DNA of 64,000 nt from Pseudomonas paralcaligenes (GTDB taxonomy: Bacteria > Pseudomonadota > Gammaproteobacteria > Pseudomonadales > Pseudomonadaceae): NCBI RefSeq assembly GCF_019655855.1, contig NZ_BPFX01000016.1, positions 84,129 to 148,128 on the forward strand. Reading direction: 5' to 3'. Both the position numbers and the translations under genes were made by a program. Position 1 is the stretch's first letter. Each line of letters opens with the position of its first letter. A model generated the notes under the pieces. It ran no database searches, was not told the origin of the DNA, and worked only from the letters and a program-made list of their open reading frames with translations. Below are positions 1-64,000 of this stretch, one piece after another.

Positions 1-40
1 CGATGCGCGGCTGGTTGTCGTCAAGGAGGACGTACCATGA
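1..40 (+). CDS. 3' end of the gene upstream of trbL (partial)
   Basis: An open frame entering from the left edge ends in TGA that overlaps the trbL start in an ATGA arrangement, as translationally coupled operon genes do. Only about twelve residues are visible. In trb operons of this type a trbJ or trbK-like entry-exclusion gene sits here, but nothing in the visible residues identifies it. The same bases also carry the trbL ribosome binding site. Confidence 0.35.
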   Translation, partial: DARLVVVKEDVP

Positions 41-1410
41 ACGATGTCACGGTCATCGACCGCTTCCTCGATACGTTCTCGCGCTATATCGACTCGGGAT
101 TCGGGTTACTGCAAGGTGAAGTCGCCTACCTGACCGCCACGCTTATAGCGATCGATATGACGATTGCCGGGCTCTACTGGTCGCTCGGTCACGCCACTGG
201 CCAGGGCGAGGACGTGATGGCGAAGTTGATTCGCAAGGTGCTCTACGTCGGTGCCTTTGCCTACATCATCGGCAACTTCAACTGGCTGGCCGGCATCGTC
301 TTCCGCTCCTTCGCCGGGCTGGGCCTGACGGCGACCGGCGCGCTCAGCATGGAGACTTTCCTGCAACCGGGGCGGTTGGCGAAAACCGGCATCGACGCCG
401 GCGCGCCGATCCTGGAGCAGATCGGCGAACTGACTGGCTTCCCCGAGTTGTTCGTCAACCTCGACCCCATCGTCATCCTGTTCCTGGCCTACCTGGTGGT
501 CATCGTCTGCTTCTTCGTGCTGGCGGTGCAGCTGTTCATCACCCTCATCGAGTTCAAGCTGACCACGCTCGCGGGCTTCGTGCTGGTGCCCTTTGCGCTA
601 TGGAACAAGACCGCGTTCCTGGCCGAGAAGGTGCTGGGCAACGTGGTGTCCTCCGGCGTCAAGGTGCTGGTGCTGGCGGTGATCGTCGGCATCGGAGTGG
701 GGCTGTTCGCCGAGTTCCAGGTGCATCCCGACGAGCCCTCCATCGACCACGCACTGGTGGTCATGCTGGCCTCGCTGGCGTTGCTCGCCCTGGGCATCTT
801 CGGCCCGGGCATCGCTACCGGGCTGATTTCCGGTGGCCCGCAGCTGGGGGCGGGGGCGATGGCTGGCGCTGCACTCGGCGCGGCGGGTACGGCCGTCGCT
901 GTCGGCGCCGCTGCAACGGGTGTCGGTGCTGCGGTTGCGGCCGGGGCGCGTATGGCGCCGGCCGCCGCCAGGATGGCTGGCAGTGGCGTGCGTGCAGCCA
1001 CCTCGACAGCTAGCAGTGCGCGTGCCGCATTCCAACTCGGATCTTCCGCTGCCGGTGGCGGCCTCAAGGGCGCCGCGGCCGGCTTGGGCAGCGTTGCCAA
1101 GGCAGGCACGCAGGCTGCGGGACAGAGGGTCGCCACCGGTATGCGTTCACTCAAGTCACGCACTGCTTCCGCCTTCCAAGCCGAAGGGGCCGGTGCCGCT
1201 TCTGGCGCCGGCAGGGGCATTCAGGGCAATGCGACCCAGGGCGAGTCCGTCGACGCTACCCCCGCGGCAACGGCTCAGCCTGCTTGGGCCAGACGCCTGC
1301 AGCGCCGCCAGCAGATCAGTCATGCCGCCACCACCGTCGCGCACACGTTGCGTGGTGGTGACGGCGGTGGGGCGGGCAGTGGTCCGAGCCTGCGGGATTC
1401 GGACTCATAA
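37..1410 (+). CDS. trbL: P-type conjugative transfer protein TrbL
   Basis: This is a polytopic inner-membrane component of the conjugative type IV secretion channel, the VirB6 counterpart. Residues 1 to about 270 hold several hydrophobic segments. The remainder is a long low-complexity Ala/Gly-rich tail, which is characteristic of TrbL. A strong AAGGAGG site lies 9 bases before the ATG. At 457 residues it is a normal length. It is followed 12 bases later by trbF, so trbL-trbF-trbG-trbI form one transcription unit of a mobile element. The low-complexity tail makes antisense frames appear open, but these are artefacts. Confidence 0.93.
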   Translation: MNDVTVIDRFLDTFSRYIDSGFGLLQGEVAYLTATLIAIDMTIAGLYWSLGHATGQGEDVMAKLIRKVLYVGAFAYIIGNFNWLAGIVFRSFAGLGLTATGALSMETFLQPGRLAKTGIDAGAPILEQIGELTGFPELFVNLDPIVILFLAYLVVIVCFFVLAVQLFITLIEFKLTTLAGFVLVPFALWNKTAFLAEKVLGNVVSSGVKVLVLAVIVGIGVGLFAEFQVHPDEPSIDHALVVMLASLALLALGIFGPGIATGLISGGPQLGAGAMAGAALGAAGTAVAVGAAATGVGAAVAAGARMAPAAARMAGSGVRAATSTASSARAAFQLGSSAAGGGLKGAAAGLGSVAKAGTQAAGQRVATGMRSLKSRTASAFQAEGAGAASGAGRGIQGNATQGESVDATPAATAQPAWARRLQRRQQISHAATTVAHTLRGGDGGGAGSGPSLRDSDS

Positions 1411-1422
1411 GGAGGGCGAGCC

Positions 1423-2127
1423 ATGCGCTTCAAACGACCACGGGTGCGTTACGCCGAGACGCCGCAACCCGCGACCCCGTACCAGGCCGCCGCCCAGGCA
1501 TGGGACGAGCGCATCGGCTCGGCCCGCGTGCAGGCGAAGAGCTGGCGCCTGATGGCCTTCGGCTGCCTGGTGCTTGCGCTGCTGATGGCGGGCGGCCTGG
1601 TCTGGCGCTCGGCGCAGTCCATCGTCACACCCTACGTGGTGGAGGTGGACAGGACCGGCCAGGTGCGCGCGGTCGGCGAGGCCGCCACACCCTACCGGCC
1701 GGCCGATGCACAGGTCGCTTATCACCTGGCGCGCTTCGTCACGCTGGTGCGTTCGTTGTCCATCGACCCGATCGTGGTGCGGCAGAACTGGCTCGACGCC
1801 TACGACTACACCACCGACCGTGGTGCGGCGGCGCTCAACGACTATGCGCGCACCAACGATCCGTTCGTTCGCGTGGGCAAGGAGTCGGTGACGGTGCAGG
1901 TCACCAGCGTTGTGCGCGCCAGCGAAGCCTCTTTCAACGTGCGCTGGACGGAGCAGCGCTTCGTCAACGGCTCGCCGGCCGGTACCGAGCGCTGGAACGC
2001 GGTGATCTCCATCGTCCTACAAACCCCGCGCACCGAGCAGCGTTTACGCAAGAACCCCTTGGGCATCTACGTCAACGGGCTGTCGTGGAGCCGCGAGCTC
2101 GATACGTCCGAAGGAGCCAAGCCATGA
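1423..2127 (+). CDS. trbF: Conjugal transfer protein TrbF
   Basis: TrbF is the VirB8-like inner-membrane protein of the mating-pair-formation complex. It nucleates the channel through its periplasmic domain. The protein has 234 residues with a short basic N-terminus, one transmembrane helix at about 41-62, and a periplasmic domain that contains the family-typical TPYVVEVD stretch. It starts with ATG after AAGGAGG and its stop overlaps the trbG start (ATGA), which indicates translational coupling. Confidence 0.93.
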   Translation: MRFKRPRVRYAETPQPATPYQAAAQAWDERIGSARVQAKSWRLMAFGCLVLALLMAGGLVWRSAQSIVTPYVVEVDRTGQVRAVGEAATPYRPADAQVAYHLARFVTLVRSLSIDPIVVRQNWLDAYDYTTDRGAAALNDYARTNDPFVRVGKESVTVQVTSVVRASEASFNVRWTEQRFVNGSPAGTERWNAVISIVLQTPRTEQRLRKNPLGIYVNGLSWSRELDTSEGAKP

Positions 2128-3110
2128 ATCTGTCCTTTCGTAAGTCCGCGTTCCCCCTGGTCCTGCTGGCCTTGGCTGGCTGCTCCAGCCAGGGCAAGCC
2201 ACCGCCGCGCATCTCGCTCGACGAGCCGGTACAGGCGCAGCCGTTGCCCGAGCCGCCGAAGCCGTTGGAAGTGGTGGCGGTGCCGAAGGTGCTACCGATG
2301 CCAGGGCAGATGAAGCCATTGCCGGGCGAGGCCGATCCTGCCCCGGAGCCGGCCGACGAGAAGGTCAGGGTATCGCGTGCAAACCAGGAGGCGAGGGTGG
2401 CACCCACGCGCGAGGGCTACGTCAACGCGATCCAGGTCTGGCCCTACAGCGACGGCGCGTTGTACCAGGTCTATGCAGCGCCGGGACGCGTGACCGTGAT
2501 CGCGCTGCAGGCCGGCGAGGAGCTGGTGACGGTGGCTGCCGGCGACACGGTGCGCTGGATTGTCGGCGACACCTCCAGTGGCGCCGGCGATGTGCTGCGC
2601 GTCAACGTGCTGGTCAAGCCGATCCGCTCGGACCTCAAGACCAACCTGGTGATCACCACCAGCCGGCGCACCTACCTGGTCGAACTGACCTCGACCGAGA
2701 AGGCGTGGATGGCCTCGGTGTCCTGGGATTACCCGAAGGACCGGATGCTGGCGCTGCAGCGCCAGGCGCAGGCCGCACAGTCGAGTGCTCCGGTCGATAC
2801 CGGCCTTTCGCTGGAGAAGATCCGCTTCCGCTACGCGATCAGCGGTAGCAAGCCGCCGTGGCAGCCTTTGCGTGCTTTCGATGATGGCGAGAAGGTTTAC
2901 ATCCAGTTTCCCGCCGGCATCGCCCAAGGAGAGCTGCCACCGCTGTTTGTGATCGGCGCACAGGGCGATGGGCAACTGGTCAACTACCGCTTCCGCTCGC
3001 CGTACTACATCGTGGATCGGCTGTTCGGCGCGGCCGAGCTGCGCCTGGGCGGTGACAATGGCGACATGGTGCGCATCGAGCGCACGGATGGCGTGGCGCG
3101 GGGGAACTGA
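2124..3110 (+). CDS. trbG: P-type conjugative transfer protein TrbG (VirB9-like)
   Basis: TrbG is the outer-membrane-associated, VirB9-like component of the conjugation channel. The 328-residue product begins with a lipoprotein signal whose lipobox is LALAGC, so the mature N-terminus is probably lipidated at Cys22. A Pro-rich linker follows, then beta-rich VirB9 domains from about residue 100. The ATG chosen overlaps the trbF stop and directly precedes the signal sequence. The same frame is open upstream inside trbF, but that extension lacks a signal peptide and is rejected. Confidence 0.93.
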   Translation: MNLSFRKSAFPLVLLALAGCSSQGKPPPRISLDEPVQAQPLPEPPKPLEVVAVPKVLPMPGQMKPLPGEADPAPEPADEKVRVSRANQEARVAPTREGYVNAIQVWPYSDGALYQVYAAPGRVTVIALQAGEELVTVAAGDTVRWIVGDTSSGAGDVLRVNVLVKPIRSDLKTNLVITTSRRTYLVELTSTEKAWMASVSWDYPKDRMLALQRQAQAAQSSAPVDTGLSLEKIRFRYAISGSKPPWQPLRAFDDGEKVYIQFPAGIAQGELPPLFVIGAQGDGQLVNYRFRSPYYIVDRLFGAAELRLGGDNGDMVRIERTDGVARGN

Positions 3111-3112
3111 GC

Positions 3113-4390
3113 ATGAGCCAGGACGATACCTCCGACCTGGCCGCGCTGCACGCCGGCAAGGTCCCGCCCGAAACAGTCGCGCTCCGCGCTCAGCCGCGTC
3201 CGGTCACGCGGTTGAATCGACGTACCCTGGCGACGCTTGCCGGTGGGCTCTCCGTCGCGGTGCTGGGAGCCACCATCTGGTCCCTGCAACCACCGAAGCC
3301 ACGAGGCGGCAACGATCCGGCCGAGCTGTACAACGTCGACCGGGTTTCGCGTTCCGAAGGGCTCGACCGACTGCCCTCGGACTACTCCAAGCTGCCGCCG
3401 CCACCGCCCGAACTGGGGCCGCCGCTACCGGGGGACCTTGGCCCCGCCATCGTGCAGTCGCAGCGACCTGCGGCACCCAGCTACAGCACACCTGGGCACG
3501 ATCCCGCCGAGGCTGAGCGGCTGGCGCGGTTGAAGGAGGCGGAGGAAGCAGCAGCCTCGTCGGTGTTTTTCCGCGCGGGCGGCCAGCGCCCCGTCGCGGC
3601 TGCGCCTGCACAGCCTGCCGCAGAAGCTGCAACGCTGGCAGGTTTCGATCCGCTGGCCGCCGGTCCCGCCTCGACGGCCGCGCAGCCCGCCGACTCGACC
3701 GAGGTGCAGAACCGGCAGGCGCAGAAAGAGGCATTCCTTCAAGCCGGCACTACGGAAACTCGCAATTCCGGGAAGCTGCAGCTGCCGTCGTCGCCGTACC
3801 AAGTCATGGCCGGCACGGTGATCGCCGGCGCGCTGGTGACGGGCATCAAGTCGGATCTTCCGGGCGACGTGATCGGCACGGTGACGGAGCCGGTCTACGA
3901 CACGGCGACCGGCAAGCACCTGCTGATCCCGCAGGGCTCTCGCATCCTCGGCCGCTACAACAGCCAGGTCAGCTACGGGCAGAGCCGCGTGCAGGTGGTG
4001 TGGAATCGCATCATCCTGCCGGACACATCCTCGCTGACGCTGGACAACCTGGTGGGAACCGATCCAGCCGGCTACGCCGGCCTGGAAGATGGTGTGGATT
4101 GGCATTGGGATCGCGTTTTCGCCGGTGCTGCATTGACGACGTTGCTGGGTATCGGCGCCGAGCTGGCCGCGCCTGAGAACCGCCAGGATGGCGATAGGAT
4201 CATCATCGCCGGCCGTGATGGCCTGCAGGACAGCGTGAACCAGGTCGGGCAGGAGATGACCCGGCACAACATGAACATCCAGCCCACCTTGACCGAGCGG
4301 CCCGGCCTGCCGGTGCGGATCATCGTTAACCGAGATCTGGTGCTTCGACCTTATCAACCGCTGTTCTTCAGTCGGGGAACTTCACGATGA
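3113..4390 (+). CDS. trbI: TrbI/VirB10 family conjugation protein
   Basis: TrbI is the VirB10-like scaffold that spans from the inner to the outer membrane and transmits energy through the transfer channel. The 425-residue protein has a cytoplasmic N-terminus, one transmembrane helix near residues 38-57, a long Pro-rich periplasmic spacer, and the C-terminal VirB10 domain beginning near residue 220 with LLIPQGSRILGRYNSQ. It starts 2 bases after trbG ends, and its stop overlaps the next gene by 4 bases. It is the last of the recognised trb genes, as in Tn4371-like and related elements. Confidence 0.94.
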   Translation: MSQDDTSDLAALHAGKVPPETVALRAQPRPVTRLNRRTLATLAGGLSVAVLGATIWSLQPPKPRGGNDPAELYNVDRVSRSEGLDRLPSDYSKLPPPPPELGPPLPGDLGPAIVQSQRPAAPSYSTPGHDPAEAERLARLKEAEEAAASSVFFRAGGQRPVAAAPAQPAAEAATLAGFDPLAAGPASTAAQPADSTEVQNRQAQKEAFLQAGTTETRNSGKLQLPSSPYQVMAGTVIAGALVTGIKSDLPGDVIGTVTEPVYDTATGKHLLIPQGSRILGRYNSQVSYGQSRVQVVWNRIILPDTSSLTLDNLVGTDPAGYAGLEDGVDWHWDRVFAGAALTTLLGIGAELAAPENRQDGDRIIIAGRDGLQDSVNQVGQEMTRHNMNIQPTLTERPGLPVRIIVNRDLVLRPYQPLFFSRGTSR

Positions 4391-4602
4391 GCACGATACG
4401 CAAACTGCGGTTGGGGCCGCTGCCCAAGACCGAGACCGTTAAGCTGACCTTCACATGCCCGGTCAGCCTGAAGGCTGACCTTGATCGCTATGCTGCAGCG
4501 CACGCACAGGCATATGGCGAGTCGGTCGATGCGTCGACGCTAATCCCACATATGCTGGAGGCGTTCATTGCCGGGGATAGGGGGTTCAGGAAGAGAAGTT
4601 GA
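4387..4602 (+). CDS. DUF2274 domain protein, last gene of the trb operon
   Basis: This 71-residue protein begins MSTIRKLRLGPLPK and matches the small DUF2274 family that follows trbI in many integrative elements. The middle part (KLTFTCPVSLKADLDRYA) has the spacing of a ribbon-helix-helix DNA-binding fold, which suggests an operon regulator, but no function is established. Its start overlaps the trbI stop (ATGA), so it is translated with the transfer genes. Confidence 0.85.
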   Translation: MSTIRKLRLGPLPKTETVKLTFTCPVSLKADLDRYAAAHAQAYGESVDASTLIPHMLEAFIAGDRGFRKRS

Positions 4603-4672
4603 TTCGGATAAAGCTCAAGCGACACTATTCCGGTATATTCGCGCGCCCTATATTACCGGAACCATATTACTC

Positions 4673-5911
4673 ATGGAAAATTCACCTGCTCTGACGTTCT
4701 CTGCCTTCTTTAAAGCGTTTCTCAGAAGGGTATTGAGGCATTGGACACCTATTACTATTGTCCTTGCGCTACTGGGTACAGGGATTAGCACGCTTAGTCT
4801 GTATACGTTCGGCCAAGCGATCGGTCGGACCGATCTTTTCATGGTCGCCATTGAAGCAAAGTTATCCCTTGGTGCTTGGCTGCCATTGGTGCTGCTAATC
4901 ATGGCGTTTTATCTTGTTATCCTAACTGCGACATCCTGGTTCTATGGGCTTTCGGTTTCGATGTTCGATCGGAGCGGTCCTAGGCTCAACCAGGTAGCCC
5001 TTTGGCTATTGGTTCCGCTAATAGTAGGTTTTACGGCCTTTATTATCCTTCTCTTCTTCTTTTCTGAATACTTAAATGTATCTGTTTCTGTATTTCTAGT
5101 TGCTCTTGCTACTGTGCTGGGAATGCTGGTGCTGCTGTACTTTAAAAGCTTTCGCTCATTGGTTGAGATGAGTAATCGATCAAAGATGCAGGAGCGATTC
5201 TTTCTATTATTCCTTGCGCTTGTGCTTGTGTGTACGGTCATCTCCGGCTTTTTCTCTACATCCTTAATTCTTAAAAATTATGTGGGGGAGGATACGGATG
5301 AAGCAGTGAAATTCGTGGCGATTTTCTCCTTGGCAACGTTAGTGCTAAGTTTGGCTCCAGCTTTTGCCTTTTTTACATTCAAGGGCGATATATACCGGAG
5401 GTCGGCATTTGGTTGTGTAATAACTGTGGTGCTGTTCCTGGCTTTCTTGCTGGCTGCACGCGGAGCAATGTCCAAAATTAGTTACTTGGCAGCAGGCAAT
5501 TTAGAGATTCGGCAAGATTTTTCTGCCCGCTTTGTCCTCAATGATCACACCAGCCTGGAGGATTTTGACAGTTTCCTCTGGAGGACCCGACTGACCTCAT
5601 TCGGTAAGGTGGAAATAGAGGCCTTCCAGTTATTCTCCCTTGGGGACGTACTTCTCTTGTGCCCAAGCGGCTTGCTAGCAGCGAAACTCCACCAACTGCC
5701 TCGCTACACTCGCCAATGCCACCTCACTCGTAACAGCAAGGTCGATCGGAAGCCTCTGCGGCTGCGGTATTCCGTCCCGACTTGGCAGGATCATGCTAAT
5801 CGTCTGCTCAACTGGGATGGTCTACGTGGGTATATTGATCAAGCCAAAGATAGCCTTGGCGAGAGCAAGGCGATTTTTACAGACAAGGCCCTGGTCGCTG
5901 AGAGCCGTTAA
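4673..5911 (+). CDS. Multi-pass membrane protein, cargo of the conjugative element
   Basis: I do not recognise this family. The ATG at 4673 gives 412 residues; upstream in-frame codons run back into the DUF2274 gene and are not hydrophobic. About seven transmembrane segments lie between residues 30 and 275, for example around LGAWLPLVLLIMAFYLVI and SAFGCVITVVLFLAFLL. A soluble C-terminal domain of about 130 residues follows. The gene is visibly AT-richer than both the trb genes and the host backbone, with many TTT, ATT and TTA codons, so it was probably acquired separately as cargo. It could be a membrane-anchored sensor or an effector/defence protein. Confidence 0.7.
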   Translation: MENSPALTFSAFFKAFLRRVLRHWTPITIVLALLGTGISTLSLYTFGQAIGRTDLFMVAIEAKLSLGAWLPLVLLIMAFYLVILTATSWFYGLSVSMFDRSGPRLNQVALWLLVPLIVGFTAFIILLFFFSEYLNVSVSVFLVALATVLGMLVLLYFKSFRSLVEMSNRSKMQERFFLLFLALVLVCTVISGFFSTSLILKNYVGEDTDEAVKFVAIFSLATLVLSLAPAFAFFTFKGDIYRRSAFGCVITVVLFLAFLLAARGAMSKISYLAAGNLEIRQDFSARFVLNDHTSLEDFDSFLWRTRLTSFGKVEIEAFQLFSLGDVLLLCPSGLLAAKLHQLPRYTRQCHLTRNSKVDRKPLRLRYSVPTWQDHANRLLNWDGLRGYIDQAKDSLGESKAIFTDKALVAESR

Positions 5912-6258
5912 CCTCACGTCAAGGGTAGTGGAAGGATAAACTGCGAGATGGTTGATAATGATGTTGCCAGAGTCGTCGCCCCGCAAATCACTCCATCTCC
6001 CGCGCCAGCAGAAGGTGGCGGCTTATGACGGTAAAAGCGACGGTAAGGCTCTTAATCGATTACAGCCGATCCCTTTAGTCATGCGAGTTCAGGCGATCTA
6101 TTGATGATCGAGTGAGGGGCCGGCGGGCAAGGGTATCAGAGCGGCCTCTATGCCGAGCGCCAGCGGAGGCACCCTCGCCTTGACCGCAAGCAAAGCCCGT
6201 CTCAATTGGCGGGCTTTGCTTTATGTGAAGACGGAGATTATGTGCACTAGGCACAGGC
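5912..6258. other. Intergenic stretch between cargo gene and toxin-antitoxin pair
   Basis: No gene is supported here. The stretch contains the hairpin terminator at 6188-6221, and short open frames lack ribosome binding sites. Confidence 0.6.
6188..6221. terminator. Perfect 12-bp hairpin terminator
   Basis: The arms AAGCAAAGCCCG and CGGGCTTTGCTT pair perfectly around a 10-base loop. The A-rich and T-rich outer ends allow action in both directions. It lies between the convergent cargo gene and antitoxin gene and could end both transcripts. Confidence 0.75.
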
Positions 6259-6561
6259 TTAGATGATGGCCTGCAAGCCCTTGTCGGCGATTACGTTGAG
6301 CAGCTTGAGCGCTGGACCTGCTGGACGGGTATCACCTTGTTCCCACTTGCGCACTGTCGATGCCGAGGTGTGCAAATGAAGAGCGAACACTGGCTGGCTG
6401 AACTTTAAGGATTCGCGCAGGCGTTTGATATCTGCAGCGCTGAACTCCCGTACTGGCGGCGGGCAGATTGAGTCGAACTCGCGCATTGTCACCTTGTCGA
6501 TCGCTCCTGCTTCGTGGAGCTTAGCTAGGTCGTCACGCAGGGACTCAATGATCTTGCTCAC
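6259..6561 (-). CDS. HigA/NadS-type helix-turn-helix antitoxin
   Basis: This 100-residue protein belongs to the antitoxins that pair with RelE/HigB-type toxins. Residues 1-40 form an alpha-helical N-terminal part (MREFD...PPPVREF). Residues 41-95 are an XRE-type helix-turn-helix with the hallmark SASTVRKWEQGDTRP. The start is a GTG at 6561 preceded by GGAGGTGC; the open frame upstream lies inside the toxin gene and is not family-like. The start overlaps the toxin stop by 17 bases, so the two are co-translated. It is expected to repress the pair by binding the palindrome at 6941-6963. Confidence 0.87.
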   Translation of the reverse strand: MSKIIESLRDDLAKLHEAGAIDKVTMREFDSICPPPVREFSAADIKRLRESLKFSQPVFALHLHTSASTVRKWEQGDTRPAGPALKLLNVIADKGLQAII

Positions 6562-6928
6562 AATGCACCTCCAATAACACGCCTGCATGTAGCGCCTTCG
6601 ACAAGGCTTCGGCGGATAGCTCAAGAAGCAATTTGCCTGCGAATTGCAGCGCCTTCTTCTCGTCCTGAGTGATGTTTGCCTTGTCGCTCTTGGGGAACCC
6701 ATGCAGGAACACGTAGCGACTGCCGATTCGAGCCGATAGCAGGGTGCGGTAACCACCGCTTTTGCCCCCGCCGGGACGAGCAACCCGCTTCTTGTACAGG
6801 AAACCACCCAAGTCCGCGTCAATCAGGCCGCTTTCCATCTCCTGAGCTGCTTTGCACAAGGCAGTGTCGGGCAGCTTTTCGCTTGCTTGCCAACGTGCAA
6901 AGTCCTTCCGCTTGAGAATACGGGGCAT
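6545..6928 (-). CDS. RelE/HigB-like toxin of a type II toxin-antitoxin system
   Basis: The 127-residue basic protein begins MPRILKRKDFARW and contains the conserved KKRVARPGGGKSGGYR and FLHGFPKSDKANI stretches of the RelE-type toxin family annotated next to HigA/NadS antitoxins. Family members are expected to cleave mRNA at the ribosome. The start at 6928 lies 12 bases downstream of the operator palindrome; a longer frame upstream would run through that operator, so it is rejected. The toxin-first order is the usual one for this HigBA-like class. The pair probably stabilises the conjugative element. Confidence 0.87.
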   Translation of the reverse strand: MPRILKRKDFARWQASEKLPDTALCKAAQEMESGLIDADLGGFLYKKRVARPGGGKSGGYRTLLSARIGSRYVFLHGFPKSDKANITQDEKKALQFAGKLLLELSAEALSKALHAGVLLEVHCEQDH

Positions 6929-6940
6929 CTGAGTCTCCAG

Positions 6941-6963
6941 ACTATACCCGTTGCGGGTATAGT
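6941..6963. promoter_or_regulatory. Palindromic operator of the toxin-antitoxin operon
   Basis: ACTATACCCG, the spacer TTG, and CGGGTATAGT form a perfect 10-bp inverted repeat just before the toxin start. The position and symmetry fit autorepression by the HTH antitoxin. The TATAC core could also serve as part of a -10 element. Confidence 0.75.
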
Positions 6964-7908
6964 TTTCTAGGTGCTTGCGTGTAGTGCGGTCGGGGAAGAC
7001 CGACGTGACAGTGTCACGGGACGCAGCCCTGAACAACCTGCTCCAGCGTGCTTGATCGTAGCTGTTGATCCTGCTGTGGCGTGCTTCAGAAGGGGTTGGC
7101 GAAGGTCATCCAAATACGCCAACACACGCCTAGATATGGCCTGATTTGATTGGGTGTTTTATGGGGCAATTCTGGGGCAAATTGTCCGCCAAAACATGCC
7201 ATTTCAGGCCCATTTCGCGCTCGGTCGCAGTCGAGCGTATGTTTTGTAAACTATTGAAAATAAAAGACTTAAATCTGGATCTCTGGTCGTGTCTCAGTGG
7301 TTCTCTATCACAATCGGGGTGTGGGCGGAGAGATCAGAGTTTTCCTTGGCCATCAGTCGCTTACAGAAATCCATGAAAGTGGTGGGGCAGGCATTGGCGG
7401 CGCTGGTCGGCCTGGAGGATGCCCGCATGGCGATGGCGAAGATTATCACGCCCCACCGGGCGCCAGCAGATGAACGGTTGTGTTCCGTGCGTCAGACCGC
7501 AGCTGTCATTTATGGCGTAGAAGGACGGCATTCTTGGCCGCCATATAAGGCGTTTCGCTTGTCTGGGACGGGGTTTCGAGACGGTGGTACAGCCCGACAG
7601 ATGGTCCTGGGCTTTGTGAACCATTTATCAATCCGGCGTCCAACAGGGGGTGGTTAAGGACGATCCTAAAGTGACGTGATTGGGGTCGGCCTATCGAGCG
7701 GTGGGTCGGCCACTTTTTATGGACGACTCCGCGATCTCAGTCGTGATGGATGTTCCCCTTCTTCTTCTGAATACCTTCCCAATCCTGTTTCATCGCGCGC
7801 TGCACCGTCGTGGTGTTGCGAACGACATCCGAATAATCCTGATCCGACTGAAATCATCGCCGCCCGTGGTGTAGGGTTGGTGCTCCCGTCCGTTTTACCG
7901 GAGAGCCC
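6964..7908. other. Gene-poor stretch at the probable right end of the integrative element
   Basis: No complete gene is convincing in these 945 bases. The palindrome CGTGACAGTGTCACG lies near 7003. Two closely spaced GGGGCAA direct repeats lie near 7162-7180 and look like recombinase arm sites. The base composition is mixed. On the minus strand, bases 7737 to about 7850 encode a protein-like C-terminus (VVRNTTTVQRAMKQDWEGIQ) with no start, possibly a truncated host gene. The stretch probably spans the element end and a damaged insertion site before cinA. Confidence 0.5.
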
Positions 7909-8409
7909 ATGGACCCCATCACCCGCCAGGCCGAGATGCTGGGTGCGCAGCTCCTGCGCCTGAAGGCCCAGGTCAGCACCGCCGAGTCCTGCACCGGCGG
8001 CGGCATCGCCGAGGCCATCACCCGCATCGCCGGCAGCTCCGCCTGGTTCGAGGCCGGCTATGTCACCTATTCCAATGCTCAGAAGTCCGCCCAGCTGGGC
8101 GTGCCCGAAGAACTGTTTCCACGGGTCGGCGCCGTCAGCCGCGAGGTGGTCGAGGCGATGGCCCGGGGGGCGCAAAGCCGCAGCGGGGCGCGTTTCGCCG
8201 TGGCGGTGAGCGGTATCGCGGGGCCGGGGGGCGGTTCGGTGGAAAAGCCGGTCGGCACCGTCTGGCTGGCCTGGGCCGACGGCGAGCGGCGCTTCGCCGA
8301 GCGTTGCCTGTTCAGCGGTGATCGCGAGTCGGTGCGCCGGCAGACGGTGCAACGGGCGCTGGACGGACTGCTCCGACTGACGGCTGGAGAAAATCCCCTG
8401 CAGGGGTAG
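7909..8409 (+). CDS. pncC: CinA-family nicotinamide-nucleotide amidohydrolase PncC
   Basis: The enzyme deamidates nicotinamide mononucleotide to nicotinic acid mononucleotide in NAD recycling. The 166 residues make up a single CinA C-terminal domain with the conserved AESCTGGG, GYVTYSNAQK, SGIAGPGGG and KPVGTVWLA motifs. The N-terminal molybdopterin-like domain of longer CinA proteins is absent, as is usual in gammaproteobacteria. The ATG at 7909 follows CCGGAGAG. Its position just before recA is the conserved Pseudomonas arrangement. Confidence 0.93.
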   Translation: MDPITRQAEMLGAQLLRLKAQVSTAESCTGGGIAEAITRIAGSSAWFEAGYVTYSNAQKSAQLGVPEELFPRVGAVSREVVEAMARGAQSRSGARFAVAVSGIAGPGGGSVEKPVGTVWLAWADGERRFAERCLFSGDRESVRRQTVQRALDGLLRLTAGENPLQG

Positions 8410-8423
8410 GCGACTGACTTGCC

Positions 8424-8451
8424 TTGTGGAATACTACTGTCTACTTATACA
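8424..8451 (+). promoter_or_regulatory. Candidate recA promoter
   Basis: TTGTGG at 8424-8429 and TATACA at 8446-8451 are separated by 16 bases and could be -35 and -10 elements. The LexA box covers the -10 hexamer, so bound LexA would block polymerase. This promoter is inferred from sequence only; a TTGCCT/TACTTA alternative exists 5 bases upstream. Confidence 0.5.
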
Positions 8452-8452
8452 G
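8437..8452. promoter_or_regulatory. LexA (SOS) box upstream of recA
   Basis: CTGT-N8-ACAG (CTGTCTACTTATACAG) is an exact match to the gammaproteobacterial LexA consensus. It lies 45 bases before the recA start, so recA is under SOS control. Confidence 0.92.
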
Positions 8453-8496
8453 TTGTTGGCGAGCGACAGGCTCCCTTTGATCACGTGAGGATGGAA

Positions 8497-9543
8497 ATGG
8501 ACGAGAACAAGAAGCGCGCGTTGGCGGCTGCCTTGGGCCAGATCGAGAAGCAGTTCGGCAAGGGTGCCGTGATGCGCATGGGCGACCACGAGCGTCAGGC
8601 CATCCCGGCCATTTCCACCGGCTCTCTCGGCCTCGACATCGCGCTCGGCATCGGCGGCCTGCCGAAGGGCCGTATCGTCGAGATCTACGGCCCGGAATCC
8701 TCCGGCAAGACCACCCTGACCCTGTCGGTGATCGCCGAGGCCCAGAAGGCTGGCGCCACCTGCGCCTTCGTCGATGCCGAACACGCGCTGGACCCGGACT
8801 ACGCCGGCAAGCTGGGCGTCAATGTCGACGACCTGCTGGTGTCCCAGCCGGACACCGGTGAGCAGGCCCTGGAAATCACCGACATGCTGGTGCGCTCCAA
8901 TGCGGTGGACGTGATCATCGTCGACTCTGTGGCTGCGCTGGTACCCAAGGCCGAAATCGAAGGCGAGATGGGCGATGCCCACGTCGGCCTGCAGGCCCGC
9001 CTAATGAGCCAGGCGCTGCGCAAGATCACCGGCAACATCAAGAACGCCAACTGTCTGGTCATCTTTATCAACCAGATCCGCATGAAGATCGGCGTGATGT
9101 TCGGCAACCCGGAAACCACCACTGGCGGCAACGCCCTCAAGTTCTACGCCTCGGTGCGCCTGGACATCCGCCGTACCGGCGCGGTGAAGGAAGGCGATGA
9201 GGTGGTCGGCAGCGAGACCCGCGTCAAGGTGGTGAAGAACAAGGTGGCCCCGCCGTTCCGCCAGGCCGAATTCCAGATCATGTACGGCAAGGGCATCTAC
9301 CGTACCGGCGAGATCATCGATCTGGGCGTGCAGCTCGGCCTGGTGGAGAAGTCCGGCGCCTGGTACAGCTACCAGAGCAACAAGATCGGTCAGGGCAAGG
9401 CGAATGCTGCCAAGTATCTGGAAGACAATCCGGAAATCGGCGGCGCCATCGAGAAGATCATCCGCGACAAGCTGCTGGTGTCCAGTTCCGCCGGCCGCAC
9501 GGTCGAGGAAAACGAGGACGACCTCGTCGAAGCCGGCTCCTGA
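8497..9543 (+). CDS. recA: Recombinase RecA
   Basis: RecA forms the nucleoprotein filament for strand exchange and activates LexA self-cleavage. The 348-residue product starts MDENKKRAL as in other pseudomonads. This ATG has a GAGG site 6 bases upstream, whereas an ATG 6 bases earlier has no room for one. The Walker A motif GPESSGKTT is at residues 65-73, the Walker B region [10 protein letters not shown] near 139-148, and the L2 loop stretch [16 protein letters not shown] follows. The acidic C-terminal tail is present. recX follows 16 bases later. Confidence 0.98.
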
Positions 9544-9559
9544 TCACGGGCGCTGAAAC

Positions 9560-10024
9560 GTGACCGGCATGCTCGATACCCCGGTTGCCGTGCGCCGCGC
9601 TGCGATGGACCTGCTGGCCCGGCGCGAGCATGGCCGGGTCGAGCTGAGCCGCAAATTGCGTCAGCGCGGCGCCTCGCAGGAACTGATCGACGGCGCCCTC
9701 GACCAACTGGCGGCAGAGGGGCTGCTGTCGGAGGCTCGCTATCTGGAGAGCTTCGTCGCGAGCCGCGGCCGCGCCGGATATGGTCCCGCGCGGATACGCG
9801 AAGAGCTGGCCCAGCGTGGCCTGCCCAGGCCCGATATCGAACAGGCGCTCGGCGAGGCAGGGATCGACTGGGGCGAGCAATTGCGAGAGTTGTGGTTGCG
9901 CAGGTTCTCCGGTCAGTTGCCGGCGGACATGCGCGAGAAGGCCAGGCAGGCGCGTTTCCTGGCCTACCGAGGTTTTTCCCAGGAACAGATCGGCCGCCTG
10001 TTGCGCGGTGCCAGCCTGGACTGA
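9560..10024 (+). CDS. recX: Recombination regulatory protein RecX
   Basis: RecX limits RecA filament extension and activity. The protein has about 154 residues, is Arg/Leu/Glu-rich, and is made of three-helix RecX repeats such as [18 protein letters not shown] and [16 protein letters not shown]. The start is ambiguous: GTG at 9560 or ATG at 9569; other pseudomonads begin just before LDTPVA, which fits either. It is expressed from the SOS-controlled recA transcript and ends at a strong terminator. Confidence 0.94.
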
Positions 10025-10033
10025 TTTCCCCTT

Positions 10034-10071
10034 GAGCCCGGAGCGTTCCCCTCTCCGGGCTCCGTTTTTTT
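10034..10071 (+). terminator. Rho-independent terminator of recA-recX
   Basis: GAGCCCGGAG and CTCCGGGCTC form a perfect 10-bp stem with a 9-base loop, followed by CG and seven T. The T-tract continues into CAT, giving the octamer TTTTTCAT discussed in the findings. Confidence 0.92.
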
Positions 10072-10164
10072 CATCAGCGCGGTTCCCTTTTTTCCGTCTC
10101 GCCTGGCTCCAGATGCAGAAGGGCGATTTCGCCCACTCGCTCACGCAGACCCAGGGGAATTTCC

Positions 10165-12642
10165 ATGCGCATCACCCATACTCAACGCCCGGCCTCCCAG
10201 GCCCTGCGCCGCGCCATTCGTGCCGCCGCGCTGGCCATGCCGCTGGCCGCCCTGCAACCGGCCCTGGCCGGCCTGGCCCACGCCGCCGACGCGGAGCACA
10301 GCCTGCGCAGCTACGACATCCCGGCCGGCCCGCTGTCCGGCGCCCTCAGCCGCTTTGCCGGCGAGGCGCGCATCTTGCTGGCAGTAGACGGCCAGCTGAC
10401 CGCCGGCAAGCGCACCGCTGGCCTGCAGGGCCAGTATTCGGTGGACGAGGGTCTGGCCCAACTGCTGCGCGGCAGCGACCTGCAGGTGGTGCGCGACGCC
10501 AGCGGCGGCTACTCGCTGACCCCGCTGGCCGAGGGCGCCAGCATGGCCCTGCCGGCGACCCTGATCGACAGCTTCGCCCTGGGCAACGCCCTGGGCAGCA
10601 TGGACGGCTACAACGCCACCCACAGCAGCGTGGCGACCAAGACCAGCAAGGAACTGGTGAAGACTACCCAGGCCGTGTCCGTGGTGACCCGCGAGCAGGT
10701 CGAGCGACAGGGCTCGCGCACCGTCGCCGAGGCCACCCGCTACACCGCCGGCGTGCTCACCAATCCCTACGGCAACACCCACCGCTACGACTACCTAGCC
10801 ATGCGCGGGATCAACGATGGCTCGGTGGACAACATCGTCATCGACGGCCTGAAGTCCATGGGCGACCCGGGTTCCTTCACCAGCCTGCAGATCGACCCCT
10901 ACTTCATCGAGCGCATCGACGTGCTCAAGGGGCCGTCCTCGGTGCTCTACGGGCGCAGCAACCCGGGCGGCCTGGCGGCGCTGACCACCAAGCGCCCGGA
11001 CTTCGAGCAGGCTGCCCGCATCGACCTGTCCTACGGCAGCCACGACTACAAGCAGACCGCCTTCGACGTGACCGGTCCGATCAGCGACCGCGTCGCCTAC
11101 CGGGTGGTCGGCCTGGCCAAGGATTCCGACGTGCAGGTCGACCACGTCGAGGAGACCCGCTACGCGCTGATGCCCAGCCTGGCGCTGAACCTCGACGACG
11201 ACACCCTGCTCAACCTCTACGCCTACCTGCAGCACGAGCCGAACGGCGGCTACCACGGCAGCGTGCCGGCCTCCGGCACTCTGCACAAGCGTGATGGCGA
11301 GCGCATCTCCGGCAGCTTCTTCGAGGGTGACCCGGCCATCGAGGAATTCACCCGCACCCAGCAGATGCTGGGCTACGAGCTGGAGCATCGCTTCGACGAT
11401 ACCTGGAGCGCGCGGCAGAACTTCCGTTACCTGGACGCCAGCACCGAGAACAGCCAGGTCTGGGCCAACGGCTACCTGGGCGGCGACAGCAACGAGCTGT
11501 ACCGCGGCTACAGTGGTGGCGAGGAGCAGCTGCACGCCTGGATCGTCGACAACATGCTGCAGGCCGACTTCGCCACCGGCGCGGCGCAACACACGGTGGT
11601 GGCCGGCCTCGACTACCAGTACTCGAAGAACAAGGTGCGCTACGAACGCGACTACAGCAGCGTCGGCCCGATCGACGTGTTCGACCCGGTCTACCGTCGC
11701 AACGACCTGGCCGGCCTGGCCACCGTCAGCGATGCCCTGCGCCGCCAGAAGCAGGCCGGCCTGTACCTCCAGGACCTGGTCGAGCTGGGCGGCTGGAACC
11801 TCAGCGTCGGCCTGCGCCAGGACTGGTACGACGTGTCTATCGACGACGGCCGGCAGAACACCAAGGACGCCAACACCGGCGAGAAGCTCAGTGGCCACGC
11901 CGGCGTGCTCTACGCCTTCGACAACGGCCTGTCGCCGTACCTGAGCTACTCCACCTCGTTCAACCCGACCTCGAACTACTCCGACGGCGCGCAGATCCTC
12001 AAGCCGACCACCGGTGAGCAGTGGGAGGCCGGCCTGAAGTTCCAGCCGCCGGGCACCGACGACCTGTACACCCTGTCGTTCTTCACCATCGAGATGGAGA
12101 ACCTGTTCGCCAAGGAGAACAGCTTCACCGACAGCTACGAGTACAAGGGCGTCGGCGGCATCGATTCACGCGGCGTGGAGCTGGAGGCGCGGGTGCGGGT
12201 CACCGACAATCTGCAACTGATGGGCAGCTACACCTACAACGACGTGGAGTACAGCAAGTCCTACTTCGTCTTCGACGCCCTCGGCGGCGTGGTCGACGCC
12301 AAGGGCCACACGCCGTACCAGACCCCCGAGCAGATGGCCAGCCTGTGGGCCGACTACGCCTTCAGGGAGGGCCCGCTGGCCGGCCTGACCCTCGGCGCCG
12401 GCGCGCGCTACGTGGGTGAGAGCTACGGCAGCGACCTGAACGACTTCGAGGTGCCGTCCTACACCCTGTTCGACGCGGCGATCGGCTACGACCTGAGCCA
12501 CGTCGGCCTGGCGGGCACCTCGGTGCGGGTCAACGCCAACAACCTCACCGACGAGTACTACGTGGCGTCCTGCTACTCGGAAACCGCCTGCTACCTGGGC
12601 GAGGAGCGCACCGTGGTGGCCACCGTCACCCAGAAATTCTGA
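10165..12642 (+). CDS. TonB-dependent siderophore receptor (hydroxamate/FoxA-like type)
   Basis: This outer-membrane gated porin imports a ferric siderophore using TonB energy. In the 825 residues there is a signal peptide ending AGLAHA, a secretin/TonB N-terminal signalling domain at about 45-105, a plug domain at about 150-260 with DVLKGPSSVLYGRSNPGG, and a beta-barrel ending in the aromatic C-terminal signature VTQKF. A Cys pair near the C-terminus (ASCYSETACYLGEE) is typical of hydroxamate receptors such as FoxA and FhuA-like proteins. The signalling domain implies an anti-sigma/ECF sigma pair, but none is adjacent, so it must act from elsewhere. The substrate cannot be read from sequence. 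Confidence 0.9.
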   Translation: MRITHTQRPASQALRRAIRAAALAMPLAALQPALAGLAHAADAEHSLRSYDIPAGPLSGALSRFAGEARILLAVDGQLTAGKRTAGLQGQYSVDEGLAQLLRGSDLQVVRDASGGYSLTPLAEGASMALPATLIDSFALGNALGSMDGYNATHSSVATKTSKELVKTTQAVSVVTREQVERQGSRTVAEATRYTAGVLTNPYGNTHRYDYLAMRGINDGSVDNIVIDGLKSMGDPGSFTSLQIDPYFIERIDVLKGPSSVLYGRSNPGGLAALTTKRPDFEQAARIDLSYGSHDYKQTAFDVTGPISDRVAYRVVGLAKDSDVQVDHVEETRYALMPSLALNLDDDTLLNLYAYLQHEPNGGYHGSVPASGTLHKRDGERISGSFFEGDPAIEEFTRTQQMLGYELEHRFDDTWSARQNFRYLDASTENSQVWANGYLGGDSNELYRGYSGGEEQLHAWIVDNMLQADFATGAAQHTVVAGLDYQYSKNKVRYERDYSSVGPIDVFDPVYRRNDLAGLATVSDALRRQKQAGLYLQDLVELGGWNLSVGLRQDWYDVSIDDGRQNTKDANTGEKLSGHAGVLYAFDNGLSPYLSYSTSFNPTSNYSDGAQILKPTTGEQWEAGLKFQPPGTDDLYTLSFFTIEMENLFAKENSFTDSYEYKGVGGIDSRGVELEARVRVTDNLQLMGSYTYNDVEYSKSYFVFDALGGVVDAKGHTPYQTPEQMASLWADYAFREGPLAGLTLGAGARYVGESYGSDLNDFEVPSYTLFDAAIGYDLSHVGLAGTSVRVNANNLTDEYYVASCYSETACYLGEERTVVATVTQKF

Positions 12643-12646
12643 GGCG

Positions 12647-13066
12647 TCACTCCAGGCCGGTGAAGGCCGGCGCGTTGTCGCGATAGTAGTGCAGGGCGTC
12701 GACGAAGCGCTCCGCCTGGTGGCGGTCGGCCACGCGGAATTCGCGGAGCAGGTCGCCGCCGGGGCCGTTCAGGCGTACCCGGTAGCCGCGCAGGGCATGG
12801 TCCAGGGAGATGGTGTCGAGCGAGTTGAAGTAGATGCGCTCGCGGATGTCCTGTGGCGTGCCGACCGCCTCGTGCTCGTCGCGAAAGCCCAGGAATCGGC
12901 TGTCCAGGTAGGCAGAGTCGGGGCTGCGGGCGGCGGGCTGCTGCAGTGCCACCTCGGTGATGACCGCGTAGGCCTCGCGTTCGGAAATGGGCTGTGGCCG
13001 ATAGTCCTCGCGGGTCACGCAGCCGGCCACGAGGCAGGTGACGAGGGCGATCCAGATAGCGCGCAT
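12647..13066 (-). CDS. Small predicted lipoprotein
   Basis: The 139-residue protein begins with a lipoprotein signal peptide whose lipobox is LVAGC (Cys16), so it is probably membrane anchored. I do not recognise the mature domain; it is soluble, alpha/beta and mildly acidic (SERIYFNSLDTISLDH region omitted signal). The ATG follows AGGGAGAACACGCC. It converges with the siderophore receptor gene, leaving only 4 bases between the stops, and reads divergently from the HELHH gene at 13187. Confidence 0.75.
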   Translation of the reverse strand: MRAIWIALVTCLVAGCVTREDYRPQPISEREAYAVITEVALQQPAARSPDSAYLDSRFLGFRDEHEAVGTPQDIRERIYFNSLDTISLDHALRGYRVRLNGPGGDLLREFRVADRHQAERFVDALHYYRDNAPAFTGLE

Positions 13067-13186
13067 GGCGTGTTCTCCCTGGCAGCGTGATCGGATGCGC
13101 CGGTCCCCCGAACCGGCCTGGCGTCGGCGGCCATCCGCTGCCAAGATGGCGCCCCGACTTCCCCCGAAAACCTTCCTGGACCCTCC

Positions 13187-13759
13187 GTGATCCCTGCGCC
13201 TTTCCGGCTTGCCGCTCTGTGTCTCGTCCTCGGCGTTTCGCCTGGCGCGTTCGCCGCCTGCCCCGCGGGGCAGGTTGAAATCTGCTTCAACGGCTGCCTG
13301 TGTGTGCCCGAGTTCGAGCGTGTGAAGGAGGACGTGGTCAACCTGGCCGCGCTTTCCCTCGAACGCTGGATCCTGCAGTCCCGTGCCACGGCCCTGTCCA
13401 GGGGCACCCAGCCGGTTCCGCCGTCCATCCGCGAGCAGCTGCTGTCCTATTACGACCGCGAGCTGCTCGACGCGGTTCGGTTCCGCGTCGGCGGTCACGA
13501 GGAGCTGGACGTCGCCACGGCCATGCTGCAGAACCCGGACGTGCAGGCGGTCACCCTGGTGGACGTGGTGGTGTTCCGCAGCGAGGAGGACGCCGAGCTG
13601 GACGTCGCCCTCTGGGCCCACGAACTGCACCACGTCCGCCAGTACCGGCAGTGGGGCAGCGCCGGCTTCGCCCAGCGCTACACCCGCGACTTCGAGGCGG
13701 TGGAAGGCCCGGCCTACGACGTACAGCTGCAGGTGGCGCGGGACATCCGGCGACGCTGA
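13187..13759 (+). CDS. Secreted cysteine-rich protein with HELHH motif
   Basis: This 190-residue protein has a signal peptide (cleavage likely after AFA near residue 23) and a short cysteine cluster (C25, C33, C37, C39). An alpha-helical domain follows with AHELHHVRQY at 144-153, an HExxH zinc-site pattern. A further Glu/Tyr-rich helix, RDFEAVEGPAYD, lies about 25 residues later and could give a third ligand. The arrangement resembles DUF4157-type peptidase-like domains. The start is a GTG at 13187. I cannot say whether it is catalytic. Confidence 0.7.
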   Translation: MIPAPFRLAALCLVLGVSPGAFAACPAGQVEICFNGCLCVPEFERVKEDVVNLAALSLERWILQSRATALSRGTQPVPPSIREQLLSYYDRELLDAVRFRVGGHEELDVATAMLQNPDVQAVTLVDVVVFRSEEDAELDVALWAHELHHVRQYRQWGSAGFAQRYTRDFEAVEGPAYDVQLQVARDIRRR

Positions 13760-13777
13760 CGTACGGTTTGGCTTGAA

Positions 13778-13797
13778 AACCAAGCAAGCGCTCGGTT
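13778..13797. promoter_or_regulatory. Candidate TetR-type operator upstream of the acyl-CoA dehydrogenase
   Basis: AACCAAGC and GCTCGGTT form an inverted repeat (7 of 8 bases) around AAGC, 34 bases before the acyl-CoA dehydrogenase start. Similar AACCRAGC-N4-GCTYGGTT palindromes are bound by TetR-family regulators of acyl-CoA catabolic genes; assignment here is by resemblance only. Confidence 0.5.
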
Positions 13798-13831
13798 AAG
13801 TTGGCGGGAAAACAAAACGGGAGCCACCCGC

Positions 13832-14980
13832 ATGTCCGCCTTCCAGGAATACTTCGACGATTCCCATCAACTGATCCGCGACTCGGTACGCCGCTTCGTC
13901 GAGCGCGAAATCCTGCCCCACGTGGCGGACTGGGAGGAGGCGGAGGAATTCCCCCGCGCGCTCTACCGCAAGGCCGGCGAGGCCGGCATCCTCGGCATCG
14001 GCTACCCGGAGCGCTTCGGCGGCAGCCACGAGGGCGACCTGTTCGCCAAGGTGGTGGCCAGCGAGGAACTGATGCGCTCCGGCTCCGGCGGCCTGGTCGC
14101 CAGCCTCGGCTCGCTGGACATCGGCCTGCCGCCGGTACTCAAGTGGGCGCGCCCCGAGGTGCGCGACCGGGTGGTGCCGCAGGTGCTGGCCGGGGAGAAG
14201 ATCGCCGCGCTGGCGGTGACCGAGCCCTCCGGCGGCTCCGACGTGGCCAACCTCAAGACCCGCGCCGTGCGCGACGGCGACTGCTACCGCGTCACCGGCA
14301 GCAAGACCTTCATCACCAGCGGCGTGCGCGCCGACTACTACACCGTGGCCGTGCGCACTGGCGGCGAGGGCTTCGGCGGGGTCAGCCTGCTGCTGGTGGA
14401 GAAGGGGACACCCGGCTTCACCGTCGGCCGTTCGCTGAAGAAGATGGGCTGGTGGGCCTCGGACACCGCCGAGCTGTTCTTCGACGACTGCCGGGTGCCG
14501 GCGGAGAACCTGATCGGCGCCGAGAACATGGGCTTCGCCTGCATCATGGCCAACTTCCAGAGCGAGCGCCTGAGCCTGGCGCTGATGGCCAACATGACCT
14601 CCCAGCTGGCGCTGGAGGAGGCCATGGCCTGGGCCCGCGAGCGCGAGGCGTTCGGCAAGCCGATCGGCAAGTTCCAGGTGCTCCGTCACCGCCTGGCCGA
14701 GATGGCGACCCAGCTGGAAGTGTCCCGCGAGTTCACCTACCGCCAGGCCGCCAAGATGGCCGCCGGCAAGAGCGTGATCAAGGAAATCTCCATGGCCAAG
14801 AACTTCGCCACCGACGTGGCCGACCGTATCACCTACGACGCGGTGCAGATCCTCGGCGGCATGGGCTACATGCGCGAGAGCCTGGTGGAGCGCCTGTATC
14901 GCGACAACCGCATCCTCTCCATCGGCGGCGGTTCGCGGGAGATCATGAACGAGATCATCGGCAAGCAGATGGGCCTGTAG
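13832..14980 (+). CDS. Acyl-CoA dehydrogenase
   Basis: This is an FAD enzyme that introduces the alpha-beta double bond into an acyl-CoA. The 382 residues show the N-terminal helical domain, the middle beta domain with the signature AVTEPSGGSDVANL (129-142), and the C-terminal domain ending in YDAVQILGGMGY. The loop that carries the catalytic Glu in medium-chain enzymes reads SIGGGS here. The likely base is Glu245 in FQSERLSLA, as in isovaleryl- and long-chain-type enzymes. It appears monocistronic under the palindrome at 13778. The substrate is unknown. Confidence 0.93.
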   Translation: MSAFQEYFDDSHQLIRDSVRRFVEREILPHVADWEEAEEFPRALYRKAGEAGILGIGYPERFGGSHEGDLFAKVVASEELMRSGSGGLVASLGSLDIGLPPVLKWARPEVRDRVVPQVLAGEKIAALAVTEPSGGSDVANLKTRAVRDGDCYRVTGSKTFITSGVRADYYTVAVRTGGEGFGGVSLLLVEKGTPGFTVGRSLKKMGWWASDTAELFFDDCRVPAENLIGAENMGFACIMANFQSERLSLALMANMTSQLALEEAMAWAREREAFGKPIGKFQVLRHRLAEMATQLEVSREFTYRQAAKMAAGKSVIKEISMAKNFATDVADRITYDAVQILGGMGYMRESLVERLYRDNRILSIGGGSREIMNEIIGKQMGL

Positions 14981-15259
14981 CGCCTCCTTCCCCGCGAGCA
15001 CGGCGCCGTCGGTTTGAACCTGGCCGCCGTCTCGACCCTCCTATGCGATACGCCATCTCGCGCCTGGCCGGATGACGCCTGAGCTATGCTCGGCTGAAGC
15101 CGGTCGTTATATGCAGAATGTAATAATTTATCCATGGCTAGTGCCTGATAGTTATGGATAATCGCAGCGAACCCTTCGCTGACAGAGGCAGAGCCGCGCG
15201 AGGAGACAGATCAATTCGCCCCATCCGGCCATGGACGGGGCACGGGACAGGGGAGATTC

Positions 15260-18060
<2,801 letters not shown>

Positions 18061-18061
<1 letters not shown>

Positions 18062-18408
18062 TGGAAGCACTGTTCGCCGCGACCCTCGGCCTGCTCACCG
18101 CCAGCGGCCTGTACCTGCTGCTGCGCGCCCGCACCTTCGCGGTGGTGCTCGGCCTGACCCTGCTGTCCTACGCGGTCAACCTGTTCCTCTTCGCCATGGG
18201 CCGGCTGGCCGGCGACGCAGCGGTGCTGGGGCAGGGCGGCGCGCACGCCGACCCGCTGCCCCAGGCGCTGGTGCTGACCGCCATCGTCATCGGCTTCGCC
18301 ATGACCGCCTTCGTCGTGGTGCTCGCCCTGCGCGGCGTCGCCAACCTGGGCAGCGACCATGTCGATGGCCAGCCCGGCGGGCGCCTGGACGAGGAGCGGC
18401 CGCGTTGA
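18061..18408 (+). CDS. shaC: Na+/H+ antiporter subunit C (NuoK-like)
   Basis: This 115-residue protein has three transmembrane helices and resembles NuoK, with the conserved LSYAVNLFLFAMG and PLPQALVLTAIVIG stretches. It is part of the Sha/Mrp proton path. The start overlaps the shaA stop (TGATG) and the stop overlaps the shaD start, so production of the subunits is coupled. The C-terminal tail is acidic and cytoplasmic. Confidence 0.95.
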
Positions 18409-19892
18409 ACCACCTGATCATCCTGCCGATCCTGATCCCGCTGCTGGTCGGCGCGCTGCTGCTGGTGCTGCCGTCCCACGAGCGGCTCAAGCGCACACTG
18501 TCGGTGCTCGCCGTGCTGGCCCTGGTGCCGCTGGCGCTGCTCCTGCTGCAACAGGCCGACGAGGGGCCGCTGCGGGTCTACGCCCTGGGCGGCTGGCGCC
18601 CGCCGTTCGGCATCGTGCTCATGCTCGACCGGCTCAACGCCCTGCTGCTGCTGGCCGCCGCCGTGCTCGGCAGTGCGGTGGCGATCTACGCGGTGCGCGG
18701 CGACGACCGCCTCGGCCCGCGCTTCCACGCGCTGCTGCAGTTCCAGATGCTCGGCATCAACGGCTCGTTCCTCACCGGCGACCTGTTCAACCTGTTCGTA
18801 TTCTTCGAGATCCTGCTGATCGCCTCCTACGCGCTGCTGCTGCACGGCGGCGGTGCGGAGCGGGTGAGGGCGGGGCTGCACTACGTGATCCTCAACCTGA
18901 CTGGCTCGGCGCTGTTCCTCATCGCCCTGGGGCTGATCTACGGCGTCAGCGGCACGCTGAACATGGCCGACCTGTCGGCGCGGGCTGCCGCCGCCAGTGG
19001 CGACCGGGTGCCGCTGCTGGCCGCCGCCGGGCTGCTTCTGCTGCTGGTGTTCGCCCTCAAGGCGGCACTGCTGCCGCTGCACTTCTGGCTGCCGCGGGCC
19101 TACGCCGCGGCCAGCGCGCCGGCGGCGGCGCTGTTCGCGATCATGACCAAGGTGGGCATCTACGCCATCCTGCGGGTATGCACGCTGATCTTCGGCGACG
19201 ACGCCGGCGAGCTGGCCAACCTGGCCCAGGCCTGGCTCTGGCCGCTGGCGCTGGCCACGGTGGCCCTCGGCGCGCTCGGCGCCCTGGCCGCGGACAGCCT
19301 GCAGAAGCTGCTGGCCTACCTGGTGCTGATCTCCGCCGGCACCCTGCTGGCGGCGGTGGCCATCGGTACGCCCGAGGCCCACGCGGCGGCGCTCTACTAC
19401 CTGCTGCACAGCACCTGGGTGGCCGGTGGACTGTTCCTGCTCGCCGACCTCATCGCCCGCCAGCGCGGCAGCCGTGGCGCGACCCTGGTGCCAGGGGCCG
19501 CGCTGGAGCACCCGGGGCTGCTCGGCGCGCTGTTCTTCTTCGGCGCGGTGGCCGTGGTCGGCCTGCCGCCGCTGTCCGGTTTCCTCGGCAAGCTCCTGCT
19601 GCTGCGCGCGGCGCCGTCGGTGGCGCTGTGGAGCGTGCTGCTGCTGGGCGGCTTCGCCGCGCTGCTGGCCCTGAGCCGTGCCGGCAGCACCCTGTTCTGG
19701 CGCGTCGGCACCAGCAGCCTGGACAGCGCCGAGCTGGATCGCGGCCGGCTGTTCGCCACCGTGCTGCTGCTGGCCGGCTGCCTGCTGCTGGTGGTGCTGG
19801 CCGAGCCGCTGCTCGCCTACACCGAGGCTGCCGCCGCGCAACTGCATGACCCGGCGGCGTACCGGGCGATCCTCCAAGAGGGCCGACCATGA
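18405..19892 (+). CDS. shaD: Na+/H+ antiporter subunit D (NuoN/M-like)
   Basis: This 495-residue subunit is homologous to NuoN/NuoM proton-pumping subunits and carries about 14 helices. The family stretches LFNLFVFFEILLIASY and ALLPLHFWLPRAYAAASAP contain the conserved Glu and Lys/His of the ion path. The start is a TTG at 18405 overlapping the shaC stop; no ATG nearby preserves the N-terminal helix, so the rare start appears real. It overlaps shaE by 4 bases. Confidence 0.95.
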   Translation: MNHLIILPILIPLLVGALLLVLPSHERLKRTLSVLAVLALVPLALLLLQQADEGPLRVYALGGWRPPFGIVLMLDRLNALLLLAAAVLGSAVAIYAVRGDDRLGPRFHALLQFQMLGINGSFLTGDLFNLFVFFEILLIASYALLLHGGGAERVRAGLHYVILNLTGSALFLIALGLIYGVSGTLNMADLSARAAAASGDRVPLLAAAGLLLLLVFALKAALLPLHFWLPRAYAAASAPAAALFAIMTKVGIYAILRVCTLIFGDDAGELANLAQAWLWPLALATVALGALGALAADSLQKLLAYLVLISAGTLLAAVAIGTPEAHAAALYYLLHSTWVAGGLFLLADLIARQRGSRGATLVPGAALEHPGLLGALFFFGAVAVVGLPPLSGFLGKLLLLRAAPSVALWSVLLLGGFAALLALSRAGSTLFWRVGTSSLDSAELDRGRLFATVLLLAGCLLLVVLAEPLLAYTEAAAAQLHDPAAYRAILQEGRP

Positions 19893-20386
19893 ACCGCCTG
19901 CTGCCGCACCCGGCCCAGAGCCTGCTCCTGCTGCTGATCTGGCTGATCCTGATGGGCTCCTTCGCCCCCGGCCACTGGCTGCTCGGCGGCCTGCTGGCGG
20001 TGGTCATCCCGCTGGCCTGCAACCGCCTGCTGATCGAGCACCCCCACGGCTGGAAGCCGCTCAAGCTGCTGCGCTTCCTGGGCCTGGTGATCTTCGACAT
20101 CCTGATCGCCAACTTCCAGGTGGCACGCCTGACCCTCGGCCGCATCGACAAGCTGCGCCCGGCCTTCGTCGAGGTGCCGATCGATCTGGACAACGAACTG
20201 GCCGTCAGCGTGCTGGTCAGCGTGGTGTCGCTGACCCCCGGCTCGCTGGCCGCGGACCTCAGCGTCGACCGCCGTACCCTGCTGGTGCACGGCCTCGACG
20301 TGCCGGACGCCCAGGCCATGATCGACGAGATCAAGCAGCGTTACGAGGCGCCGCTCAAGGAGATCTTCCCATGCTCGGATACGTGA
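19889..20386 (+). CDS. shaE: Na+/H+ antiporter subunit E
   Basis: The 165-residue MnhE-type subunit has two to three N-terminal hydrophobic helices, then a soluble domain with SVVSLTPGSLAADLS and the terminal Asp/Glu-rich region typical of MrpE. It is required for assembly or full activity of the complex rather than for the conserved proton path. Starts and stops overlap the neighbours by 4 and 16 bases. Confidence 0.94.
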   Translation: MNRLLPHPAQSLLLLLIWLILMGSFAPGHWLLGGLLAVVIPLACNRLLIEHPHGWKPLKLLRFLGLVIFDILIANFQVARLTLGRIDKLRPAFVEVPIDLDNELAVSVLVSVVSLTPGSLAADLSVDRRTLLVHGLDVPDAQAMIDEIKQRYEAPLKEIFPCSDT

Positions 20387-20640
20387 TCCCGATCAGCCTG
20401 GTCATGCTCGCGGCGGCCCTGCTGCTGGCCGTGGCGCGCCTGGTCAAGGGCCCGTGCCTGCCCGACCGGGTGCTGGCGCTGGATACCCTGTACATCAATG
20501 CCATCGCCATGGTGGTGCTGTACGGCATCTGGAAGAACACCCAGCTGTTCTTCGAGATCGCCCTGCTGATCGCCGTGCTGGGCTTCGTCAGCACCGTGGC
20601 CGTGGCCAAGTACATGCTGCGTGGAGACATCATCGAATGA
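20371..20640 (+). CDS. shaF: Na+/H+ antiporter subunit F
   Basis: The 89-residue protein has three transmembrane helices and the MrpF signature KGPCLPDRVLALDTL, whose Asp is implicated in cation transport in this family. The ATG at 20371 lies inside the end of shaE, and an AAGGAGAT site sits 6 bases upstream. The stop overlaps the shaG start. Confidence 0.94.
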   Translation: MLGYVIPISLVMLAAALLLAVARLVKGPCLPDRVLALDTLYINAIAMVVLYGIWKNTQLFFEIALLIAVLGFVSTVAVAKYMLRGDIIE

Positions 20641-20969
20641 ACCTGTGGCTGGAACTCCTCGTCTGCGCGCTGCTCCTGCTCGGCAGCGGCTTCGTCCTGA
20701 TCGGCGCCATCGGCCTCTACCGCCTGCCAGACTTCTTCACCCGCCTGCACGGCCCGACCAAGGCCACCACCCTCGGCGTCGGCGGCATGGTCGTGGCCTC
20801 GCTGGTGTTCTTCAGCGCGGGCGAGCGCGGGCTCAGCCTGCACGAACTGCTGATCAGCCTGTTCCTGTTCATCAGCGCCCCGGTCAGCGCCTACATGCTG
20901 GCCAAGGCCGCGGTGCTGCAGCAACTGCCGCTGGAGCCGAAGACCCGCGGCAAGCCCTGGGAGCAGTAG
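20637..20969 (+). CDS. shaG: Na+/H+ antiporter subunit G
   Basis: The 110-residue MrpG/MnhG-type subunit has three helices. The conserved IGLYRLPDFFTRLHGPTKA segment bridges helices one and two. It ends the operon. No convincing hairpin terminator is visible in the 91 bases before the next gene. Confidence 0.94.
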   Translation: MNLWLELLVCALLLLGSGFVLIGAIGLYRLPDFFTRLHGPTKATTLGVGGMVVASLVFFSAGERGLSLHELLISLFLFISAPVSAYMLAKAAVLQQLPLEPKTRGKPWEQ

Positions 20970-21060
20970 CTGTTTATGGCGGTTGGCTTGGTTGTGTGAC
21001 GCCAGTAATGGGGGGTTAGGCTCTGCCCATTCCGGCATATAGCATCTGGCAGGCACCCTT

Positions 21061-21558
21061 GTGGAAGAGCATTTTCTCCAATCTTCATACCGTGAAAAGT
21101 TGGTTGAGCATCTACTGATCGGAGAGTTGTTAAAGCATTCCTGGAGAATAAAGGACTTCAGTCTTGAGATTTCAAAGCCCGAAGTCGACAGATCGGGTTA
21201 CGACCTGATAGCCGAAGCGAACGGCTACATCAGGCATGTCCAGCTCAAAGCGGCCTTCATTGGCTCATCTACTTCACAGCAGAAAATCCATATTTCGCTG
21301 GCAAAGAAACCTTCAGGATGTGTGGTGCTGGTTTATTTCAATAGCGAAACGCTTGCACTCGGGCCGTTCCTATATTTCGGGTCAGCACCGGGTCAGCCAT
21401 TGCCAAGTTTGGAAAGCATGAAGATCGCCAAACACACCAAAGGTAATGTGGAGGGAATTAAAGCTGAGAGACCTAACATCCGGGTTTTGAACAAGGCTCA
21501 CTTCATCAAGCTCAACGATATTCAAGGCTTGTACAACCAGCTCTTCGTAAGCGCCTGA
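21061..21558 (+). CDS. Lone PD-(D/E)XK-like (restriction-fold) protein
   Basis: I do not recognise the exact family. The 165-residue product starts at a GTG. It has an N-terminal helix with Glu12/Glu16, then a strand pair YDLIAE...HVQLKA placing Asp48 and the Gln61-x-Lys63 triad at the spacing of a PD-(D/E)XK nuclease core of the QxK subtype, as in Mrr-like enzymes. A strand VVLVYFN and a predicted helical C-terminus follow. Base and codon use are AT-richer than the neighbours, suggesting acquisition. No methylase or helicase partner is adjacent. It could be an orphan restriction-like or repair nuclease. Confidence 0.65.
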   Translation: MEEHFLQSSYREKLVEHLLIGELLKHSWRIKDFSLEISKPEVDRSGYDLIAEANGYIRHVQLKAAFIGSSTSQQKIHISLAKKPSGCVVLVYFNSETLALGPFLYFGSAPGQPLPSLESMKIAKHTKGNVEGIKAERPNIRVLNKAHFIKLNDIQGLYNQLFVSA

Positions 21559-21681
21559 AACGACTCGGGCGTTTGTTACGCTCGCCCCCGAATCTGCTCC
21601 CGCACAGTTTTGCCCGCCCGCTGTGCCTGTCGGCCCCCCTGTCCGGCGCCTACACTCGGGGTTTTCGATCCGGAGGTGGCG

Positions 21682-22587
21682 ATGGCCCGGCAGGGACGTG
21701 CGTTCGCGATGGCCTGCCTGGTGCTGGCGATGGCCCTGTGGGGCAGCTCGTTCATCGCGCTCAAGTTCGCCTTCGCCGAGCTGCCGCCGATGTGGGTGAT
21801 CTTCGGCCGCATGTTCCTCGGCAGCCTGGTATTCCTGCTGGCCTGGCGCTGGCGCGGCCGCCTCGACTACCGCCGTGGCGACTGGCGCTACCTGCTCGCC
21901 CTGGCCGCCTGCGAACCCTGCCTGTACTTCATCTTCGAGGCGCTGGCGCTGCAGAACACCAGCGCCACCCAGGCCGGCATGATCACCGCGCTGCTGCCGC
22001 TGATGGTGGCCATGGGCGCCTTCGTCTTCCTGCGCGAGCGGGTGGCCCGCAGCACCTGGGCCGGCTTCCTGCTGGCGGTGTGCGGGGCGGTCTGGCTGAG
22101 CCTGACCGGCGAGGCGGACGCCAGCGCGCCGGCGCCACTGCTCGGCAACTTCTACGAATTCGTCGCGATACTCTGCGCCACCTGCTACACGCTGCTGCTG
22201 AAGTTCCTCTGCGAGCGCTACTCGCCCTTCGTGCTCACCGCCATGCAGGCGTTCATCGGTTCGCTGTTCTTCCTGCCGCTGGCGCTGCTCACCGAACCGC
22301 TGCCGAGCCAGTTCGGCGCGCTCGGCATCGGCTCGGTGATTTACCTGGGCCTGGTGGTCACGGTGGGCGCCTACAGCCTGTACAACTTCGGCGTCAGCCG
22401 GCTGCCGGCCAGCCAGGCGTCCGGCTTCACCAACCTGCTGCCGGTGTTCACCCTGATCTTCGCCGCGCTGCTGCTGGGCGAGAGCCTGGCGCCGGCGCAG
22501 TACGCCGCCGCCGCGCTGGTGTTCGCCGGCGTGGCGCTGAGCCAGTGGCGCAGCACGGCCCCGGCGCCGGCCGGCATTCTCGACTGA
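21682..22587 (+). CDS. EamA-family drug/metabolite (DMT) exporter
   Basis: This inner-membrane protein of 301 residues has ten predicted helices in two EamA repeats, with MALWGSSFIALKFAF in the first and LPASQASGFTNLLPVFTLIF in the second. Such proteins commonly export amino acids or metabolites. The ATG at 21682 has a GGAGGTGG site 4 bases upstream; a TTG 72 bases earlier gives a Cys/Pro-rich non-membrane extension and is rejected. It heads an operon with the PLP enzyme 9 bases downstream and a GNAT enzyme. Confidence 0.9.
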   Translation: MARQGRAFAMACLVLAMALWGSSFIALKFAFAELPPMWVIFGRMFLGSLVFLLAWRWRGRLDYRRGDWRYLLALAACEPCLYFIFEALALQNTSATQAGMITALLPLMVAMGAFVFLRERVARSTWAGFLLAVCGAVWLSLTGEADASAPAPLLGNFYEFVAILCATCYTLLLKFLCERYSPFVLTAMQAFIGSLFFLPLALLTEPLPSQFGALGIGSVIYLGLVVTVGAYSLYNFGVSRLPASQASGFTNLLPVFTLIFAALLLGESLAPAQYAAAALVFAGVALSQWRSTAPAPAGILD

Positions 22588-22596
22588 GGTGATGGC

Positions 22597-23688
22597 ATGA
22601 CCGACACACGTCCCTGGACCCGCGAGGCGCTGCGCATCATCGAGGCGGACTTCCAGCGCAGCGCCGACACCCACCTGATCCCGCTGGCACTGCCGGGCCT
22701 GCCCGGCGTCGAGCTGTACTTCAAGGACGAGTCGAGCCACCCCACCGGCAGCCTCAAGCACCGCCTGGCCCGCTCGCTGTTCCTCTACGCCCTGTGCAAC
22801 GGCTGGCTGCGGCCGGGGGCGCCGGTGATCGAGGCGTCCAGCGGCTCCACCGCGATTTCCGAGGCGTACTTCGCCCGCCTGCTGGGGCTGCCGTTCATCT
22901 CCGTGGTGCCGGCCGGTACGGCCAAGGAGAAGCTGGCGCAGATCGCCTTCCACGGCGGGCAGACGCACTTGGTCGACGACCCCACGCGCATCCACGCCGA
23001 GTCGGTGCGCCTGGCCGGCGAGACCGGCGGCCACTTCATGGATCAGTTCACCTACGCCGAGCGGGCCACCGACTGGCGGGCGAACAACAACATCGCCGAG
23101 TCGATCTTCCAGCAGATGCGCCACGAACGCTTCCCCGAACCGGCCTGGCTGGTGTCCAGCCCCGGCACCGGCGGCACCCTGGCGACCCTGGGCCGCTACG
23201 TGCGCTACCGCCAGCACGCCACCCGCGTGCTGTGCGCCGACGCCGAGCGCTCGGTGTTCTTCGACAGCTACGTCAGCGGCGACCGCGGCCTGACCCTGGA
23301 CTGCGGCTCGCGCATCGAAGGCATCGGCCGGCCGCGGGTCGAGCCCTCGTTCATGCCCCAGGTGATCGACGCCATGTGCAAGGTGCCGGACGCCCTGTCC
23401 CTGGCTGCCATGCACTACCTGGCGCGGCGCCTGGGCCGGCGGGTCGGCGGCTCCAGCGGCACCAATCTGGTCGGCGCGCTGCTGGTGGCGCGGCGGATGG
23501 TCGAGGCCGGCCAGGCCGGCTCGGTGGTGGCGATCCTCTGCGACGGCGGCGAGCGCTACGCCACCAGCTACTACTGCGACGCCTGGCTGGCGCAGCAGGG
23601 CTACGACCTGGCGCCGCTGATCGACCGGGTGGCCGCCTGCGCGGAGCGGGGCGAGGCCCTGCCCGACATGCCGCGGAGCTGGCCATGA
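22597..23688 (+). CDS. PLP-dependent cysteine synthase-like / Cds1-type cysteine desulfhydrase
   Basis: This fold-type II PLP enzyme has 363 residues. Lys54 in HPTGSLKHRLA is the likely PLP Schiff-base residue. ASSGSTAIS and the phosphate-binding loop SSPGTGGTL complete the cofactor site. It differs from CysK/CysM and is closer to the family of mycobacterial Cds1, which breaks L-cysteine down to pyruvate, ammonia and sulfide. The position between an EamA exporter and an acetyltransferase suggests handling of excess cysteine or a related amino acid. Substrate is inferred. Confidence 0.85.
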   Translation: MTDTRPWTREALRIIEADFQRSADTHLIPLALPGLPGVELYFKDESSHPTGSLKHRLARSLFLYALCNGWLRPGAPVIEASSGSTAISEAYFARLLGLPFISVVPAGTAKEKLAQIAFHGGQTHLVDDPTRIHAESVRLAGETGGHFMDQFTYAERATDWRANNNIAESIFQQMRHERFPEPAWLVSSPGTGGTLATLGRYVRYRQHATRVLCADAERSVFFDSYVSGDRGLTLDCGSRIEGIGRPRVEPSFMPQVIDAMCKVPDALSLAAMHYLARRLGRRVGGSSGTNLVGALLVARRMVEAGQAGSVVAILCDGGERYATSYYCDAWLAQQGYDLAPLIDRVAACAERGEALPDMPRSWP

Positions 23689-24200
23689 GCGAGACGTTCA
23701 ACAGCCGCGCGGCGCAGCCCGCGGACATCCCGGCGATGACCACCTTCATCTTCGAGCACGGCCCCAACCCCTGGAACCACCTGCCGGAGGACGCCGTGCT
23801 GGCGCACCTGCGGGGTATCTCCGAGGGTTCGGTGCGGGCCGTGCTGGCGGAGCGGGCGGACGGCGCGCTGGCCGGCTTCGTCACCTTCCTCGCCAGCGAT
23901 GACTTCGCCCACCACCAGCCGGCGGGGCGCCGCGACCTGCCCCGGGGCTACGTCGGCGAGGCGGTGGTGCACCGTGACCTGGCCGGTCGCGGCCTGGGCA
24001 GTCGCCTGCTCGGCGAGGCCGTGCGCGGGCTCGGCGAGCTGGGCATCCACGACATCTACATCGAGCGCCACGAGGAAAACGCCGGCTCGGCGGGCATGAT
24101 GCGCAAGGCCGGCTTCGTCGAGGTGGCGACGTTCGCCGACCCGCAGCGCCGCACCGCCGGTTCGCGGCGTACCACGCTCTGCTACCTGCGCACGCGCTAG
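23685..24200 (+). CDS. GNAT family N-acetyltransferase
   Basis: The 171-residue protein carries the GNAT acetyl-CoA site: the beta-bulge strand GYVGEAVVHRDLAG followed by the pyrophosphate loop RGLGSRLLGEAV near residues 98-115. It ends with a typical strand, NAGSAGMMRKAGFVEVA. The ATG overlaps the preceding PLP enzyme stop, so the two are co-translated. It converges with the GAPDH gene, sharing 4 bases. The substrate may be an amino acid made or used by its operon partner. Confidence 0.88.
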   Translation: MSETFNSRAAQPADIPAMTTFIFEHGPNPWNHLPEDAVLAHLRGISEGSVRAVLAERADGALAGFVTFLASDDFAHHQPAGRRDLPRGYVGEAVVHRDLAGRGLGSRLLGEAVRGLGELGIHDIYIERHEENAGSAGMMRKAGFVEVATFADPQRRTAGSRRTTLCYLRTR

Positions 24201-25207
24201 GCGGCGCGTGCTCCCGGCCAGGCCAGCAGCACGTCGAGCAGGCGGTTGGCGAAGGCCCACTCGTTGTCGTACCAGGCCAGCACCTTGACCAGATCGTCGC
24301 CCTGCACCCGGGTGTGGTTGAGGTCGACCACGCAGGACACCGGGTAGCCGTTGAAGTCCGCGGACACCAGCGGCACCTCGTTGCACTCCATCACGCCCGG
24401 CGGCAGCCGTTGCGCGGCCTGGCGCAGGAGATCGTCGATCGCCTCGCGACTGGTCGGACGCTCGCTGGTGAAGGTCAGGTCGAGCAGCGACACGTTGGCG
24501 GTCGGCACCCGCACCGCCAGGCCATCCAGGCGCCCCTCCAGCTCCGGCAGTACCAGGCCGATGGTCTTCGCCGCGCCGGTGGCGGTGGGGATCATCGACA
24601 GGGCGGCGGCACGGGCGCGGTAGAGGTCGGCGTGGGTCTTGTCGAGCAGGTTCTGGTCGTTGGTGTAGGCGTGCACCGTGGTCATCAGGCCCTGGCGGAT
24701 GCCCACCCCGGCGTGCAGCGCCTGGGCCAGCGGCGCCAGGCAGTTGGTGGTGCAGGAGGCGTTGGAGACGATCCGCTGGTCGCCCAGCAGGTGATGGTTG
24801 ACGCCATAGACCACGGTCAGGTCGGCCGTCTCCAGCGGGTGCGACAGCAGCACCCGCGCCGCGCCGGCGGTCAGGTGCTGTTCGGCGAGCGCGCGCTTCT
24901 TCGACTTGCCGGTGCAGTCCACCACCACGTCCACCGCGAGCTGCCCCCAGGGCAGCTGGGTGAAGTCCTTCTGGCTGACCAGGCGGATCGGCTGGCCGTC
25001 TACCTGCAGGGTGTCGTCGTGCAGCTCGACCTGGCCGCCGAAGCGGCCGAAGGTGGAATCGAAGCGGGTCAGGTGGGCGAGGGTGGCGAAATCGCCGATC
25101 TCGTTGATCGCCTCGATCCGCAGCCGGCTTTGCAGCCCGCGCTCGAACAAGGCACGCAACAGGGCTCGGCCGATGCGCCCGTAACCGTTGAGGGCAATAC
25201 GCAGCAT
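24197..25207 (-). CDS. gap: Type I glyceraldehyde-3-phosphate dehydrogenase family protein
   Basis: The 336-residue NAD-binding oxidoreductase starts with NGYGRIGRALLRAL, has the catalytic cysteine in SNASCTTNC, and ends with the conserved DLVKVLAWYDNEWAFANR. It oxidises glyceraldehyde 3-phosphate or the related erythrose 4-phosphate. The central LLSHPLETADLTVVYGVN resembles erythrose-4-phosphate dehydrogenase (Epd), whereas TTVHAYTNDQN is GAPDH-like, so it is likely a divergent paralogue rather than the main glycolytic enzyme. No glycolytic gene is adjacent. Confidence 0.88.
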   Translation of the reverse strand: MLRIALNGYGRIGRALLRALFERGLQSRLRIEAINEIGDFATLAHLTRFDSTFGRFGGQVELHDDTLQVDGQPIRLVSQKDFTQLPWGQLAVDVVVDCTGKSKKRALAEQHLTAGAARVLLSHPLETADLTVVYGVNHHLLGDQRIVSNASCTTNCLAPLAQALHAGVGIRQGLMTTVHAYTNDQNLLDKTHADLYRARAAALSMIPTATGAAKTIGLVLPELEGRLDGLAVRVPTANVSLLDLTFTSERPTSREAIDDLLRQAAQRLPPGVMECNEVPLVSADFNGYPVSCVVDLNHTRVQGDDLVKVLAWYDNEWAFANRLLDVLLAWPGARAA

Positions 25208-25280
25208 GGTGGTTTCCGACTGTCTGGGTTCGCCCTCAGCATAGGCGCCTCCCCAACCCTTCGAAAGCGAGGCGGGCCGC

Positions 25281-25952
25281 TCAGAGGCTGCGCGCGCCGC
25301 CGAAGGAGGCGCAGCCCCGGCGCACCTCGCCGTTCAGGCGCAGCTCGGCGCTGAGGTGCTGCACCGAGCCGCTCATGCTGTCCACGCAGCGCTGCGGCGT
25401 CAGCCACAGCTCCAGGCGATGGTCGTTGGCCTCGCTGCTGAGGCTGAAGCTGCCGCCCGGCAGTTGCTCCTCCAGGTAGGGCACCGCCAACGGCTCCTGG
25501 CCGGGGCGCAGCAGCACCAGGCCGCGTTCGCTCACGCCCAGGCTCCAGTCCGGCTCATTGCCGCTGGCGCGCAGCAGCAGCCGGTCGAAGCCCGGTTCGT
25601 TGCAACCCGGGCCCTCGCCCTGCAGGCGGTAGACCCGGTCCAGCCGCAGCTCGCCGTCGAGCCCCGCCTGCTGGGTGCCGCGGGACCAACCACGGAGGTC
25701 GACGAACAGGCTGTCGTGGCCGTCAGTGAGCAGCTCGCCGGCGTCCCGCAGGGCCTGTGCGCTGCCTTCCCCGGCGACGGCGATGCGTCGCTGCTCGCCG
25801 CAGGGCTGCAGCACCAGCCGCTCGCCTTCGACGGACAACTGGCCCTGCAGGCGCTGGGCCGGGACGACGGGTTTCGGGTCGTACACCGTGAACAACTGGC
25901 AGCCGGCGAACAGCGGCAGCAGGGCGAACAACAGCGAGCGGGCGTGAGGCAT
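25281..25952 (-). CDS. Lipoprotein of the COG3650 / NEPxW type
   Basis: The 223-residue protein starts with a lipoprotein signal peptide (LLPLFAGC, Cys17 in the mature N-terminus). It contains a beta-rich domain with [16 protein letters not shown], the hallmark of the COG3650 family of envelope proteins, and a META-like C-terminal part with Cys residues. The function is unknown. The ATG at 25952 is chosen because the upstream frame runs into the divergent yceH promoter region and has no signal sequence. Confidence 0.8.
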
Positions 25953-26082
25953 GGTGGCTCTCCTGGCGACAGCGGCCAACTTACCCAGCCTGGGCGGCCA
26001 GCTCAAGCGTCGTGGCCTGCGAGTTTTCAGGAGGCGCCGGGCGTGGCAGGCTAGGCGCCTTCCACATCGCACGGGAATGCCC

Positions 26083-26727
26083 ATGTCCAGCGTCACAGAA
26101 GACCGCGAACCGCTCAACGCCACCGAGATCCGCATACTCGGCTGCCTGATCGAGAAGCAGGCCACCACCCCGGAAACCTACCCGCTGACCGTCAACGCCC
26201 TGGTCCTGGCCTGCAACCAGAAGACCAGCCGCGAGCCGCTGATGAACCTTACCGAAGGCCAGGTCGGCCAGGCCCTGCGTGCCCTGGAGGGGCGCGGCTT
26301 CACCCGCCTGGTGATGGGTGGCCGCGCCGACCGCTGGGAGCATCGGGTGGACAAGGCACTGCAACTGGTCAAGCCGCAGCAGACCCTGCTCGGCCTGCTG
26401 TTCCTGCGCGGGCCGCAGACCATCAGCGAGCTGCTGACCCGCAGCAACCGCCTGTACCAGTTCGAGGATGCCGCCGAAGTGCAGCACCAGCTGGAGCGCC
26501 TGATCGGCCGCGAACTGGCCTGCCTGCTGCCGCGCCAAAGCGGCCAGCGGGAGGAGCGCTACATGCACCAGCTCGGCGAGGCCGCTGACCTGGAGGCCCT
26601 GCTGGCCGCGCGCCAGAGCGATGCCCCTGCTCCCCGTGGCGGCGCAGACGAAGGCCGCATCGCCGAGCTGGAGGCGCGCATCGCCGCGCTGGAAGAGCGC
26701 CTGGCCCGGCTGGAGGAGCAGGCATGA
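26083..26727 (+). CDS. yceH: YceH/DUF480 family protein
   Basis: The 214-residue cytosolic protein has tandem winged-helix DUF480 repeats ([19 protein letters not shown], then [19 protein letters not shown]) followed by a C-terminal coiled coil of IAxLExR repeats. The winged helices suggest nucleic-acid binding, but the role is unknown. Of two close in-frame ATGs, 26083 has a GGGA site 6 bases upstream and is preferred. It overlaps the next gene by 4 bases. Confidence 0.9.
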
Positions 26728-27029
26728 GCCTGCTCGACGCCCTGCGCGGCGCCGACATGCTGCTGATCGACGGCCTGCACGCCTGGCAGTTCGAGCTGGA
26801 CGAACAGGCCACCGGCGAGCAGCCGCAGCTCAGCGTCGAGTGCATGGACGGTCGCGTCCGCCGCGTCTGGCAGTTCAGCGCTGTTGCCGTGGCCGTCGCC
26901 GTGGCGACGGACGGAGCCGGCGGATGGCGTATCTACGATGCTGAAGGCGAGCACGAACTGGTCTGCCTCGGTGCGATCAGCGCGAGCAACGACGATGACG
27001 AAGAAGGCGAGCCCGAGCCTGCGTCGTAG
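26724..27029 (+). CDS. Small acidic protein (DUF5629-like)
   Basis: This 101-residue protein has an N-terminal helix, a beta-rich centre ([20 protein letters not shown]) and an acidic tail. It looks like a small Pseudomonas family that I believe is catalogued as DUF5629; that match is from memory. Its ATG overlaps the yceH stop, so it is co-translated with yceH. No function is known. Confidence 0.7.
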
Positions 27030-27094
27030 GGTTCGCCATGCGCACCGGCAAGTTCCGTACAGGGCCTTGGTGCGCACGGCGCACCCTACCAACA
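27030..27094. repeat. Intergenic palindromic repeat
   Basis: GTAGGGTTCGCCATGCGCACCGG and GTGCGCACGGCGCACCCTAC form an imperfect inverted repeat around the yceH-operon end. It is one of the genus-typical palindromes with GTAGGGTGCGCC-like arms. Confidence 0.55.
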
Positions 27095-27126
27095 CCGCGA
27101 CTCCGCTGCGGGAGCGCGGCGTTTTT
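27095..27126 (+). terminator. Rho-independent terminator after the yceH operon
   Basis: CCGCG-A-CTCC pairs with GGAG-CGCGG around GCTGCG, with one bulged A, and is followed by CG and five T. The T-tract is the start of the TTTTTCAT octamer that borders the repeat element at 27130. Confidence 0.7.
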
Positions 27127-27129
27127 CAT

Positions 27130-27469
27130 AGCTGTGTACCCGTTATGGGTTGTAGTGCCCCGACCCCTTCTGGGTCCCCGTCTGCGCGGGGATGACGAGG
27201 TAGGGGGTGGAGTTTCTAATTTCTTCCGAAACCGTCATTCCCGCGCCGGCGGGAATCCAGGGGCAGGCAACTGCAGCGCTCAGATAGAGAGGCTTGACCG
27301 CGAGCGCGTAGGTTGGGTTTAGCCGCTTGCCGGCGTAACCCACCGTAGTGCCTCAGTCGATTGCGCTGGTGGGTCACGGCCTGTGGCCTAACCCACCCCG
27401 CGGGTTCTCCAGGCAGGCCGTTTTCGCAGGGCAGCTGTAGCGTCTGCAACACGCAACAGGGGCATAGCC
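27130..27469. mobile_element. MITE-like composite repeat, copy A, flanked by TTTTTCAT
   Basis: This 340-bp non-coding element lies between two direct copies of TTTTTCAT (27122-27129 and 27470-27477). Its ends are imperfect inverted repeats: AGCTGTGTACCCGTT on the left, and the complement of the right end reads GGCTATGCCCCTGTT. Inside are several palindromes, including a TCATTCCCGCG type and a GGGTTAGCCGC...GGCGTAACCCA type. A second copy with the same internal order is at 35309-35637. There is no reading frame, so movement would need a transposase elsewhere. Confidence 0.7.
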
Positions 27470-27477
27470 TTTTTCAT

Positions 27478-27613
27478 AGCTATGTCCCCGTTAAATCTTG
27501 CATACCTTCCTTGTGGGAGCGGATTTATCCGCGATTTTCGCGGCCAATCGGAATGCCCCCAAGCGCTCCCACAAAAGCAGGATTGCGCCACCAATACGCA
27601 ACGGGCCATAGCC
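27478..27613. mobile_element. Short sister repeat A2, flanked by TTTTTCAT
   Basis: A 136-bp element shares the TTTTTCAT at 27470-27477 with copy A and ends at another TTTTTCAT (27614-27621). Its ends AGCTATGTCCCCGTT and the complement GGCTATGGCCCGTTG match those of copies A and B. Its core is a single REP palindrome starting TTGTGGGAGCGGATTTATCC. It looks like a deleted or simpler member of the same family inserted in tandem. Confidence 0.65.
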
Positions 27614-27640
27614 TTTTTCATGACCCGGAGAGCCTGGGCG

Positions 27641-29968
27641 TCAGAATCGCAGCTGAACGCTCAGGTTGGCCGTGCGGCGGTCGCCGACGTAGTCCACGCC
27701 GAGCTGGTCGCTGGCGGTGATGTAGCGGCGGTCGAAGGCGTTGCGCAGTTCGCCGACCACCAGCAGGTTGTCCTGCTCGTAGCCCAGCCTCAGGTTGGTC
27801 AGGCTGTGGGAACCGATCCGCTGGTCACGGGCGTTGAGGGTCGAGCCGGTGCTGTAGTACCAGTCCTTGTAGCTCAGGTCGCCGCCGGCGAACCAGTGGT
27901 CGGCGAAGCGGTAGGTGACTTCCAGCGAGCCCGACCACTGTGGTGCCTCGGGGAAGCGGTTGCCCTTGTGCTCCGGGTGCTGGGTCAGCTCGGTGCGCAG
28001 CCAGCCGACCGCGGTGCGGATGTCCAGGTTGTGCAGCGGCGTGGCCTCCAGGCTCAACTCAGCGCCGTAGGCCTCGGCCTTGCCGATGTTGCGGGTGACC
28101 GCGCAGGGCATTGGCACGCCGTTGTTGTCGCAGAAGCCGGTGGCGGTGTGCTGCATGTCGCTCCAGTCGTAGTAGAACAGGTTGCCGTTCAGGCGCAGGC
28201 GGTCGTCCAGCCAGTGGCTGCGCGAGGCCAGTTCGTAGGACCAGAGGTGCTCGGGATCGACCTCGAAGGCTTCCCGGGACTGCGGGTTGCGCTCGATGAA
28301 GCCGCTGCGGTAGCCCTTGGTCGCCGTCAGCGCGAGCCGGTGGTTTTCGGCCAACTGGTAGGCCAGGCCCAGCTTGGGCAGCAGCGCGTCGAAGCGGGTA
28401 TCGCCGGTGAACGGGGCATCGGTCTGGCGGTTGAGGAAGTCGTAGTCGTGCTTCTCGTATTCGTAGCGCAGGCCGGCCAGCAGGCTCAGGCGCGTGGTTA
28501 GGCTGTACTCCAGGTCGCTGTAGGCCGCCAGGTTGTCGCGGTCCAGCTGGTCCTCCAGGCTCTGCAGCTGCAAGTAGTCGGTGCCGAGCAGGTATTTCAT
28601 CTCCGAGTCCACGCTGTGGCGCAGGCGGCCGTAGAACACGCCGAACAGGCCGGAGAGGCGGTCGTCGGCGTGGCCGACGCGCAGGCGCAGGTCCTGGGTC
28701 AGGTCGCGGTCTTCGCGCAGCTCGTCGCGGACGAACACGTTGGTCGGCGTGTCGAAGTGGGTCCGGGTCTCGGTGAAGGTGGTGGTGCTTTCCAGCGTCA
28801 GCCGGTCGCTCAGCGGATAGCGCACGTCGAGCACATGGTTGTCGACCTCGTTGAGGCGGGTCTCCAGCCAGTGATACTCGGAGCTGTTCATCACGTAGCG
28901 GCGATGGCGGACGTCGGTGGTCGAGGTGATAGCCGGGTCGTCCTTGCCCCGTGCGAAGCCGTACTGGATGGACAGGCCGGGAACGAACGACGGCGTGTAC
29001 AGCAGCTTGGCCCGGCCCTGCCAGTATTCCCCTTCCTGCAGGTACTGCAGTTCGTCCAGGTTGTAGCGGATGCCTTTCTCTTCCCACAGCTTCTCGCCGG
29101 CCAGGCGGAAGGACAGGTCGTCCGTCAGCGGGCCGGACAGCATCACGGCCTCGTCGTGGCTGTGGCCCGAGCCGAGGGAGGCGCGGGCGGCGCCTTCCCA
29201 GTAGGGCGTCGGGTCGTTGGTCTTGACCACCACGGCGCCGGCCATGGCGTTGCGCCCGAGGGTGGTCTGCGGGCCGCGCAGCACTTCCAGCTGCTGCACG
29301 TCCCACAGGCCGCGCAGGCCCCGGCGCACGCCTTCCAGGGACTGGGGCGCGCCGTCGATGTACAGGGTGCTGAGGGGCGCCTGGTTGCCGTCGGCGCCCC
29401 ACAGACCCTCGGAGTTGATGCCGCGAATGGTGAAGCCGTTGTTGTTGCCCCGGCTGGGCGAGGCGTTGACGTTGGGCAGCAGGCGGAAGCTCTCGCGCAT
29501 GTCGCGGATGCGGCCGGTCTCGATGCGCTGCTGGTCGATCACGCTGACGCTGGCGGGGTTGTCGTCGACGCTGCGCAGGCTCTTGTCGCCGTAGATGGTC
29601 AGCGAGTCCAGCTCCAGTGCCTTGGGCGCGTCCTCGATCTCTTGCAGCAGGAAGTGCCGGTCGTCCTGGCGCACCGCCCGCAGGCCGGAGCCTTCCAGCA
29701 GCCTGGCCAGCGCTTCCTCGGGCGCGAATGAGCCCTGCAGGCCTGGGCTGTGCAGGCCGCGGACCCGTTCGCTGGCCATCATGACGCTCAGGTCGCTGTC
29801 GCGGGCGAAGTGGTCGAGCGCCTGGCTCAGACTGCCGGCCGGAATCGAGTAGTGGCGCGGCGCCTGGTCGGCCTGGGTTCGCTCGGCCAGCGCCACGGGC
29901 GCGAGGCTCGGTATGGCGAGGCCGATGAGGGCGGCGAGCAGTAGCTTGTGGTGGGTGAGGGCGGGCAT
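27641..29968 (-). CDS. TonB-dependent receptor with signalling domain (FecA-type partner)
   Basis: The 775-residue outer-membrane receptor has a signal peptide ending PVALA, an STN signalling domain (about 38-105: YSIPAGSLSQALDHFA), a plug with QLEVLRGPQTTLGRNAM and a beta-barrel ending VQLRF. It probably imports a ferric chelate. It lies directly downstream of a fecI-fecR pair on the same strand, so substrate binding should signal through the STN domain to FecR and the sigma factor. Barrel features are closer to the general TonB receptor group than to hydroxamate receptors. The ligand is unknown. Confidence 0.92.
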   Translation of the reverse strand: MPALTHHKLLLAALIGLAIPSLAPVALAERTQADQAPRHYSIPAGSLSQALDHFARDSDLSVMMASERVRGLHSPGLQGSFAPEEALARLLEGSGLRAVRQDDRHFLLQEIEDAPKALELDSLTIYGDKSLRSVDDNPASVSVIDQQRIETGRIRDMRESFRLLPNVNASPSRGNNNGFTIRGINSEGLWGADGNQAPLSTLYIDGAPQSLEGVRRGLRGLWDVQQLEVLRGPQTTLGRNAMAGAVVVKTNDPTPYWEGAARASLGSGHSHDEAVMLSGPLTDDLSFRLAGEKLWEEKGIRYNLDELQYLQEGEYWQGRAKLLYTPSFVPGLSIQYGFARGKDDPAITSTTDVRHRRYVMNSSEYHWLETRLNEVDNHVLDVRYPLSDRLTLESTTTFTETRTHFDTPTNVFVRDELREDRDLTQDLRLRVGHADDRLSGLFGVFYGRLRHSVDSEMKYLLGTDYLQLQSLEDQLDRDNLAAYSDLEYSLTTRLSLLAGLRYEYEKHDYDFLNRQTDAPFTGDTRFDALLPKLGLAYQLAENHRLALTATKGYRSGFIERNPQSREAFEVDPEHLWSYELASRSHWLDDRLRLNGNLFYYDWSDMQHTATGFCDNNGVPMPCAVTRNIGKAEAYGAELSLEATPLHNLDIRTAVGWLRTELTQHPEHKGNRFPEAPQWSGSLEVTYRFADHWFAGGDLSYKDWYYSTGSTLNARDQRIGSHSLTNLRLGYEQDNLLVVGELRNAFDRRYITASDQLGVDYVGDRRTANLSVQLRF

Positions 29969-30034
29969 GGCAGATCCTTTTTCGTTCTGTTTGCCTGTTT
30001 CACACGCGAAAGGGAAAAAGGTGCCAGACGATGT

Positions 30035-30988
30035 TCAGGCGGCCTCGACCACCACCCAGTAGCGACTGCGGAAACGCACCGCGACCGGCAGGATAGCGGC
30101 CAGGCCGCGCAGGATCGCGTCGGTGTCGTCCAGGCGGAAGCTGCCCGACAGCCTCAGGTCGGCGACCTCCGGCGCGCAGCGCAGGAAGCCCGGGCGATGT
30201 CGCTCCAGTTCGGCGAGGAACCGGCCCAGCGGCATCTCGTCGGCGTACAGCCGCCCCTCGGTCCAGGCGTCCGTGTGCAGCGGCAGGGCCTCGACGGGCC
30301 AGGCGCGGTGTGCGCTGAAGCTGACCTGGTAGCCCTGTTCGACCCGCAGGGGCGGAGCGCCGGCAGCGGCCAGGCGCACCTCGACGGCGTGCTCCAGCAC
30401 GCCCAGCCGGGTGTGGTCGTCGGTTCGGCGGACATCGAAGCGGGTGCCCAGGGCGCGCATCGCTCCGTGCTCGGTGACGACGACGAAGGGGCGGCGCAGC
30501 GGGTCCGCCGTGGTGATGACGAGAATCTCGCCGTCGATCAGCTCGACGCTGCGCTGGTTCTCGTCGAAGTGGAGGTTGAGCCGCGTGTCGCTGTTCATGT
30601 GCAGCAGGGAGCCGTCCGGCAGCGTCAGCCGTCGCCGCTCGCCCTTGGCCGTGCGTTCCTGCGCCGACCAGCGCTGGCCCTGGGTGGTCCAGGCCAGGCC
30701 GCCGGCGCCGCCTGCCAGGAGCAGCAGGGAGAGCACCTTCAGCGCATGGCGGCGCGCTTCGACAGGGGCGTCCAGGGTGGCGAGGGCGGCTGGGCCGGGG
30801 ACGCTGTCGAGCATGCCGCAGAGCTTCTCGGCCCGTTGCCAGGCGTGGCGGTGGCGGATGTCCCGCTCGTACCAGCGCCGCCAGTCGGCGAGCAGCGTTT
30901 CCGCCACCGGCTGTTCCTGCAGCGCCAGGTACCAGCGGGCGGCCTCCAGCGCGATCTCCGGGGTGAGGGTTTCGTCGGCGCGGCTCAT
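30035..30988 (-). CDS. FecR-type anti-sigma / sigma regulator
   Basis: The 317-residue inner-membrane protein has an N-terminal cytoplasmic DUF4880 domain (EIALEAARWYLALQEQP), a transmembrane helix around 84-101 and a periplasmic FecR domain (about 110-200, RRLTLPDGSLLHMNSDT). The C-terminal domain is expected to contact the receptor signalling domain. It relays receptor occupancy to the ECF sigma factor. The ATG overlaps the fecI stop by 4 bases. The receptor gene follows. Confidence 0.92.
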   Translation of the reverse strand: MSRADETLTPEIALEAARWYLALQEQPVAETLLADWRRWYERDIRHRHAWQRAEKLCGMLDSVPGPAALATLDAPVEARRHALKVLSLLLLAGGAGGLAWTTQGQRWSAQERTAKGERRRLTLPDGSLLHMNSDTRLNLHFDENQRSVELIDGEILVITTADPLRRPFVVVTEHGAMRALGTRFDVRRTDDHTRLGVLEHAVEVRLAAAGAPPLRVEQGYQVSFSAHRAWPVEALPLHTDAWTEGRLYADEMPLGRFLAELERHRPGFLRCAPEVADLRLSGSFRLDDTDAILRGLAAILPVAVRFRSRYWVVVEAA

Positions 30989-31521
30989 GGTTCCATGGCC
31001 AGGATGCAGTGGGCCAGCGCCTGGGCGACGTAGCGCTTGACGCTGCGTTCGCTGACGCCGAGGCGCTCGGCGATCCGCGCATAGCCGAGGCCCTCCAGCT
31101 GGGCCAGCAGGAAGGCGCTGCGCACCTTGCCGGGCAGAGCGTCCAGCAGCAGGTCTATCTTCAACAGGGTCTCGATGATCTGCAGGCGTTCCTCGGGCGA
31201 GGGCGCCTGCAACTGCGGTTGCTGTGCCAGCACGCCCAGGTAGGCGGCCTCCAGGGCGCGCCGGCGCTGCAGGTTGGACATCAGGCGCTTGGCGACCAGG
31301 GTGAGATAGGAGCGCGGCTCCTGCAGCTGCCAGCCGCCTTGCTTCTCGCGGCTGTGCTCGGGTGCGGTGAGCAGGCGCAGGAAGGTGTCGTGGGCGATGT
31401 CCGCGGCATCGCTGTGGTTGCCCAGGCGCGACTGCAGCCATTTCTGTAGCCAGCTCCGGTGCAGGCGGTACAGGTGCTCCAGCTGGCGAACGGCGGGGTC
31501 GGGCTGTGTCAGTAGGGTCAT
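30985..31521 (-). CDS. FecI-family ECF sigma factor
   Basis: This 178-residue RNA polymerase sigma factor of the extracytoplasmic-function class contains a region 2 helix (SDAADIAHDTFLRLL) and a region 4 helix-turn-helix (GYARIAERLGVSERSVKRYV). It is the first gene of the fecI-fecR-receptor cassette and likely transcribes the receptor gene. A Fur-like box 45 bases upstream suggests derepression under iron limitation. Confidence 0.94.
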   Translation of the reverse strand: MTLLTQPDPAVRQLEHLYRLHRSWLQKWLQSRLGNHSDAADIAHDTFLRLLTAPEHSREKQGGWQLQEPRSYLTLVAKRLMSNLQRRRALEAAYLGVLAQQPQLQAPSPEERLQIIETLLKIDLLLDALPGKVRSAFLLAQLEGLGYARIAERLGVSERSVKRYVAQALAHCILAMEP

Positions 31522-31565
31522 AACGCTCGCTGTTCCCGGGCGCGGTTTTCTGGGGAAGTGCTGCT

Positions 31566-31584
31566 ATTGAGAATTGTTATTGAT
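31566..31584. promoter_or_regulatory. Candidate Fur box upstream of fecI
   Basis: ATTGAGAATTGTTATTGAT matches about 13 of 19 positions of the AATGAGAATGATTATCATT-type consensus and is strikingly AT-rich for this genome. Its place before the ECF sigma gene fits iron regulation. It also lies upstream of the divergent DUF488 gene. Confidence 0.55.
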
Positions 31585-31640
31585 TGTGCGGCGAGCATGC
31601 AAGGTGATTGTCGGCCCGGCCGCGACGAGGAGGAGAGGAG

Positions 31641-32033
31641 ATGATCCGCTGCAAGCGAGTCTATGAGCCCGTCGAGGAGGCGGACGGGCAGAGGGTGCTG
31701 GTCGACCGCCTGTGGCCGCGCGGCTGCCGCAAGGACGGCCTGGCGCTGGCGGCCTGGCTCAAGGAGGTGGCGCCGTCGGACGCCCTGCGCAAGGCCTTCG
31801 GCCACGACCCCGTGCTGTTCGACGACTTCCGCCAGCGCTACCGCGCCGAACTGGCCGGCCACCCCGAGCACTGGCAGGGACTGCTGGAGATGGCGGAGAA
31901 GGGCACCCTGACCCTGCTGTACGCCGCCCGCGACGAACGCTGCAACAACGCCCAGGTGCTCGCCGAATTCCTCGAGGACGAACTGGACCGGCGCGGGCCG
32001 TCCAGTTCGCCGGTGTGCTACGCCAGGGACTAG
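31641..32033 (+). CDS. DUF488 family protein
   Basis: The 130-residue protein shows the DUF488 signatures VLVDRLWPRGCRKDGLALAAWLKEVAPS and TLLYAARDERCNNA. The family is widespread and uncharacterised. The ATG follows GAGGAGGAGAGGAG, a very strong ribosome binding site. The upstream in-frame extension is discarded. It reads divergently from the fecI cassette. Confidence 0.9.
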   Translation: MIRCKRVYEPVEEADGQRVLVDRLWPRGCRKDGLALAAWLKEVAPSDALRKAFGHDPVLFDDFRQRYRAELAGHPEHWQGLLEMAEKGTLTLLYAARDERCNNAQVLAEFLEDELDRRGPSSSPVCYARD

Positions 32034-32074
32034 GGGGTGTTGCCGTTTCGCCGCGACCGCAACGTAGCCAGGCT

Positions 32075-33511
32075 CTATCGCATCATCTTGTCCAGCGCGC
32101 GTTTCTCTTCCGCCAGCTCCTGCTGGCGCGCGTCGATCCGCGAGGCCAGGGGGAAGTTGCTGCTGGCGCGGCGCTTGGCCAGGTCGAGCTGCTGCAGGGC
32201 CTGGTCGTAGTCGCCGACCAGGGCGAAGTATTCGGCGCGCGCCTGGTGCAGGCCGACGATGTGGCGGTTGAGGCCGCGCACTTCCGCCACCTGATACCAC
32301 ACGTCCGGGTCGTTGCCGCGCCGCTTGAGCAGGGCGTCCAGCGCCGCCTCGGCTTCCTGGTTCTGGTTCTGCTTGAGCATCAGGTCGATGCGCGCCTGCT
32401 CCAGGGGGTAGCTGTCCGGGTACAGGCCGCGCAGGCGGTCGACCCGCTGGCGGGCGTCGGCCAGGCGGCTGGCGGCCTCGTCCAGATCGACCATGGCCAG
32501 GTTGTAGGTGAGATTGTCGGGTTCCTTGCCCAGCAATTCGCCCAGCTCCTTGCGCGCCTCGTTCAGACGGCCACCCTTGATCTGGGCGATGGCCAGGCCG
32601 TAGCGGGCGGCGTCCAGCTTGGGGTTGCTGTCGAGCATGGCGCGGAAGCGCTTGGCGGCGATGCCGGGCGTTTCCTCGAAGATCAGCTGCACGCGGGCGC
32701 GCATCAGCTGGTAGCGCAGGCTGTCTTCCACGCCCTTGGACGGGTACTGCTCGGCGCGGTTGCGGGTGTCGGCGATGCGCGACTCGGTCACCGGGTGGGT
32801 GAGGAGGAATTCCGGCGGCTTGGAGTCGTAGCGGTACTGGCGCATCAGGCGCTCGAACATGCTCGGCATGGCGCGCGGGTCGTAGCCAGCCTTCTCCAGG
32901 TTGAGCAGGCCGATACGGTCCGCCTCCTGCTCGTTCTGCCGGGAGAAGCGGCGCTGCTCCTGGATGGCTGCCGCCTGGGTCGACATGATCGCGGCCATGC
33001 CCGCGTCGCCGGCGCCGGCCGCCGCAGCGACGATGCCGGCCAGCATCGCGGCCATCATCGGCACCTGCATGCGCTGCTGGGCTTCCAGGCCGCGGGCGAA
33101 GTGGCGCTGGGAAAGGTGCGCCAGTTCGTGGGCCATGACCGAGGCGTACTCGGCCTCGGTCTGCGCGTTCAGCAGCAGGCCGCCGTTGACCCCGACAATC
33201 CCGCCAGGCGCGGCGAAGGCGTTGAGCTGCGGGCTGTTGAGCAGGATGAACTCCAGGCGCCGGTCTTCCAGCTGGCTGGTTTCCGCCAGGCGGTAGACGC
33301 TGGACTCCACGTAGTCCTTGATAAGCGGGTCGGACAGTTGCGCGACCTGGCCGCGCAACACGCTGAGCCAGGCGCGGCCGAGGCGGTGCTCCTGCTCCGG
33401 CGAGACGATGGAAGAGCTGGCGTCGCCCAGCGAGGGCAGATCGCTGGCGCCGACCGGCACGGCGAGGCAGGCGCAGGCGAGGGCGAACAGGGAAGGGCGC
33501 AGAAGATTCAT
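32075..33511 (-). CDS. bepA: BepA-like M48 metalloprotease/chaperone with TPR domain
   Basis: This periplasmic protein (478 residues) promotes outer-membrane protein assembly and degrades misassembled LptD/BamA substrates in the enterobacterial counterpart. A signal peptide ends AVPVGA. The M48 catalytic motif HELAHLSQRH is near residue 130, with the third ligand in NEQEADRIGLLN, and a TPR superhelix fills about 280-470. The start at 33511 is the one that gives the signal peptide. It is divergent from tusA, as at PA1005/PA1006 in P. aeruginosa. Confidence 0.92.
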   Translation of the reverse strand: MNLLRPSLFALACACLAVPVGASDLPSLGDASSSIVSPEQEHRLGRAWLSVLRGQVAQLSDPLIKDYVESSVYRLAETSQLEDRRLEFILLNSPQLNAFAAPGGIVGVNGGLLLNAQTEAEYASVMAHELAHLSQRHFARGLEAQQRMQVPMMAAMLAGIVAAAAGAGDAGMAAIMSTQAAAIQEQRRFSRQNEQEADRIGLLNLEKAGYDPRAMPSMFERLMRQYRYDSKPPEFLLTHPVTESRIADTRNRAEQYPSKGVEDSLRYQLMRARVQLIFEETPGIAAKRFRAMLDSNPKLDAARYGLAIAQIKGGRLNEARKELGELLGKEPDNLTYNLAMVDLDEAASRLADARQRVDRLRGLYPDSYPLEQARIDLMLKQNQNQEAEAALDALLKRRGNDPDVWYQVAEVRGLNRHIVGLHQARAEYFALVGDYDQALQQLDLAKRRASSNFPLASRIDARQQELAEEKRALDKMMR

Positions 33512-33609
33512 GCACTGGGCTCTTGGTCGAAAGGCTCTACTGTAGCCGCCCCGCCGCTCTGCGTGCCAGGGTTGTGCGGTATCCTTGCCGGCCTGCAAGG
33601 AGACTGCCC

Positions 33610-33849
33610 ATGTCCGACATTCCCGCCTGCGATACCGAGCTGGACGCCAGCGGCCTGAACTGCCCGATGCCGCTGCTCAAGGCCAAGCTGGAACTCAACC
33701 GCCTGCCCAGCGGCGCGGTGCTCAAGGTGACCGCCACCGACGCCGGCTCCCAGCGCGACTTCCGCACCTTCGCCACGCTGGCCGGCCATGTGTTGCTGCA
33801 CGAGGAAGAGGGCGACGGCGTGTTCCGCTACTGGCTGAGGAAGGGCTGA
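33610..33849 (+). CDS. tusA: TusA-family sulfur carrier protein (PA1006-like)
   Basis: The 79-residue protein carries the family CPMPLLKAK motif with Cys18, which can hold a persulfide for sulfur transfer. The PA1006 counterpart in P. aeruginosa is needed for molybdenum cofactor homeostasis and nitrate respiration. AAGGAGACTGCCC precedes the ATG. It lies divergent to bepA, sharing a 98-base promoter interval. Confidence 0.92.
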   Translation: MSDIPACDTELDASGLNCPMPLLKAKLELNRLPSGAVLKVTATDAGSQRDFRTFATLAGHVLLHEEEGDGVFRYWLRKG

Positions 33850-33864
33850 GCGCACGGCTTCGCC

Positions 33865-34632
33865 TCAGTAGAAACCATAGATATCCATGCCCAGCGCGCC
33901 GAGGGTGAAGCCGCTGTGCTCGACGCGGAATTCGCCGCCAGCTCCCAACGCGAAATACAGCGGCAGCAGGTGCTCGTCGCTGGGGTGGCTGCGCACCGCG
34001 TGGGGCGCCTGGCGGCGGTAGTCGAGCAGGGCGGCGCGGTCGCCGGCGCGCAGCCTGTCCACTATCCAGTCGCGGAACTCCAGTGCCCAGGGCTCGACCA
34101 TCTCCGGGCCGGCGCGCCAGTCCAGTTCGCGCAGGTTGTGGGTGATGCTGCCGGAGCCGATCAGCAGCACGTCGCGTTCGCGCAGGCTGGCGAGCGCCTG
34201 GCCGATGCGCATCTGTAGCGCCGGGCCGGCGTGGCTCGGCAGCGACAGTTGCAGCACGGGGATATCGGCCTCCGGATACATCAGCGACAGCGGCACCCAG
34301 GCTCCGTGGTCGAGTGGGCGCTCAGGGTCAAGGCGGCTGGGAATATCGGCGGCGGCCAGCAGATGCTGCACCTCCAGCGCCACCTCGGGTGCGCCGGGGG
34401 CCGGGTACTGCACGGCGTACAGTGCTGGGGGAAAACCGCCGAAGTCGTGCCAGGTAGCGGGGTTGGGCGAGCTGCCGATCAGCAGTTCGGTGCTTTCCCA
34501 GTGGGCAGAGACCACCAGGATCGCCCGTGGCTTGCCCATCCCGGCGGCCAGGCGGGCCAGGGCGGTACCGCTGGCGCCCGGCTCCAGGGCGAGCATGGGC
34601 GATCCGTGGGAGATGAAGAGGGCAGGCAGCAT
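33865..34632 (-). CDS. ygiD: YgiD-family extradiol (DODA-type) dioxygenase
   Basis: The 255-residue non-heme metal enzyme resembles E. coli YgiD and plant DOPA 4,5-dioxygenase. FISHGSP (His9), SAHWES and PLDHGAWVPL supply the metal-binding histidines of the class III extradiol fold. The C-terminus ends with SHPSDEHLLPLYFALGA. It would cleave a catechol ring; the natural substrate is unknown. It converges with tusA. Confidence 0.9.
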   Translation of the reverse strand: MLPALFISHGSPMLALEPGASGTALARLAAGMGKPRAILVVSAHWESTELLIGSSPNPATWHDFGGFPPALYAVQYPAPGAPEVALEVQHLLAAADIPSRLDPERPLDHGAWVPLSLMYPEADIPVLQLSLPSHAGPALQMRIGQALASLRERDVLLIGSGSITHNLRELDWRAGPEMVEPWALEFRDWIVDRLRAGDRAALLDYRRQAPHAVRSHPSDEHLLPLYFALGAGGEFRVEHSGFTLGALGMDIYGFY

Positions 34633-34725
34633 CGGAGTTCCTCCGCGAGGGTGATGCTGCCATGGTGGCGAGTCGATCTATCGATATCCAATATAACTTT
34701 CAGCTGATATCGATCGATTCTTTCG

Positions 34726-35130
34726 TCAGGTCTGCTCGGTTTCCAAGTTGGCCTTCGGAGCGATCTCGTCGAATACCTCGGGTGTCAGCGCCGCTTCGCC
34801 GGCGCCATCGAGCACCTCGCGCGGGTGTTCGCTGCCGGGGATGCTGCTGTCGAGCATGCTCAGCAGCTGGGCGCCGCGCGGGGTGAGGACGAAATTCTCG
34901 CCGTTGCCGCCTTCTTCCTCGGGGCGTGGAGCGATGAACTGGTTCTCCACCAGCAGCGATTCGTAGCGGGCGGCCTCGGCGCGGAAGTGGTCGAGGTCGT
35001 CGACCGTCTCGCCGGCGTTCTCCATTTCCGCGGCCAGTTCTTCCGCGTAGCGACGCGGGGCGAAGGATTGGCCGGCAGAGTTCTGTGCCTCGTGCAGCAG
35101 GCGTTCGATCAGGTCCCAGTGGTAAACCAT
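34726..35130 (-). CDS. Small regulator-like protein (DUF2513-like)
   Basis: The 134-residue acidic protein begins with YHWDLIERLLHEAQN and contains a winged-helix-like arrangement (YESLLVENQFIAPRP...VLTPRGAQLLSML) of the kind annotated as a transcriptional regulator or DUF2513 relative in pseudomonads. DNA binding is unproven because the surface charge is strongly negative. It appears to be monocistronic. Confidence 0.7.
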   Translation of the reverse strand: MVYHWDLIERLLHEAQNSAGQSFAPRRYAEELAAEMENAGETVDDLDHFRAEAARYESLLVENQFIAPRPEEEGGNGENFVLTPRGAQLLSMLDSSIPGSEHPREVLDGAGEAALTPEVFDEIAPKANLETEQT

Positions 35131-35225
35131 GGCGATTCTCCGCAGTCGTGGGGCTTATCAGTTCCGACTGGCGCCGGCGGGCCAAGGTTCGAGCTTTTTC
35201 ACAGCGAGAGAGAGGAGGGCCGTTC

Positions 35226-35288
35226 GTAGGAGCGAGCTTGCTCGCGAAAGGGCATGCACAAGAGCTTCGCGAGCAAGCTCGCTCCCAC
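35226..35288. repeat. REP palindrome pair
   Basis: GTAGGAGCGAGCTTGCTCGC and its exact complement at 35266-35288 form a long inverted repeat separated by 17 bases. It is a classic Pseudomonas REP doublet. Confidence 0.85.
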
Positions 35289-35308
35289 GGGAGCATGGGC
35301 ATGAAAAA

Positions 35309-35637
35309 GGCTATGTCCCCGTTAGATGTTGTAGTGCCCTGAACCCTTCTGGGTCCCCGCCTGCGCGGGGATGACAAGGTGGAGGCGGAATTGCTCCCTG
35401 AGCCGTCATTCCCGCGCAGGCGGGAATTCAGGGGTAGGCAGCTGCAGTGTTCAGATAGAGGGGCTTGACCGCGCAACGCGTAGGGTGGGTTAGCCGCTTG
35501 CTGGCGTAACCCAGCGGTACCGCGGTCGACTGTGCTGGATGGGTTATGGCCTGCGCCCCAACCACCCTACCGGCTCCCAGGCAGGCCGCTTCCGCAGGGC
35601 AGCTGTAGCGTCTGCAACACGTAACGGGTACATAACC
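35309..35637. mobile_element. MITE-like composite repeat, copy B, flanked by ATGAAAAA
   Basis: This 329-bp element has the same internal order as copy A at 27130-27469: the CTTCTGGGTCCCCG and TCATTCCCGCG palindromes, GGCTTGACCGC, the TTAGCCGCTTG palindrome, then CAGCTGTAGCGTCTGCAACAC. It is flanked by direct copies of ATGAAAAA (35301-35308 and 35638-35645), the complement of TTTTTCAT. Its right flank runs straight into the htpX terminator. Ends are GGCTATGTCCCCGTT and, complemented, GGTTATGTACCCGTT. It has no coding capacity. Confidence 0.7.
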
Positions 35638-35640
35638 ATG

Positions 35641-35670
35641 AAAAAAGGCGATCCGTGGATCGCCTTTTTT
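35641..35670. terminator. Bidirectional terminator downstream of htpX
   Basis: AAAAAAGGCGATCC and GGATCGCCTTTTTT form a perfect 14-bp stem with a 2-base GT apex, with A- and T-tracts at opposite ends. It ends the minus-strand htpX transcript. Confidence 0.92.
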
Positions 35671-35684
35671 CGTCAATCGCCGGC

Positions 35685-36560
35685 TCAGCCGCGGCGGCGC
35701 AGGGCCTCGATGCGGTCTTCCAGCGGCGGGTGGGTCATCAGCAGGCCGGCCAGGCCGTTCTTCAGGCCGCCGTTGATGCCGAAGGCGGTCAGGCTGTCGG
35801 GCATGTGCACCGGCACGCCCTGTTCGGCGCGCAGGCGCTCCAGCGCGGCGATCATCGCGCCGGTGCCGGCCAGGCGGGCGCCGGCGTCGTCGGCCTTGAA
35901 CTCGCGGCGGCGGGAGAACCACATGACGATGATGCTGGCCAGGATGCCCAGCACCAGCTCGGCGAAGATGGTCGCGACGATGTAGCCGATGCCGTGGCCC
36001 TCGCCCTCGTTCTTCAGCACCACGCGGTCGACGAAGTTGCCGAAGATGCGTGCGAAGAACATCACGAAGGTGTTCACCACGCCCTGGATCATCGCCAGGG
36101 TGACCATGTCGCCATTGGCTACGTGGCCGATCTCGTGGGCCAGCACGGCGCGCACCTCGTCGGGCGAGAAGCGCTCCAGCAGGCCCTGGCTGACGGCCAC
36201 CAGGGCGTCGTTGCGGTTCCAGCCGGTGGCGAAGGCGTTGGATTCGTAGGCGGGGAAGATACCGACCTCCGGCATCTTGATGCCGGCATCGCGGGACAGC
36301 TCCTCGACGGTCTGCAGCAGCCACTGTTCATGGCGGGTGCGGGGCTGGGTGATGATTTCGGTGCCGGTGCTCATCTTCGCCATCCACTTGGACAGGAACA
36401 GCGAGATGAAGGAGCCGACGAAGCCGAAGACGGCACAGAAGGCCAGCAGGCTGCCGTAGTTCTGGCCGGTGAAGCGATCCACCCCGAGCAGTTTCAGGGT
36501 GACGCTGGCGATCAGCAGGACCGCCAGGTTGGTGGCCAGGAACAACACGATGCGCATCAT
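35685..36560 (-). CDS. htpX: Membrane zinc protease HtpX
   Basis: HtpX is an M48 metalloprotease of the inner membrane that removes misfolded membrane proteins together with FtsH. The 291 residues include two N-terminal helices (about 4-26 and 36-56), the zinc motif [11 protein letters not shown] with HEIGH at 142-146, further helices at about 158-215, and the third ligand in REFKADD. The ATG at 36560 begins MMRIVLFL. It is a standalone gene followed by the hairpin at 35641. Confidence 0.96.
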
Positions 36561-36648
36561 GGTGGGAAGCTTCTCCTCAGGCGAGAGACGTTCTAAGTAT
36601 GCGAGCTATATAAGGTTGGCCCGGGGTGCCTTCAACCGAGGCACTATT

Positions 36649-37101
36649 TCAAACTATGTCGCTTGCCGGGTTCAGAGCGCTTTCGAACAGCAGGCGGGTG
36701 AGCCGCGCGACCTTCTCGCTGCTGTGCTGGGCGAGCGCCTCGCGCAGCTGCCAGGCGAGGGTGGCGTGGACGCGGCGCACGCCCGGTGGCAGTCCGTCGC
36801 CCTGGGGCAGAACATGGGGAACGGCGCGGGACAGGCGCAGGAAGCCCTTCTCGGTGAGCACCGCCTGGTCCAGCGCGTCGTAGGCGATGGTGCTCTCGAA
36901 GCGCAGGAAACCCTCCTCGGCCAGCCACAGCAGGGCGCCGAGGCAGGCCTGGTGGCGCTTGCTGGGCAGGCCGAACTCGTCGGGCTCCTCGCGGCCGATC
37001 AGATCTTCCACGTAGAGCGCGACCTTGCGCGGAAAGGCCTGGTAGAGCAGCAGCAGGCCGCTGGCGGCATCCTTGTAGAACTCGTCGATTTGCAGGTCCA
37101 A
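36649..37101 (-). CDS. Conserved Pseudomonas hypothetical protein
   Basis: This 150-residue protein (DLQIDEFYKDAASGLLLLYQAFPRK...) is one I remember as conserved across pseudomonads, but I know no function. Features are a helical N-terminus, GLPSKRHQACLGALLWLAEEGFL resembling a small winged-helix-like unit, and a positively charged C-terminus. The start is a TTG at 37101 after AAGGATGTAGCG; no ATG is available in the first 20 codons, and the frame further upstream overlaps the lysR gene. Confidence 0.7.
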   Translation of the reverse strand: MDLQIDEFYKDAASGLLLLYQAFPRKVALYVEDLIGREEPDEFGLPSKRHQACLGALLWLAEEGFLRFESTIAYDALDQAVLTEKGFLRLSRAVPHVLPQGDGLPPGVRRVHATLAWQLREALAQHSSEKVARLTRLLFESALNPASDIV

Positions 37102-37217
37102 CGCTACATCCTTCTCGATCAGTCTCTCGCCTGGCCGCCTCCAGGGGCGCCGGTCGTCACGGTGGGCAGATGCTGAACGCTGCCCGCGCACGAGGCAAGC
37201 GCATTGTGTGCGCCGCT

Positions 37218-38102
37218 CTACTGCCCCGCCAGGAAGGTCACCAGTTGCCGGGCATGGGACGACAGGGATTCCCAGTCCTTGATGCAGAGGCGCAGTTCCC
37301 GCGTGGCCCAGGCGTCGTCCAGGGCGACCGGGCTGACCGGCAGTTCGAGGGCGAAGCGCGCCGCCGCGGCTTCGGGCAGCAGGGCGATGCCCACGCGCTG
37401 GGCGACCAGCTGGGCGATAGCGTCGAAGCTGGGCGCGCGTACCCGGATGCGCAGCGGCCTGGCCTGGCGGGTGGCCATTTCCTCGACGAAGCGCTGCATG
37501 GCGCGTTCCGCCGGCAGGCCGACGAAGGGATGGTCGAGCGCGTCGCGCAGCTCGATCGACGGGCGGCCGGCCAGCGGGTGGTCGCGGGGCACCAGCATGA
37601 CCAGCTTGTCGTGGCGGAAGGGCAGCGACAGCAGGCCCCCGGTGGGCAGGTTGCCGTCGTAGACGCCGATCTCGCATTCCCCGCTCTGCACGGCGCGCAG
37701 CACCTCGACGCTCTTCTGTTCCACCAGTTGCAGGTCCACTTCCGGGTAGTCGGCGAGGAACGGGCCGAGGGTGGCCGGCAGGAAGGTGCTGTTGGCCACC
37801 GTGGTGGCGGAGAGGTTGAGCGAGATGCGGCGCCGGCCGGAGAGGTCGCCGAGCATTTCCCTGAGCCTTTCCGCCTCGCCGAGCACGCCGCGGGCGCGCT
37901 CCAGGATCAGGCGGCCGGTCGGGGTCGCCGTCATGCCGTCGGCCCGGCGCTCGAACAGGGTCAGGCCGTAGCGCTGCTCGAACTGGCGCAGGCGGGTGCT
38001 GGCGGCGGAAACGGCGATGGGGAAGGTCGCGGCGGCCTTGCTCAGGCTGCCGGTTGCATCGATGGCCGCCAGCAGGCGCAGGTCGGTGAGGTCGAAGTGC
38101 AT
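37218..38102 (-). CDS. LysR-family transcriptional regulator
   Basis: The 294-residue regulator has an N-terminal winged helix-turn-helix (LRLLAAIDATGSLSKAAATFPIAVSAASTRLRQ, residues about 8-40) and a C-terminal effector-binding domain typical of LysR proteins. It is divergent from the EamA transporter at 38204, with a LysR-type box between them, so it probably controls that transporter and itself. The inducer is unknown. Confidence 0.9.
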   Translation of the reverse strand: MHFDLTDLRLLAAIDATGSLSKAAATFPIAVSAASTRLRQFEQRYGLTLFERRADGMTATPTGRLILERARGVLGEAERLREMLGDLSGRRRISLNLSATTVANSTFLPATLGPFLADYPEVDLQLVEQKSVEVLRAVQSGECEIGVYDGNLPTGGLLSLPFRHDKLVMLVPRDHPLAGRPSIELRDALDHPFVGLPAERAMQRFVEEMATRQARPLRIRVRAPSFDAIAQLVAQRVGIALLPEAAAARFALELPVSPVALDDAWATRELRLCIKDWESLSSHARQLVTFLAGQ

Positions 38103-38153
38103 CAGGGTTTCTCCTGTGGCGAACGCCCTGTTCGTGAAAATGAGATTCTAGCG

Positions 38154-38170
38154 TGGCGGCGTTATCGCCA
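38154..38170. promoter_or_regulatory. Candidate LysR-type regulator box
   Basis: TGGCG-N7-CGCCA is a perfect dyad in the 101-base interval between the divergent lysR and transporter genes. It matches the T-N11-A form expected for LysR binding. Confidence 0.5.
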
Positions 38171-38203
38171 GAATAAGGCTCTGCCTCCCTGCCGTGGATC
38201 GTC

Positions 38204-39172
38204 ATGAGTTCCCTGTCCCTGCTTTACCGCCGTTGCCTGGCCGATGGGCGCCTGTTCGCCGTCCTGTCGGCCACGGGCTTCAGCCTCAAGGCCATCTTCG
38301 TCAAGCTGGCCTACGCGGCCGGCCCGGTCGATGCCCTCACCCTGCTGGCGCTGCGCATGGGCCTGGCCCTGCCGCTGTTCGCCTGGCTGCTGTGGCTGAG
38401 CCGCGGCGAGCAGGGCGAGGCCGTGGGCGCCGCGGACGTGGCGCGCATCCTGCTGCTGGGGCTGCTCGGCTACTACCTGTCGAGCCTGTTCGATTTCTAC
38501 GGGCTTGAGCACATCAGCGCTGGGCTGGAGCGGCTGATCCTGTTCACTTACCCGACCCTGGTGCTGCTGCTCCAGGCGCTGGTGCTGCGCGAGCGACCGA
38601 GCCTGCGCACGCTGCTGGCGATGGGTGTGTGCTACGCGGGGCTGGGCATCGCCTTCGTCCATGACGTGGGCGTGGCCGAGGCCGGTTCGGATGTGATGGT
38701 GGGCGCCGCCTGGGTGTTCGCCAGCGCGGTGACCTACGCGCTGTACTACTTCGGCGCCGGGGTCATGCTCAGGCGCCTGGGCTCGATGCGCCTGGCCGGG
38801 CTGGCCGGCGGCGCGTCCTCGCTGATGGTGCTGGTGCACTACGGGGTGGCCGGCGACACGGCGCAGCTCGCCAGCCTGCCACTCTCGATCTGGGGCTTCG
38901 CAGCGGCGATGGCGCTGTGCTCGACGGTGTTGCCGATCTACTGGATGGCGCTGGCGATCCAGCGCATGGGGCCGACCCAGACCGCGGCGGTGGGCAACCT
39001 GGGGCCGGTGCTGACCCTGCTGGCGTCGTGGGCGGTGCTGAGCGAGTCGGTGTCCCTGTACCAACTGGTCGGGTTGGGACTGGTGCTACTGGGCGTCTCG
39101 CGCCTGAAGCCGTCGCGTCCGGCGGCGCCCGCGGCGGCAGCCCGCAAGCCGGATGTCCAGCCGCTGCGCTAG
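38204..39172 (+). CDS. EamA-family DMT transporter
   Basis: The 322-residue inner-membrane protein has about ten helices in two EamA repeats, with GLEHISAGLERLILFTYPTL at the end of the first and MGPTQTAAVGNLGPVLTLLAS in the second. It is probably an exporter for a metabolite or amino acid. It is transcribed divergently from the LysR regulator, the usual pairing for inducible efflux. Confidence 0.9.
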   Translation: MSSLSLLYRRCLADGRLFAVLSATGFSLKAIFVKLAYAAGPVDALTLLALRMGLALPLFAWLLWLSRGEQGEAVGAADVARILLLGLLGYYLSSLFDFYGLEHISAGLERLILFTYPTLVLLLQALVLRERPSLRTLLAMGVCYAGLGIAFVHDVGVAEAGSDVMVGAAWVFASAVTYALYYFGAGVMLRRLGSMRLAGLAGGASSLMVLVHYGVAGDTAQLASLPLSIWGFAAAMALCSTVLPIYWMALAIQRMGPTQTAAVGNLGPVLTLLASWAVLSESVSLYQLVGLGLVLLGVSRLKPSRPAAPAAAARKPDVQPLR

Positions 39173-39182
39173 CGCGGCGGGG

Positions 39183-39329
39183 TCAGCCCATGCGTGCCTT
39201 CATGGCCTGGCGGATGAAGGCGCGCTCCTCGGGTGGCAGATGGCAGCAGAAGCGCATCATCAAGCGTGCATCCGGGGTCAGGGGTTCGCGCAGCTGGCGT
39301 GGCCGGCTGTCATCTCTGGTCTTGTTCAT
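39183..39329 (-). CDS. Small basic protein of 48 residues
   Basis: A short reading frame encodes MNKTRDDSRPRQLREPL..., followed by a helical section with MMRFCCHLPPEERAFIRQ. It is preceded by GAGAGGA 8 bases before its ATG, a good ribosome binding site. It converges with the EamA gene and lies downstream of the cold-shock gene on the same strand. I do not recognise it; the composition and the twin Cys suggest a real small protein. Confidence 0.5.
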   Translation of the reverse strand: MNKTRDDSRPRQLREPLTPDARLMMRFCCHLPPEERAFIRQAMKARMG

Positions 39330-39382
39330 CCTCTATGTCCTCTCGCCATCGCCCGGAGCCTGCCGGGCCATCATCAGAAGAA

Positions 39383-39400
39383 AGCCCGCCGAAGCGGGCT
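39383..39400 (-). terminator. Hairpin after the cold-shock gene
   Basis: AGCCCGC-TTCG-GCGGGCT on the minus strand is a 7-bp stem with a stable UUCG-type loop followed by TTCTTC. It fits a weak terminator for the cold-shock gene or a processing hairpin before the 48-residue gene. Confidence 0.6.
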
Positions 39401-39404
39401 CTCC

Positions 39405-39425
39405 GCCTGACCTGACAGGTCAGGC
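39405..39425. repeat. Perfect palindrome across the cold-shock stop codon
   Basis: GCCTGACCTG-A-CAGGTCAGGC is a 10-bp inverted repeat with one central base that covers the last codons and the stop of the cold-shock gene. It could be a cruciform or a regulator site; no matching function is known. Confidence 0.5.
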
Positions 39426-39629
39426 GATCTGCACGCGCTCCGCCATCGGCCCTTTCTGGCCGGCGGCGACCAGGAAGGAAACGCGCTGCCCCTCGTTGAG
39501 CGTGCGGTAGCCTTCGGCCTCGATCTGGCGGAAGTGCACGAACACGTCGGGACCTTGGTCCGGCGTGATGAAGCCGAAGCCCTTGTCGGCGTTGAACCAT
39601 TTGACGATACCGTTTTGGCGATCTGCCAT
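39420..39629 (-). CDS. Cold-shock domain protein (CspA family)
   Basis: This 69-residue single-stranded nucleic-acid-binding protein has RNP1 KGFGFI and RNP2 VFVHF. It acts as an RNA chaperone. Length and the [14 protein letters not shown] opening are those of the CspA/CspD group. The start at 39629 follows CTGGAGAGAGACATC; an upstream in-frame segment lies in the 5' leader and is rejected. Confidence 0.94.
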
Positions 39630-39916
39630 GATGTCTCTCTCCAGGGTAGGTAACGACCGGGCCAGGCCCGGGCACACCGTTGCACGTGAAGCCGGGCCGA
39701 GGAGATGATCGAACATTCGCCGTACCGCTTAACCGAGCAGTCAGTGCTTGCAGTGCTAGAGAGCCTGGCCGCTCGGGGATAGTTCGAAGAACTTTTGCCG
39801 GCCGCCCTGTTTCATGATCCGGTTCCGAAAACGGGCGATCCGCTGCCGCCGCGCTTCCATGTTGCGGCCACGAGCGGTACAACGAAGCAGGCTGCAATTG
39901 CACGGGAAGAAGATTG

Positions 39917-42118
39917 ATGGCGGACTGGCTGCAGGGCGGTGAAGCGATGGCCGACCGTATCCGCGACCACGACTGGGCTTCCACGCCGCTGGGGCCTCGC
40001 GAGCACTGGCCTGACGTGCTGAAGACCACGGTCGCGCTCTGCCTCGGCTCGCATTTCCCCCAGGCCATCGTCTGGGGACGCGAGCTGATCACCCTGCACA
40101 ATGATGCCTTCGCGCCGATCCTCGGCGGCAAGCCGCCGGCGCTGGGCCGGCCGTTCAGCGAGGTGTGGAAGGAGGCCTGGAGCGACATCCGCCACATCGC
40201 GGAAAAGGCCCTGGCCGGCCAGGCCACCTTCATCGAGAACTTCCCCCTGTTGATCGAGCGTGGCGACAGCCGCGAGCTGGCCTACTTCACCTTCTGCTAC
40301 AGCCCCATCCGCGACCACACCGGCGAGGTGGTCGGCATCCTCGACACGGTAGTCGAGACCACCGCCACGGTGGTCGCCCACCAGCGCGTGTGCTTCCTCG
40401 ACGAGCTGAGCCGCGCCGTGGCGGACGCCACCAGCGCCGACATGATCATGGCGACCATCACCCGCATGCTCGGCGAGCACCTGCGAATCTCCAGCTGCGC
40501 CTACGCCGACATGGACGCCGACGCGGACGGCTTCACCGTGCGCGGCGACTGGGTGGCGCCGGGCTCGTCGCACCTGGTGGGCCGCTACCGCCTGGTGGAC
40601 TTCGGCCGCCTGGCGGTGAACAACCTGGGCCTAGGCCGGCCGCTGGTGATCAACAACAACCGCGAGGAACTGGCGGAGGAAGAAGCCGCGACGTTCCAGG
40701 CGCTGGGCATCACCGCCACCCTGTGCATTCCCCTGGTCAAGGAGGGCCGTCTGACCGCGCTGATGGCGATCCATGACCGCATACCCCGGCTCTGGTCCGA
40801 GTACGAGCTGGCGCTGGTCAGCGAGGTCGCCGAGCGCTGCTGGGCGCACATCGAGCGGGTGCGCGCCGACGCCGAGCTGCGTACGGCGATGGCCGCCCTA
40901 GCGACCCTCAACGCCACCCTCGAGGAGCGCGTCGAGGAGCGTACCGCGCAACTGGTCGAGACCGAGGCGGCGCTGCGCCAGTCGCAGAAGCTCGAAGCCA
41001 TCGGCCAGCTGACCGGCGGCGTGGCGCACGACTTCAACAACCTGCTGACCATCGTCCGTTCCTGCCTGCACTTCCTCCAGCGCGGCAACCTCTCCGAGGA
41101 GCGCCGTGGCCACTACCTGAAGACCGTGGCCGACACCGTGGAGCGGGGCGCCAAGCTGACCGCCCAGTTGCTCGCCTTCGCCCGGCGCCAGGCGCTCAAC
41201 CCGGAGGTGTTCGAGGCAGGTCAGCGCCTGCGCGCCATCGGCGACATCCTGGACACCGCCACCGGCGCCTGCGTGCAGGTGGCGCTGGAGCTGCCGGACG
41301 AACCCTGCCACGTCCGCGCGGACCTGAGCCAATTGGAGACGGCCTTCGTCAACCTCGCCATCAACGCCCGCGACGCCATGGACGGCGAGGGCCGGCTGGT
41401 GCTGCGACTGGCCGCCAACCAGGCGCTGCCGCCCATCCGCGGTCACGCCGGGCAGGACGGGCCGTTCGCCGCCATCTCGGTGAGCGACACCGGCTCGGGC
41501 ATCGACCCGGAGTTGATGGAACGGATATTCGAGCCCTTCTTCACCACCAAGGCCGCCGGCCAGGGCACCGGCCTGGGCCTGTCCCAGGTGTTTGGCTTCG
41601 CCAAGCAGTCGGGCGGCGACGTGCAGGTGACCAGCGTGCGGGGCGAGGGCACCACCTTCACCCTGTACCTGCCGCAGGTGGCGCCGGAGCCGGACGCGGA
41701 GGGGGGCGGCGATGAGACCCTGCCCGGCGACGGTGGCCAGCGGCGGGTCCTGGTGGTCGAGGACAACCCGGAGGTGGGCGCCTTCGCCGCGCAGATCCTC
41801 ACTGACCTCGGCTACCGCAGCACCTGGGTGACCTCGGCCGAGGAGGCTCTGGAACGGCTGGGGGCGACCGGGCAGGATTTCGATGCGGTGTTTTCCGACC
41901 TGATCATGCCCGGCATGGGCGGCATCGCCCTGGCCAGCGAGATCAGGCGCCGCCGCGCCGACCTGCCGGTGATTCTCACCTCGGGCTACAGCCATGCCTT
42001 GGCGGACGGCGCGCACCAGGGCTTCGAGTTCCTGCCCAAGCCGTACTCCGCCGAGCAGGTGTCCCGCGCCTTGCACAGCGCATTGGGCGCCGTGGCGAAG
42101 GCGGACCGCGCCTCCTGA
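39917..42118 (+). CDS. Hybrid sensor histidine kinase with PAS, GAF and receiver domains
   Basis: The 733-residue protein is soluble. An N-terminal PAS-type domain (about 1-145, typical of light/redox sensor kinases), a GAF domain (about 160-320), a coiled linker, HisKA with phospho-acceptor His near 372 (GGVAHDFNNLLT), HATPase with ISVSDTGSGIDP and TGLGLSQVFG, and a C-terminal receiver with phospho-Asp near 660 (FSDLIMPGMGG) follow one another. It probably passes phosphate to a further partner, not found nearby. The ATG at 39917 is preferred to a TTG three bases earlier. Confidence 0.94.
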   Translation: MADWLQGGEAMADRIRDHDWASTPLGPREHWPDVLKTTVALCLGSHFPQAIVWGRELITLHNDAFAPILGGKPPALGRPFSEVWKEAWSDIRHIAEKALAGQATFIENFPLLIERGDSRELAYFTFCYSPIRDHTGEVVGILDTVVETTATVVAHQRVCFLDELSRAVADATSADMIMATITRMLGEHLRISSCAYADMDADADGFTVRGDWVAPGSSHLVGRYRLVDFGRLAVNNLGLGRPLVINNNREELAEEEAATFQALGITATLCIPLVKEGRLTALMAIHDRIPRLWSEYELALVSEVAERCWAHIERVRADAELRTAMAALATLNATLEERVEERTAQLVETEAALRQSQKLEAIGQLTGGVAHDFNNLLTIVRSCLHFLQRGNLSEERRGHYLKTVADTVERGAKLTAQLLAFARRQALNPEVFEAGQRLRAIGDILDTATGACVQVALELPDEPCHVRADLSQLETAFVNLAINARDAMDGEGRLVLRLAANQALPPIRGHAGQDGPFAAISVSDTGSGIDPELMERIFEPFFTTKAAGQGTGLGLSQVFGFAKQSGGDVQVTSVRGEGTTFTLYLPQVAPEPDAEGGGDETLPGDGGQRRVLVVEDNPEVGAFAAQILTDLGYRSTWVTSAEEALERLGATGQDFDAVFSDLIMPGMGGIALASEIRRRRADLPVILTSGYSHALADGAHQGFEFLPKPYSAEQVSRALHSALGAVAKADRAS

Positions 42119-42119
42119 C

Positions 42120-42914
42120 TCAGCGTCTCCGTGCGAGGCCGTCGATCTCGCACCTGACCTGGTGCACGAAGGCGGCGACCTCCCGTGGCCGGCGGGCCAG
42201 GTCGTCTGCGGCTTCGCCCAGATAGGCCGCGCGGGCGCTTGCCAGCACGGGACAATGGGTCTCCGGCAGCCGCTGCAGTGCCCACGTGGCGGCTGCATCC
42301 TTCGCCGCGATGCGGCCGGTGCACAGGGTGTACCAGATGCGTGCCAGGGCGAGCACCACGTTGCGCTCGTCGCCCTGCCAGTCGGCGGCCTCGTTCCACT
42401 GGGTGACGGTGTCGAGCAGCGCGCGCACCAGGTCGGTCTCGGGCACCGGTGCGAACAGCTCCGTGGCGGGCGGGCCGATCAGGGCGACGCCGTGCTGCCG
42501 GACCTTGGTCAGCAGGATCGCCAGGTCAGGGTCCGCAATCGGGGGCTCGATCGCGCCAGCCTCGATCCCTTCGCGCAGCCATTCGCCGAACTGCAGCTCG
42601 CGCCGCGCCGGGTAGCGCCAGGGGACAACCTCGCTGTGGACCACCACTGTCACCTCCAGCGCGCGCAGCGGGCCGTCGGGCACTGGCCAGGCCGACACCG
42701 CGAGCAGTCCGTGCATCAGCGCCCGGCGGGTCGCCTCGTTCAGCGGCGCCGAGACAGTCACCAGCAGGTCGATGTCGCTCAGCGGTCTGAGCCCACCGTC
42801 GACCGCCGAGCCGAACAGGTGGACGGCCAGCGGTGCCTGGCCGAGGTGGCGGGCGAGCACATCGAGTGCCGCCGCGAGTTGCGCGGCGATTTCAGCCGGG
42901 GGCGAGGTGTTCAT
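42120..42914 (-). CDS. aadA: AadA-like aminoglycoside 3''-adenylyltransferase
   Basis: The 264-residue enzyme belongs to the ANT(3'')-I family, which adenylylates streptomycin and spectinomycin. The nucleotidyl-transferase site reads GSAVDGGLRPLSDIDLLV near 36-53, and the WRYPARRELQFGEW and AILLTKVRQHGVALIGP blocks are those of AadA. There are no integron attC or intI features nearby, so it looks like a native chromosomal relative rather than a cassette. An IS-like inverted-repeat element ends 39 bases upstream of the ATG. Confidence 0.9.
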   Translation of the reverse strand: MNTSPPAEIAAQLAAALDVLARHLGQAPLAVHLFGSAVDGGLRPLSDIDLLVTVSAPLNEATRRALMHGLLAVSAWPVPDGPLRALEVTVVVHSEVVPWRYPARRELQFGEWLREGIEAGAIEPPIADPDLAILLTKVRQHGVALIGPPATELFAPVPETDLVRALLDTVTQWNEAADWQGDERNVVLALARIWYTLCTGRIAAKDAAATWALQRLPETHCPVLASARAAYLGEAADDLARRPREVAAFVHQVRCEIDGLARRR

Positions 42915-42952
42915 CCGCGAAGCGATCCTGGGCCGGTAGACGGCGCATCCTG

Positions 42953-43123
42953 GGGTCTGTACGAAAAGTCGTCGAGCGAAGGTCAGGCGAGGGCTAGGCG
43001 CCCCCACAAAAACGGGTGAGGAAGCGGACTGGGCTCGCATGCGAGTTTACGAGTTGTAAATGAGCATTCCGAACCCGTTTTTAACGAAGCATCACCGAAC
43101 GTAGGCACTTTTCGTACAGAGCC
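42953..43123. mobile_element. 171-bp MITE-like element upstream of aadA
   Basis: The termini are GGGTCTGTACGAAAAGT and, on the other strand, GGCTCTGTACGAAAAGT: 16 of 17 match, in inverted orientation. A second perfect inverted repeat, AAAAACGGGT/ACCCGTTTTT, lies inside, plus CTCGCATGCGAG. No coding frame and no clear target duplication are visible, so it is a deleted insertion sequence or a MITE. The parent family cannot be told from these ends. Confidence 0.65.
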
Positions 43124-43144
43124 TAGCGCGAGCCTCGCGGCGGA

Positions 43145-43432
43145 TCACTCCAGCATACCGGGGTCGGTCCGCCCGTCGCCATGCTCGCCGCCCGGCGCCT
43201 GCGGGTCATGGCTGTCGCCGTGCTGGCCCTCGGGCACCTGGTCGCCGTCGAGGCTGTCCGGCTGTTCTGCCGGGCTGGAGCGTAGATCGTCGCTGCGCGG
43301 CTGCTCGTGGCGCTGTGGCTGGCTGGCGTTGGCGTCCGGGTCGGCCGGGTCCTGGTCGGTGTGCTTGTGGGCCTGTGCGGAGAGGGCGATCAGGGTGCCC
43401 AGCACGAGGGCGGCGTGGCGTAGCGTGTTCAT
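43145..43432 (-). CDS. Small secreted His/Asp/Pro-rich protein
   Basis: This 95-residue protein has a signal peptide (ending ALSAQA near residue 21) and a low-complexity, hydrophilic mature part with many His, Asp and Gln residues (HKHTDQDPADPD). It resembles putative metal-buffering envelope peptides but I recognise no family. A start at 43432 gives a proper signal sequence. Confidence 0.65.
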   Translation of the reverse strand: MNTLRHAALVLGTLIALSAQAHKHTDQDPADPDANASQPQRHEQPRSDDLRSSPAEQPDSLDGDQVPEGQHGDSHDPQAPGGEHGDGRTDPGMLE

Positions 43433-43688
43433 GAAAGGTAGCTCCCGCTGCGGGTTGGCGTCCGGACCGGAGCGGCCCGTCGTGGGCGGCCTCTGCCGAT
43501 GCCCGTATAGAGGTTCGTGGCGTGATGGCGCGCTGGAGTTCCACCCGCGCGACCTGCGTGCTTCGCCAGCCTACCGCTCGTCCGTCATTCGCCAGCGAAG
43601 CGTGGAAATAGACGGAACGCCTCGCGACGGGCGCCCCTCCACTGAAACGCATGGGGCAATGTCGCCCCGCCATGCAGGAGATACCGAA

Positions 43689-43847
43689 ATGAGCAACAAG
43701 AACCCGGGTAACTTCGCCAATGACCGCCAGAAGGCCTCCGAGGCCGGCCGCAAGGGCGGCCAGAACACTGGCGGCGTCGCCAATGACCGCCAGAAAACGA
43801 CCGAATCCGGCCGCAAGGGTGGTGAGAGCCGCGGTGGCCGCCAGTAG
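43689..43847 (+). CDS. KGG-domain stress-induced small protein
   Basis: The 52-residue glycine-rich protein contains two repeats of the KGG motif (NDRQKASEAGRKGGQ and NDRQKTTESGRKGGE). Members are induced in stationary phase or stress (the con-10/YciG type) and have no known biochemical role. AGGAGATACCGAA precedes the ATG. Confidence 0.88.
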   Translation: MSNKNPGNFANDRQKASEAGRKGGQNTGGVANDRQKTTESGRKGGESRGGRQ

Positions 43848-43863
43848 GCGAACCCCGCGCAGG

Positions 43864-43884
43864 GGAGGCCCGTCACGGGCCTCC
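43864..43884. terminator. Hairpin downstream of the KGG gene
   Basis: GGAGGCCCG and CGGGCCTCC pair perfectly around TCA, but there is no T-tract, so termination would be weak or Rho-assisted. Confidence 0.5.
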
Positions 43885-43910
43885 TCCGCCCGCTGAGAAA
43901 GCGGGAAACC

Positions 43911-44039
43911 GTGACCGGAACGGGCCATGAACAGGACTTCTCCAGCATCAGCGCGAACGCGGCGCTGGTGATCCTCACGCTGATCATCACTGACGTTGGC
44001 GCCTCGCTGCTCAAGCGTCGCGCGGAACGCTCCGCCTAG
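43911..44039 (+). CDS. Possible 42-residue membrane peptide
   Basis: A frame starting at GTG 43911 (TGTGHEQDFSSISANAALVIL...) has one hydrophobic helix followed by a basic tail, KRRAERSA. The upstream GGGAA is a weak ribosome binding site. It may be a small membrane protein or a chance frame. Confidence 0.3.
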   Translation: MTGTGHEQDFSSISANAALVILTLIITDVGASLLKRRAERSA

Positions 44040-44606
44040 CCTCATCGACGGCTCGCTCACCCTCCTCGTCGAAGACAGCGTGCCACTGACCTGGCGCCTC
44101 CAGCGGTATCGGTCGCATGTCCCGCCACGGCAGCACGTCGCTGCTGCTCGGCTGGGGGACTGCTGCCTGGCCACCACAGGCTCCGGTGGCACCCCACCTG
44201 CTCACCGGCCTGTATGACGCCAAGTTCGATCGGGTGCCGTCGCGCAGCATGCTGAAGGAGTGGTGGGGGCTCAGCGCGGGCGCCGCAGGTATTGGTGCAG
44301 CGCCTGCTCCGCCTCTGTGGCGGCGCGCACCAGCAGCCGCAGGGCGCCGGTCTTTTCGTCGGTGTCCATGGGGAGTGCGCGTATAGCTCGACGGCCCACA
44401 GCGCCTGGTTGCCGGTATCGAGCAACTGTTGCACGTCGTTGACCTTTTGCCTGGCCATGCCTTTCCTCCAGCGGCTCCGGTGGGGTGGGCAACGAAAGAG
44501 AGCAGCATGGCCGGTCGGAATGCACATTCATCTGTCGTAGACTCGCCCCACCCGAGGCCGCCAAGGCCTCTTCTTTTTTCAGTTCGCGAGATGACGGGAG
44601 ACAACC
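44040..44606. other. Decayed stretch between KGG gene and acidic protein gene
   Basis: This stretch is GC-rich but has no intact conserved gene. On the plus strand 44117-44290 reads HLLTGLYDAKFDRVP...LKEWWGLS, recalling a truncated DUF1266-like piece. On the minus strand lies the frameshifted gene at 44271-44458. The region looks like a site of gene loss. Confidence 0.4.
44271..44458 (-). pseudogene. Frameshifted small gene
   Basis: Starting at 44458 after a strong GGAGGAAAGGC site, the frame MARQKVNDVQQLLDTGNQAL... continues to about 44370. A second frame then picks up exactly at MDTDEKTGALRLLVRAATEA and runs to a stop at 44271. Together they make a coherent 62-residue helical protein, but the length is 188 bases, not a multiple of three. 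Either one base was lost or gained, or the sequence has an error. The family is not recognised. Confidence 0.45.
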
Positions 44607-44963
44607 ATGAGCCTGAAAGACCACGTCGACGCCCTGGACTGCACCGTCTACCGCCCGGACGAGAACGACCCGGACGCCGAGGAGCTGGAGCTGGGTGATG
44701 CCCGCATCCTCATCGAGGGCTCCTTCGAGGCGCCGGCCGAGTGGGATGCTGCCGAGCGCGAGGACTACTTCGACGACAGCGATCCGTCCCTGTTCGTCAC
44801 CGCGCGCATCGAGTGCGAGGCCAAGGCGGACAGCGACGTCTGGTTCGTCGCCGAGCCGGGCGACTACGTGGCGGTGATGCGCGGCCTGCAGGTGGAGATG
44901 TACTACGTCTACGACCTGGCGGACCGCAGCTATGTGCTGATCCGCGACGACCAGCTGGACTGA
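44607..44963 (+). CDS. Small acidic protein of unknown function
   Basis: The 118-residue protein is very acidic (clusters of D/E such as DENDPDAEELELGD) and alpha/beta in appearance, with AEPGDYVAVMRGLQVEM near its end. The ATG follows GGGAGACAACC. I know no family; it appears monocistronic and is followed by a REP palindrome. Confidence 0.75.
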   Translation: MSLKDHVDALDCTVYRPDENDPDAEELELGDARILIEGSFEAPAEWDAAEREDYFDDSDPSLFVTARIECEAKADSDVWFVAEPGDYVAVMRGLQVEMYYVYDLADRSYVLIRDDQLD

Positions 44964-44993
44964 GTGCCTGTTCCGTGTGCCGAGAAGACGACT

Positions 44994-45060
44994 GTAGGAG
45001 CGGCCTTGGCCGCGAAGCTTTTACCGTGTCATCTCGGTTCGCGGCTGAAGTCGCTCCTGC
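44994..45060. repeat. REP palindrome
   Basis: GTAGGAGCGGCCTTGGCCGC and the imperfect complement ending TCGCTCCTGC form a REP doublet downstream of the acidic protein gene. Confidence 0.8.
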
Positions 45061-45132
45061 TGCATCTATCTTCTGTTCTCGCGAGATTTTGAACAGGCTC
45101 CGGGAGCCTGCTCACGCTCTGCCGCGCGCCGG

Positions 45133-46329
45133 CTAAAGCGCTCCGGCGGCGCGCAGCGCGGCGATGGCTGCGGCGTCGTAACCCAGTTCTCCCAGCACCT
45201 GCTCGTTGTGCTCGCCCAGTTGCGGGCCGGTCCATTCCACGGTTCCGGGAGTGTCGGACAGCTTGGGCACGATGCCCGGCATCCTGAACGGCTTGCCGTC
45301 CGGCAGCCTGGCCGAGAGGAACATCTCGCGGGCGAGGAATTGCGGGTCGCGGAACATGTCCTCGGCGGAATAGATGCGGCTGGCCGGCACCTCGGCGCGC
45401 ACCAGCACGGCCTCTACCTCGGCCAGCGGCAGGCTGGCGGCCCAGCGGTCGATCACCCCGTAGAGTTCGTCGCGGCGGGCGTCGCGGCCGGCGTTGTCGG
45501 CCAGGTCCGGCGCGTCGGCCAGGTCGTCCCGGCCGATGGCGCGCATGAAGCGCTGAAAGATGGCGTCGCCGTTGGCACCGATCTGGATGTGCCTGCCGTC
45601 GGCGCAGGTGTGGATGCAGGAGGGAGTGATGCCGGGCATGATGTTGCCGGTCCTTTCCCGCACGAAGCCGAACACGTCGAACTCCGGCACCATGGACTCC
45701 ATCATGGCGAACACCGCCTCGTAGAGCGCCACGTCCACCACCTGGCCGAGGCCGCCGTTGACCTCGCGGTGACGCAGCGCCATCAGCGCGCCGATCACGC
45801 CCCATAGCGCGGCGATGGAGTCGCCGATGCTGATGCCGGTACGCACCGGCGGCCGGTCCTCGAAGCCGGTGATGTAGCGCAGCCCGCCCATGGATTCGCC
45901 CACCGCGCCGAAGCCCGGCTGGTCCTTCAGCGGCCCGCTCTGGCCGAAGCCGGACAGGCGCACCATCACCAGCTTCGGGTTCAGGGCATGCAGCACGTCC
46001 CAGCCCAGGCCGAGCTTCTCCAGCACGCCGGGGCGGAAGTTCTCGATCAGGATGTCCGCGTCGGCCAGCAGCTTCTTCAATACCTCGCGGCCGGCCTCGT
46101 GCTTGAGGTTGAGGGTGATCGAGCGCTTGTTGCGGGCCTGCACGAACCACCACAGCGAGGTGCCTTCGTACAGCTTGCGCCACTTGCGCAGCGGATCGCC
46201 GCCGTCCGGCGACTCCACCTTGATCACTTCGGCGCCGAACTCCGCGCAGATGCGCGAGGCGAAGGGGCCGGCGATCAGGGTGCCGAGTTCGACCACCTTC
46301 AGGCCGGCGAGGGGTTTGCTGGGGACCAT
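45133..46329 (-). CDS. CaiB/BaiF family (class III) CoA-transferase
   Basis: The 398-residue enzyme moves CoA between carboxylic acids through an Asp-thioester mechanism. The opening LAGLKVVELGTLIAGPFAS and GADVIKVE-like GAEVIKVESPDGGDP are those of the family, and the likely catalytic Asp lies in GDSIAALWGV. AGGAGTCACG precedes the ATG at 46329; a 12-residue upstream extension is not supported. The substrate acid is unknown, and no partner dehydrogenase is adjacent. Confidence 0.92.
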   Translation of the reverse strand: MVPSKPLAGLKVVELGTLIAGPFASRICAEFGAEVIKVESPDGGDPLRKWRKLYEGTSLWWFVQARNKRSITLNLKHEAGREVLKKLLADADILIENFRPGVLEKLGLGWDVLHALNPKLVMVRLSGFGQSGPLKDQPGFGAVGESMGGLRYITGFEDRPPVRTGISIGDSIAALWGVIGALMALRHREVNGGLGQVVDVALYEAVFAMMESMVPEFDVFGFVRERTGNIMPGITPSCIHTCADGRHIQIGANGDAIFQRFMRAIGRDDLADAPDLADNAGRDARRDELYGVIDRWAASLPLAEVEAVLVRAEVPASRIYSAEDMFRDPQFLAREMFLSARLPDGKPFRMPGIVPKLSDTPGTVEWTGPQLGEHNEQVLGELGYDAAAIAALRAAGAL

Positions 46330-46519
46330 CGTGACTCCTGTTATGCGACCTGGTCGGCGCTCCACTGGCTGTTGCCGGTGGAGTATCTGCGGTTAAATCG
46401 ATGGGCGAAAGGATGTGCGTTTCCCTCCATCGTTTCCCCTCCCTTCTTCTCTCTGCGAGAACCCCCTCCGCTGTCGATAACGTCGTTTGTCAGATCGAGC
46501 CATACGCACGTTTGAAAAT

Positions 46520-46552
46520 ATTACATGTGATCTGTTGATTCATTACATGTGA
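46520..46552 (+). promoter_or_regulatory. Direct repeat upstream of the DUF2170-pspA operon
   Basis: Two copies of ATTACATGTGA (46520-46530 and 46542-46552) are spaced exactly 22 bases apart, two helical turns, each containing the dyad ACATGT. They lie 19 bases before the first start codon and are AT-rich against the background, as expected for an operator. No sigma54 promoter of the classic psp kind was seen. Confidence 0.55.
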
Positions 46553-46570
46553 GCAATTAGTCTCTCGTCC

Positions 46571-47188
46571 ATGGAAAGCAAATCTTCAGCCCATTACCAG
46601 CGTCTCTTTCGGCAACGCCTGCGCGAGCAGGGTCTGGTCAAGAAAGAGGTCTGGATACTGCCCGAGCATGCCCAGATGCTCGCGGCGTTCGAGCGGAAAC
46701 TGCGCCAGCCCTTGTCGGGGCAGGCCTCTATGGAGAAGGAGGGAGGTGCCATGCCTCAGGTTTGGACTGCACAAGGTTTGTTCGATGCGCTGTCCGTGAC
46801 GGAGCTGTTCAAGGAAGGCCGGGCGGCCATCGAGCTGATCCAGGGCGCCGACGCCAGCCTGCACGTGACCATGCGCGAATACGGCGATCTGCCGTTGTTC
46901 ATCGCGGTGTTCGGCGAGCAGATCATCGTCGAGGCGCTGCTCTGGCCGGCGGCGGACGTGCGCGACACGGCGGCCTTCAACGAGGAAGTGCTGCGCAGCC
47001 ACAAGCTGTTCCCGCTGTCCTCCATCGGCCTGGAGACCCTGCCGGACGGCCAGGCCTGCTACACCATGTTCGGCGCGCTGAGCGCATCCTCGGTCCTGTC
47101 CAACGTGGTGCAGGAGATCGAGATGCTGGCGGACAACGTGATCAAGGCCACCGAAGCCTACGAAGACTTCCTCGCGGCCGAAGCCTAA
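46571..47188 (+). CDS. DUF2170 family protein (YjfI-like) with an extra N-terminal domain
   Basis: Residues from about 61 (MPQVWTAQGLFDALSV...) match the DUF2170 family that accompanies PspA in many bacteria. Residues 1-60 are an extension (RLREQGLVKKEVWILPEH) with the look of a ribbon-helix-helix DNA-binding unit. The ATG at 46571 has no clear ribosome binding site, whereas an in-frame ATG at 46751 follows AAGGAGGGAGGTGCC, so a shorter form of 145 residues may also be made. It leads the block and lies 10 bases before pspA. The role is not established; a chaperone or regulator of PspA is plausible. Confidence 0.85.
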   Translation: MESKSSAHYQRLFRQRLREQGLVKKEVWILPEHAQMLAAFERKLRQPLSGQASMEKEGGAMPQVWTAQGLFDALSVTELFKEGRAAIELIQGADASLHVTMREYGDLPLFIAVFGEQIIVEALLWPAADVRDTAAFNEEVLRSHKLFPLSSIGLETLPDGQACYTMFGALSASSVLSNVVQEIEMLADNVIKATEAYEDFLAAEA

Positions 47189-47198
47189 GGAGATAGCC

Positions 47199-47894
47199 AT
47201 GAACGTATGGAGCAAGCTGCTGACCGCCCTGCGCGGCGGCGCCAACGAAGTGGGTGAGGCCCTGGTGGACAGCCAGGCCCTGCGCATCCTCGACCAGGAA
47301 ATCCGCGACGCCGACCTGGAGCTGCGCAAGTCCAAGGAAGCCTTGGCCGAGATCATGGCCAAGCAGAAGCTGGCCGCCGACCGTGCCGAAAAGAGCGCGG
47401 CCAAGGTCACTGAATACGAGCAGTACGCGCTCAAGGCCCTGGAGGCCGGCAACGAGTCGCTGGCCCAGGAAGTGGCGGTGAAGATCGCCAACCTGGAAGT
47501 CGAACTGGCCGGCGAGCGCGAGCAGGCCGACGGCTATGCCGCCAGCGTGGCGCAGCTGCGCAAGGCGGTGGCCCAGGCCGAGGCCAATATCAAGCGCCTC
47601 AAGCAGCAGGTGGATACCGTCAAGGCCACCGAGAGCGTACAGAAGGCGCAGATGGCCGTGGCCCAGCGCTACGGCGGCTCACAGGCCAAGCTGCACACCG
47701 CCGTCGAGTCGCTGGAGCGGATCAAGCAGCAGCAGGCCGAGCGTGCGGCGAAGATGGAAGCGACGGCCGAGCTGGCCGAGGCGGCCAACCTCGACGATTC
47801 GCTGGAGACCAAGCTGCGCGCGGCAGGCATCAAGGCCGACAACGCCAGCGCCGAGCATGTGCTGGCGCGTCTCAAGGACAAGGCCAAGTCCTGA
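47199..47894 (+). CDS. PspA/IM30 family protein
   Basis: This 231-residue protein is almost wholly coiled-coil, as in PspA, the ESCRT-III-like protein that polymerises on damaged membranes. N-terminal amphipathic helix (NVWSKLLTALRGGANEV) for membrane binding and long heptad stretches (about 25-185) are visible. It belongs to the PspA branch near DUF2170 (YjfJ type), not the branch with PspBC and PspF. AAGGAGATAGCC precedes the ATG. A hairpin follows. Confidence 0.93.
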   Translation: MNVWSKLLTALRGGANEVGEALVDSQALRILDQEIRDADLELRKSKEALAEIMAKQKLAADRAEKSAAKVTEYEQYALKALEAGNESLAQEVAVKIANLEVELAGEREQADGYAASVAQLRKAVAQAEANIKRLKQQVDTVKATESVQKAQMAVAQRYGGSQAKLHTAVESLERIKQQQAERAAKMEATAELAEAANLDDSLETKLRAAGIKADNASAEHVLARLKDKAKS

Positions 47895-47905
47895 TCGGCT
47901 GTCTG

Positions 47906-47934
47906 GAGAGAGGCCGCGCGAAGCGACCTCTCTC
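47906..47934. other. Hairpin within the operon after pspA
   Basis: GAGAGAGG and CCTCTCTC form an 8-bp stem closing a 13-base loop between pspA and the next gene. There is no T-tract. It may set the relative mRNA level of pspA. Confidence 0.5.
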
Positions 47935-47958
47935 GGTTAATTCGGGGAAAGGAAAGTT

Positions 47959-48600
47959 ATGGAAATCTTCCTGCAGACGGTGTCCTCGTTTCCCACTGCG
48001 CTGTTCAGCTTTCTCCTGTGCGTGGCGATCATCTACTGGATGGTCGTGGCACTGGGACTGATCGAGGTCGACGTGCTGAACGTCGAGGTGGACTCCTTGA
48101 TGGAAGGGACCGGCCAGGCCGAAGGGCTGGCCGGGCTACTGTACAAGCTCAAGCTGGGCGGGGTGCCGGTCACCCTGGTGCTGACCCTGCTGTTCTTTGC
48201 GGCCTGGACGCTCTGCTACTTCCTGGAACTCCTGCTGCTGCGCCACCTGCCGCTGGGCTTCCTGCGCTATCCGCTCGGCCTGGTGGCGGCTGCCGCGGCG
48301 CTGGTGCTCGCGGTGCCTTTCTGCGCCGCCATCTGCAGGCCCCTGCGCCCGCTGTTCGAGAAGGTCGAGGCGACCACCAGCAAGTCGGTGCTCGGCCAGG
48401 TGGCGGTCGTGCGCAGTGGCCGGGTCACCCTGAGCCACGGCGAGGCGGTGCTGGAAGACGGTGGGGCGGGCCTGATCCTGCGTGTGCGCGCGGAAGAGTC
48501 GCTCGGCTTCACGCGGGGAGACAGGGTGGTGCTGCTGGAGTATCTGCCAGCCGAGCATGCGTACCGTGTCATTACCGAGAATGAGTTTCGGGGCGTTTGA
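47959..48600 (+). CDS. yqiJ: YqiJ-like membrane protein with OB-fold domain
   Basis: The 213-residue protein has about three hydrophobic helices (around 12-40, 74-95 and 103-128) and a C-terminal soluble OB-like domain (KSVLGQVAVVRSGRVTLSHG, 150-205). This is the arrangement of YqiJ/NfeD-like partners that anchor or regulate flotillin-type proteins. It is immediately upstream of the flotillin gene, as yqiJ is to yqiK in E. coli. Confidence 0.85.
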   Translation: MEIFLQTVSSFPTALFSFLLCVAIIYWMVVALGLIEVDVLNVEVDSLMEGTGQAEGLAGLLYKLKLGGVPVTLVLTLLFFAAWTLCYFLELLLLRHLPLGFLRYPLGLVAAAAALVLAVPFCAAICRPLRPLFEKVEATTSKSVLGQVAVVRSGRVTLSHGEAVLEDGGAGLILRVRAEESLGFTRGDRVVLLEYLPAEHAYRVITENEFRGV

Positions 48601-48627
48601 TCCCCTAGCTAAGGAGATTGGAAAACA

Positions 48628-50673
48628 ATGGAATACATCATCCCTGGCCTTATGTTCGCCGGGCTCTTCGTCCTCATCCTGTTGGCCCTGCTGGCCCTGT
48701 TCAAGGCCTTCTACATCAAGGTCCCGCAGGGCACGGCGCTGATCGTCAACGACATGTCCTCCACGCCCAAGGTGCATTTCACCGGCGCCCTGGTGTACCC
48801 GGTGATCTACCTCAAGGAGTTCATGCGCATCTCGCTGATCACCCTGGAAGTGGATCGCCGCGGCAAGGACGGCCTGATCTGCCGCGACAACATGCGCGCC
48901 GACATCACCGTGGCCTTCTACCTGCGCGTCAACGAGACCCAGGAAGACGTGCTCAAGGTGGCCAAGGCCATCGGCGTGGACCGTGCTTCCGATCGCGCGG
49001 CGGTCAACGAGCTGTTCAACGCCAAGTTCTCCGAGGCGCTGAAGACCGTCGGCAAGCAGTTCGACTTCGTCCAGCTGTTCGAGAACCGCCAGGACTTCCG
49101 CGACCGCATCGTCGAGATCATCGGCAACGACCTCAACGGCTACGTGCTGGAAGACGTCGCCATCGACTACCTGGAGCAGACCTCCAAGGCCTCCCTGGAC
49201 CCGAGCAACATCCTCGACGCCGCCGGTATCCGCAAGATCACCGAGCTGACCGCGGCGCAGAACGTCGTCACCAACGAGCTGGAGCGCAACGAGGAGCTGG
49301 CGATCAAGAAGAAGAACGTCGAGACCCGCGAGGCGACCCTGGCCCTGGAGCGCCAGCAGGCCGATGCCGAGGCGCGCCAGAAGCGTGAAGTCGAGACCAT
49401 CCGTGCCCGCGAGGAAGCCGAGACCATCAAGGTCAAGGAAGAGGAACGCCTCAAGGCCGAGCAGGCGCGCATCCAGTCGCAGCAGGAAATCGACGTGCGC
49501 GCCGAGAACCATCAGCGCGAGGTCGAGGTCGCCCAGCAGAACCGCCAGCGCGCCGTGGTCATCGAGGTGGAGAAGGTCACCCGCGCCAAGGATCTGGAAG
49601 TGGTGGCCCGCGAGCGCGAGGTCGAGCTGCAGCGCATCGAGGCCGAGAAGGCCCTGGAAGAGCAGCGCAAGAACATCGCCAACGTGATCCGCGAGCGCGT
49701 CGCCGTGGAGAAGACCGTGGCCCAGGAAGAGGAGCGCATCAAGGAGGTGCGCGAAGTCTCCGAGGCCGAGCGCGCCAAGCAGGTCATCGTGCTGCAGGCC
49801 CAGGCCGAAGCCGAGCAGGAGCTGGTGCGCCAGGTCAAGCAGGCCGAGGCCGACGAGACCCGTTCCAAGCACAAGGCGGTGGAAATCAACAACCTGGCCC
49901 AGGCCGAGCTGGAAGCCGCGGCCAAGCAGGCCGAGGCCAAGAAGCGCATGGCCGAAGGCATCGAGGCCGAGCGTGCCGCGCCCGGCCTGGCCGACGCCCG
50001 CGTGCTGGAGGTCACCGCCGCGGCCAAGGAGAAGGACGGTCTGGCCGACGCTCGCGTGCGGGCCGAGCAGCTGATCGCCGAAGCCAAGGGCGAGCAGGAG
50101 AAGGGCCTGGCCGAGGCGCGCGTACTGGAAGCCCAGGCCGCCGCCAAGGAGAAGGATGGTCTGGCCGAGGCCAAGGTGCTGGAAGAGAAACTGGGCGCCC
50201 AGGCGCGTGGCGAGCAGCAGCTCGGCGCCGCCAAGGCCCAGGCGACCAAGGACCTGGGTACGTCGGAAGCCGACGTGCTGCTGCAGCGCCTGAATGCGGA
50301 AGCGGAGGGCCTGAGCAAGAAGTTCGGCGCCCTGGACGCGCTCAGCGACAGCGCCCGCCAGCACGAGGAGTTCCGCATGCAGCTGGAGAAGAGCTTCGAG
50401 GAGGCCATGGCCGCCATCGCCGCCAACAAGGAAATCGCCAAGGACCAGGCCGAGGTGCTCGCCACCGCGCTGGGCAAGGCGAAGATCGAGATCGTCGGCG
50501 GCGAGGGCGACTTCTTCAATTCCTTCGCCAAGTCCCTCTCGGTGGGCAAGGCCATCGAGGGCGTGGTCGGCAAGAGCCCGGTGGTGCAGGACGTGCTCGC
50601 CCGCCTGCTGGCCGGCAAGGCGGCTCCTGCCGTGCCGGTCGCCGCGCCGACCCCGGGCTCCGAGCAGGCATGA
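48628..50673 (+). CDS. yqiK: YqiK-type flotillin / band-7 protein
   Basis: The 681-residue protein has an N-terminal membrane anchor (about 5-30), an SPFH/band-7 domain (about 32-210), and a very long coiled-coil stalk with E-A-R-K-rich heptads (220-640). Between about 440 and 540 are tandem imperfect repeats (GLADARVLE, GLAEARVLEAQAAAKEKDG). Flotillins gather membrane microdomains and their protein partners. A AAGGAGATTGG site precedes the ATG. Paired with YqiJ it probably forms the membrane platform for the block. Confidence 0.93.
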   Translation: MEYIIPGLMFAGLFVLILLALLALFKAFYIKVPQGTALIVNDMSSTPKVHFTGALVYPVIYLKEFMRISLITLEVDRRGKDGLICRDNMRADITVAFYLRVNETQEDVLKVAKAIGVDRASDRAAVNELFNAKFSEALKTVGKQFDFVQLFENRQDFRDRIVEIIGNDLNGYVLEDVAIDYLEQTSKASLDPSNILDAAGIRKITELTAAQNVVTNELERNEELAIKKKNVETREATLALERQQADAEARQKREVETIRAREEAETIKVKEEERLKAEQARIQSQQEIDVRAENHQREVEVAQQNRQRAVVIEVEKVTRAKDLEVVAREREVELQRIEAEKALEEQRKNIANVIRERVAVEKTVAQEEERIKEVREVSEAERAKQVIVLQAQAEAEQELVRQVKQAEADETRSKHKAVEINNLAQAELEAAAKQAEAKKRMAEGIEAERAAPGLADARVLEVTAAAKEKDGLADARVRAEQLIAEAKGEQEKGLAEARVLEAQAAAKEKDGLAEAKVLEEKLGAQARGEQQLGAAKAQATKDLGTSEADVLLQRLNAEAEGLSKKFGALDALSDSARQHEEFRMQLEKSFEEAMAAIAANKEIAKDQAEVLATALGKAKIEIVGGEGDFFNSFAKSLSVGKAIEGVVGKSPVVQDVLARLLAGKAAPAVPVAAPTPGSEQA

Positions 50674-50683
50674 ACCCTGCGTA

Positions 50684-50747
50684 GGAGCGGCCTTGGCCGC
50701 GAACCGGGACAGGCACCGCGCCGCCCCTTCGCGGCCAAGGCCGCTCC
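50684..50747. repeat. Perfect 20-bp REP hairpin
   Basis: GGAGCGGCCTTGGCCGCGAA and its exact complement at 50728-50747 make a long stable inverted repeat between the flotillin and TerB-like genes. It is a REP doublet. It could stabilise the upstream mRNA end. Confidence 0.85.
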
Positions 50748-50804
50748 CACAGTGGGGCGGCGATGCCGCCCCATCTATCCATTTCGATCAATCAGGAAAC
50801 AGCC

Positions 50805-51044
50805 ATGTCGGAATCAAGGGACTATCTGGAGATGACCTTCCGCTCGATCCAGTGCTTCAGCGATGACGGGCGCCTGGATGCCCAGGAGCTGAAGGCGCTG
50901 CTGGAGATCGCCGAGCGCGACGGGGTGATCGACGATAACGAGGTCCGGGTGCTGCGCAAGATCATCGCGCAGGTCCGGCCGGAGGAAATCGACGCGGCGC
51001 TGCGCGACAAGATCGCCAAGGTCGAGAAGAAGATCGGCGGGTAG
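50805..51044 (+). CDS. Tiny TerB-like / EF-hand-like protein
   Basis: This 79-residue all-alpha protein resembles the tellurite-resistance TerB fold core. Two acidic loops look like degenerate EF-hands: SDDGRLDAQE and ERDGVIDDNE. The first could bind a divalent metal. A start at 50805 follows ATCAGGAAACAGCC; an earlier in-frame ATG has no ribosome binding site. It sits between the flotillin and the giant ATPase and could be a metal-sensing adaptor. Confidence 0.8.
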   Translation: MSESRDYLEMTFRSIQCFSDDGRLDAQELKALLEIAERDGVIDDNEVRVLRKIIAQVRPEEIDAALRDKIAKVEKKIGG

Positions 51045-51119
51045 CGCGCGGGGTGGGCAGGCCCACAGCATGTCCACCCATCGCCTAGGGCCCGAATACG
51101 CAGATCCAGGAAGAGCACG

Positions 51120-54100
51120 ATGTCGGACGCACATACACAGGACGTATTGGACAAGGCCGTCGCCGAAGGCGGCGCCTACGAGGTGCTGCACAAGCGTCTG
51201 GAGGACCAGGGCCAGCGCCTGCGGCAGACCGCCGAGCAACTCAACCGGCAGCGCCTGGAGGAGTTCGGCAGCAGCCAGATGGAGGTGATCGGCCGGGTCC
51301 GCATCCGCACCGAGAACAACTGCATCGCCCGCGACATCGTCCAGGTCGGCGACTGCCTGCTGTTCGGCTACAACGTGTTCATCGGCCTGAAGAAGGAGAC
51401 CGGCGTCGCCGACGTGTTTTCCCTCTACCGGCTGGTGGGCGAGGGCGATGCCTACGAGGCCGAGCCGGTGCCGCTGGAAGGCACCTTCCTGGCCGCGCCC
51501 GGCTTCGTCAACGACTTCAACGAGCTGTACAGCTACTACAAGAATACCCGCCTGCTGCAGCTTGCCATCCGCGACGGCAAGCTGCTGGCGAGCTTCCAGA
51601 TCGGCGAGCGGATCACCGACATCCGCGTGTTCCGCTGGTCGATCTCCCTCGACGGCAAGGACGTCCGCTACATCGACAACCGCGGCGAGCGCGATATCGC
51701 GCTGCCGGCGCCGTTCGACTTCGAGTGGTCCCGGGCCACCCGCGAGATGGTGGTGGAAGGCCGCCATCCGCACCTGAACATCCTCGACACCCTGTTCGTC
51801 GAGACCATCGGCGGCGACCTCACCATCAAGGTGGAGAACAACACCGAGGACGGCCTGGGCATCTACCGCGAAGAGGTGATGGACAAGACCCAGTCGCTGG
51901 ACGACGCCCAGGTCGAGTTCGCCCGCCTGGGCAGCCTGGTGCTGCTCAAGGTGCTGCCGTACCGCGAGGAGCGCTGGCGCTACCTGGTGTACAACGGCCT
52001 CACCGGCAAGGTGGAGCGCATCGACGCCATCGGCCAGGCCTGCGTCCAGCTGCCGGAAGACCACGGCATCATCTTCCCCGGCGGCTACTACCTGCAGAAC
52101 GGCGAGTACAAGACCTTCGAGCAGTCCATGGCCGGCATGCGCTTCAAGCGCGCCGTGCGCTCGCCCAACGGCGAGGACGTGCAGTACATCTTCTACCACC
52201 CGGAAGAAGGCCGCTCGGTACTGCTCACCTACAACATGATCAACCGCCAGCTGCAGAACCCGATCTTCGGCCACGGCTACGCGCGCCTGGAGGACGGGCG
52301 CACGGTGATCTTCTCCGCCGAAGGCGAGGAGCCGACCCGCATCCACCCCATGCAGATCTGGCAGACGCCGTTCTGCAGCGACGAATTCGCCGCCCGCCAG
52401 CCGGCGCGCAGCGGCTTTCTCGGCAAGATCGGCAACGCCGAGCTGGTGCGCGGCATCTCCGACCTCTACGACCTGTGCCGCGAGATCGACGCGCCCTCGG
52501 TGTCGGTGCAGCGCTACAGCCTGCTGTGCCAGAACACCCGCCGCCTGTTCGACACCTACCACTGGCTGGCCAGCGAGCAGCTGGCCGGGCTGGCCCCGTT
52601 GCTGCGCGAGATCGCCGCCACCGCCGAGCTGGTGCTGGACGAGTACGAGAAGGTCGAGAGCATCCGCAAGCAGTCGGCCCAGGCCATGGTCGACGCCGAG
52701 AGCCGCCACAAGACGCTGCTCGATAGCCTGCTGCCGGACAGCTGGGACCAGGCGCAGAGCTTCGTCGACGCCCTCAACGGCATCACCGCCCAGCGCGGCC
52801 TGCTGCTGACCATCCGCGAATACCGCTACATCGACCTGGAACGCCTGGACGCCATGGAGGCCGAGCTGCTGGCCGCCCAGGAGCGCATCTCGGCGGCCAC
52901 CGCCAGCTTCCTCGCCGACGACAGCGCCCTGCAGCCCTTCGTGGTGCGCCTGCAGGGCCTCGACGAGCAGGCGCAGAAGGCCGAGACCGTGGCACAGCTG
53001 GCCGAGCCGATGGCCGCCCTGCAGACCATGGCCGCCGACCTGGACATGCTGTCCGGCCTGATGGCCGGGCTGAAGATCGAGGACGCCACCCAGCGCACCC
53101 GCATCGTCGAATCCATCTCCGAGATCTACGCCCGCCTGAACCAGGCCAGGGCGCGCGCCGAGCAGCGCCGCAAGGGCCTGGGTTCGAGCGAGACGGTGGC
53201 GCAGTTCGGCGCCCAGTTCAAACTGTTCAGCCAGGGCATCACCAACGCCCTCGGCCAGGCCCAGGACCCGGAGCGCTGCGACGAGCAGCTGGCCCGCCTG
53301 CTGGTGCAGCTGGAGGAACTGGAGAGCCAGTTCGGCGACCAGGAGCAGTTCCTCGGCGACATCATGGCCAAGCGCGAGGAACTGCTGGAGACCTTCGAGG
53401 CGCACAAGCAGGCGCTGCTCGACGAGCGCCAGCGCAAGGCCCAGGGCGTGCTCGACGCCGCCCGGCGCATCCTCGACAGCCTGGGCCGGCGCACCGCCCG
53501 GTTCACCCAGGCCGAGGAACTCAACGCCTTCTTCGCTGCCGACCCGCTGATCCTCAAGCTGCGCGAGATGACCGAGCGCCTGCGCGAGCTGAAGGACAGC
53601 GTCAAGGCCGACGACATCGAGGCGCGCCTCAAGGGTGCCCGCGACCAGGCGGTGCGTGCCCTGCGCGACAAGAGCGAACTGTTCGAGGCGGGCGGCAACG
53701 TCATCAAGCTCGGCCCGCGCCACCGCTTCAGCGTCAACACCCAGGAGCTGGACCTGACCCTGCTGCCGCGCGGCGACCAACTCTACCTGCACCTGACCGG
53801 CACCGACTTCCTCGAACCGCTGGAGAACCCCGAACTGGAGGCGCTCAAGCCGTTCTGGCAGGTGGCGCTGGAGTCCGAATCCGAGCAGCTGTACCGCGCC
53901 GAGTATCTGGCCGGCGAGGTGCTGGCCGCCGCCGACGAGGGCCGCGAGGGGCTGAGCCTGGAGCGTCTCAAGCCGCTGCTGGCGCAGCCGGACGAGCTGG
54001 CCAGGCTGATCCGCGACTTCGCCGCGCCGCGCTACAAGGAAGGCTACGAGAAGGGCATCCACGACCACGACGCTGCCGTCATCCTCGCCCAGTTGCTGCC

Positions 54101-56354
54101 CCTGCGCGACAGTGCCGGCTTGCTGCGCTACGGCGCCGAGGCGCGCGCGCTGGGCTGCCTGTTCTGGGACCTGCGCCGGGACACCGACGGGGCCGCCCAG
54201 TGGCCGGAGCGGGCGCGCACCAGCCGCCATATCCAGCAGCTGTTCGGCGGCCGCGACGGGTTGCAGCAGTTGCAGGAGGAGATCGCCGAGGCGCTGCATG
54301 CCTTCCTCGCCGAACAGCCGCTGGGGCTGGACGAGGCGGTGGTGGGCGAGGCCGCCGAATACCTGGTGCAGGAGCTGGCCGCCGAGCGCGTCGAGTTCGT
54401 CTTCAGCAAATACGCCAGGCAGCTGCAGGAAGGTCTCAAGCTGCGCCTGCAGGGCGCGCGCATGTGGGACGACTACCAGCAGGCCCTGGAACGCCTGGAC
54501 GGTCGGCCGGCGGCGCAGTGGGCGCTGGCCGGCAACTGGCTGCGCGGCCTGTGCGCCCAGGACGAGTTCGCACCGCTGGCCGGCTACGTGGCCGAGGCGG
54601 TGGCGCTGTCGCTGCTGGGGGAGGGTTTCCCCGGCCGCGTCACCGAGGTGGACCTGCGCTTCACCGTCACCGACCTGATGGGCGAGCACCCGCGGATCCA
54701 CGAGCGTCAGTTGGTGCTGGCGGTGGACGACCTGTTCGCCCGCCTGCGCAGCCACCGCGAGGCGTTCCTGCCCGGTCTGCAGCGCTACCAGGCGTTGCGC
54801 CAGGAAGTGATCGCCCGCGAGCGCGAGGCGCTGCGCCTGTCCGAGTTCAAGGCCAGACCGCTCAGCTCCTTCGTGCGCAATAAGCTGATCAACGATGTGT
54901 ACCTGGGCTTCATCGGCGACAACCTGGCCAAGCAGATGGGCACCGCCGGGGAGAACAAGCGTACCGACCTGATGGGCCTGCTGATGCTCATCTCGCCGCC
55001 CGGCTACGGCAAGACCACCCTGATGGAGTACGTCGCCCACCGCCTGGGCCTGATCTTCATGAAGATCAACGGTCCGGCCCTGGGCCACGAGGTGCGTTCC
55101 ATCGATCCGGCCCAGGCGCCGGACGCCACCTCGCGCCAGGAGCTGGAGAAGCTCAACCTGGCGCTGGAGATGGGCAACAACGTGATGCTGTATGTCGACG
55201 ACATCCAGCACACCCACCCGGAATTCCTGCAGAAGTTCATCTCGCTGTGCGACGGCACCCGGCGCATCGAGGGCGTGTGGAAGGGCCGCACCCGGACCTA
55301 CGACATGCGCGGCAAGAAGTTCTGCGTGATCATGTCCGGCAACCCGTACACCGAGTCCGGCGATGTCTTCAAGATTCCCGACATGCTCGCCAACCGCGCC
55401 GACATCTATAACCTCGGCGACACCCTGGGCGGCATGCAGGAAGCCTTCTCCCTGTCGTACATCGAGAACGGCCTGACCTCCAACCCGGTGCTGGCGCCGC
55501 TGGCGACCCGCGACATGGCCGACGTCTACCGCTTCGTCGCCAAGGCCGAGGGCAAGCCGTTCTCCGCCAACGAGCTGAGCCATGGCTACAGCGGTGCGGA
55601 GATCAATGAGATCGTCAGCACCCTGCAGCGCCTGATGCAGGTGCGCGACGTGGTGGGCCGGGTCAACCAGCAGTACATCGCCAGCGCCGCCCAGGCCGAC
55701 CAGTACCGCAGCGAGCCGCCGTTCAAGCTGCAGGGCAGCTACCGCAACATGAACAAGATGGCCGAGAAGATCAGCGCGGTGATGAACGACGCCGAGCTGC
55801 TGCAGCTGATCGCCGACCACTACCAGGGCGAGTCGCAGCTGCTCACCACCGGTGCCGAGGAGAACCTGCTCAAGCTGGCCGAACTGCGCGGCAACATGAC
55901 GGCCGAACAGGCCGAGCGCTGGGCACAGATCAAGCGCGACTTCCTGCGCAACAAGGCCATGGGCGGCAGCGACAGCGACGTCGGCGCCCGCGTGGTGGCC
56001 CAGCTCAACGACCTGGTGGAAGGCATCCGTGCCCTGCAGCGCGAGCCGCAGAAGCAGCAGGAGATTCCCTGGGCCGAGCTGCTGGCCGGCCTGGAGCGGC
56101 TCGGCACCCTGCAGCCCCAGGTGGAAGTGGCCGTGCAGGCGCCGCCCCAGCCCGGCGTGCAGGTGCTGCTGGAGCGGGTCGCCGAGACCCTGCAGAACAG
56201 CTTCCTGCCGCTGATGAACGCCATGGACAAGAAGATCGAGATCGACCTGCGTACCCATGGCCGCATGGGCGAGATGGCCCAGCGCCTGCGCGAGCTGGGC
56301 CAGTTCCTCGGCGCGCCGCAGCCACCGACCGAGCCGGGGCCGGAGCAGGCGTGA
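51120..56354 (+). CDS. Giant AAA+ ATPase (1744 residues), annotated elsewhere as DNA repair ATPase
   Basis: The N-terminal half (about 40-470) is beta-rich with repeated acidic strands such as LVLLKVLPYREERWRYLVYNG. A long coiled-coil region spans about 540-880, and a helical linker follows. The AAA+ module lies near residues 1270-1500: Walker A SPPGYGKTT around 1290-1298, Walker B VMLYVDDIQ around 1356-1364, and sensor-1 region VIMSGNPYTESG around 1401. A coiled tail ends the protein. It lacks a signal peptide or obvious transmembrane segment. Relatives are often labelled DNA repair ATPase without direct proof. Its stop overlaps the rhomboid gene (GTGA). Confidence 0.9.
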   Translation: MSDAHTQDVLDKAVAEGGAYEVLHKRLEDQGQRLRQTAEQLNRQRLEEFGSSQMEVIGRVRIRTENNCIARDIVQVGDCLLFGYNVFIGLKKETGVADVFSLYRLVGEGDAYEAEPVPLEGTFLAAPGFVNDFNELYSYYKNTRLLQLAIRDGKLLASFQIGERITDIRVFRWSISLDGKDVRYIDNRGERDIALPAPFDFEWSRATREMVVEGRHPHLNILDTLFVETIGGDLTIKVENNTEDGLGIYREEVMDKTQSLDDAQVEFARLGSLVLLKVLPYREERWRYLVYNGLTGKVERIDAIGQACVQLPEDHGIIFPGGYYLQNGEYKTFEQSMAGMRFKRAVRSPNGEDVQYIFYHPEEGRSVLLTYNMINRQLQNPIFGHGYARLEDGRTVIFSAEGEEPTRIHPMQIWQTPFCSDEFAARQPARSGFLGKIGNAELVRGISDLYDLCREIDAPSVSVQRYSLLCQNTRRLFDTYHWLASEQLAGLAPLLREIAATAELVLDEYEKVESIRKQSAQAMVDAESRHKTLLDSLLPDSWDQAQSFVDALNGITAQRGLLLTIREYRYIDLERLDAMEAELLAAQERISAATASFLADDSALQPFVVRLQGLDEQAQKAETVAQLAEPMAALQTMAADLDMLSGLMAGLKIEDATQRTRIVESISEIYARLNQARARAEQRRKGLGSSETVAQFGAQFKLFSQGITNALGQAQDPERCDEQLARLLVQLEELESQFGDQEQFLGDIMAKREELLETFEAHKQALLDERQRKAQGVLDAARRILDSLGRRTARFTQAEELNAFFAADPLILKLREMTERLRELKDSVKADDIEARLKGARDQAVRALRDKSELFEAGGNVIKLGPRHRFSVNTQELDLTLLPRGDQLYLHLTGTDFLEPLENPELEALKPFWQVALESESEQLYRAEYLAGEVLAAADEGREGLSLERLKPLLAQPDELARLIRDFAAPRYKEGYEKGIHDHDAAVILAQLLPLRDSAGLLRYGAEARALGCLFWDLRRDTDGAAQWPERARTSRHIQQLFGGRDGLQQLQEEIAEALHAFLAEQPLGLDEAVVGEAAEYLVQELAAERVEFVFSKYARQLQEGLKLRLQGARMWDDYQQALERLDGRPAAQWALAGNWLRGLCAQDEFAPLAGYVAEAVALSLLGEGFPGRVTEVDLRFTVTDLMGEHPRIHERQLVLAVDDLFARLRSHREAFLPGLQRYQALRQEVIAREREALRLSEFKARPLSSFVRNKLINDVYLGFIGDNLAKQMGTAGENKRTDLMGLLMLISPPGYGKTTLMEYVAHRLGLIFMKINGPALGHEVRSIDPAQAPDATSRQELEKLNLALEMGNNVMLYVDDIQHTHPEFLQKFISLCDGTRRIEGVWKGRTRTYDMRGKKFCVIMSGNPYTESGDVFKIPDMLANRADIYNLGDTLGGMQEAFSLSYIENGLTSNPVLAPLATRDMADVYRFVAKAEGKPFSANELSHGYSGAEINEIVSTLQRLMQVRDVVGRVNQQYIASAAQADQYRSEPPFKLQGSYRNMNKMAEKISAVMNDAELLQLIADHYQGESQLLTTGAEENLLKLAELRGNMTAEQAERWAQIKRDFLRNKAMGGSDSDVGARVVAQLNDLVEGIRALQREPQKQQEIPWAELLAGLERLGTLQPQVEVAVQAPPQPGVQVLLERVAETLQNSFLPLMNAMDKKIEIDLRTHGRMGEMAQRLRELGQFLGAPQPPTEPGPEQA

Positions 56355-56902
56355 CGGCCTGGCTGGCGCCCCGCCTGCGGCTGCTGATCGGCATCGCCGC
56401 GGCGCTGCTGGCGCTGCAACTGGTCAACGGCCTGAGCGGCCACGCCCTCAACGCCTGGGGCGTGCTGCCACGGCGGGTCGACGGCCTGCCCGGCATCCTC
56501 CTGGCGCCCTGGCTGCACGCCGGCTGGTGGCACCTGCTGAACAACCTGCCGGGCCTGATGCTGCTGGGCTGGCTGGCGCTGCTCGGCTCGCTGCGCCAGT
56601 TCCTCGCCGCCAGTGCCTTCATCATCGTCGGCAGCGGGGCGCTGGTCTGGCTGTTCGCCCGGCCGGGGCTGCACCTGGGCGCCAGCGGCTGGGTGTTCGG
56701 CCTGTGGGGCCTGCTGCTGGCGCGGGCCTGGTTCGAGCGCAGCCTGGCCAGCCTGCTGATCGCCCTGCTGGTGCTGCTCTACTATGGCGGCTGGTGGCTC
56801 GGCCTGCTGCCGAGCCGGGACATTTCCTTCGAATACCACCTGTTCGGTGCCCTGTGCGGCGTGCTGTTCGCCGCCCTGACTCGGCGCCGGCGCCCGACCT
56901 GA
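56351..56902 (+). CDS. Rhomboid-family intramembrane serine protease
   Basis: The 183-residue membrane protein has six helices. The early HAGWWHLLNN motif is the conserved H-x4-H-x3-N. The catalytic serine is in LGASGWVFG, and the partner histidine is in SFEYHLFGALCG of the last helix, so it appears active. It starts at a GTG overlapping the ATPase stop, which indicates co-translation. A substrate in the same operon, such as the YqiJ-like protein or flotillin, is only a guess. Confidence 0.92.
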   Translation: MTAWLAPRLRLLIGIAAALLALQLVNGLSGHALNAWGVLPRRVDGLPGILLAPWLHAGWWHLLNNLPGLMLLGWLALLGSLRQFLAASAFIIVGSGALVWLFARPGLHLGASGWVFGLWGLLLARAWFERSLASLLIALLVLLYYGGWWLGLLPSRDISFEYHLFGALCGVLFAALTRRRRPT

Positions 56903-56912
56903 GGATGTGGAC

Positions 56913-57602
56913 ATGGACTTCGCCCGTCTCGACCAGCAACTGCGCGACAGCCTGGTCGACCTCAAGCTGAGCAACGAGGAACGCGACGAGCTGCGCCAGC
57001 TCGGCACCGACCTGGGCCCGGACCAGGTGCGCTACCTGCGTAACCGTGCCTTCGACCTGGTGCGCGACCTGGCGCTGACCGATCCCGCCAACGTGTTGCC
57101 GGCGCTGAAGTGGCTGGAGCAGGTGGTGCGTACTCTCGACCTGGCCGCCACGCCACCGCGCCCGGCGGTCGCCAGCGCCCACTTCAGCCCCGGCGAGGAC
57201 TGCCTGCGCAAGATCCGCGAGCTGTGCCGCCAGGCGCGCGAGTCGGTGGACATCTGCGTCTACACCATCTCCGACGACCGCCTCAGCGACGAGATCGCCG
57301 CCTGCCACCGCCGGGGCGTGGCGGTGCGGGTGATCAGCGACGACGAGAAGCAGCACGACGAAGGCAGCGACGTCCTGCGTCTGATCGCCCAGGGTGTGCC
57401 GCTGCGCATCGACCACAGCCCGTTCCACATGCACCACAAGTTCGCCCTGTTCGACCGGCGCATCCTGCTCAACGGCAGCTTCAACTGGACCCGCAGCGCC
57501 AGCACCAGCAACGAGGAGAACCTGCTGGTGATCGACCATCCGCAGCTGGTGGCCGCCTATGCGCGGGTGTTCGAGTCGCTCTGGACGCGCTACGCCCGCT
57601 GA
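56913..57602 (+). CDS. Single-HKD phospholipase-D-like protein
   Basis: The 229-residue protein has an N-terminal helical region (1-80) and a C-terminal PLD domain with the catalytic HHKFALFD (HxKx4D) and GSFNWTRSASTSNEEN signatures. Proteins with one HKD motif act as dimers on phosphodiester bonds of nucleic acids or phospholipids (the Nuc/Zucchini/cardiolipin-hydrolase type). The ATG at 56913 has GAGG 8 bases upstream and is preferred to a GTG at 56907. It ends the block. Confidence 0.92.
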   Translation: MDFARLDQQLRDSLVDLKLSNEERDELRQLGTDLGPDQVRYLRNRAFDLVRDLALTDPANVLPALKWLEQVVRTLDLAATPPRPAVASAHFSPGEDCLRKIRELCRQARESVDICVYTISDDRLSDEIAACHRRGVAVRVISDDEKQHDEGSDVLRLIAQGVPLRIDHSPFHMHHKFALFDRRILLNGSFNWTRSASTSNEENLLVIDHPQLVAAYARVFESLWTRYAR

Positions 57603-57735
57603 TAGCCAGTTGATTGCTTCCTCTGGCTTCGCCGAACGGCGCCACGTAAAGTGGCGGGAATTTTGACCGTTCGTGTAGTTATCGCTTCATGCCTCTAGTG
57701 CCAGAGCGTCGTTCGCGGGTGAGCGGAGGCGCATC

Positions 57736-58881
57736 ATGCAGCTGAACCTCGCCACCCTGGTGATGCTGGACATCTACGTACTCCTGCTGGTCAGCGTGCT
57801 GATGCTGCACGCCTGGACCCGTGGGCGCGACCGCACGCTGGGCTACCTGGCGGCGGCACTGGTGATCGGCGCCCTCGGGGCGCTGGTCGGCACCCTGCGC
57901 GGGGTGGGCATCGACTGGGTGCCCATCGTCTTCAGCAACCTGCTGGTGCTGTTCAGCGCGGCCCTGGCCTGGACCGCCCTGCGGGTGTTCACCGGGCGCC
58001 CGCCCTGTCGCTGGGGCATGCTGGCCGGCGGCGCGGTGTGGCTGCTGCTGTGCCTGGTGCCGGCCTTCCACCAGGCGCTGTCGCTGCGCATCACGCTCAG
58101 CTCGCTGCTGATGGCCGCCTATGCCGTCCTCGGCGCCTGGGAGCTGTGGCGCAGCCGGCTGCAACTGGAGGTGGACTACCGGCCGACCCTGGCCCTGGTG
58201 CTGCTCCACGCCGGCTTCTATATCGTGCGCGCCTTTCTTGACCGGGACATGCCGTTCGACCCCGAGGGGCAGAGCACCACCTTCTTCTCCCTGGTCGTGC
58301 TGGAGACCTTGCTGTACGCCATCGGCCTGGCCTTCGTCACCCTGTCGATGGTCAAGGAACGCGCCGAATTGCTGTACAAGAGCGCGGCGCTACGCGACCC
58401 GCTGACCGGCATCGGCAACCGCCGTGCTTTCGTCGACGCGGCCGGCCGGCTGCTCGCCGACTGCGCGCACCTGCGCCGGCCGGCGGTGCTGCTGCTGTGC
58501 GACCTCGACCACTTCAAGAAGGTCAACGACAGCTTCGGCCACGCAGCCGGCGACCAGGCCCTGGCCGACTTCGGCCAGATCCTGATGGACCGCTCCCGCC
58601 AGCACGACATCTGCGCGCGGATCGGCGGCGAGGAATTCGTCTGCCTGCTGGCGGGGGCCGACGCCTCCGCGGCGCTGTCACTGGCCGAGCGGATTCGCAG
58701 CGAGTTCGCTTCTCTACCGTTCGTCGCCGCGGGCCAGCTGAGCGTCAGCATCGGCATCGCCGAGGCGGCACAGGCCGGCTACCAGCTCGACCGCCTGCTG
58801 TCGCTGGCGGACGAGGCGCTCTACGCCGCCAAGGCAGCCGGGCGCAACCGGGTGGAGCTGTACCGGGCAGAGCCCCGGTGA
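57736..58881 (+). CDS. Membrane-bound diguanylate cyclase (GGDEF)
   Basis: The 381-residue protein has about six transmembrane helices in residues 1-200 and a C-terminal GGDEF domain, with the active-site motif GGEEF near 294-298 and a product-inhibition I-site RQHD five residues before it. It makes cyclic di-GMP and is expected to be subject to feedback inhibition. The membrane domain is of the MASE-like sensor type. It appears monocistronic and is followed by a REP palindrome. Confidence 0.93.
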   Translation: MQLNLATLVMLDIYVLLLVSVLMLHAWTRGRDRTLGYLAAALVIGALGALVGTLRGVGIDWVPIVFSNLLVLFSAALAWTALRVFTGRPPCRWGMLAGGAVWLLLCLVPAFHQALSLRITLSSLLMAAYAVLGAWELWRSRLQLEVDYRPTLALVLLHAGFYIVRAFLDRDMPFDPEGQSTTFFSLVVLETLLYAIGLAFVTLSMVKERAELLYKSAALRDPLTGIGNRRAFVDAAGRLLADCAHLRRPAVLLLCDLDHFKKVNDSFGHAAGDQALADFGQILMDRSRQHDICARIGGEEFVCLLAGADASAALSLAERIRSEFASLPFVAAGQLSVSIGIAEAAQAGYQLDRLLSLADEALYAAKAAGRNRVELYRAEPR

Positions 58882-58920
58882 GAGCCTGCCCGGAATCTGT
58901 CGCGCCCCGCTGAAATCCCC

Positions 58921-58985
58921 TGTGGGAGCGGCCTCGGCCGCGAAGCCTGCGCCGTTTCGCCCACTGCGCGGCCGAAGGGGAGCGG
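58921..58985. repeat. REP palindrome
   Basis: TGTGGGAGCGGCCTCGGCCG and a partly complementary arm near 58965-58985 form a REP-type palindrome downstream of the diguanylate cyclase gene. Confidence 0.65.
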
Positions 58986-59071
58986 ATGTTTCCTCGCCCA
59001 AGAGATCGTGAACAGGCTACGGGGCGAATCGGGTAGACTTGCCGCCTTTTCGAGCCGCCGGAAGCCTGCCC

Positions 59072-59611
59072 ATGGCCCTGCAAGCCACGCCCTACAAAGT
59101 CGAACTCAACCTCACCGACCTCGACCGCAACGTCTACGAGAACCTGCGCTTCACCGTCGCCAGGCATCCCTCGGAGACCGAGGAGCGCCTGGCCGTGCGG
59201 CTGATCGCCTACGCCCTGTGGTACCACGAGCAGCTGGCCTTCGGTCGCGGCCTGTCCGACGTCGACGAGCCGGCGCTGTGGGAGAAGAGCCTGGACGACC
59301 GCGTGCTGCACTGGATCGAGGTCGGCCAGCCGGACGCCGAGCGCATCACCTGGTGCTCCCGGCGCACCGAGAAGTTCAGCCTGATGGCCTACGGCAACCT
59401 GCGGGTATGGCAGAGCAAGGTGCTCGACGGCGTGCGCGGCCTGAAGAACATCAACGTGGTCGGCGTGGACCAGGAGGCCTTGGAAAACCTGGCCCGCGAC
59501 CTGCCGCGCTCGCTCAGCTGGAGCGTGATGATCAGCGACGGCCTGCTGTACGTCACCGACGAGCGCGGCCAGCACGAGATTCCCCTGGAGTGGCTGGCCG
59601 GCGAGCGCTGA
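59072..59611 (+). CDS. yaeQ: YaeQ family protein
   Basis: The 179-residue protein is a full YaeQ domain of the PD-(D/E)XK-like fold family, with KVELNLTDLDRNVYENLRFT at the start and the conserved HYxQLAFGRGL-like region. E. coli YaeQ is linked to RNA polymerase function, but its activity is not settled. The start at 59072 is chosen by family length. It is followed by a repeat and then recJ, as in P. aeruginosa. Confidence 0.92.
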   Translation: MALQATPYKVELNLTDLDRNVYENLRFTVARHPSETEERLAVRLIAYALWYHEQLAFGRGLSDVDEPALWEKSLDDRVLHWIEVGQPDAERITWCSRRTEKFSLMAYGNLRVWQSKVLDGVRGLKNINVVGVDQEALENLARDLPRSLSWSVMISDGLLYVTDERGQHEIPLEWLAGER

Positions 59612-59616
59612 GTCCT

Positions 59617-59720
59617 CCCCTCTCCCCCTGGAAGAGGGGCCGGGGGTGAGGGGCCACCCGGCAGCTCCGAGCCGCCCGCAATACCCTCACCCCAACCCTC
59701 TCCCAAGGGGAGAGGGGGTG
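59617..59720. repeat. Intergenic composite palindrome (CCCTCTCCC type)
   Basis: CCCCTCTCCCCCTGGAAGAG...GTGAGGG on one side and CCCTCACCCCAACCCTCTCC...GGGGAGAGG on the other form nested inverted repeats between yaeQ and recJ, another family common in pseudomonads. Confidence 0.65.
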
Positions 59721-59749
59721 GTCCTACGAATCAACAGGCTTCTTCTTTC

Positions 59750-61465
59750 ATGCGTATCGATCTCCGCCCGCTCCCCGACACCCTGCCTGACCTGGGCAAC
59801 CTGCCGCCCCTGCTGACCCGTCTCTACGCGGCCCGCGGCGTGCGCTCCGCCGAGGAGCTGGACAAGGGCCTGGCGCGGCTGATCCCGTACCAGCGGCTGA
59901 AGGGCATCGAGGCGGCGGTGGAGCTGCTGGTGCAGGCCCTGGAGCGGCGCGAGCGCATCCTCTTCGTCGGCGACTTCGACGCCGACGGCGCCACCGCCAG
60001 CTCGGTGGGCGTGCTCGGCATGCGCATGCTCGGCGCGGCCCACGTCGACTACCTGGTGCCGAACCGTTTCGAGTACGGCTACGGCCTGACCCCGGAAATC
60101 GTTGCCGTGGCCCTGGAGCGCCGGCCCGACCTGCTGGTGACGGTGGACAACGGCATCTCCAGCGTCGACGGCGTGGCCGCGGCCAAGGCCGCCGGGCTGC
60201 GGGTGCTGGTCACCGACCACCACTTGCCGGGGCCGGAACTGCCGGCGGCCGACGCCATCGTCAACCCCAACCAGCCGGGCTGCGACTTCCCCAGCAAGTC
60301 GCTGGCCGGGGTCGGGGTGATCTTCTATGTGCTGCTGGCCCTGCGCGCGCGGCTGCGCGAGGTCGACTGGTTCGCCCGTGCGGGCATCGCCGAGCCCAAC
60401 CTGGGCGAGCTGCTCGACCTGGTCGCCCTGGGCAGCGTGGCCGACGTGGTGCCGCTGGACGCCAACAACCGCATCCTGGTCCACCAGGGCCTGGCGCGCA
60501 TCCGCGCCGGCCGGGCCAGGCCGGGGCTGCGGGCGATTCTGGAAGTGGCCGGGCGCCAGCATGGGCGGATCAGCTCCACCGACCTCGGCTTCATCCTCGG
60601 CCCGCGGCTGAACGCGGCGGGGCGCCTGGACGACATGAGCCTGGGCATCGAGTGCCTGCTGTGCGAGGACGAGGCCCTGGTACGCGACATGGCCCAGCAG
60701 CTGGACGACCTGAACAAGGACCGCAAGGCCATCGAGCAGGGCATGCAGCGCGAGGCCCTGGCCCAGCTCCGCGACCTGCCGGTGGAGAGCCTGCCGTTCG
60801 GCCTCTGCCTGTTCGAGCCGGACTGGCACCAGGGGGTGATCGGTATCCTCGCCTCGCGCCTGAAGGAGCGCTACCACCGCCCGGCCATCGCCTTCGCCGA
60901 CGCCGGCGACGGCCTGCTCAAGGGCTCGGCGCGCTCGGTGCCCGGCCTGCACATCCGCGACGCGCTGGACGCCGTGGCGGCGCGCCACCCCGGGCTGATC
61001 AGCAAGTTCGGCGGCCACGCCATGGCCGCCGGCCTGTCGCTGCCCCAGGGCCACTACGGCGCCTTCGCCAGCGCCTTCGACGCGGAAGTGCGCCGCCAGC
61101 TGACCGAGGACGACCTCACCGGCCGCCTGCTGTCCGACGGCCAGCTGGGCATCGAGGAATTCCACCTGGAGCTGGCCAAGGCCCTGCGCCATGCCGGCCC
61201 CTGGGGCCAGCACTTCCCCGAGCCGCTGTTCCACGGCGTGTTCCAGATCGTCACCCAGAGGGTGGTGGGCGAGAAGCACCTCAAGCTGGTGGTGAAGACC
61301 GAATGCGGCGGCCAGACCCTGGACGGCATCGCCTTCAACATCGACCGCGAGGTATGGCCCAACCCCAACGTGCGCTGGGTGGAGCTGGCCTACAAGCTGG
61401 ACGTCAACGAGTACCAGGGACGCGAGAGCGTCCAGCTGATGGTGGCGCACCTGGCGCCACGCTAG
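59750..61465 (+). CDS. recJ: Single-stranded-DNA-specific exonuclease RecJ
   Basis: RecJ degrades single-stranded DNA 5' to 3' in recombination and repair. The 571 residues hold the phosphoesterase motifs FVGDFDADGATAS (motif I), TVDNG, and the DHH motif TDHHLPGPEL, with the DHHA1 signature GGHAMAAGL near 423-431 and a C-terminal OB fold. Length is the family norm. It converges with the lapG-like gene, sharing 4 bases. Confidence 0.97.
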   Translation: MRIDLRPLPDTLPDLGNLPPLLTRLYAARGVRSAEELDKGLARLIPYQRLKGIEAAVELLVQALERRERILFVGDFDADGATASSVGVLGMRMLGAAHVDYLVPNRFEYGYGLTPEIVAVALERRPDLLVTVDNGISSVDGVAAAKAAGLRVLVTDHHLPGPELPAADAIVNPNQPGCDFPSKSLAGVGVIFYVLLALRARLREVDWFARAGIAEPNLGELLDLVALGSVADVVPLDANNRILVHQGLARIRAGRARPGLRAILEVAGRQHGRISSTDLGFILGPRLNAAGRLDDMSLGIECLLCEDEALVRDMAQQLDDLNKDRKAIEQGMQREALAQLRDLPVESLPFGLCLFEPDWHQGVIGILASRLKERYHRPAIAFADAGDGLLKGSARSVPGLHIRDALDAVAARHPGLISKFGGHAMAAGLSLPQGHYGAFASAFDAEVRRQLTEDDLTGRLLSDGQLGIEEFHLELAKALRHAGPWGQHFPEPLFHGVFQIVTQRVVGEKHLKLVVKTECGGQTLDGIAFNIDREVWPNPNVRWVELAYKLDVNEYQGRESVQLMVAHLAPR

Positions 61466-62121
61466 ATCGCCAGATCGGCGGGCGCGCCGGCCTCGGCCAG
61501 CGTCCTCGCGTTGACGTCCTGCCAGCGCGACAGCAATTGGGGCGGCTGCTTCGATCTGCGTTGCGGCGCGCTGCCGAGGAAGATGCCATGGTTGTTGAAG
61601 GCATACACCGGCAGCAGATCGACGCGCTGGCCGGCAGGCAGGATCTGCGCGCGCAGGTTGTCGAGGATCAGCGGCTCGGCGCGCTCGTTGTCGTAGTAGG
61701 CCAGCACCATGTGGGCGCGCTGTTGTTCCAGCGACTTGACGAAGGTCAGGCGCAGGCGCTCGCTGGGCACGCCCAGGCGGACCAGGCCGAAGTACTTGGC
61801 GATGGCGATGTCCTCGCAGTCGCCACGCCCGCGACCCAGGGTCTCCTGCGGGGTGGCCCAATAGTCGGCCTGGCCCCAGATGTCCTGGTCCTCCCCGTGC
61901 TGCACGCTGCGATTGACGAAGCGGTTGACCCGCTCCAGCAGGGCGCGCTCGTCGTCGCCGCCCTGTTCCAGCAACTGCTGCCAGGCCTGCAGGCGGCCGG
62001 CGGCGAGGGCGTCCGCCAGCGCGTCGGCGGCGTCGGCGGGCGTGCCGCACAGGGCGAGCGCGAACCCCAGCAGGCCGAGCAAGCGGCGACGCGGGGACGG
62101 GCGGGGCGGGACGTGGGACAT
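61462..62121 (-). CDS. lapG: LapG-like periplasmic cysteine protease
   Basis: The 219-residue transglutaminase-like protease has an N-terminal signal (about 1-30, cleavage near ADAA) and a Cys-His-Asp triad at C102 (GRGDCEDIAIAKY), H137 (QQRAHMVLAYY) and D154 (LILDNLRAQI). The DCE sequence around the cysteine equals the calcium-binding pattern of LapG in P. fluorescens, where LapG releases surface adhesin LapA under control of LapD. LapD is not adjacent here. It is convergent with recJ. Confidence 0.9.
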   Translation of the reverse strand: MSHVPPRPSPRRRLLGLLGFALALCGTPADAADALADALAAGRLQAWQQLLEQGGDDERALLERVNRFVNRSVQHGEDQDIWGQADYWATPQETLGRGRGDCEDIAIAKYFGLVRLGVPSERLRLTFVKSLEQQRAHMVLAYYDNERAEPLILDNLRAQILPAGQRVDLLPVYAFNNHGIFLGSAPQRRSKQPPQLLSRWQDVNARTLAEAGAPADLAI

Positions 62122-62384
62122 GGGCGGCGGCTCCGGCCGCCGGGGTGGCGGTGTCCGGGCGATCCTGAAAGATCGTCGCCGCCACGGATGTGACCCGTCC
62201 CACCGTTTAGGGCGATGGCGGGCCGCCGGCGTGCGGATTCCCGAACTGGATCACGCTCCGCCGGAGGCGCCCGGCCGGTTGCGCGCGGCAATATCTGGAA
62301 GCACTGCGCCGCGAGCCGGGCGGCGATGCCGGCGATTAGAATCGACCGACCTCATGGAACGGCTACCCCTGAAGGAGGGCCCAG

Positions 62385-63119
62385 ATGAACACTCGTGGAT
62401 TGCTCGACCAATTGCTCAAGTCCGGCCAGGACCTGCTGCAGCAGAAATCCGGTTCCTCGTCGTCCGCTGGCCTGGGCGGCCTGCTCGGCAGCGTGACCGG
62501 CGCCGGCAAGGCGGGCGGCGGCGACCTCGGCAGCCTGCTCAAGGGCGCCGGTGGCGGCGCGCTGGCGGCGGGCGCCCTGGGCATGCTGCTGGGCAACAAG
62601 AGCGCGCGCAAGCTGGGCAGCAAGGCGCTGACCTATGGCGGTCTGGCAGCCCTCGGGGTGATCGCCTACAAGGCCTACGGCAACTGGCAGGCCCAGCAGC
62701 AGGGCGGCGCGCAGCCGCTCGTCGAGCCGCAGACCGTCGACCGCCTGCCGGCGCCCCAGGCCGAGGTGCACAGCCAGGCGATCCTCAAGGCGCTGGTGGC
62801 GGCGGCCAAGGCCGATGGCCACGTGGATGCCCGCGAACGCCAGATGATCGAGGAGCAGATCGGCGCGCTGGCGGGCGACCCCGAGCTGGTCCGCTGGTTG
62901 GAAGCGGAGCTGAACAAGCCGCTCGATCCGGGCGAGGTGGCGCGCGCCGCCAGCACCCCGGAAATCGCCGCGGAGATGTACATCGCCAGCGTGCTGATGG
63001 TGGACGAGGAGCACTTCATGGAGCGCGCCTACCTGGAAGAACTGGCCCGCCAGCTCAAGCTGGAGCCCTCGCTGAAGGCAGAGCTGGAAGCCCAGGTCCG
63101 CCGCGAGCTGGTCAGCTGA
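62385..63119 (+). CDS. DUF533 / YebE-like protein with TerB-like domain
   Basis: The 244-residue protein has an N-terminal Gly/Ser-rich part with a hydrophobic helix (about 53-90) and a C-terminal TerB-like helical domain (115-240). Acidic loops such as AAKADGHVDARERQMI recall tellurite-resistance TerB proteins. The role of DUF533 in the envelope is unknown. The ATG follows AAGGAGGGCCCAG. It converges with the next gene by 8 bases. Confidence 0.9.
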   Translation: MNTRGLLDQLLKSGQDLLQQKSGSSSSAGLGGLLGSVTGAGKAGGGDLGSLLKGAGGGALAAGALGMLLGNKSARKLGSKALTYGGLAALGVIAYKAYGNWQAQQQGGAQPLVEPQTVDRLPAPQAEVHSQAILKALVAAAKADGHVDARERQMIEEQIGALAGDPELVRWLEAELNKPLDPGEVARAASTPEIAAEMYIASVLMVDEEHFMERAYLEELARQLKLEPSLKAELEAQVRRELVS

Positions 63120-64000
63120 CATCCCCGCCGGGGTTCCGGGCTTCGGCCTGGAACTCCGCACGATTGCGCCCGGCCTGCTTGGCCCGGTACAGCGCCTGGT
63201 CGGCCAGCTCCAGGGCGCCTTCCAGCACCTCGTGGTCCCGCGGCCACAGCGCGCCGCCGACACTGCAGCCGATGCGCACTTCGTGGCCGTCGATCAGCAC
63301 CGCCTGGCGCAGGCCGTGCAGCACCCGCTCCGCCACCTCCCGCGCCTGCTCCAGCGCATCGCCTTCCGCCACCCGCAGCACCATCACGAATTCGTCGCCG
63401 CCTAGGCGCGCGACCAGATCGCCCTCGCGCAGGCAGCCGCGCAGGCGCACGGCCACATGCTTGAGCAACTGGTCGCCGGCGGCGTGGCCGAACTGGTCGT
63501 TGACCGGCTTGAAACCGTCCAGGTCGATGTAGAGCAGGGCCAGGCCGCGCTCGTGGCTCCTGGCCTGGCGCAGGAAGTTCTCCAGCGCGGCGCGGTTGGC
63601 CAGGCCGGTCAGCGGGTCGCTGTAGGCCTTGTTCTCCATCAGGCCCAGGGCATTCTGCTGGCGGCTCAGGCTCTCCACCAGCTGGCGGATCGACTGGCTG
63701 AGCATGGCGATCTCGCGTGGGCTGTCGAGGTCGGGGATCACGGCGATCCGCCCGGCGCTGAGGCGGTCGGCGGCCCTGGCGATCTGCCGCAGCGGGCGGG
63801 TGAAGTAGCCGGCCGTCAGCCAGCCGATGGCGGCGAACAGCAGCGCCAGGGCAACGCCCCATAGCACGATGCGCTGGCCGATCTCGTGTGCCGGGGCGTA
63901 GGCCTCGTCCAGCGCCTGGCGCGCCACCACGATCCAGCCCAGGCCCGCGTAGTCCTGGTAGCCCTGGCTGGCGGCGAAGCCGGTCAGGTAGTCCTCGCCG
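63112..64000 (-). CDS. Diguanylate cyclase with dCache/HAMP/GGDEF (partial)
   Basis: The frame runs off the right edge, so the N-terminus is missing. Visible parts are the end of a periplasmic dCache sensor (YLTGFAASQGYQDYAGLGW), a transmembrane helix and HAMP domain (about 63670-63860 on this strand), and a full GGDEF domain with the active-site motif GGDEF and I-site-like REGD five residues before it. It makes cyclic di-GMP. Its position next to the lapG-like gene fits adhesin control. Confidence 0.9.
   Translation of the reverse strand, partial: GEDYLTGFAASQGYQDYAGLGWIVVARQALDEAYAPAHEIGQRIVLWGVALALLFAAIGWLTAGYFTRPLRQIARAADRLSAGRIAVIPDLDSPREIAMLSQSIRQLVESLSRQQNALGLMENKAYSDPLTGLANRAALENFLRQARSHERGLALLYIDLDGFKPVNDQFGHAAGDQLLKHVAVRLRGCLREGDLVARLGGDEFVMVLRVAEGDALEQAREVAERVLHGLRQAVLIDGHEVRIGCSVGGALWPRDHEVLEGALELADQALYRAKQAGRNRAEFQAEARNPGGDVS

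Follow-up and report, generated by a model that had tools for sequence, protein, structure and literature searches.

The eight genes at 46571-57602 of the window (the whole 64,000-nucleotide stretch of Pseudomonas paralcaligenes DNA analysed) are the bac membrane-stress operon of Pseudomonas, extended at its end by two further enzymes. The first gene, bacA, appears to encode a DNA-binding part that had escaped notice and that controls the entire operon through a matched pair of DNA boxes. We give a probability of roughly 0.7 to the reading that this is a bac-type phage-shock (PSP) operon in which BacA is its own repressor, coupled to PspA. The system is mostly not new. According to the available text of PMC11237479 and PMC10948618, seven of the eight genes have already been published as a type of PSP operon; the former brings six of the families together, and the small gene corresponds, by position only, to bacE of the latter. 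The regulatory layer, formed by the boxes and the BacA N-domain, is the most novel part and was missed by the first-pass annotation.

That annotation had described eight consecutive same-strand genes, and an ORF check of the window found all of them on the + strand, with bacF and the rhomboid gene sharing 4 nt (GTGA, 56351-56354):

46571..47188, + strand: bacA, 205 aa, N-domain (about residues 1-47, predicted DNA-binding) plus DUF2170/CesT-like domain
47199..47894, + strand: bacB, PspA/IM30 family (Pfam)
47959..48600, + strand: bacC, YqiJ-like membrane protein (hhalign)
48628..50673, + strand: bacD, YqiK-type flotillin (sequence and hhalign)
50805..51044, + strand: bacE, 79 aa, mini protein resembling TerB/EF-hand, two acidic loops (family matches under the cut-off)
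51120..56354, + strand: bacF, 1744 aa, DUF3686 and one AAA+ domain
56351..56902, + strand: rhomboid protease (Pfam, conserved catalytic residues)
56913..57602, + strand: PLD enzyme with a single HKD (Pfam, motif)

Loci were selected via bacF, and the best 80 of at least 575 confirmed loci were compared, so close relatives dominate the sample. In these 80 the gene order recurs across many genera, which argues against a chance arrangement, and all eight genes stand in window order in 21. Inserts separate bacD from bacF in two Lampropedia loci (L086, L097) and bacF from the PLD gene in four Lysobacter loci (L065, L067, L085, L093). Rfam searches of the whole window at gathering cut-offs gave zero matches. 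The proposal that the genes form one membrane-stress unit agrees with this conserved order, with the single six-gene transcript detected by RT-PCR for the P. aeruginosa homologue (available text of PMC10948618) and with the joint rise of PA3728-PA3732 in all phage-infected samples (available text of PMC12041424). In the available text of these sources, a single transcript and induction by envelope stress are reported for P. aeruginosa only.

Family assignments were made with Pfam unless noted, and upheld the earlier identification of DUF2170, PspA, AAA+, rhomboid and PLD proteins. BacA matches DUF2170 (4e-52), a domain of CesT/YbjN-like fold, and the NCBIfam BacA equivalog NF050185 (346.8 bits, cut-off 300); BacB matches PspA_IM30 (8e-53); BacF matches DUF3686 (7e-209) and AAA_5 (5e-6) and has the AAA+ motifs Walker A PPGYGKT and Walker B DDIQH. 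A literature search returned no mention of DUF3686. Neither BacC nor BacD had an informative Pfam match of its own, and BacD did not match Band_7. BacC aligned with YqiJ (hhalign probability 93) and BacD with E. coli YqiK (29% identity, 5e-40; hhalign probability 99.9), its SPFH part being homologous, in agreement with the YqiJ-like and YqiK-type identities first given. The mini TerB-like protein exists as a gene, but its TerB match (0.0019, 18.9 bits) falls below the Pfam cut-off of 24.4. Its start was moved to 50805, the more likely position because the 14 additional residues of the longer form are missing from relatives. Sequence searches of the PDB gave no match for BacC, BacD or BacF.

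The rhomboid (Pfam Rhomboid, 1e-18) conserves the GASG serine 112 and His163 and is, judged by these residues, catalytically intact. Among rhomboids of bacF loci (best 80 of at least 575), the GxSG serine and the TM6 histidine are each present in 47/47; among rhomboids of DUF2170-PspA dyads, the catalytic residues were recognised by pattern in 31/34 and by eye in the other three (two GASA, one ESHM). Rhombosortase was considered and rejected (TIGR03902, 27.7 bits against a cut-off of 84). The PLD enzyme (PLDc_2, 1e-30), whose start was set to the ATG at 56913 with GAGGA upstream, has a mitochondrial cardiolipin hydrolase as its nearest PDB relative; the single-HKD motif HxKx4D with GSxN, the last place being D or E, occurs in 52/52 PLDs (best 80 of at least 575 loci). 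Both enzymes might be downstream passengers that hitch-hike on the operon, for the rhomboid was not found in 33/80 and the PLD in 28/80 loci (best 80 of at least 575; a few contigs end early). We consider this improbable. In 43/80 related loci the rhomboid start lies no more than 120 nt from bacF, with the 4-nt bacF overlap in 29/47 rhomboid loci (both best 80 of at least 575), and the same subfamily stands behind pspA in 34/64 DUF2170-PspA operons examined; because of this placement behind bacF and pspA, the rhomboid looks like a real PSP partner. It also adjoins flotillin-AAA genes without PspA in 13 loci whose contig covers the left flank (best 80 of at least 575), and the subfamily profile fails to match the second rhomboid of this genome.

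Ahead of bacA, a pair of palindromes (TYACATGTRA) overlies a sigma70-like promoter, a short operator-like site at the gene's own promoter as read from the sequence:

46521..46530, + strand: operator box 1 (predicted), TTACATGTGA
46535..46540, + strand: putative -35-like TTGATT, read off the sequence
46543..46552, + strand: operator box 2 (predicted), TTACATGTGA, 22 bp after box 1 and within the promoter spacer
46558..46563, + strand: -10-like TAGTCT, 7 nt ahead of the start codon, predicted leaderless mRNA
46736..46742, + strand: internal Shine-Dalgarno AAGGAGG
46751..47188, + strand: short BacA form (predicted; DUF2170 only), from internal Met61

This genome has a single copy of the exact pair. 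With up to 2 mismatches it is present in 50/61 bacA upstream regions, while none of 3050 mononucleotide shuffles of these regions came under 4 mismatches, and it was absent before bacC in all 19 loci without bacA (0/19; at least 6 mismatches). Across 298 genomes of the genus, 87 exact pairs were found (18 ACATGT and 69 ACGCGT), and 87/87 lie within 353 bp upstream of a DUF2170 gene. Only one exact box was present within the searched stretch in 24/77 loci; these include 12/13 KREFW loci, the thirteenth having none. A sigma54 promoter was also considered. Its best score in the 300 bp upstream (25/30, at -267) lies inside the neighbouring divergent CoA-transferase gene and was reached by 53/1220 pooled shuffles, so this candidate is regarded as weak rather than dismissed.

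TANNCT stands 5-8 nt ahead of the bacA start in 42/61 loci (2.4% in shuffles), and bacA looks leaderless. A Shine-Dalgarno of at least 4 nt precedes an internal Met in 55/61 bacA genes, and this conserved internal start is predicted to yield a shorter BacA that lacks the DNA-binding part, hence two protein forms.

The first 47 or so residues of BacA lie outside the published crystal (8q8o, residues 61-206 of the 206-aa P. aeruginosa BacA) and faintly resemble MazE-like DNA-binding domains. This N-domain is coding, with 16063/8632/30220 differences at the three codon positions. PF11455 (MazE-like) gave sub-threshold matches to 6/12 N-termini (best 15.5 against 22 bits) and none to the window's own; no ribbon-helix-helix or MazE-like profile exceeded its cut-off in the 12, and no PDB chain matched the N-domain below E 0.5. 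In hhalign comparisons of the N-domain with two MazE-like antitoxins, each antitoxin scored best of the ORFs of 95-119 aa in its locus (E 0.016 and 0.001); these rankings are weak, and membership of the MazE-like family is therefore not claimed. The AlphaFold monomer model (block pLDDT 58-78, low to medium) has a helix at 6-19, an extended stretch at 20-30 and a helix at 31-45, a predicted helix-extended-helix fold with no clear ribbon-helix-helix.

Box type tracks residue 25 of the BacA strand. With H25 an ACGCGT box was present in 34/34 (3 also with ACATGT, 1 also with ACACGT), and with K/R25 only ACATGT was present in 38/39, the remaining one being without a box. Since the H25 sequences form one clade on the tree, this link rests on few events. 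The N-domain is missing in 4/77 loci, and the tree requires no fewer than 4 independent losses; three of the four lack an exact box (in one of these, L179, a single mismatch separates a box from the exact form), and the fourth (G289) has a box of its own paralogue's type.

In the mechanism that we infer for DNA binding by BacA, its capture by PspA, the two protein forms and the roles of rhomboid and PLD, the N-domain would bind both boxes over the bacA promoter, one upstream of the -35 and the other between -35 and -10. On membrane damage BacB (PspA) would assemble at the damaged membrane and take up BacA via the CesT-like DUF2170 domain, freeing the promoter; the membrane would next be rebuilt or stabilised by BacB, by BacD (the flotillin) together with BacC, and by the AAA+ protein BacF. 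The predicted BacA-BacB contact and the rise of BacB-F in a bacA mutant, both detailed below, count for this mechanism. The rhomboid may cleave orphan or damaged membrane proteins or an operon partner, the PLD may remodel lipid or another phosphodiester, and the N-domain-less form from the internal start may tune the switch.

It is unlikely that BacA occupies the boxes as an activator, or that BacA and PspA repress jointly, both being removed by membrane damage. In the classical system PspA is a co-inhibitor with PspF, a precedent for the second version, and a BacA-BacB contact is predicted (AlphaFold2, 0.981; available part of PMC13092808). BacB-F rise 6.1-13.5 fold in a P. aeruginosa bacA mutant (PMC10948618), and this rise, together with the box between -35 and -10, fits repression; both are silent on PspA as co-repressor. 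The mutant is a transposon insertion, the word 'complement' is absent from the available text, and read-through from the insertion could raise BacB-F. Less probable still is that BacA is only a CesT-like chaperone, that another transcription factor occupies the boxes and that this factor or sigma54 controls the operon. The view in the available text of PMC10948618, a sigma54 promoter with a chaperone-like regulator, and the CesT/YbjN-like fold of DUF2170 speak for it. Against it, the BacA N-domain goes along with both the presence and the type of the boxes, every exact pair in the genus precedes a DUF2170 gene, and the best sigma54-like match is far upstream and within the range of shuffles. 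The first-pass annotation had also suggested a phage-defence-like system, here with rhomboid and PLD as effectors. Its membrane-stress interpretation stands; the defence one, despite the resemblance of the PLD to DrmC and the induction by phage (PMC12041424, as available), is very improbable. PADLOC matched no system core among 10 window proteins, returning generic PLD hits (best DrmC, 5e-12) and weak AAA hits (IetA, 0.005); apart from the PLD, none matched a core of DISARM or another system with weight, and cardiolipin hydrolase and Nuc are nearer relatives of the PLD.

BacA as an autorepressor bears on the way in which PSP systems lacking PspF are turned on. Should BacA prove to be a repressor encoded by one gene and reading an operator code, that question reduces to simple tests, the published structure is without the regulatory part, and natural BacA variants are a ready specificity series; an intramembrane protease would join the PSP parts list. 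Tentatively, DUF2170 proteins may be one-piece membrane-stress switches, in which a DNA-binding N-domain with a residue-to-box code is joined to a PspA-binding CesT-like domain, one gene yields both a leaderless long repressor and a short antagonist from an internal start, the repressor is withdrawn by PspA bound to damaged membrane, and a rhomboid subfamily dedicated to these PSP systems serves as protease arm.

The closest known system, P. aeruginosa bacABCDEF (available text of PMC2587700 and PMC10948618), shares the order DUF2170, PspA, membrane protein, PA3729-type protein and two more genes; bacE and bacF of the window are equated with theirs by position, not by sequence, and rhomboid and PLD follow in the window. 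The P. aeruginosa BacA crystal is without the N-domain, and for that operon a sigma54 site is proposed and no operator named in the text available. The CesT/Tir-PspA, band-7 and AAA+ operons that Ravi et al. 2024 describe (PMC11237479) comprise the same families, with PLD in some Proteobacteria. In its main text, as available, 'Rhomboid' and 'protease' occur 0 times, and RHH is named twice: once as a gene of its own that ends another group of dyads, and once in an actinobacterial Toastrack operon, not as part of DUF2170 proteins. E. coli yjfIJKL has the same DUF2170-PspA dyad as the window; its YjfI (133 aa) is without the N-domain, and inspection by eye of the 180 nt ahead of yjfI showed no box. 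MetJ-type tandem palindromic operators consist of two short palindromes in helical register. The bacA site likewise has two short palindromes in helical register; its box differs, and its N-domain fold is predicted. In classical pspF-pspABC, too, a transcription factor is the partner of PspA. That factor, PspF, activates at sigma54 promoters, whereas BacA is predicted to repress a promoter of sigma70-like type and is fused to a CesT-like domain.

All eight same-strand genes of the first-pass annotation were recovered as open reading frames on the + strand at the coordinates it gave (46571-57602), here named bacA (DUF2170), bacB (PspA), bacC, bacD, bacE (TerB-like) and bacF (AAA+ ATPase), followed by rhomboid and PLD genes. 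Two starts were moved, and these are listed with the neighboring genes:

50805, + strand, new start of the TerB-like gene (bacE)
56913, + strand, new start of the PLD gene
42120-43040, - strand, AadA-type aminoglycoside adenylyltransferase C-terminal domain gene (1.6e-32)
45133-46365, - strand, class III CoA-transferase, divergent from bacA
57736-58881, + strand, GGDEF diguanylate cyclase, directly 3' of the operon
59750-61465, + strand, RecJ-like protein

Pfam upheld the family calls for DUF2170, PspA, the ATPase (DUF3686/AAA), rhomboid and PLD, and the TerB call fell under its cut-off. BacC is a YqiJ relative and BacD a YqiK-type flotillin, as annotated; for these two alone the expected Pfam models were not matched. 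BacA scored 346.8 against the 300-bit cut-off of the NCBIfam BacA model, and among the matches listed the closest named relatives of the ATPase were 93-94% identical and from Pseudomonas, including P. alcaligenes.

Co-occurrence and order, which the annotation had proposed to survey, were scored in loci found by bacF among named genomes (the best 80 of at least 575 confirmed; hereafter the best-80 sample). Order was nearly fixed, and 21/80 loci held all eight genes as in the window. Gene presence in the best-80 sample was bacD 80, bacC 79, bacA 60, bacB 60, PLD 52, rhomboid 47 and bacE 31 (30 on the + strand). Exceptions to the order were bacE between bacB and bacC (L096), a bacE-like gene lying 2.7 kb 5' of bacA in two loci, and PLD preceding rhomboid (L066). 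Fourteen rhomboid loci of the best-80 sample had no bacA/bacB in the examined stretch, L027 owing to a short contig and the other 13 belonging to Xenorhabdus, Providencia, Pragia, Limnobaculum and one Enterobacteriaceae bacterium. The distribution of the ATPase family is uneven (5/36 same-genus genomes, 9/57 relatives in all and 8/200 in the phylum). Inserts of 1.8-3.4 kb that may hold further partners were seen in the bacD-bacF gap of Lampropedia (L086, L097) and the bacF-PLD gap of Lysobacter (L065, L067, L085, L093). A GGDEF homologue occurred somewhere in 19 loci of the best-80 sample, with varying adjacency and strand.

In the best-80 sample 43 loci had the rhomboid starting no more than 120 nt from bacF, and 29 had a 4-nt overlap between the two. 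The rhomboid's catalytic Ser and His motifs were kept in 47/47. The genome holds a second rhomboid, which failed to match the profile of the operon rhomboid's subfamily. This subfamily also lies behind pspA in 34/64 DUF2170-PspA gene pairs (dyads; 64 of 116 distant DUF2170 matches, some stretches ending early), where all three motif patterns were matched in 31 rhomboids and, by eye, in the other 3 as well. In genome G289 (L129 and L177) a rhomboid was found in the dyad operon and none in the bac locus, L041. The PLD motifs HxK(x)4[DE] and GSxN were kept in 52/52 (best-80 sample). Mitochondrial cardiolipin hydrolase (4.7e-39) was nearest to the PLD profile, followed by Nuc endonuclease (1.3e-20), so the PLD substrate may be lipid or nucleic acid. 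In Shigella, rhomboids can clear orphan membrane proteins (PMC7232013).

Two copies of TYACATGTRA spaced 22-24 bp, a predicted operator, lie upstream of bacA. The pair was present at no more than 2 mismatches in 50/61 bacA upstream regions (the window, included in the 50, plus bacF loci from the best-80 sample); none of 3050 mononucleotide shuffles had a pair under 4 mismatches. By eye, the other 11 comprised L041 (TCACGCGTGA twice), L078, L094 and L097 (two boxes spaced 13-16 bp), L086 (two boxes ~29 bp apart, one imperfect) and six Lysobacter-clade loci with a box resembling TTTCATGTAA (TTTCAGGTAA in L065), a reverse copy of which overlaps the start codon in several. Before bacC in loci lacking bacA, no pair was found (0/19; at least 6 mismatches).

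The exact pair occurs once in the window's genome. A survey of box pairs in 298 genus genomes, 136 of which carry DUF2170 (138 matches, 22 of the bac operon's type), found the exact ACATGT pair in 18, once each and always before a bac-type bacA. The four bac-type genomes lacking it were G337 and G324 (each with one mismatch in box 2), G015 (neither N-domain nor box) and G289. The exact ACGCGT pair occurred at 69 sites in 68/298 genomes, all before a DUF2170 gene, and reversed patterns had no match in the genus genomes. Because pairs with ~20 fixed bases have near-zero chance matches, these counts show a one-operon regulon rather than rarity of the boxes as such.

The first ~47 residues of BacA (N-domain; predicted DNA-binding) are conserved coding sequence, and box type followed residue 25 in a search of 77 loci (duplicates L103 and L107 dropped) that covered the 200 nt ahead of the first base of the frame and the 120 nt beyond it. 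An ACGCGT box accompanied H25 in 34/34, of which 30 had no other box type, 3 also had a single ACATGT box and 1 also had ACACGT. An ACATGT box accompanied K/R25 in 38/39, the remaining locus lacking a box. The pair is not universal, since a single exact box was found in 24/77 loci, 12/13 KREFW loci among them. KHEAW proteins at L143, L168 and L175 have one ACGCGT and one ACATGT box each. On a midpoint-rooted tree of the DUF2170 part, H25 formed one clade nested in K/R25, and its first split was the KHEA branch, with one box per type, as an intermediate would be. The N-domain was lost at least 4 times on this tree; 3/4 losses had no exact box, L179 of these having a box with one mismatch and genome G296 being only 86% complete. 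In G289, BacA of the bac operon lacks the N-domain and the promoter carries an ACGCGT pair, the box type of its second DUF2170 operon (H25 paralogue); we read this one case as a bac operon that passed under the paralogue's control.

A sub-cut-off match to MazE-like antitoxins (PF11455) was obtained for 6/12 N-termini tried, and none for the window's own N-domain. The AlphaFold model of BacA (30 sequences, mean pLDDT 82.6) predicts a helix (6-19), an extended VKKEVWI stretch, a helix (31-45) and a low-confidence linker before DUF2170. Foldseek matches to this model were 8q8o (TM 0.96 of target) and YbjN/T3SS chaperones, all covering the second part. The numbering of 8q8o is chain index + 33 and its letters are residues 61-206 of a 206-aa P. 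aeruginosa protein (P0003, 268 members, 99% identity); the published structure therefore lacks the N-domain, which is not mentioned in the parts of the bac literature consulted.

At the long-form start of bacA, a Shine-Dalgarno match of even 4 nt was absent in 58/61 loci (a count including L041, whose start is unsure), and a TANNCT -10 element sits 5-8 nt before the start in 42/61 (2.4% of shuffles); together these predict a leaderless message. An internal Met before DUF2170 had a Shine-Dalgarno of at least 4 nt in 55/61 (of the rest, 3 fell short of this and 3 lacked an internal Met there) and random codons in 1534/6100, the best Met or start being taken where several were possible, which favours matches. 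In dyads the internal Met had one in 62/62 (random 24%) and the long start its own in 50/62, so a leaderless start is not shared across the family.

We propose that BacA would repress its own operon through the boxes, one of which lies inside the promoter spacer. This placement fits repression, as does the finding that BacB-F rose 6.1-13.5 fold in a bacA transposon insertion mutant (PMC10948618), whose complementation is not mentioned in the text consulted. BacA would also be coupled to PspA (BacB), which fits a predicted BacA-BacB contact (PMC13092808) and an interaction termed unpublished by its authors (PMC10948618). PA3728-PA3732 were raised by phage infection (PMC12041424), and heat-evolved E. 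coli strains carried a deletion in the promoter upstream of yjfIJKL, accompanied by strong up-regulation (PMC12492005). Whether PspA relieves or deepens repression, what the predicted short form of BacA does and which substrates the rhomboid and PLD act on are matters we can only infer.

Among the matches listed (titles and abstract starts), no paper joined a rhomboid in one operon with flotillin/YqiJ, or with PspA or phage shock, and the word "rhomboid" is absent from the main text of PMC11237479. The P. aeruginosa bac operon was described in 2008 (PMC2587700) and enlarged in 2024 to six co-transcribed genes, bacA-F (PMC10948618), of which bacE and bacF were equated with the window's genes by position. 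In the account of Ravi et al. 2024 (PMC11237479), DUF2170 is a CesT/Tir-like protein that partners PspA, and the operons holding the two also encode YqiJ, flotillin, a beta-propeller AAA+ ATPase and, in some cases, PLD. From these papers, seven of the eight families were already known together; as a gene list the operon is ordinary, and as a regulated machine it is new.
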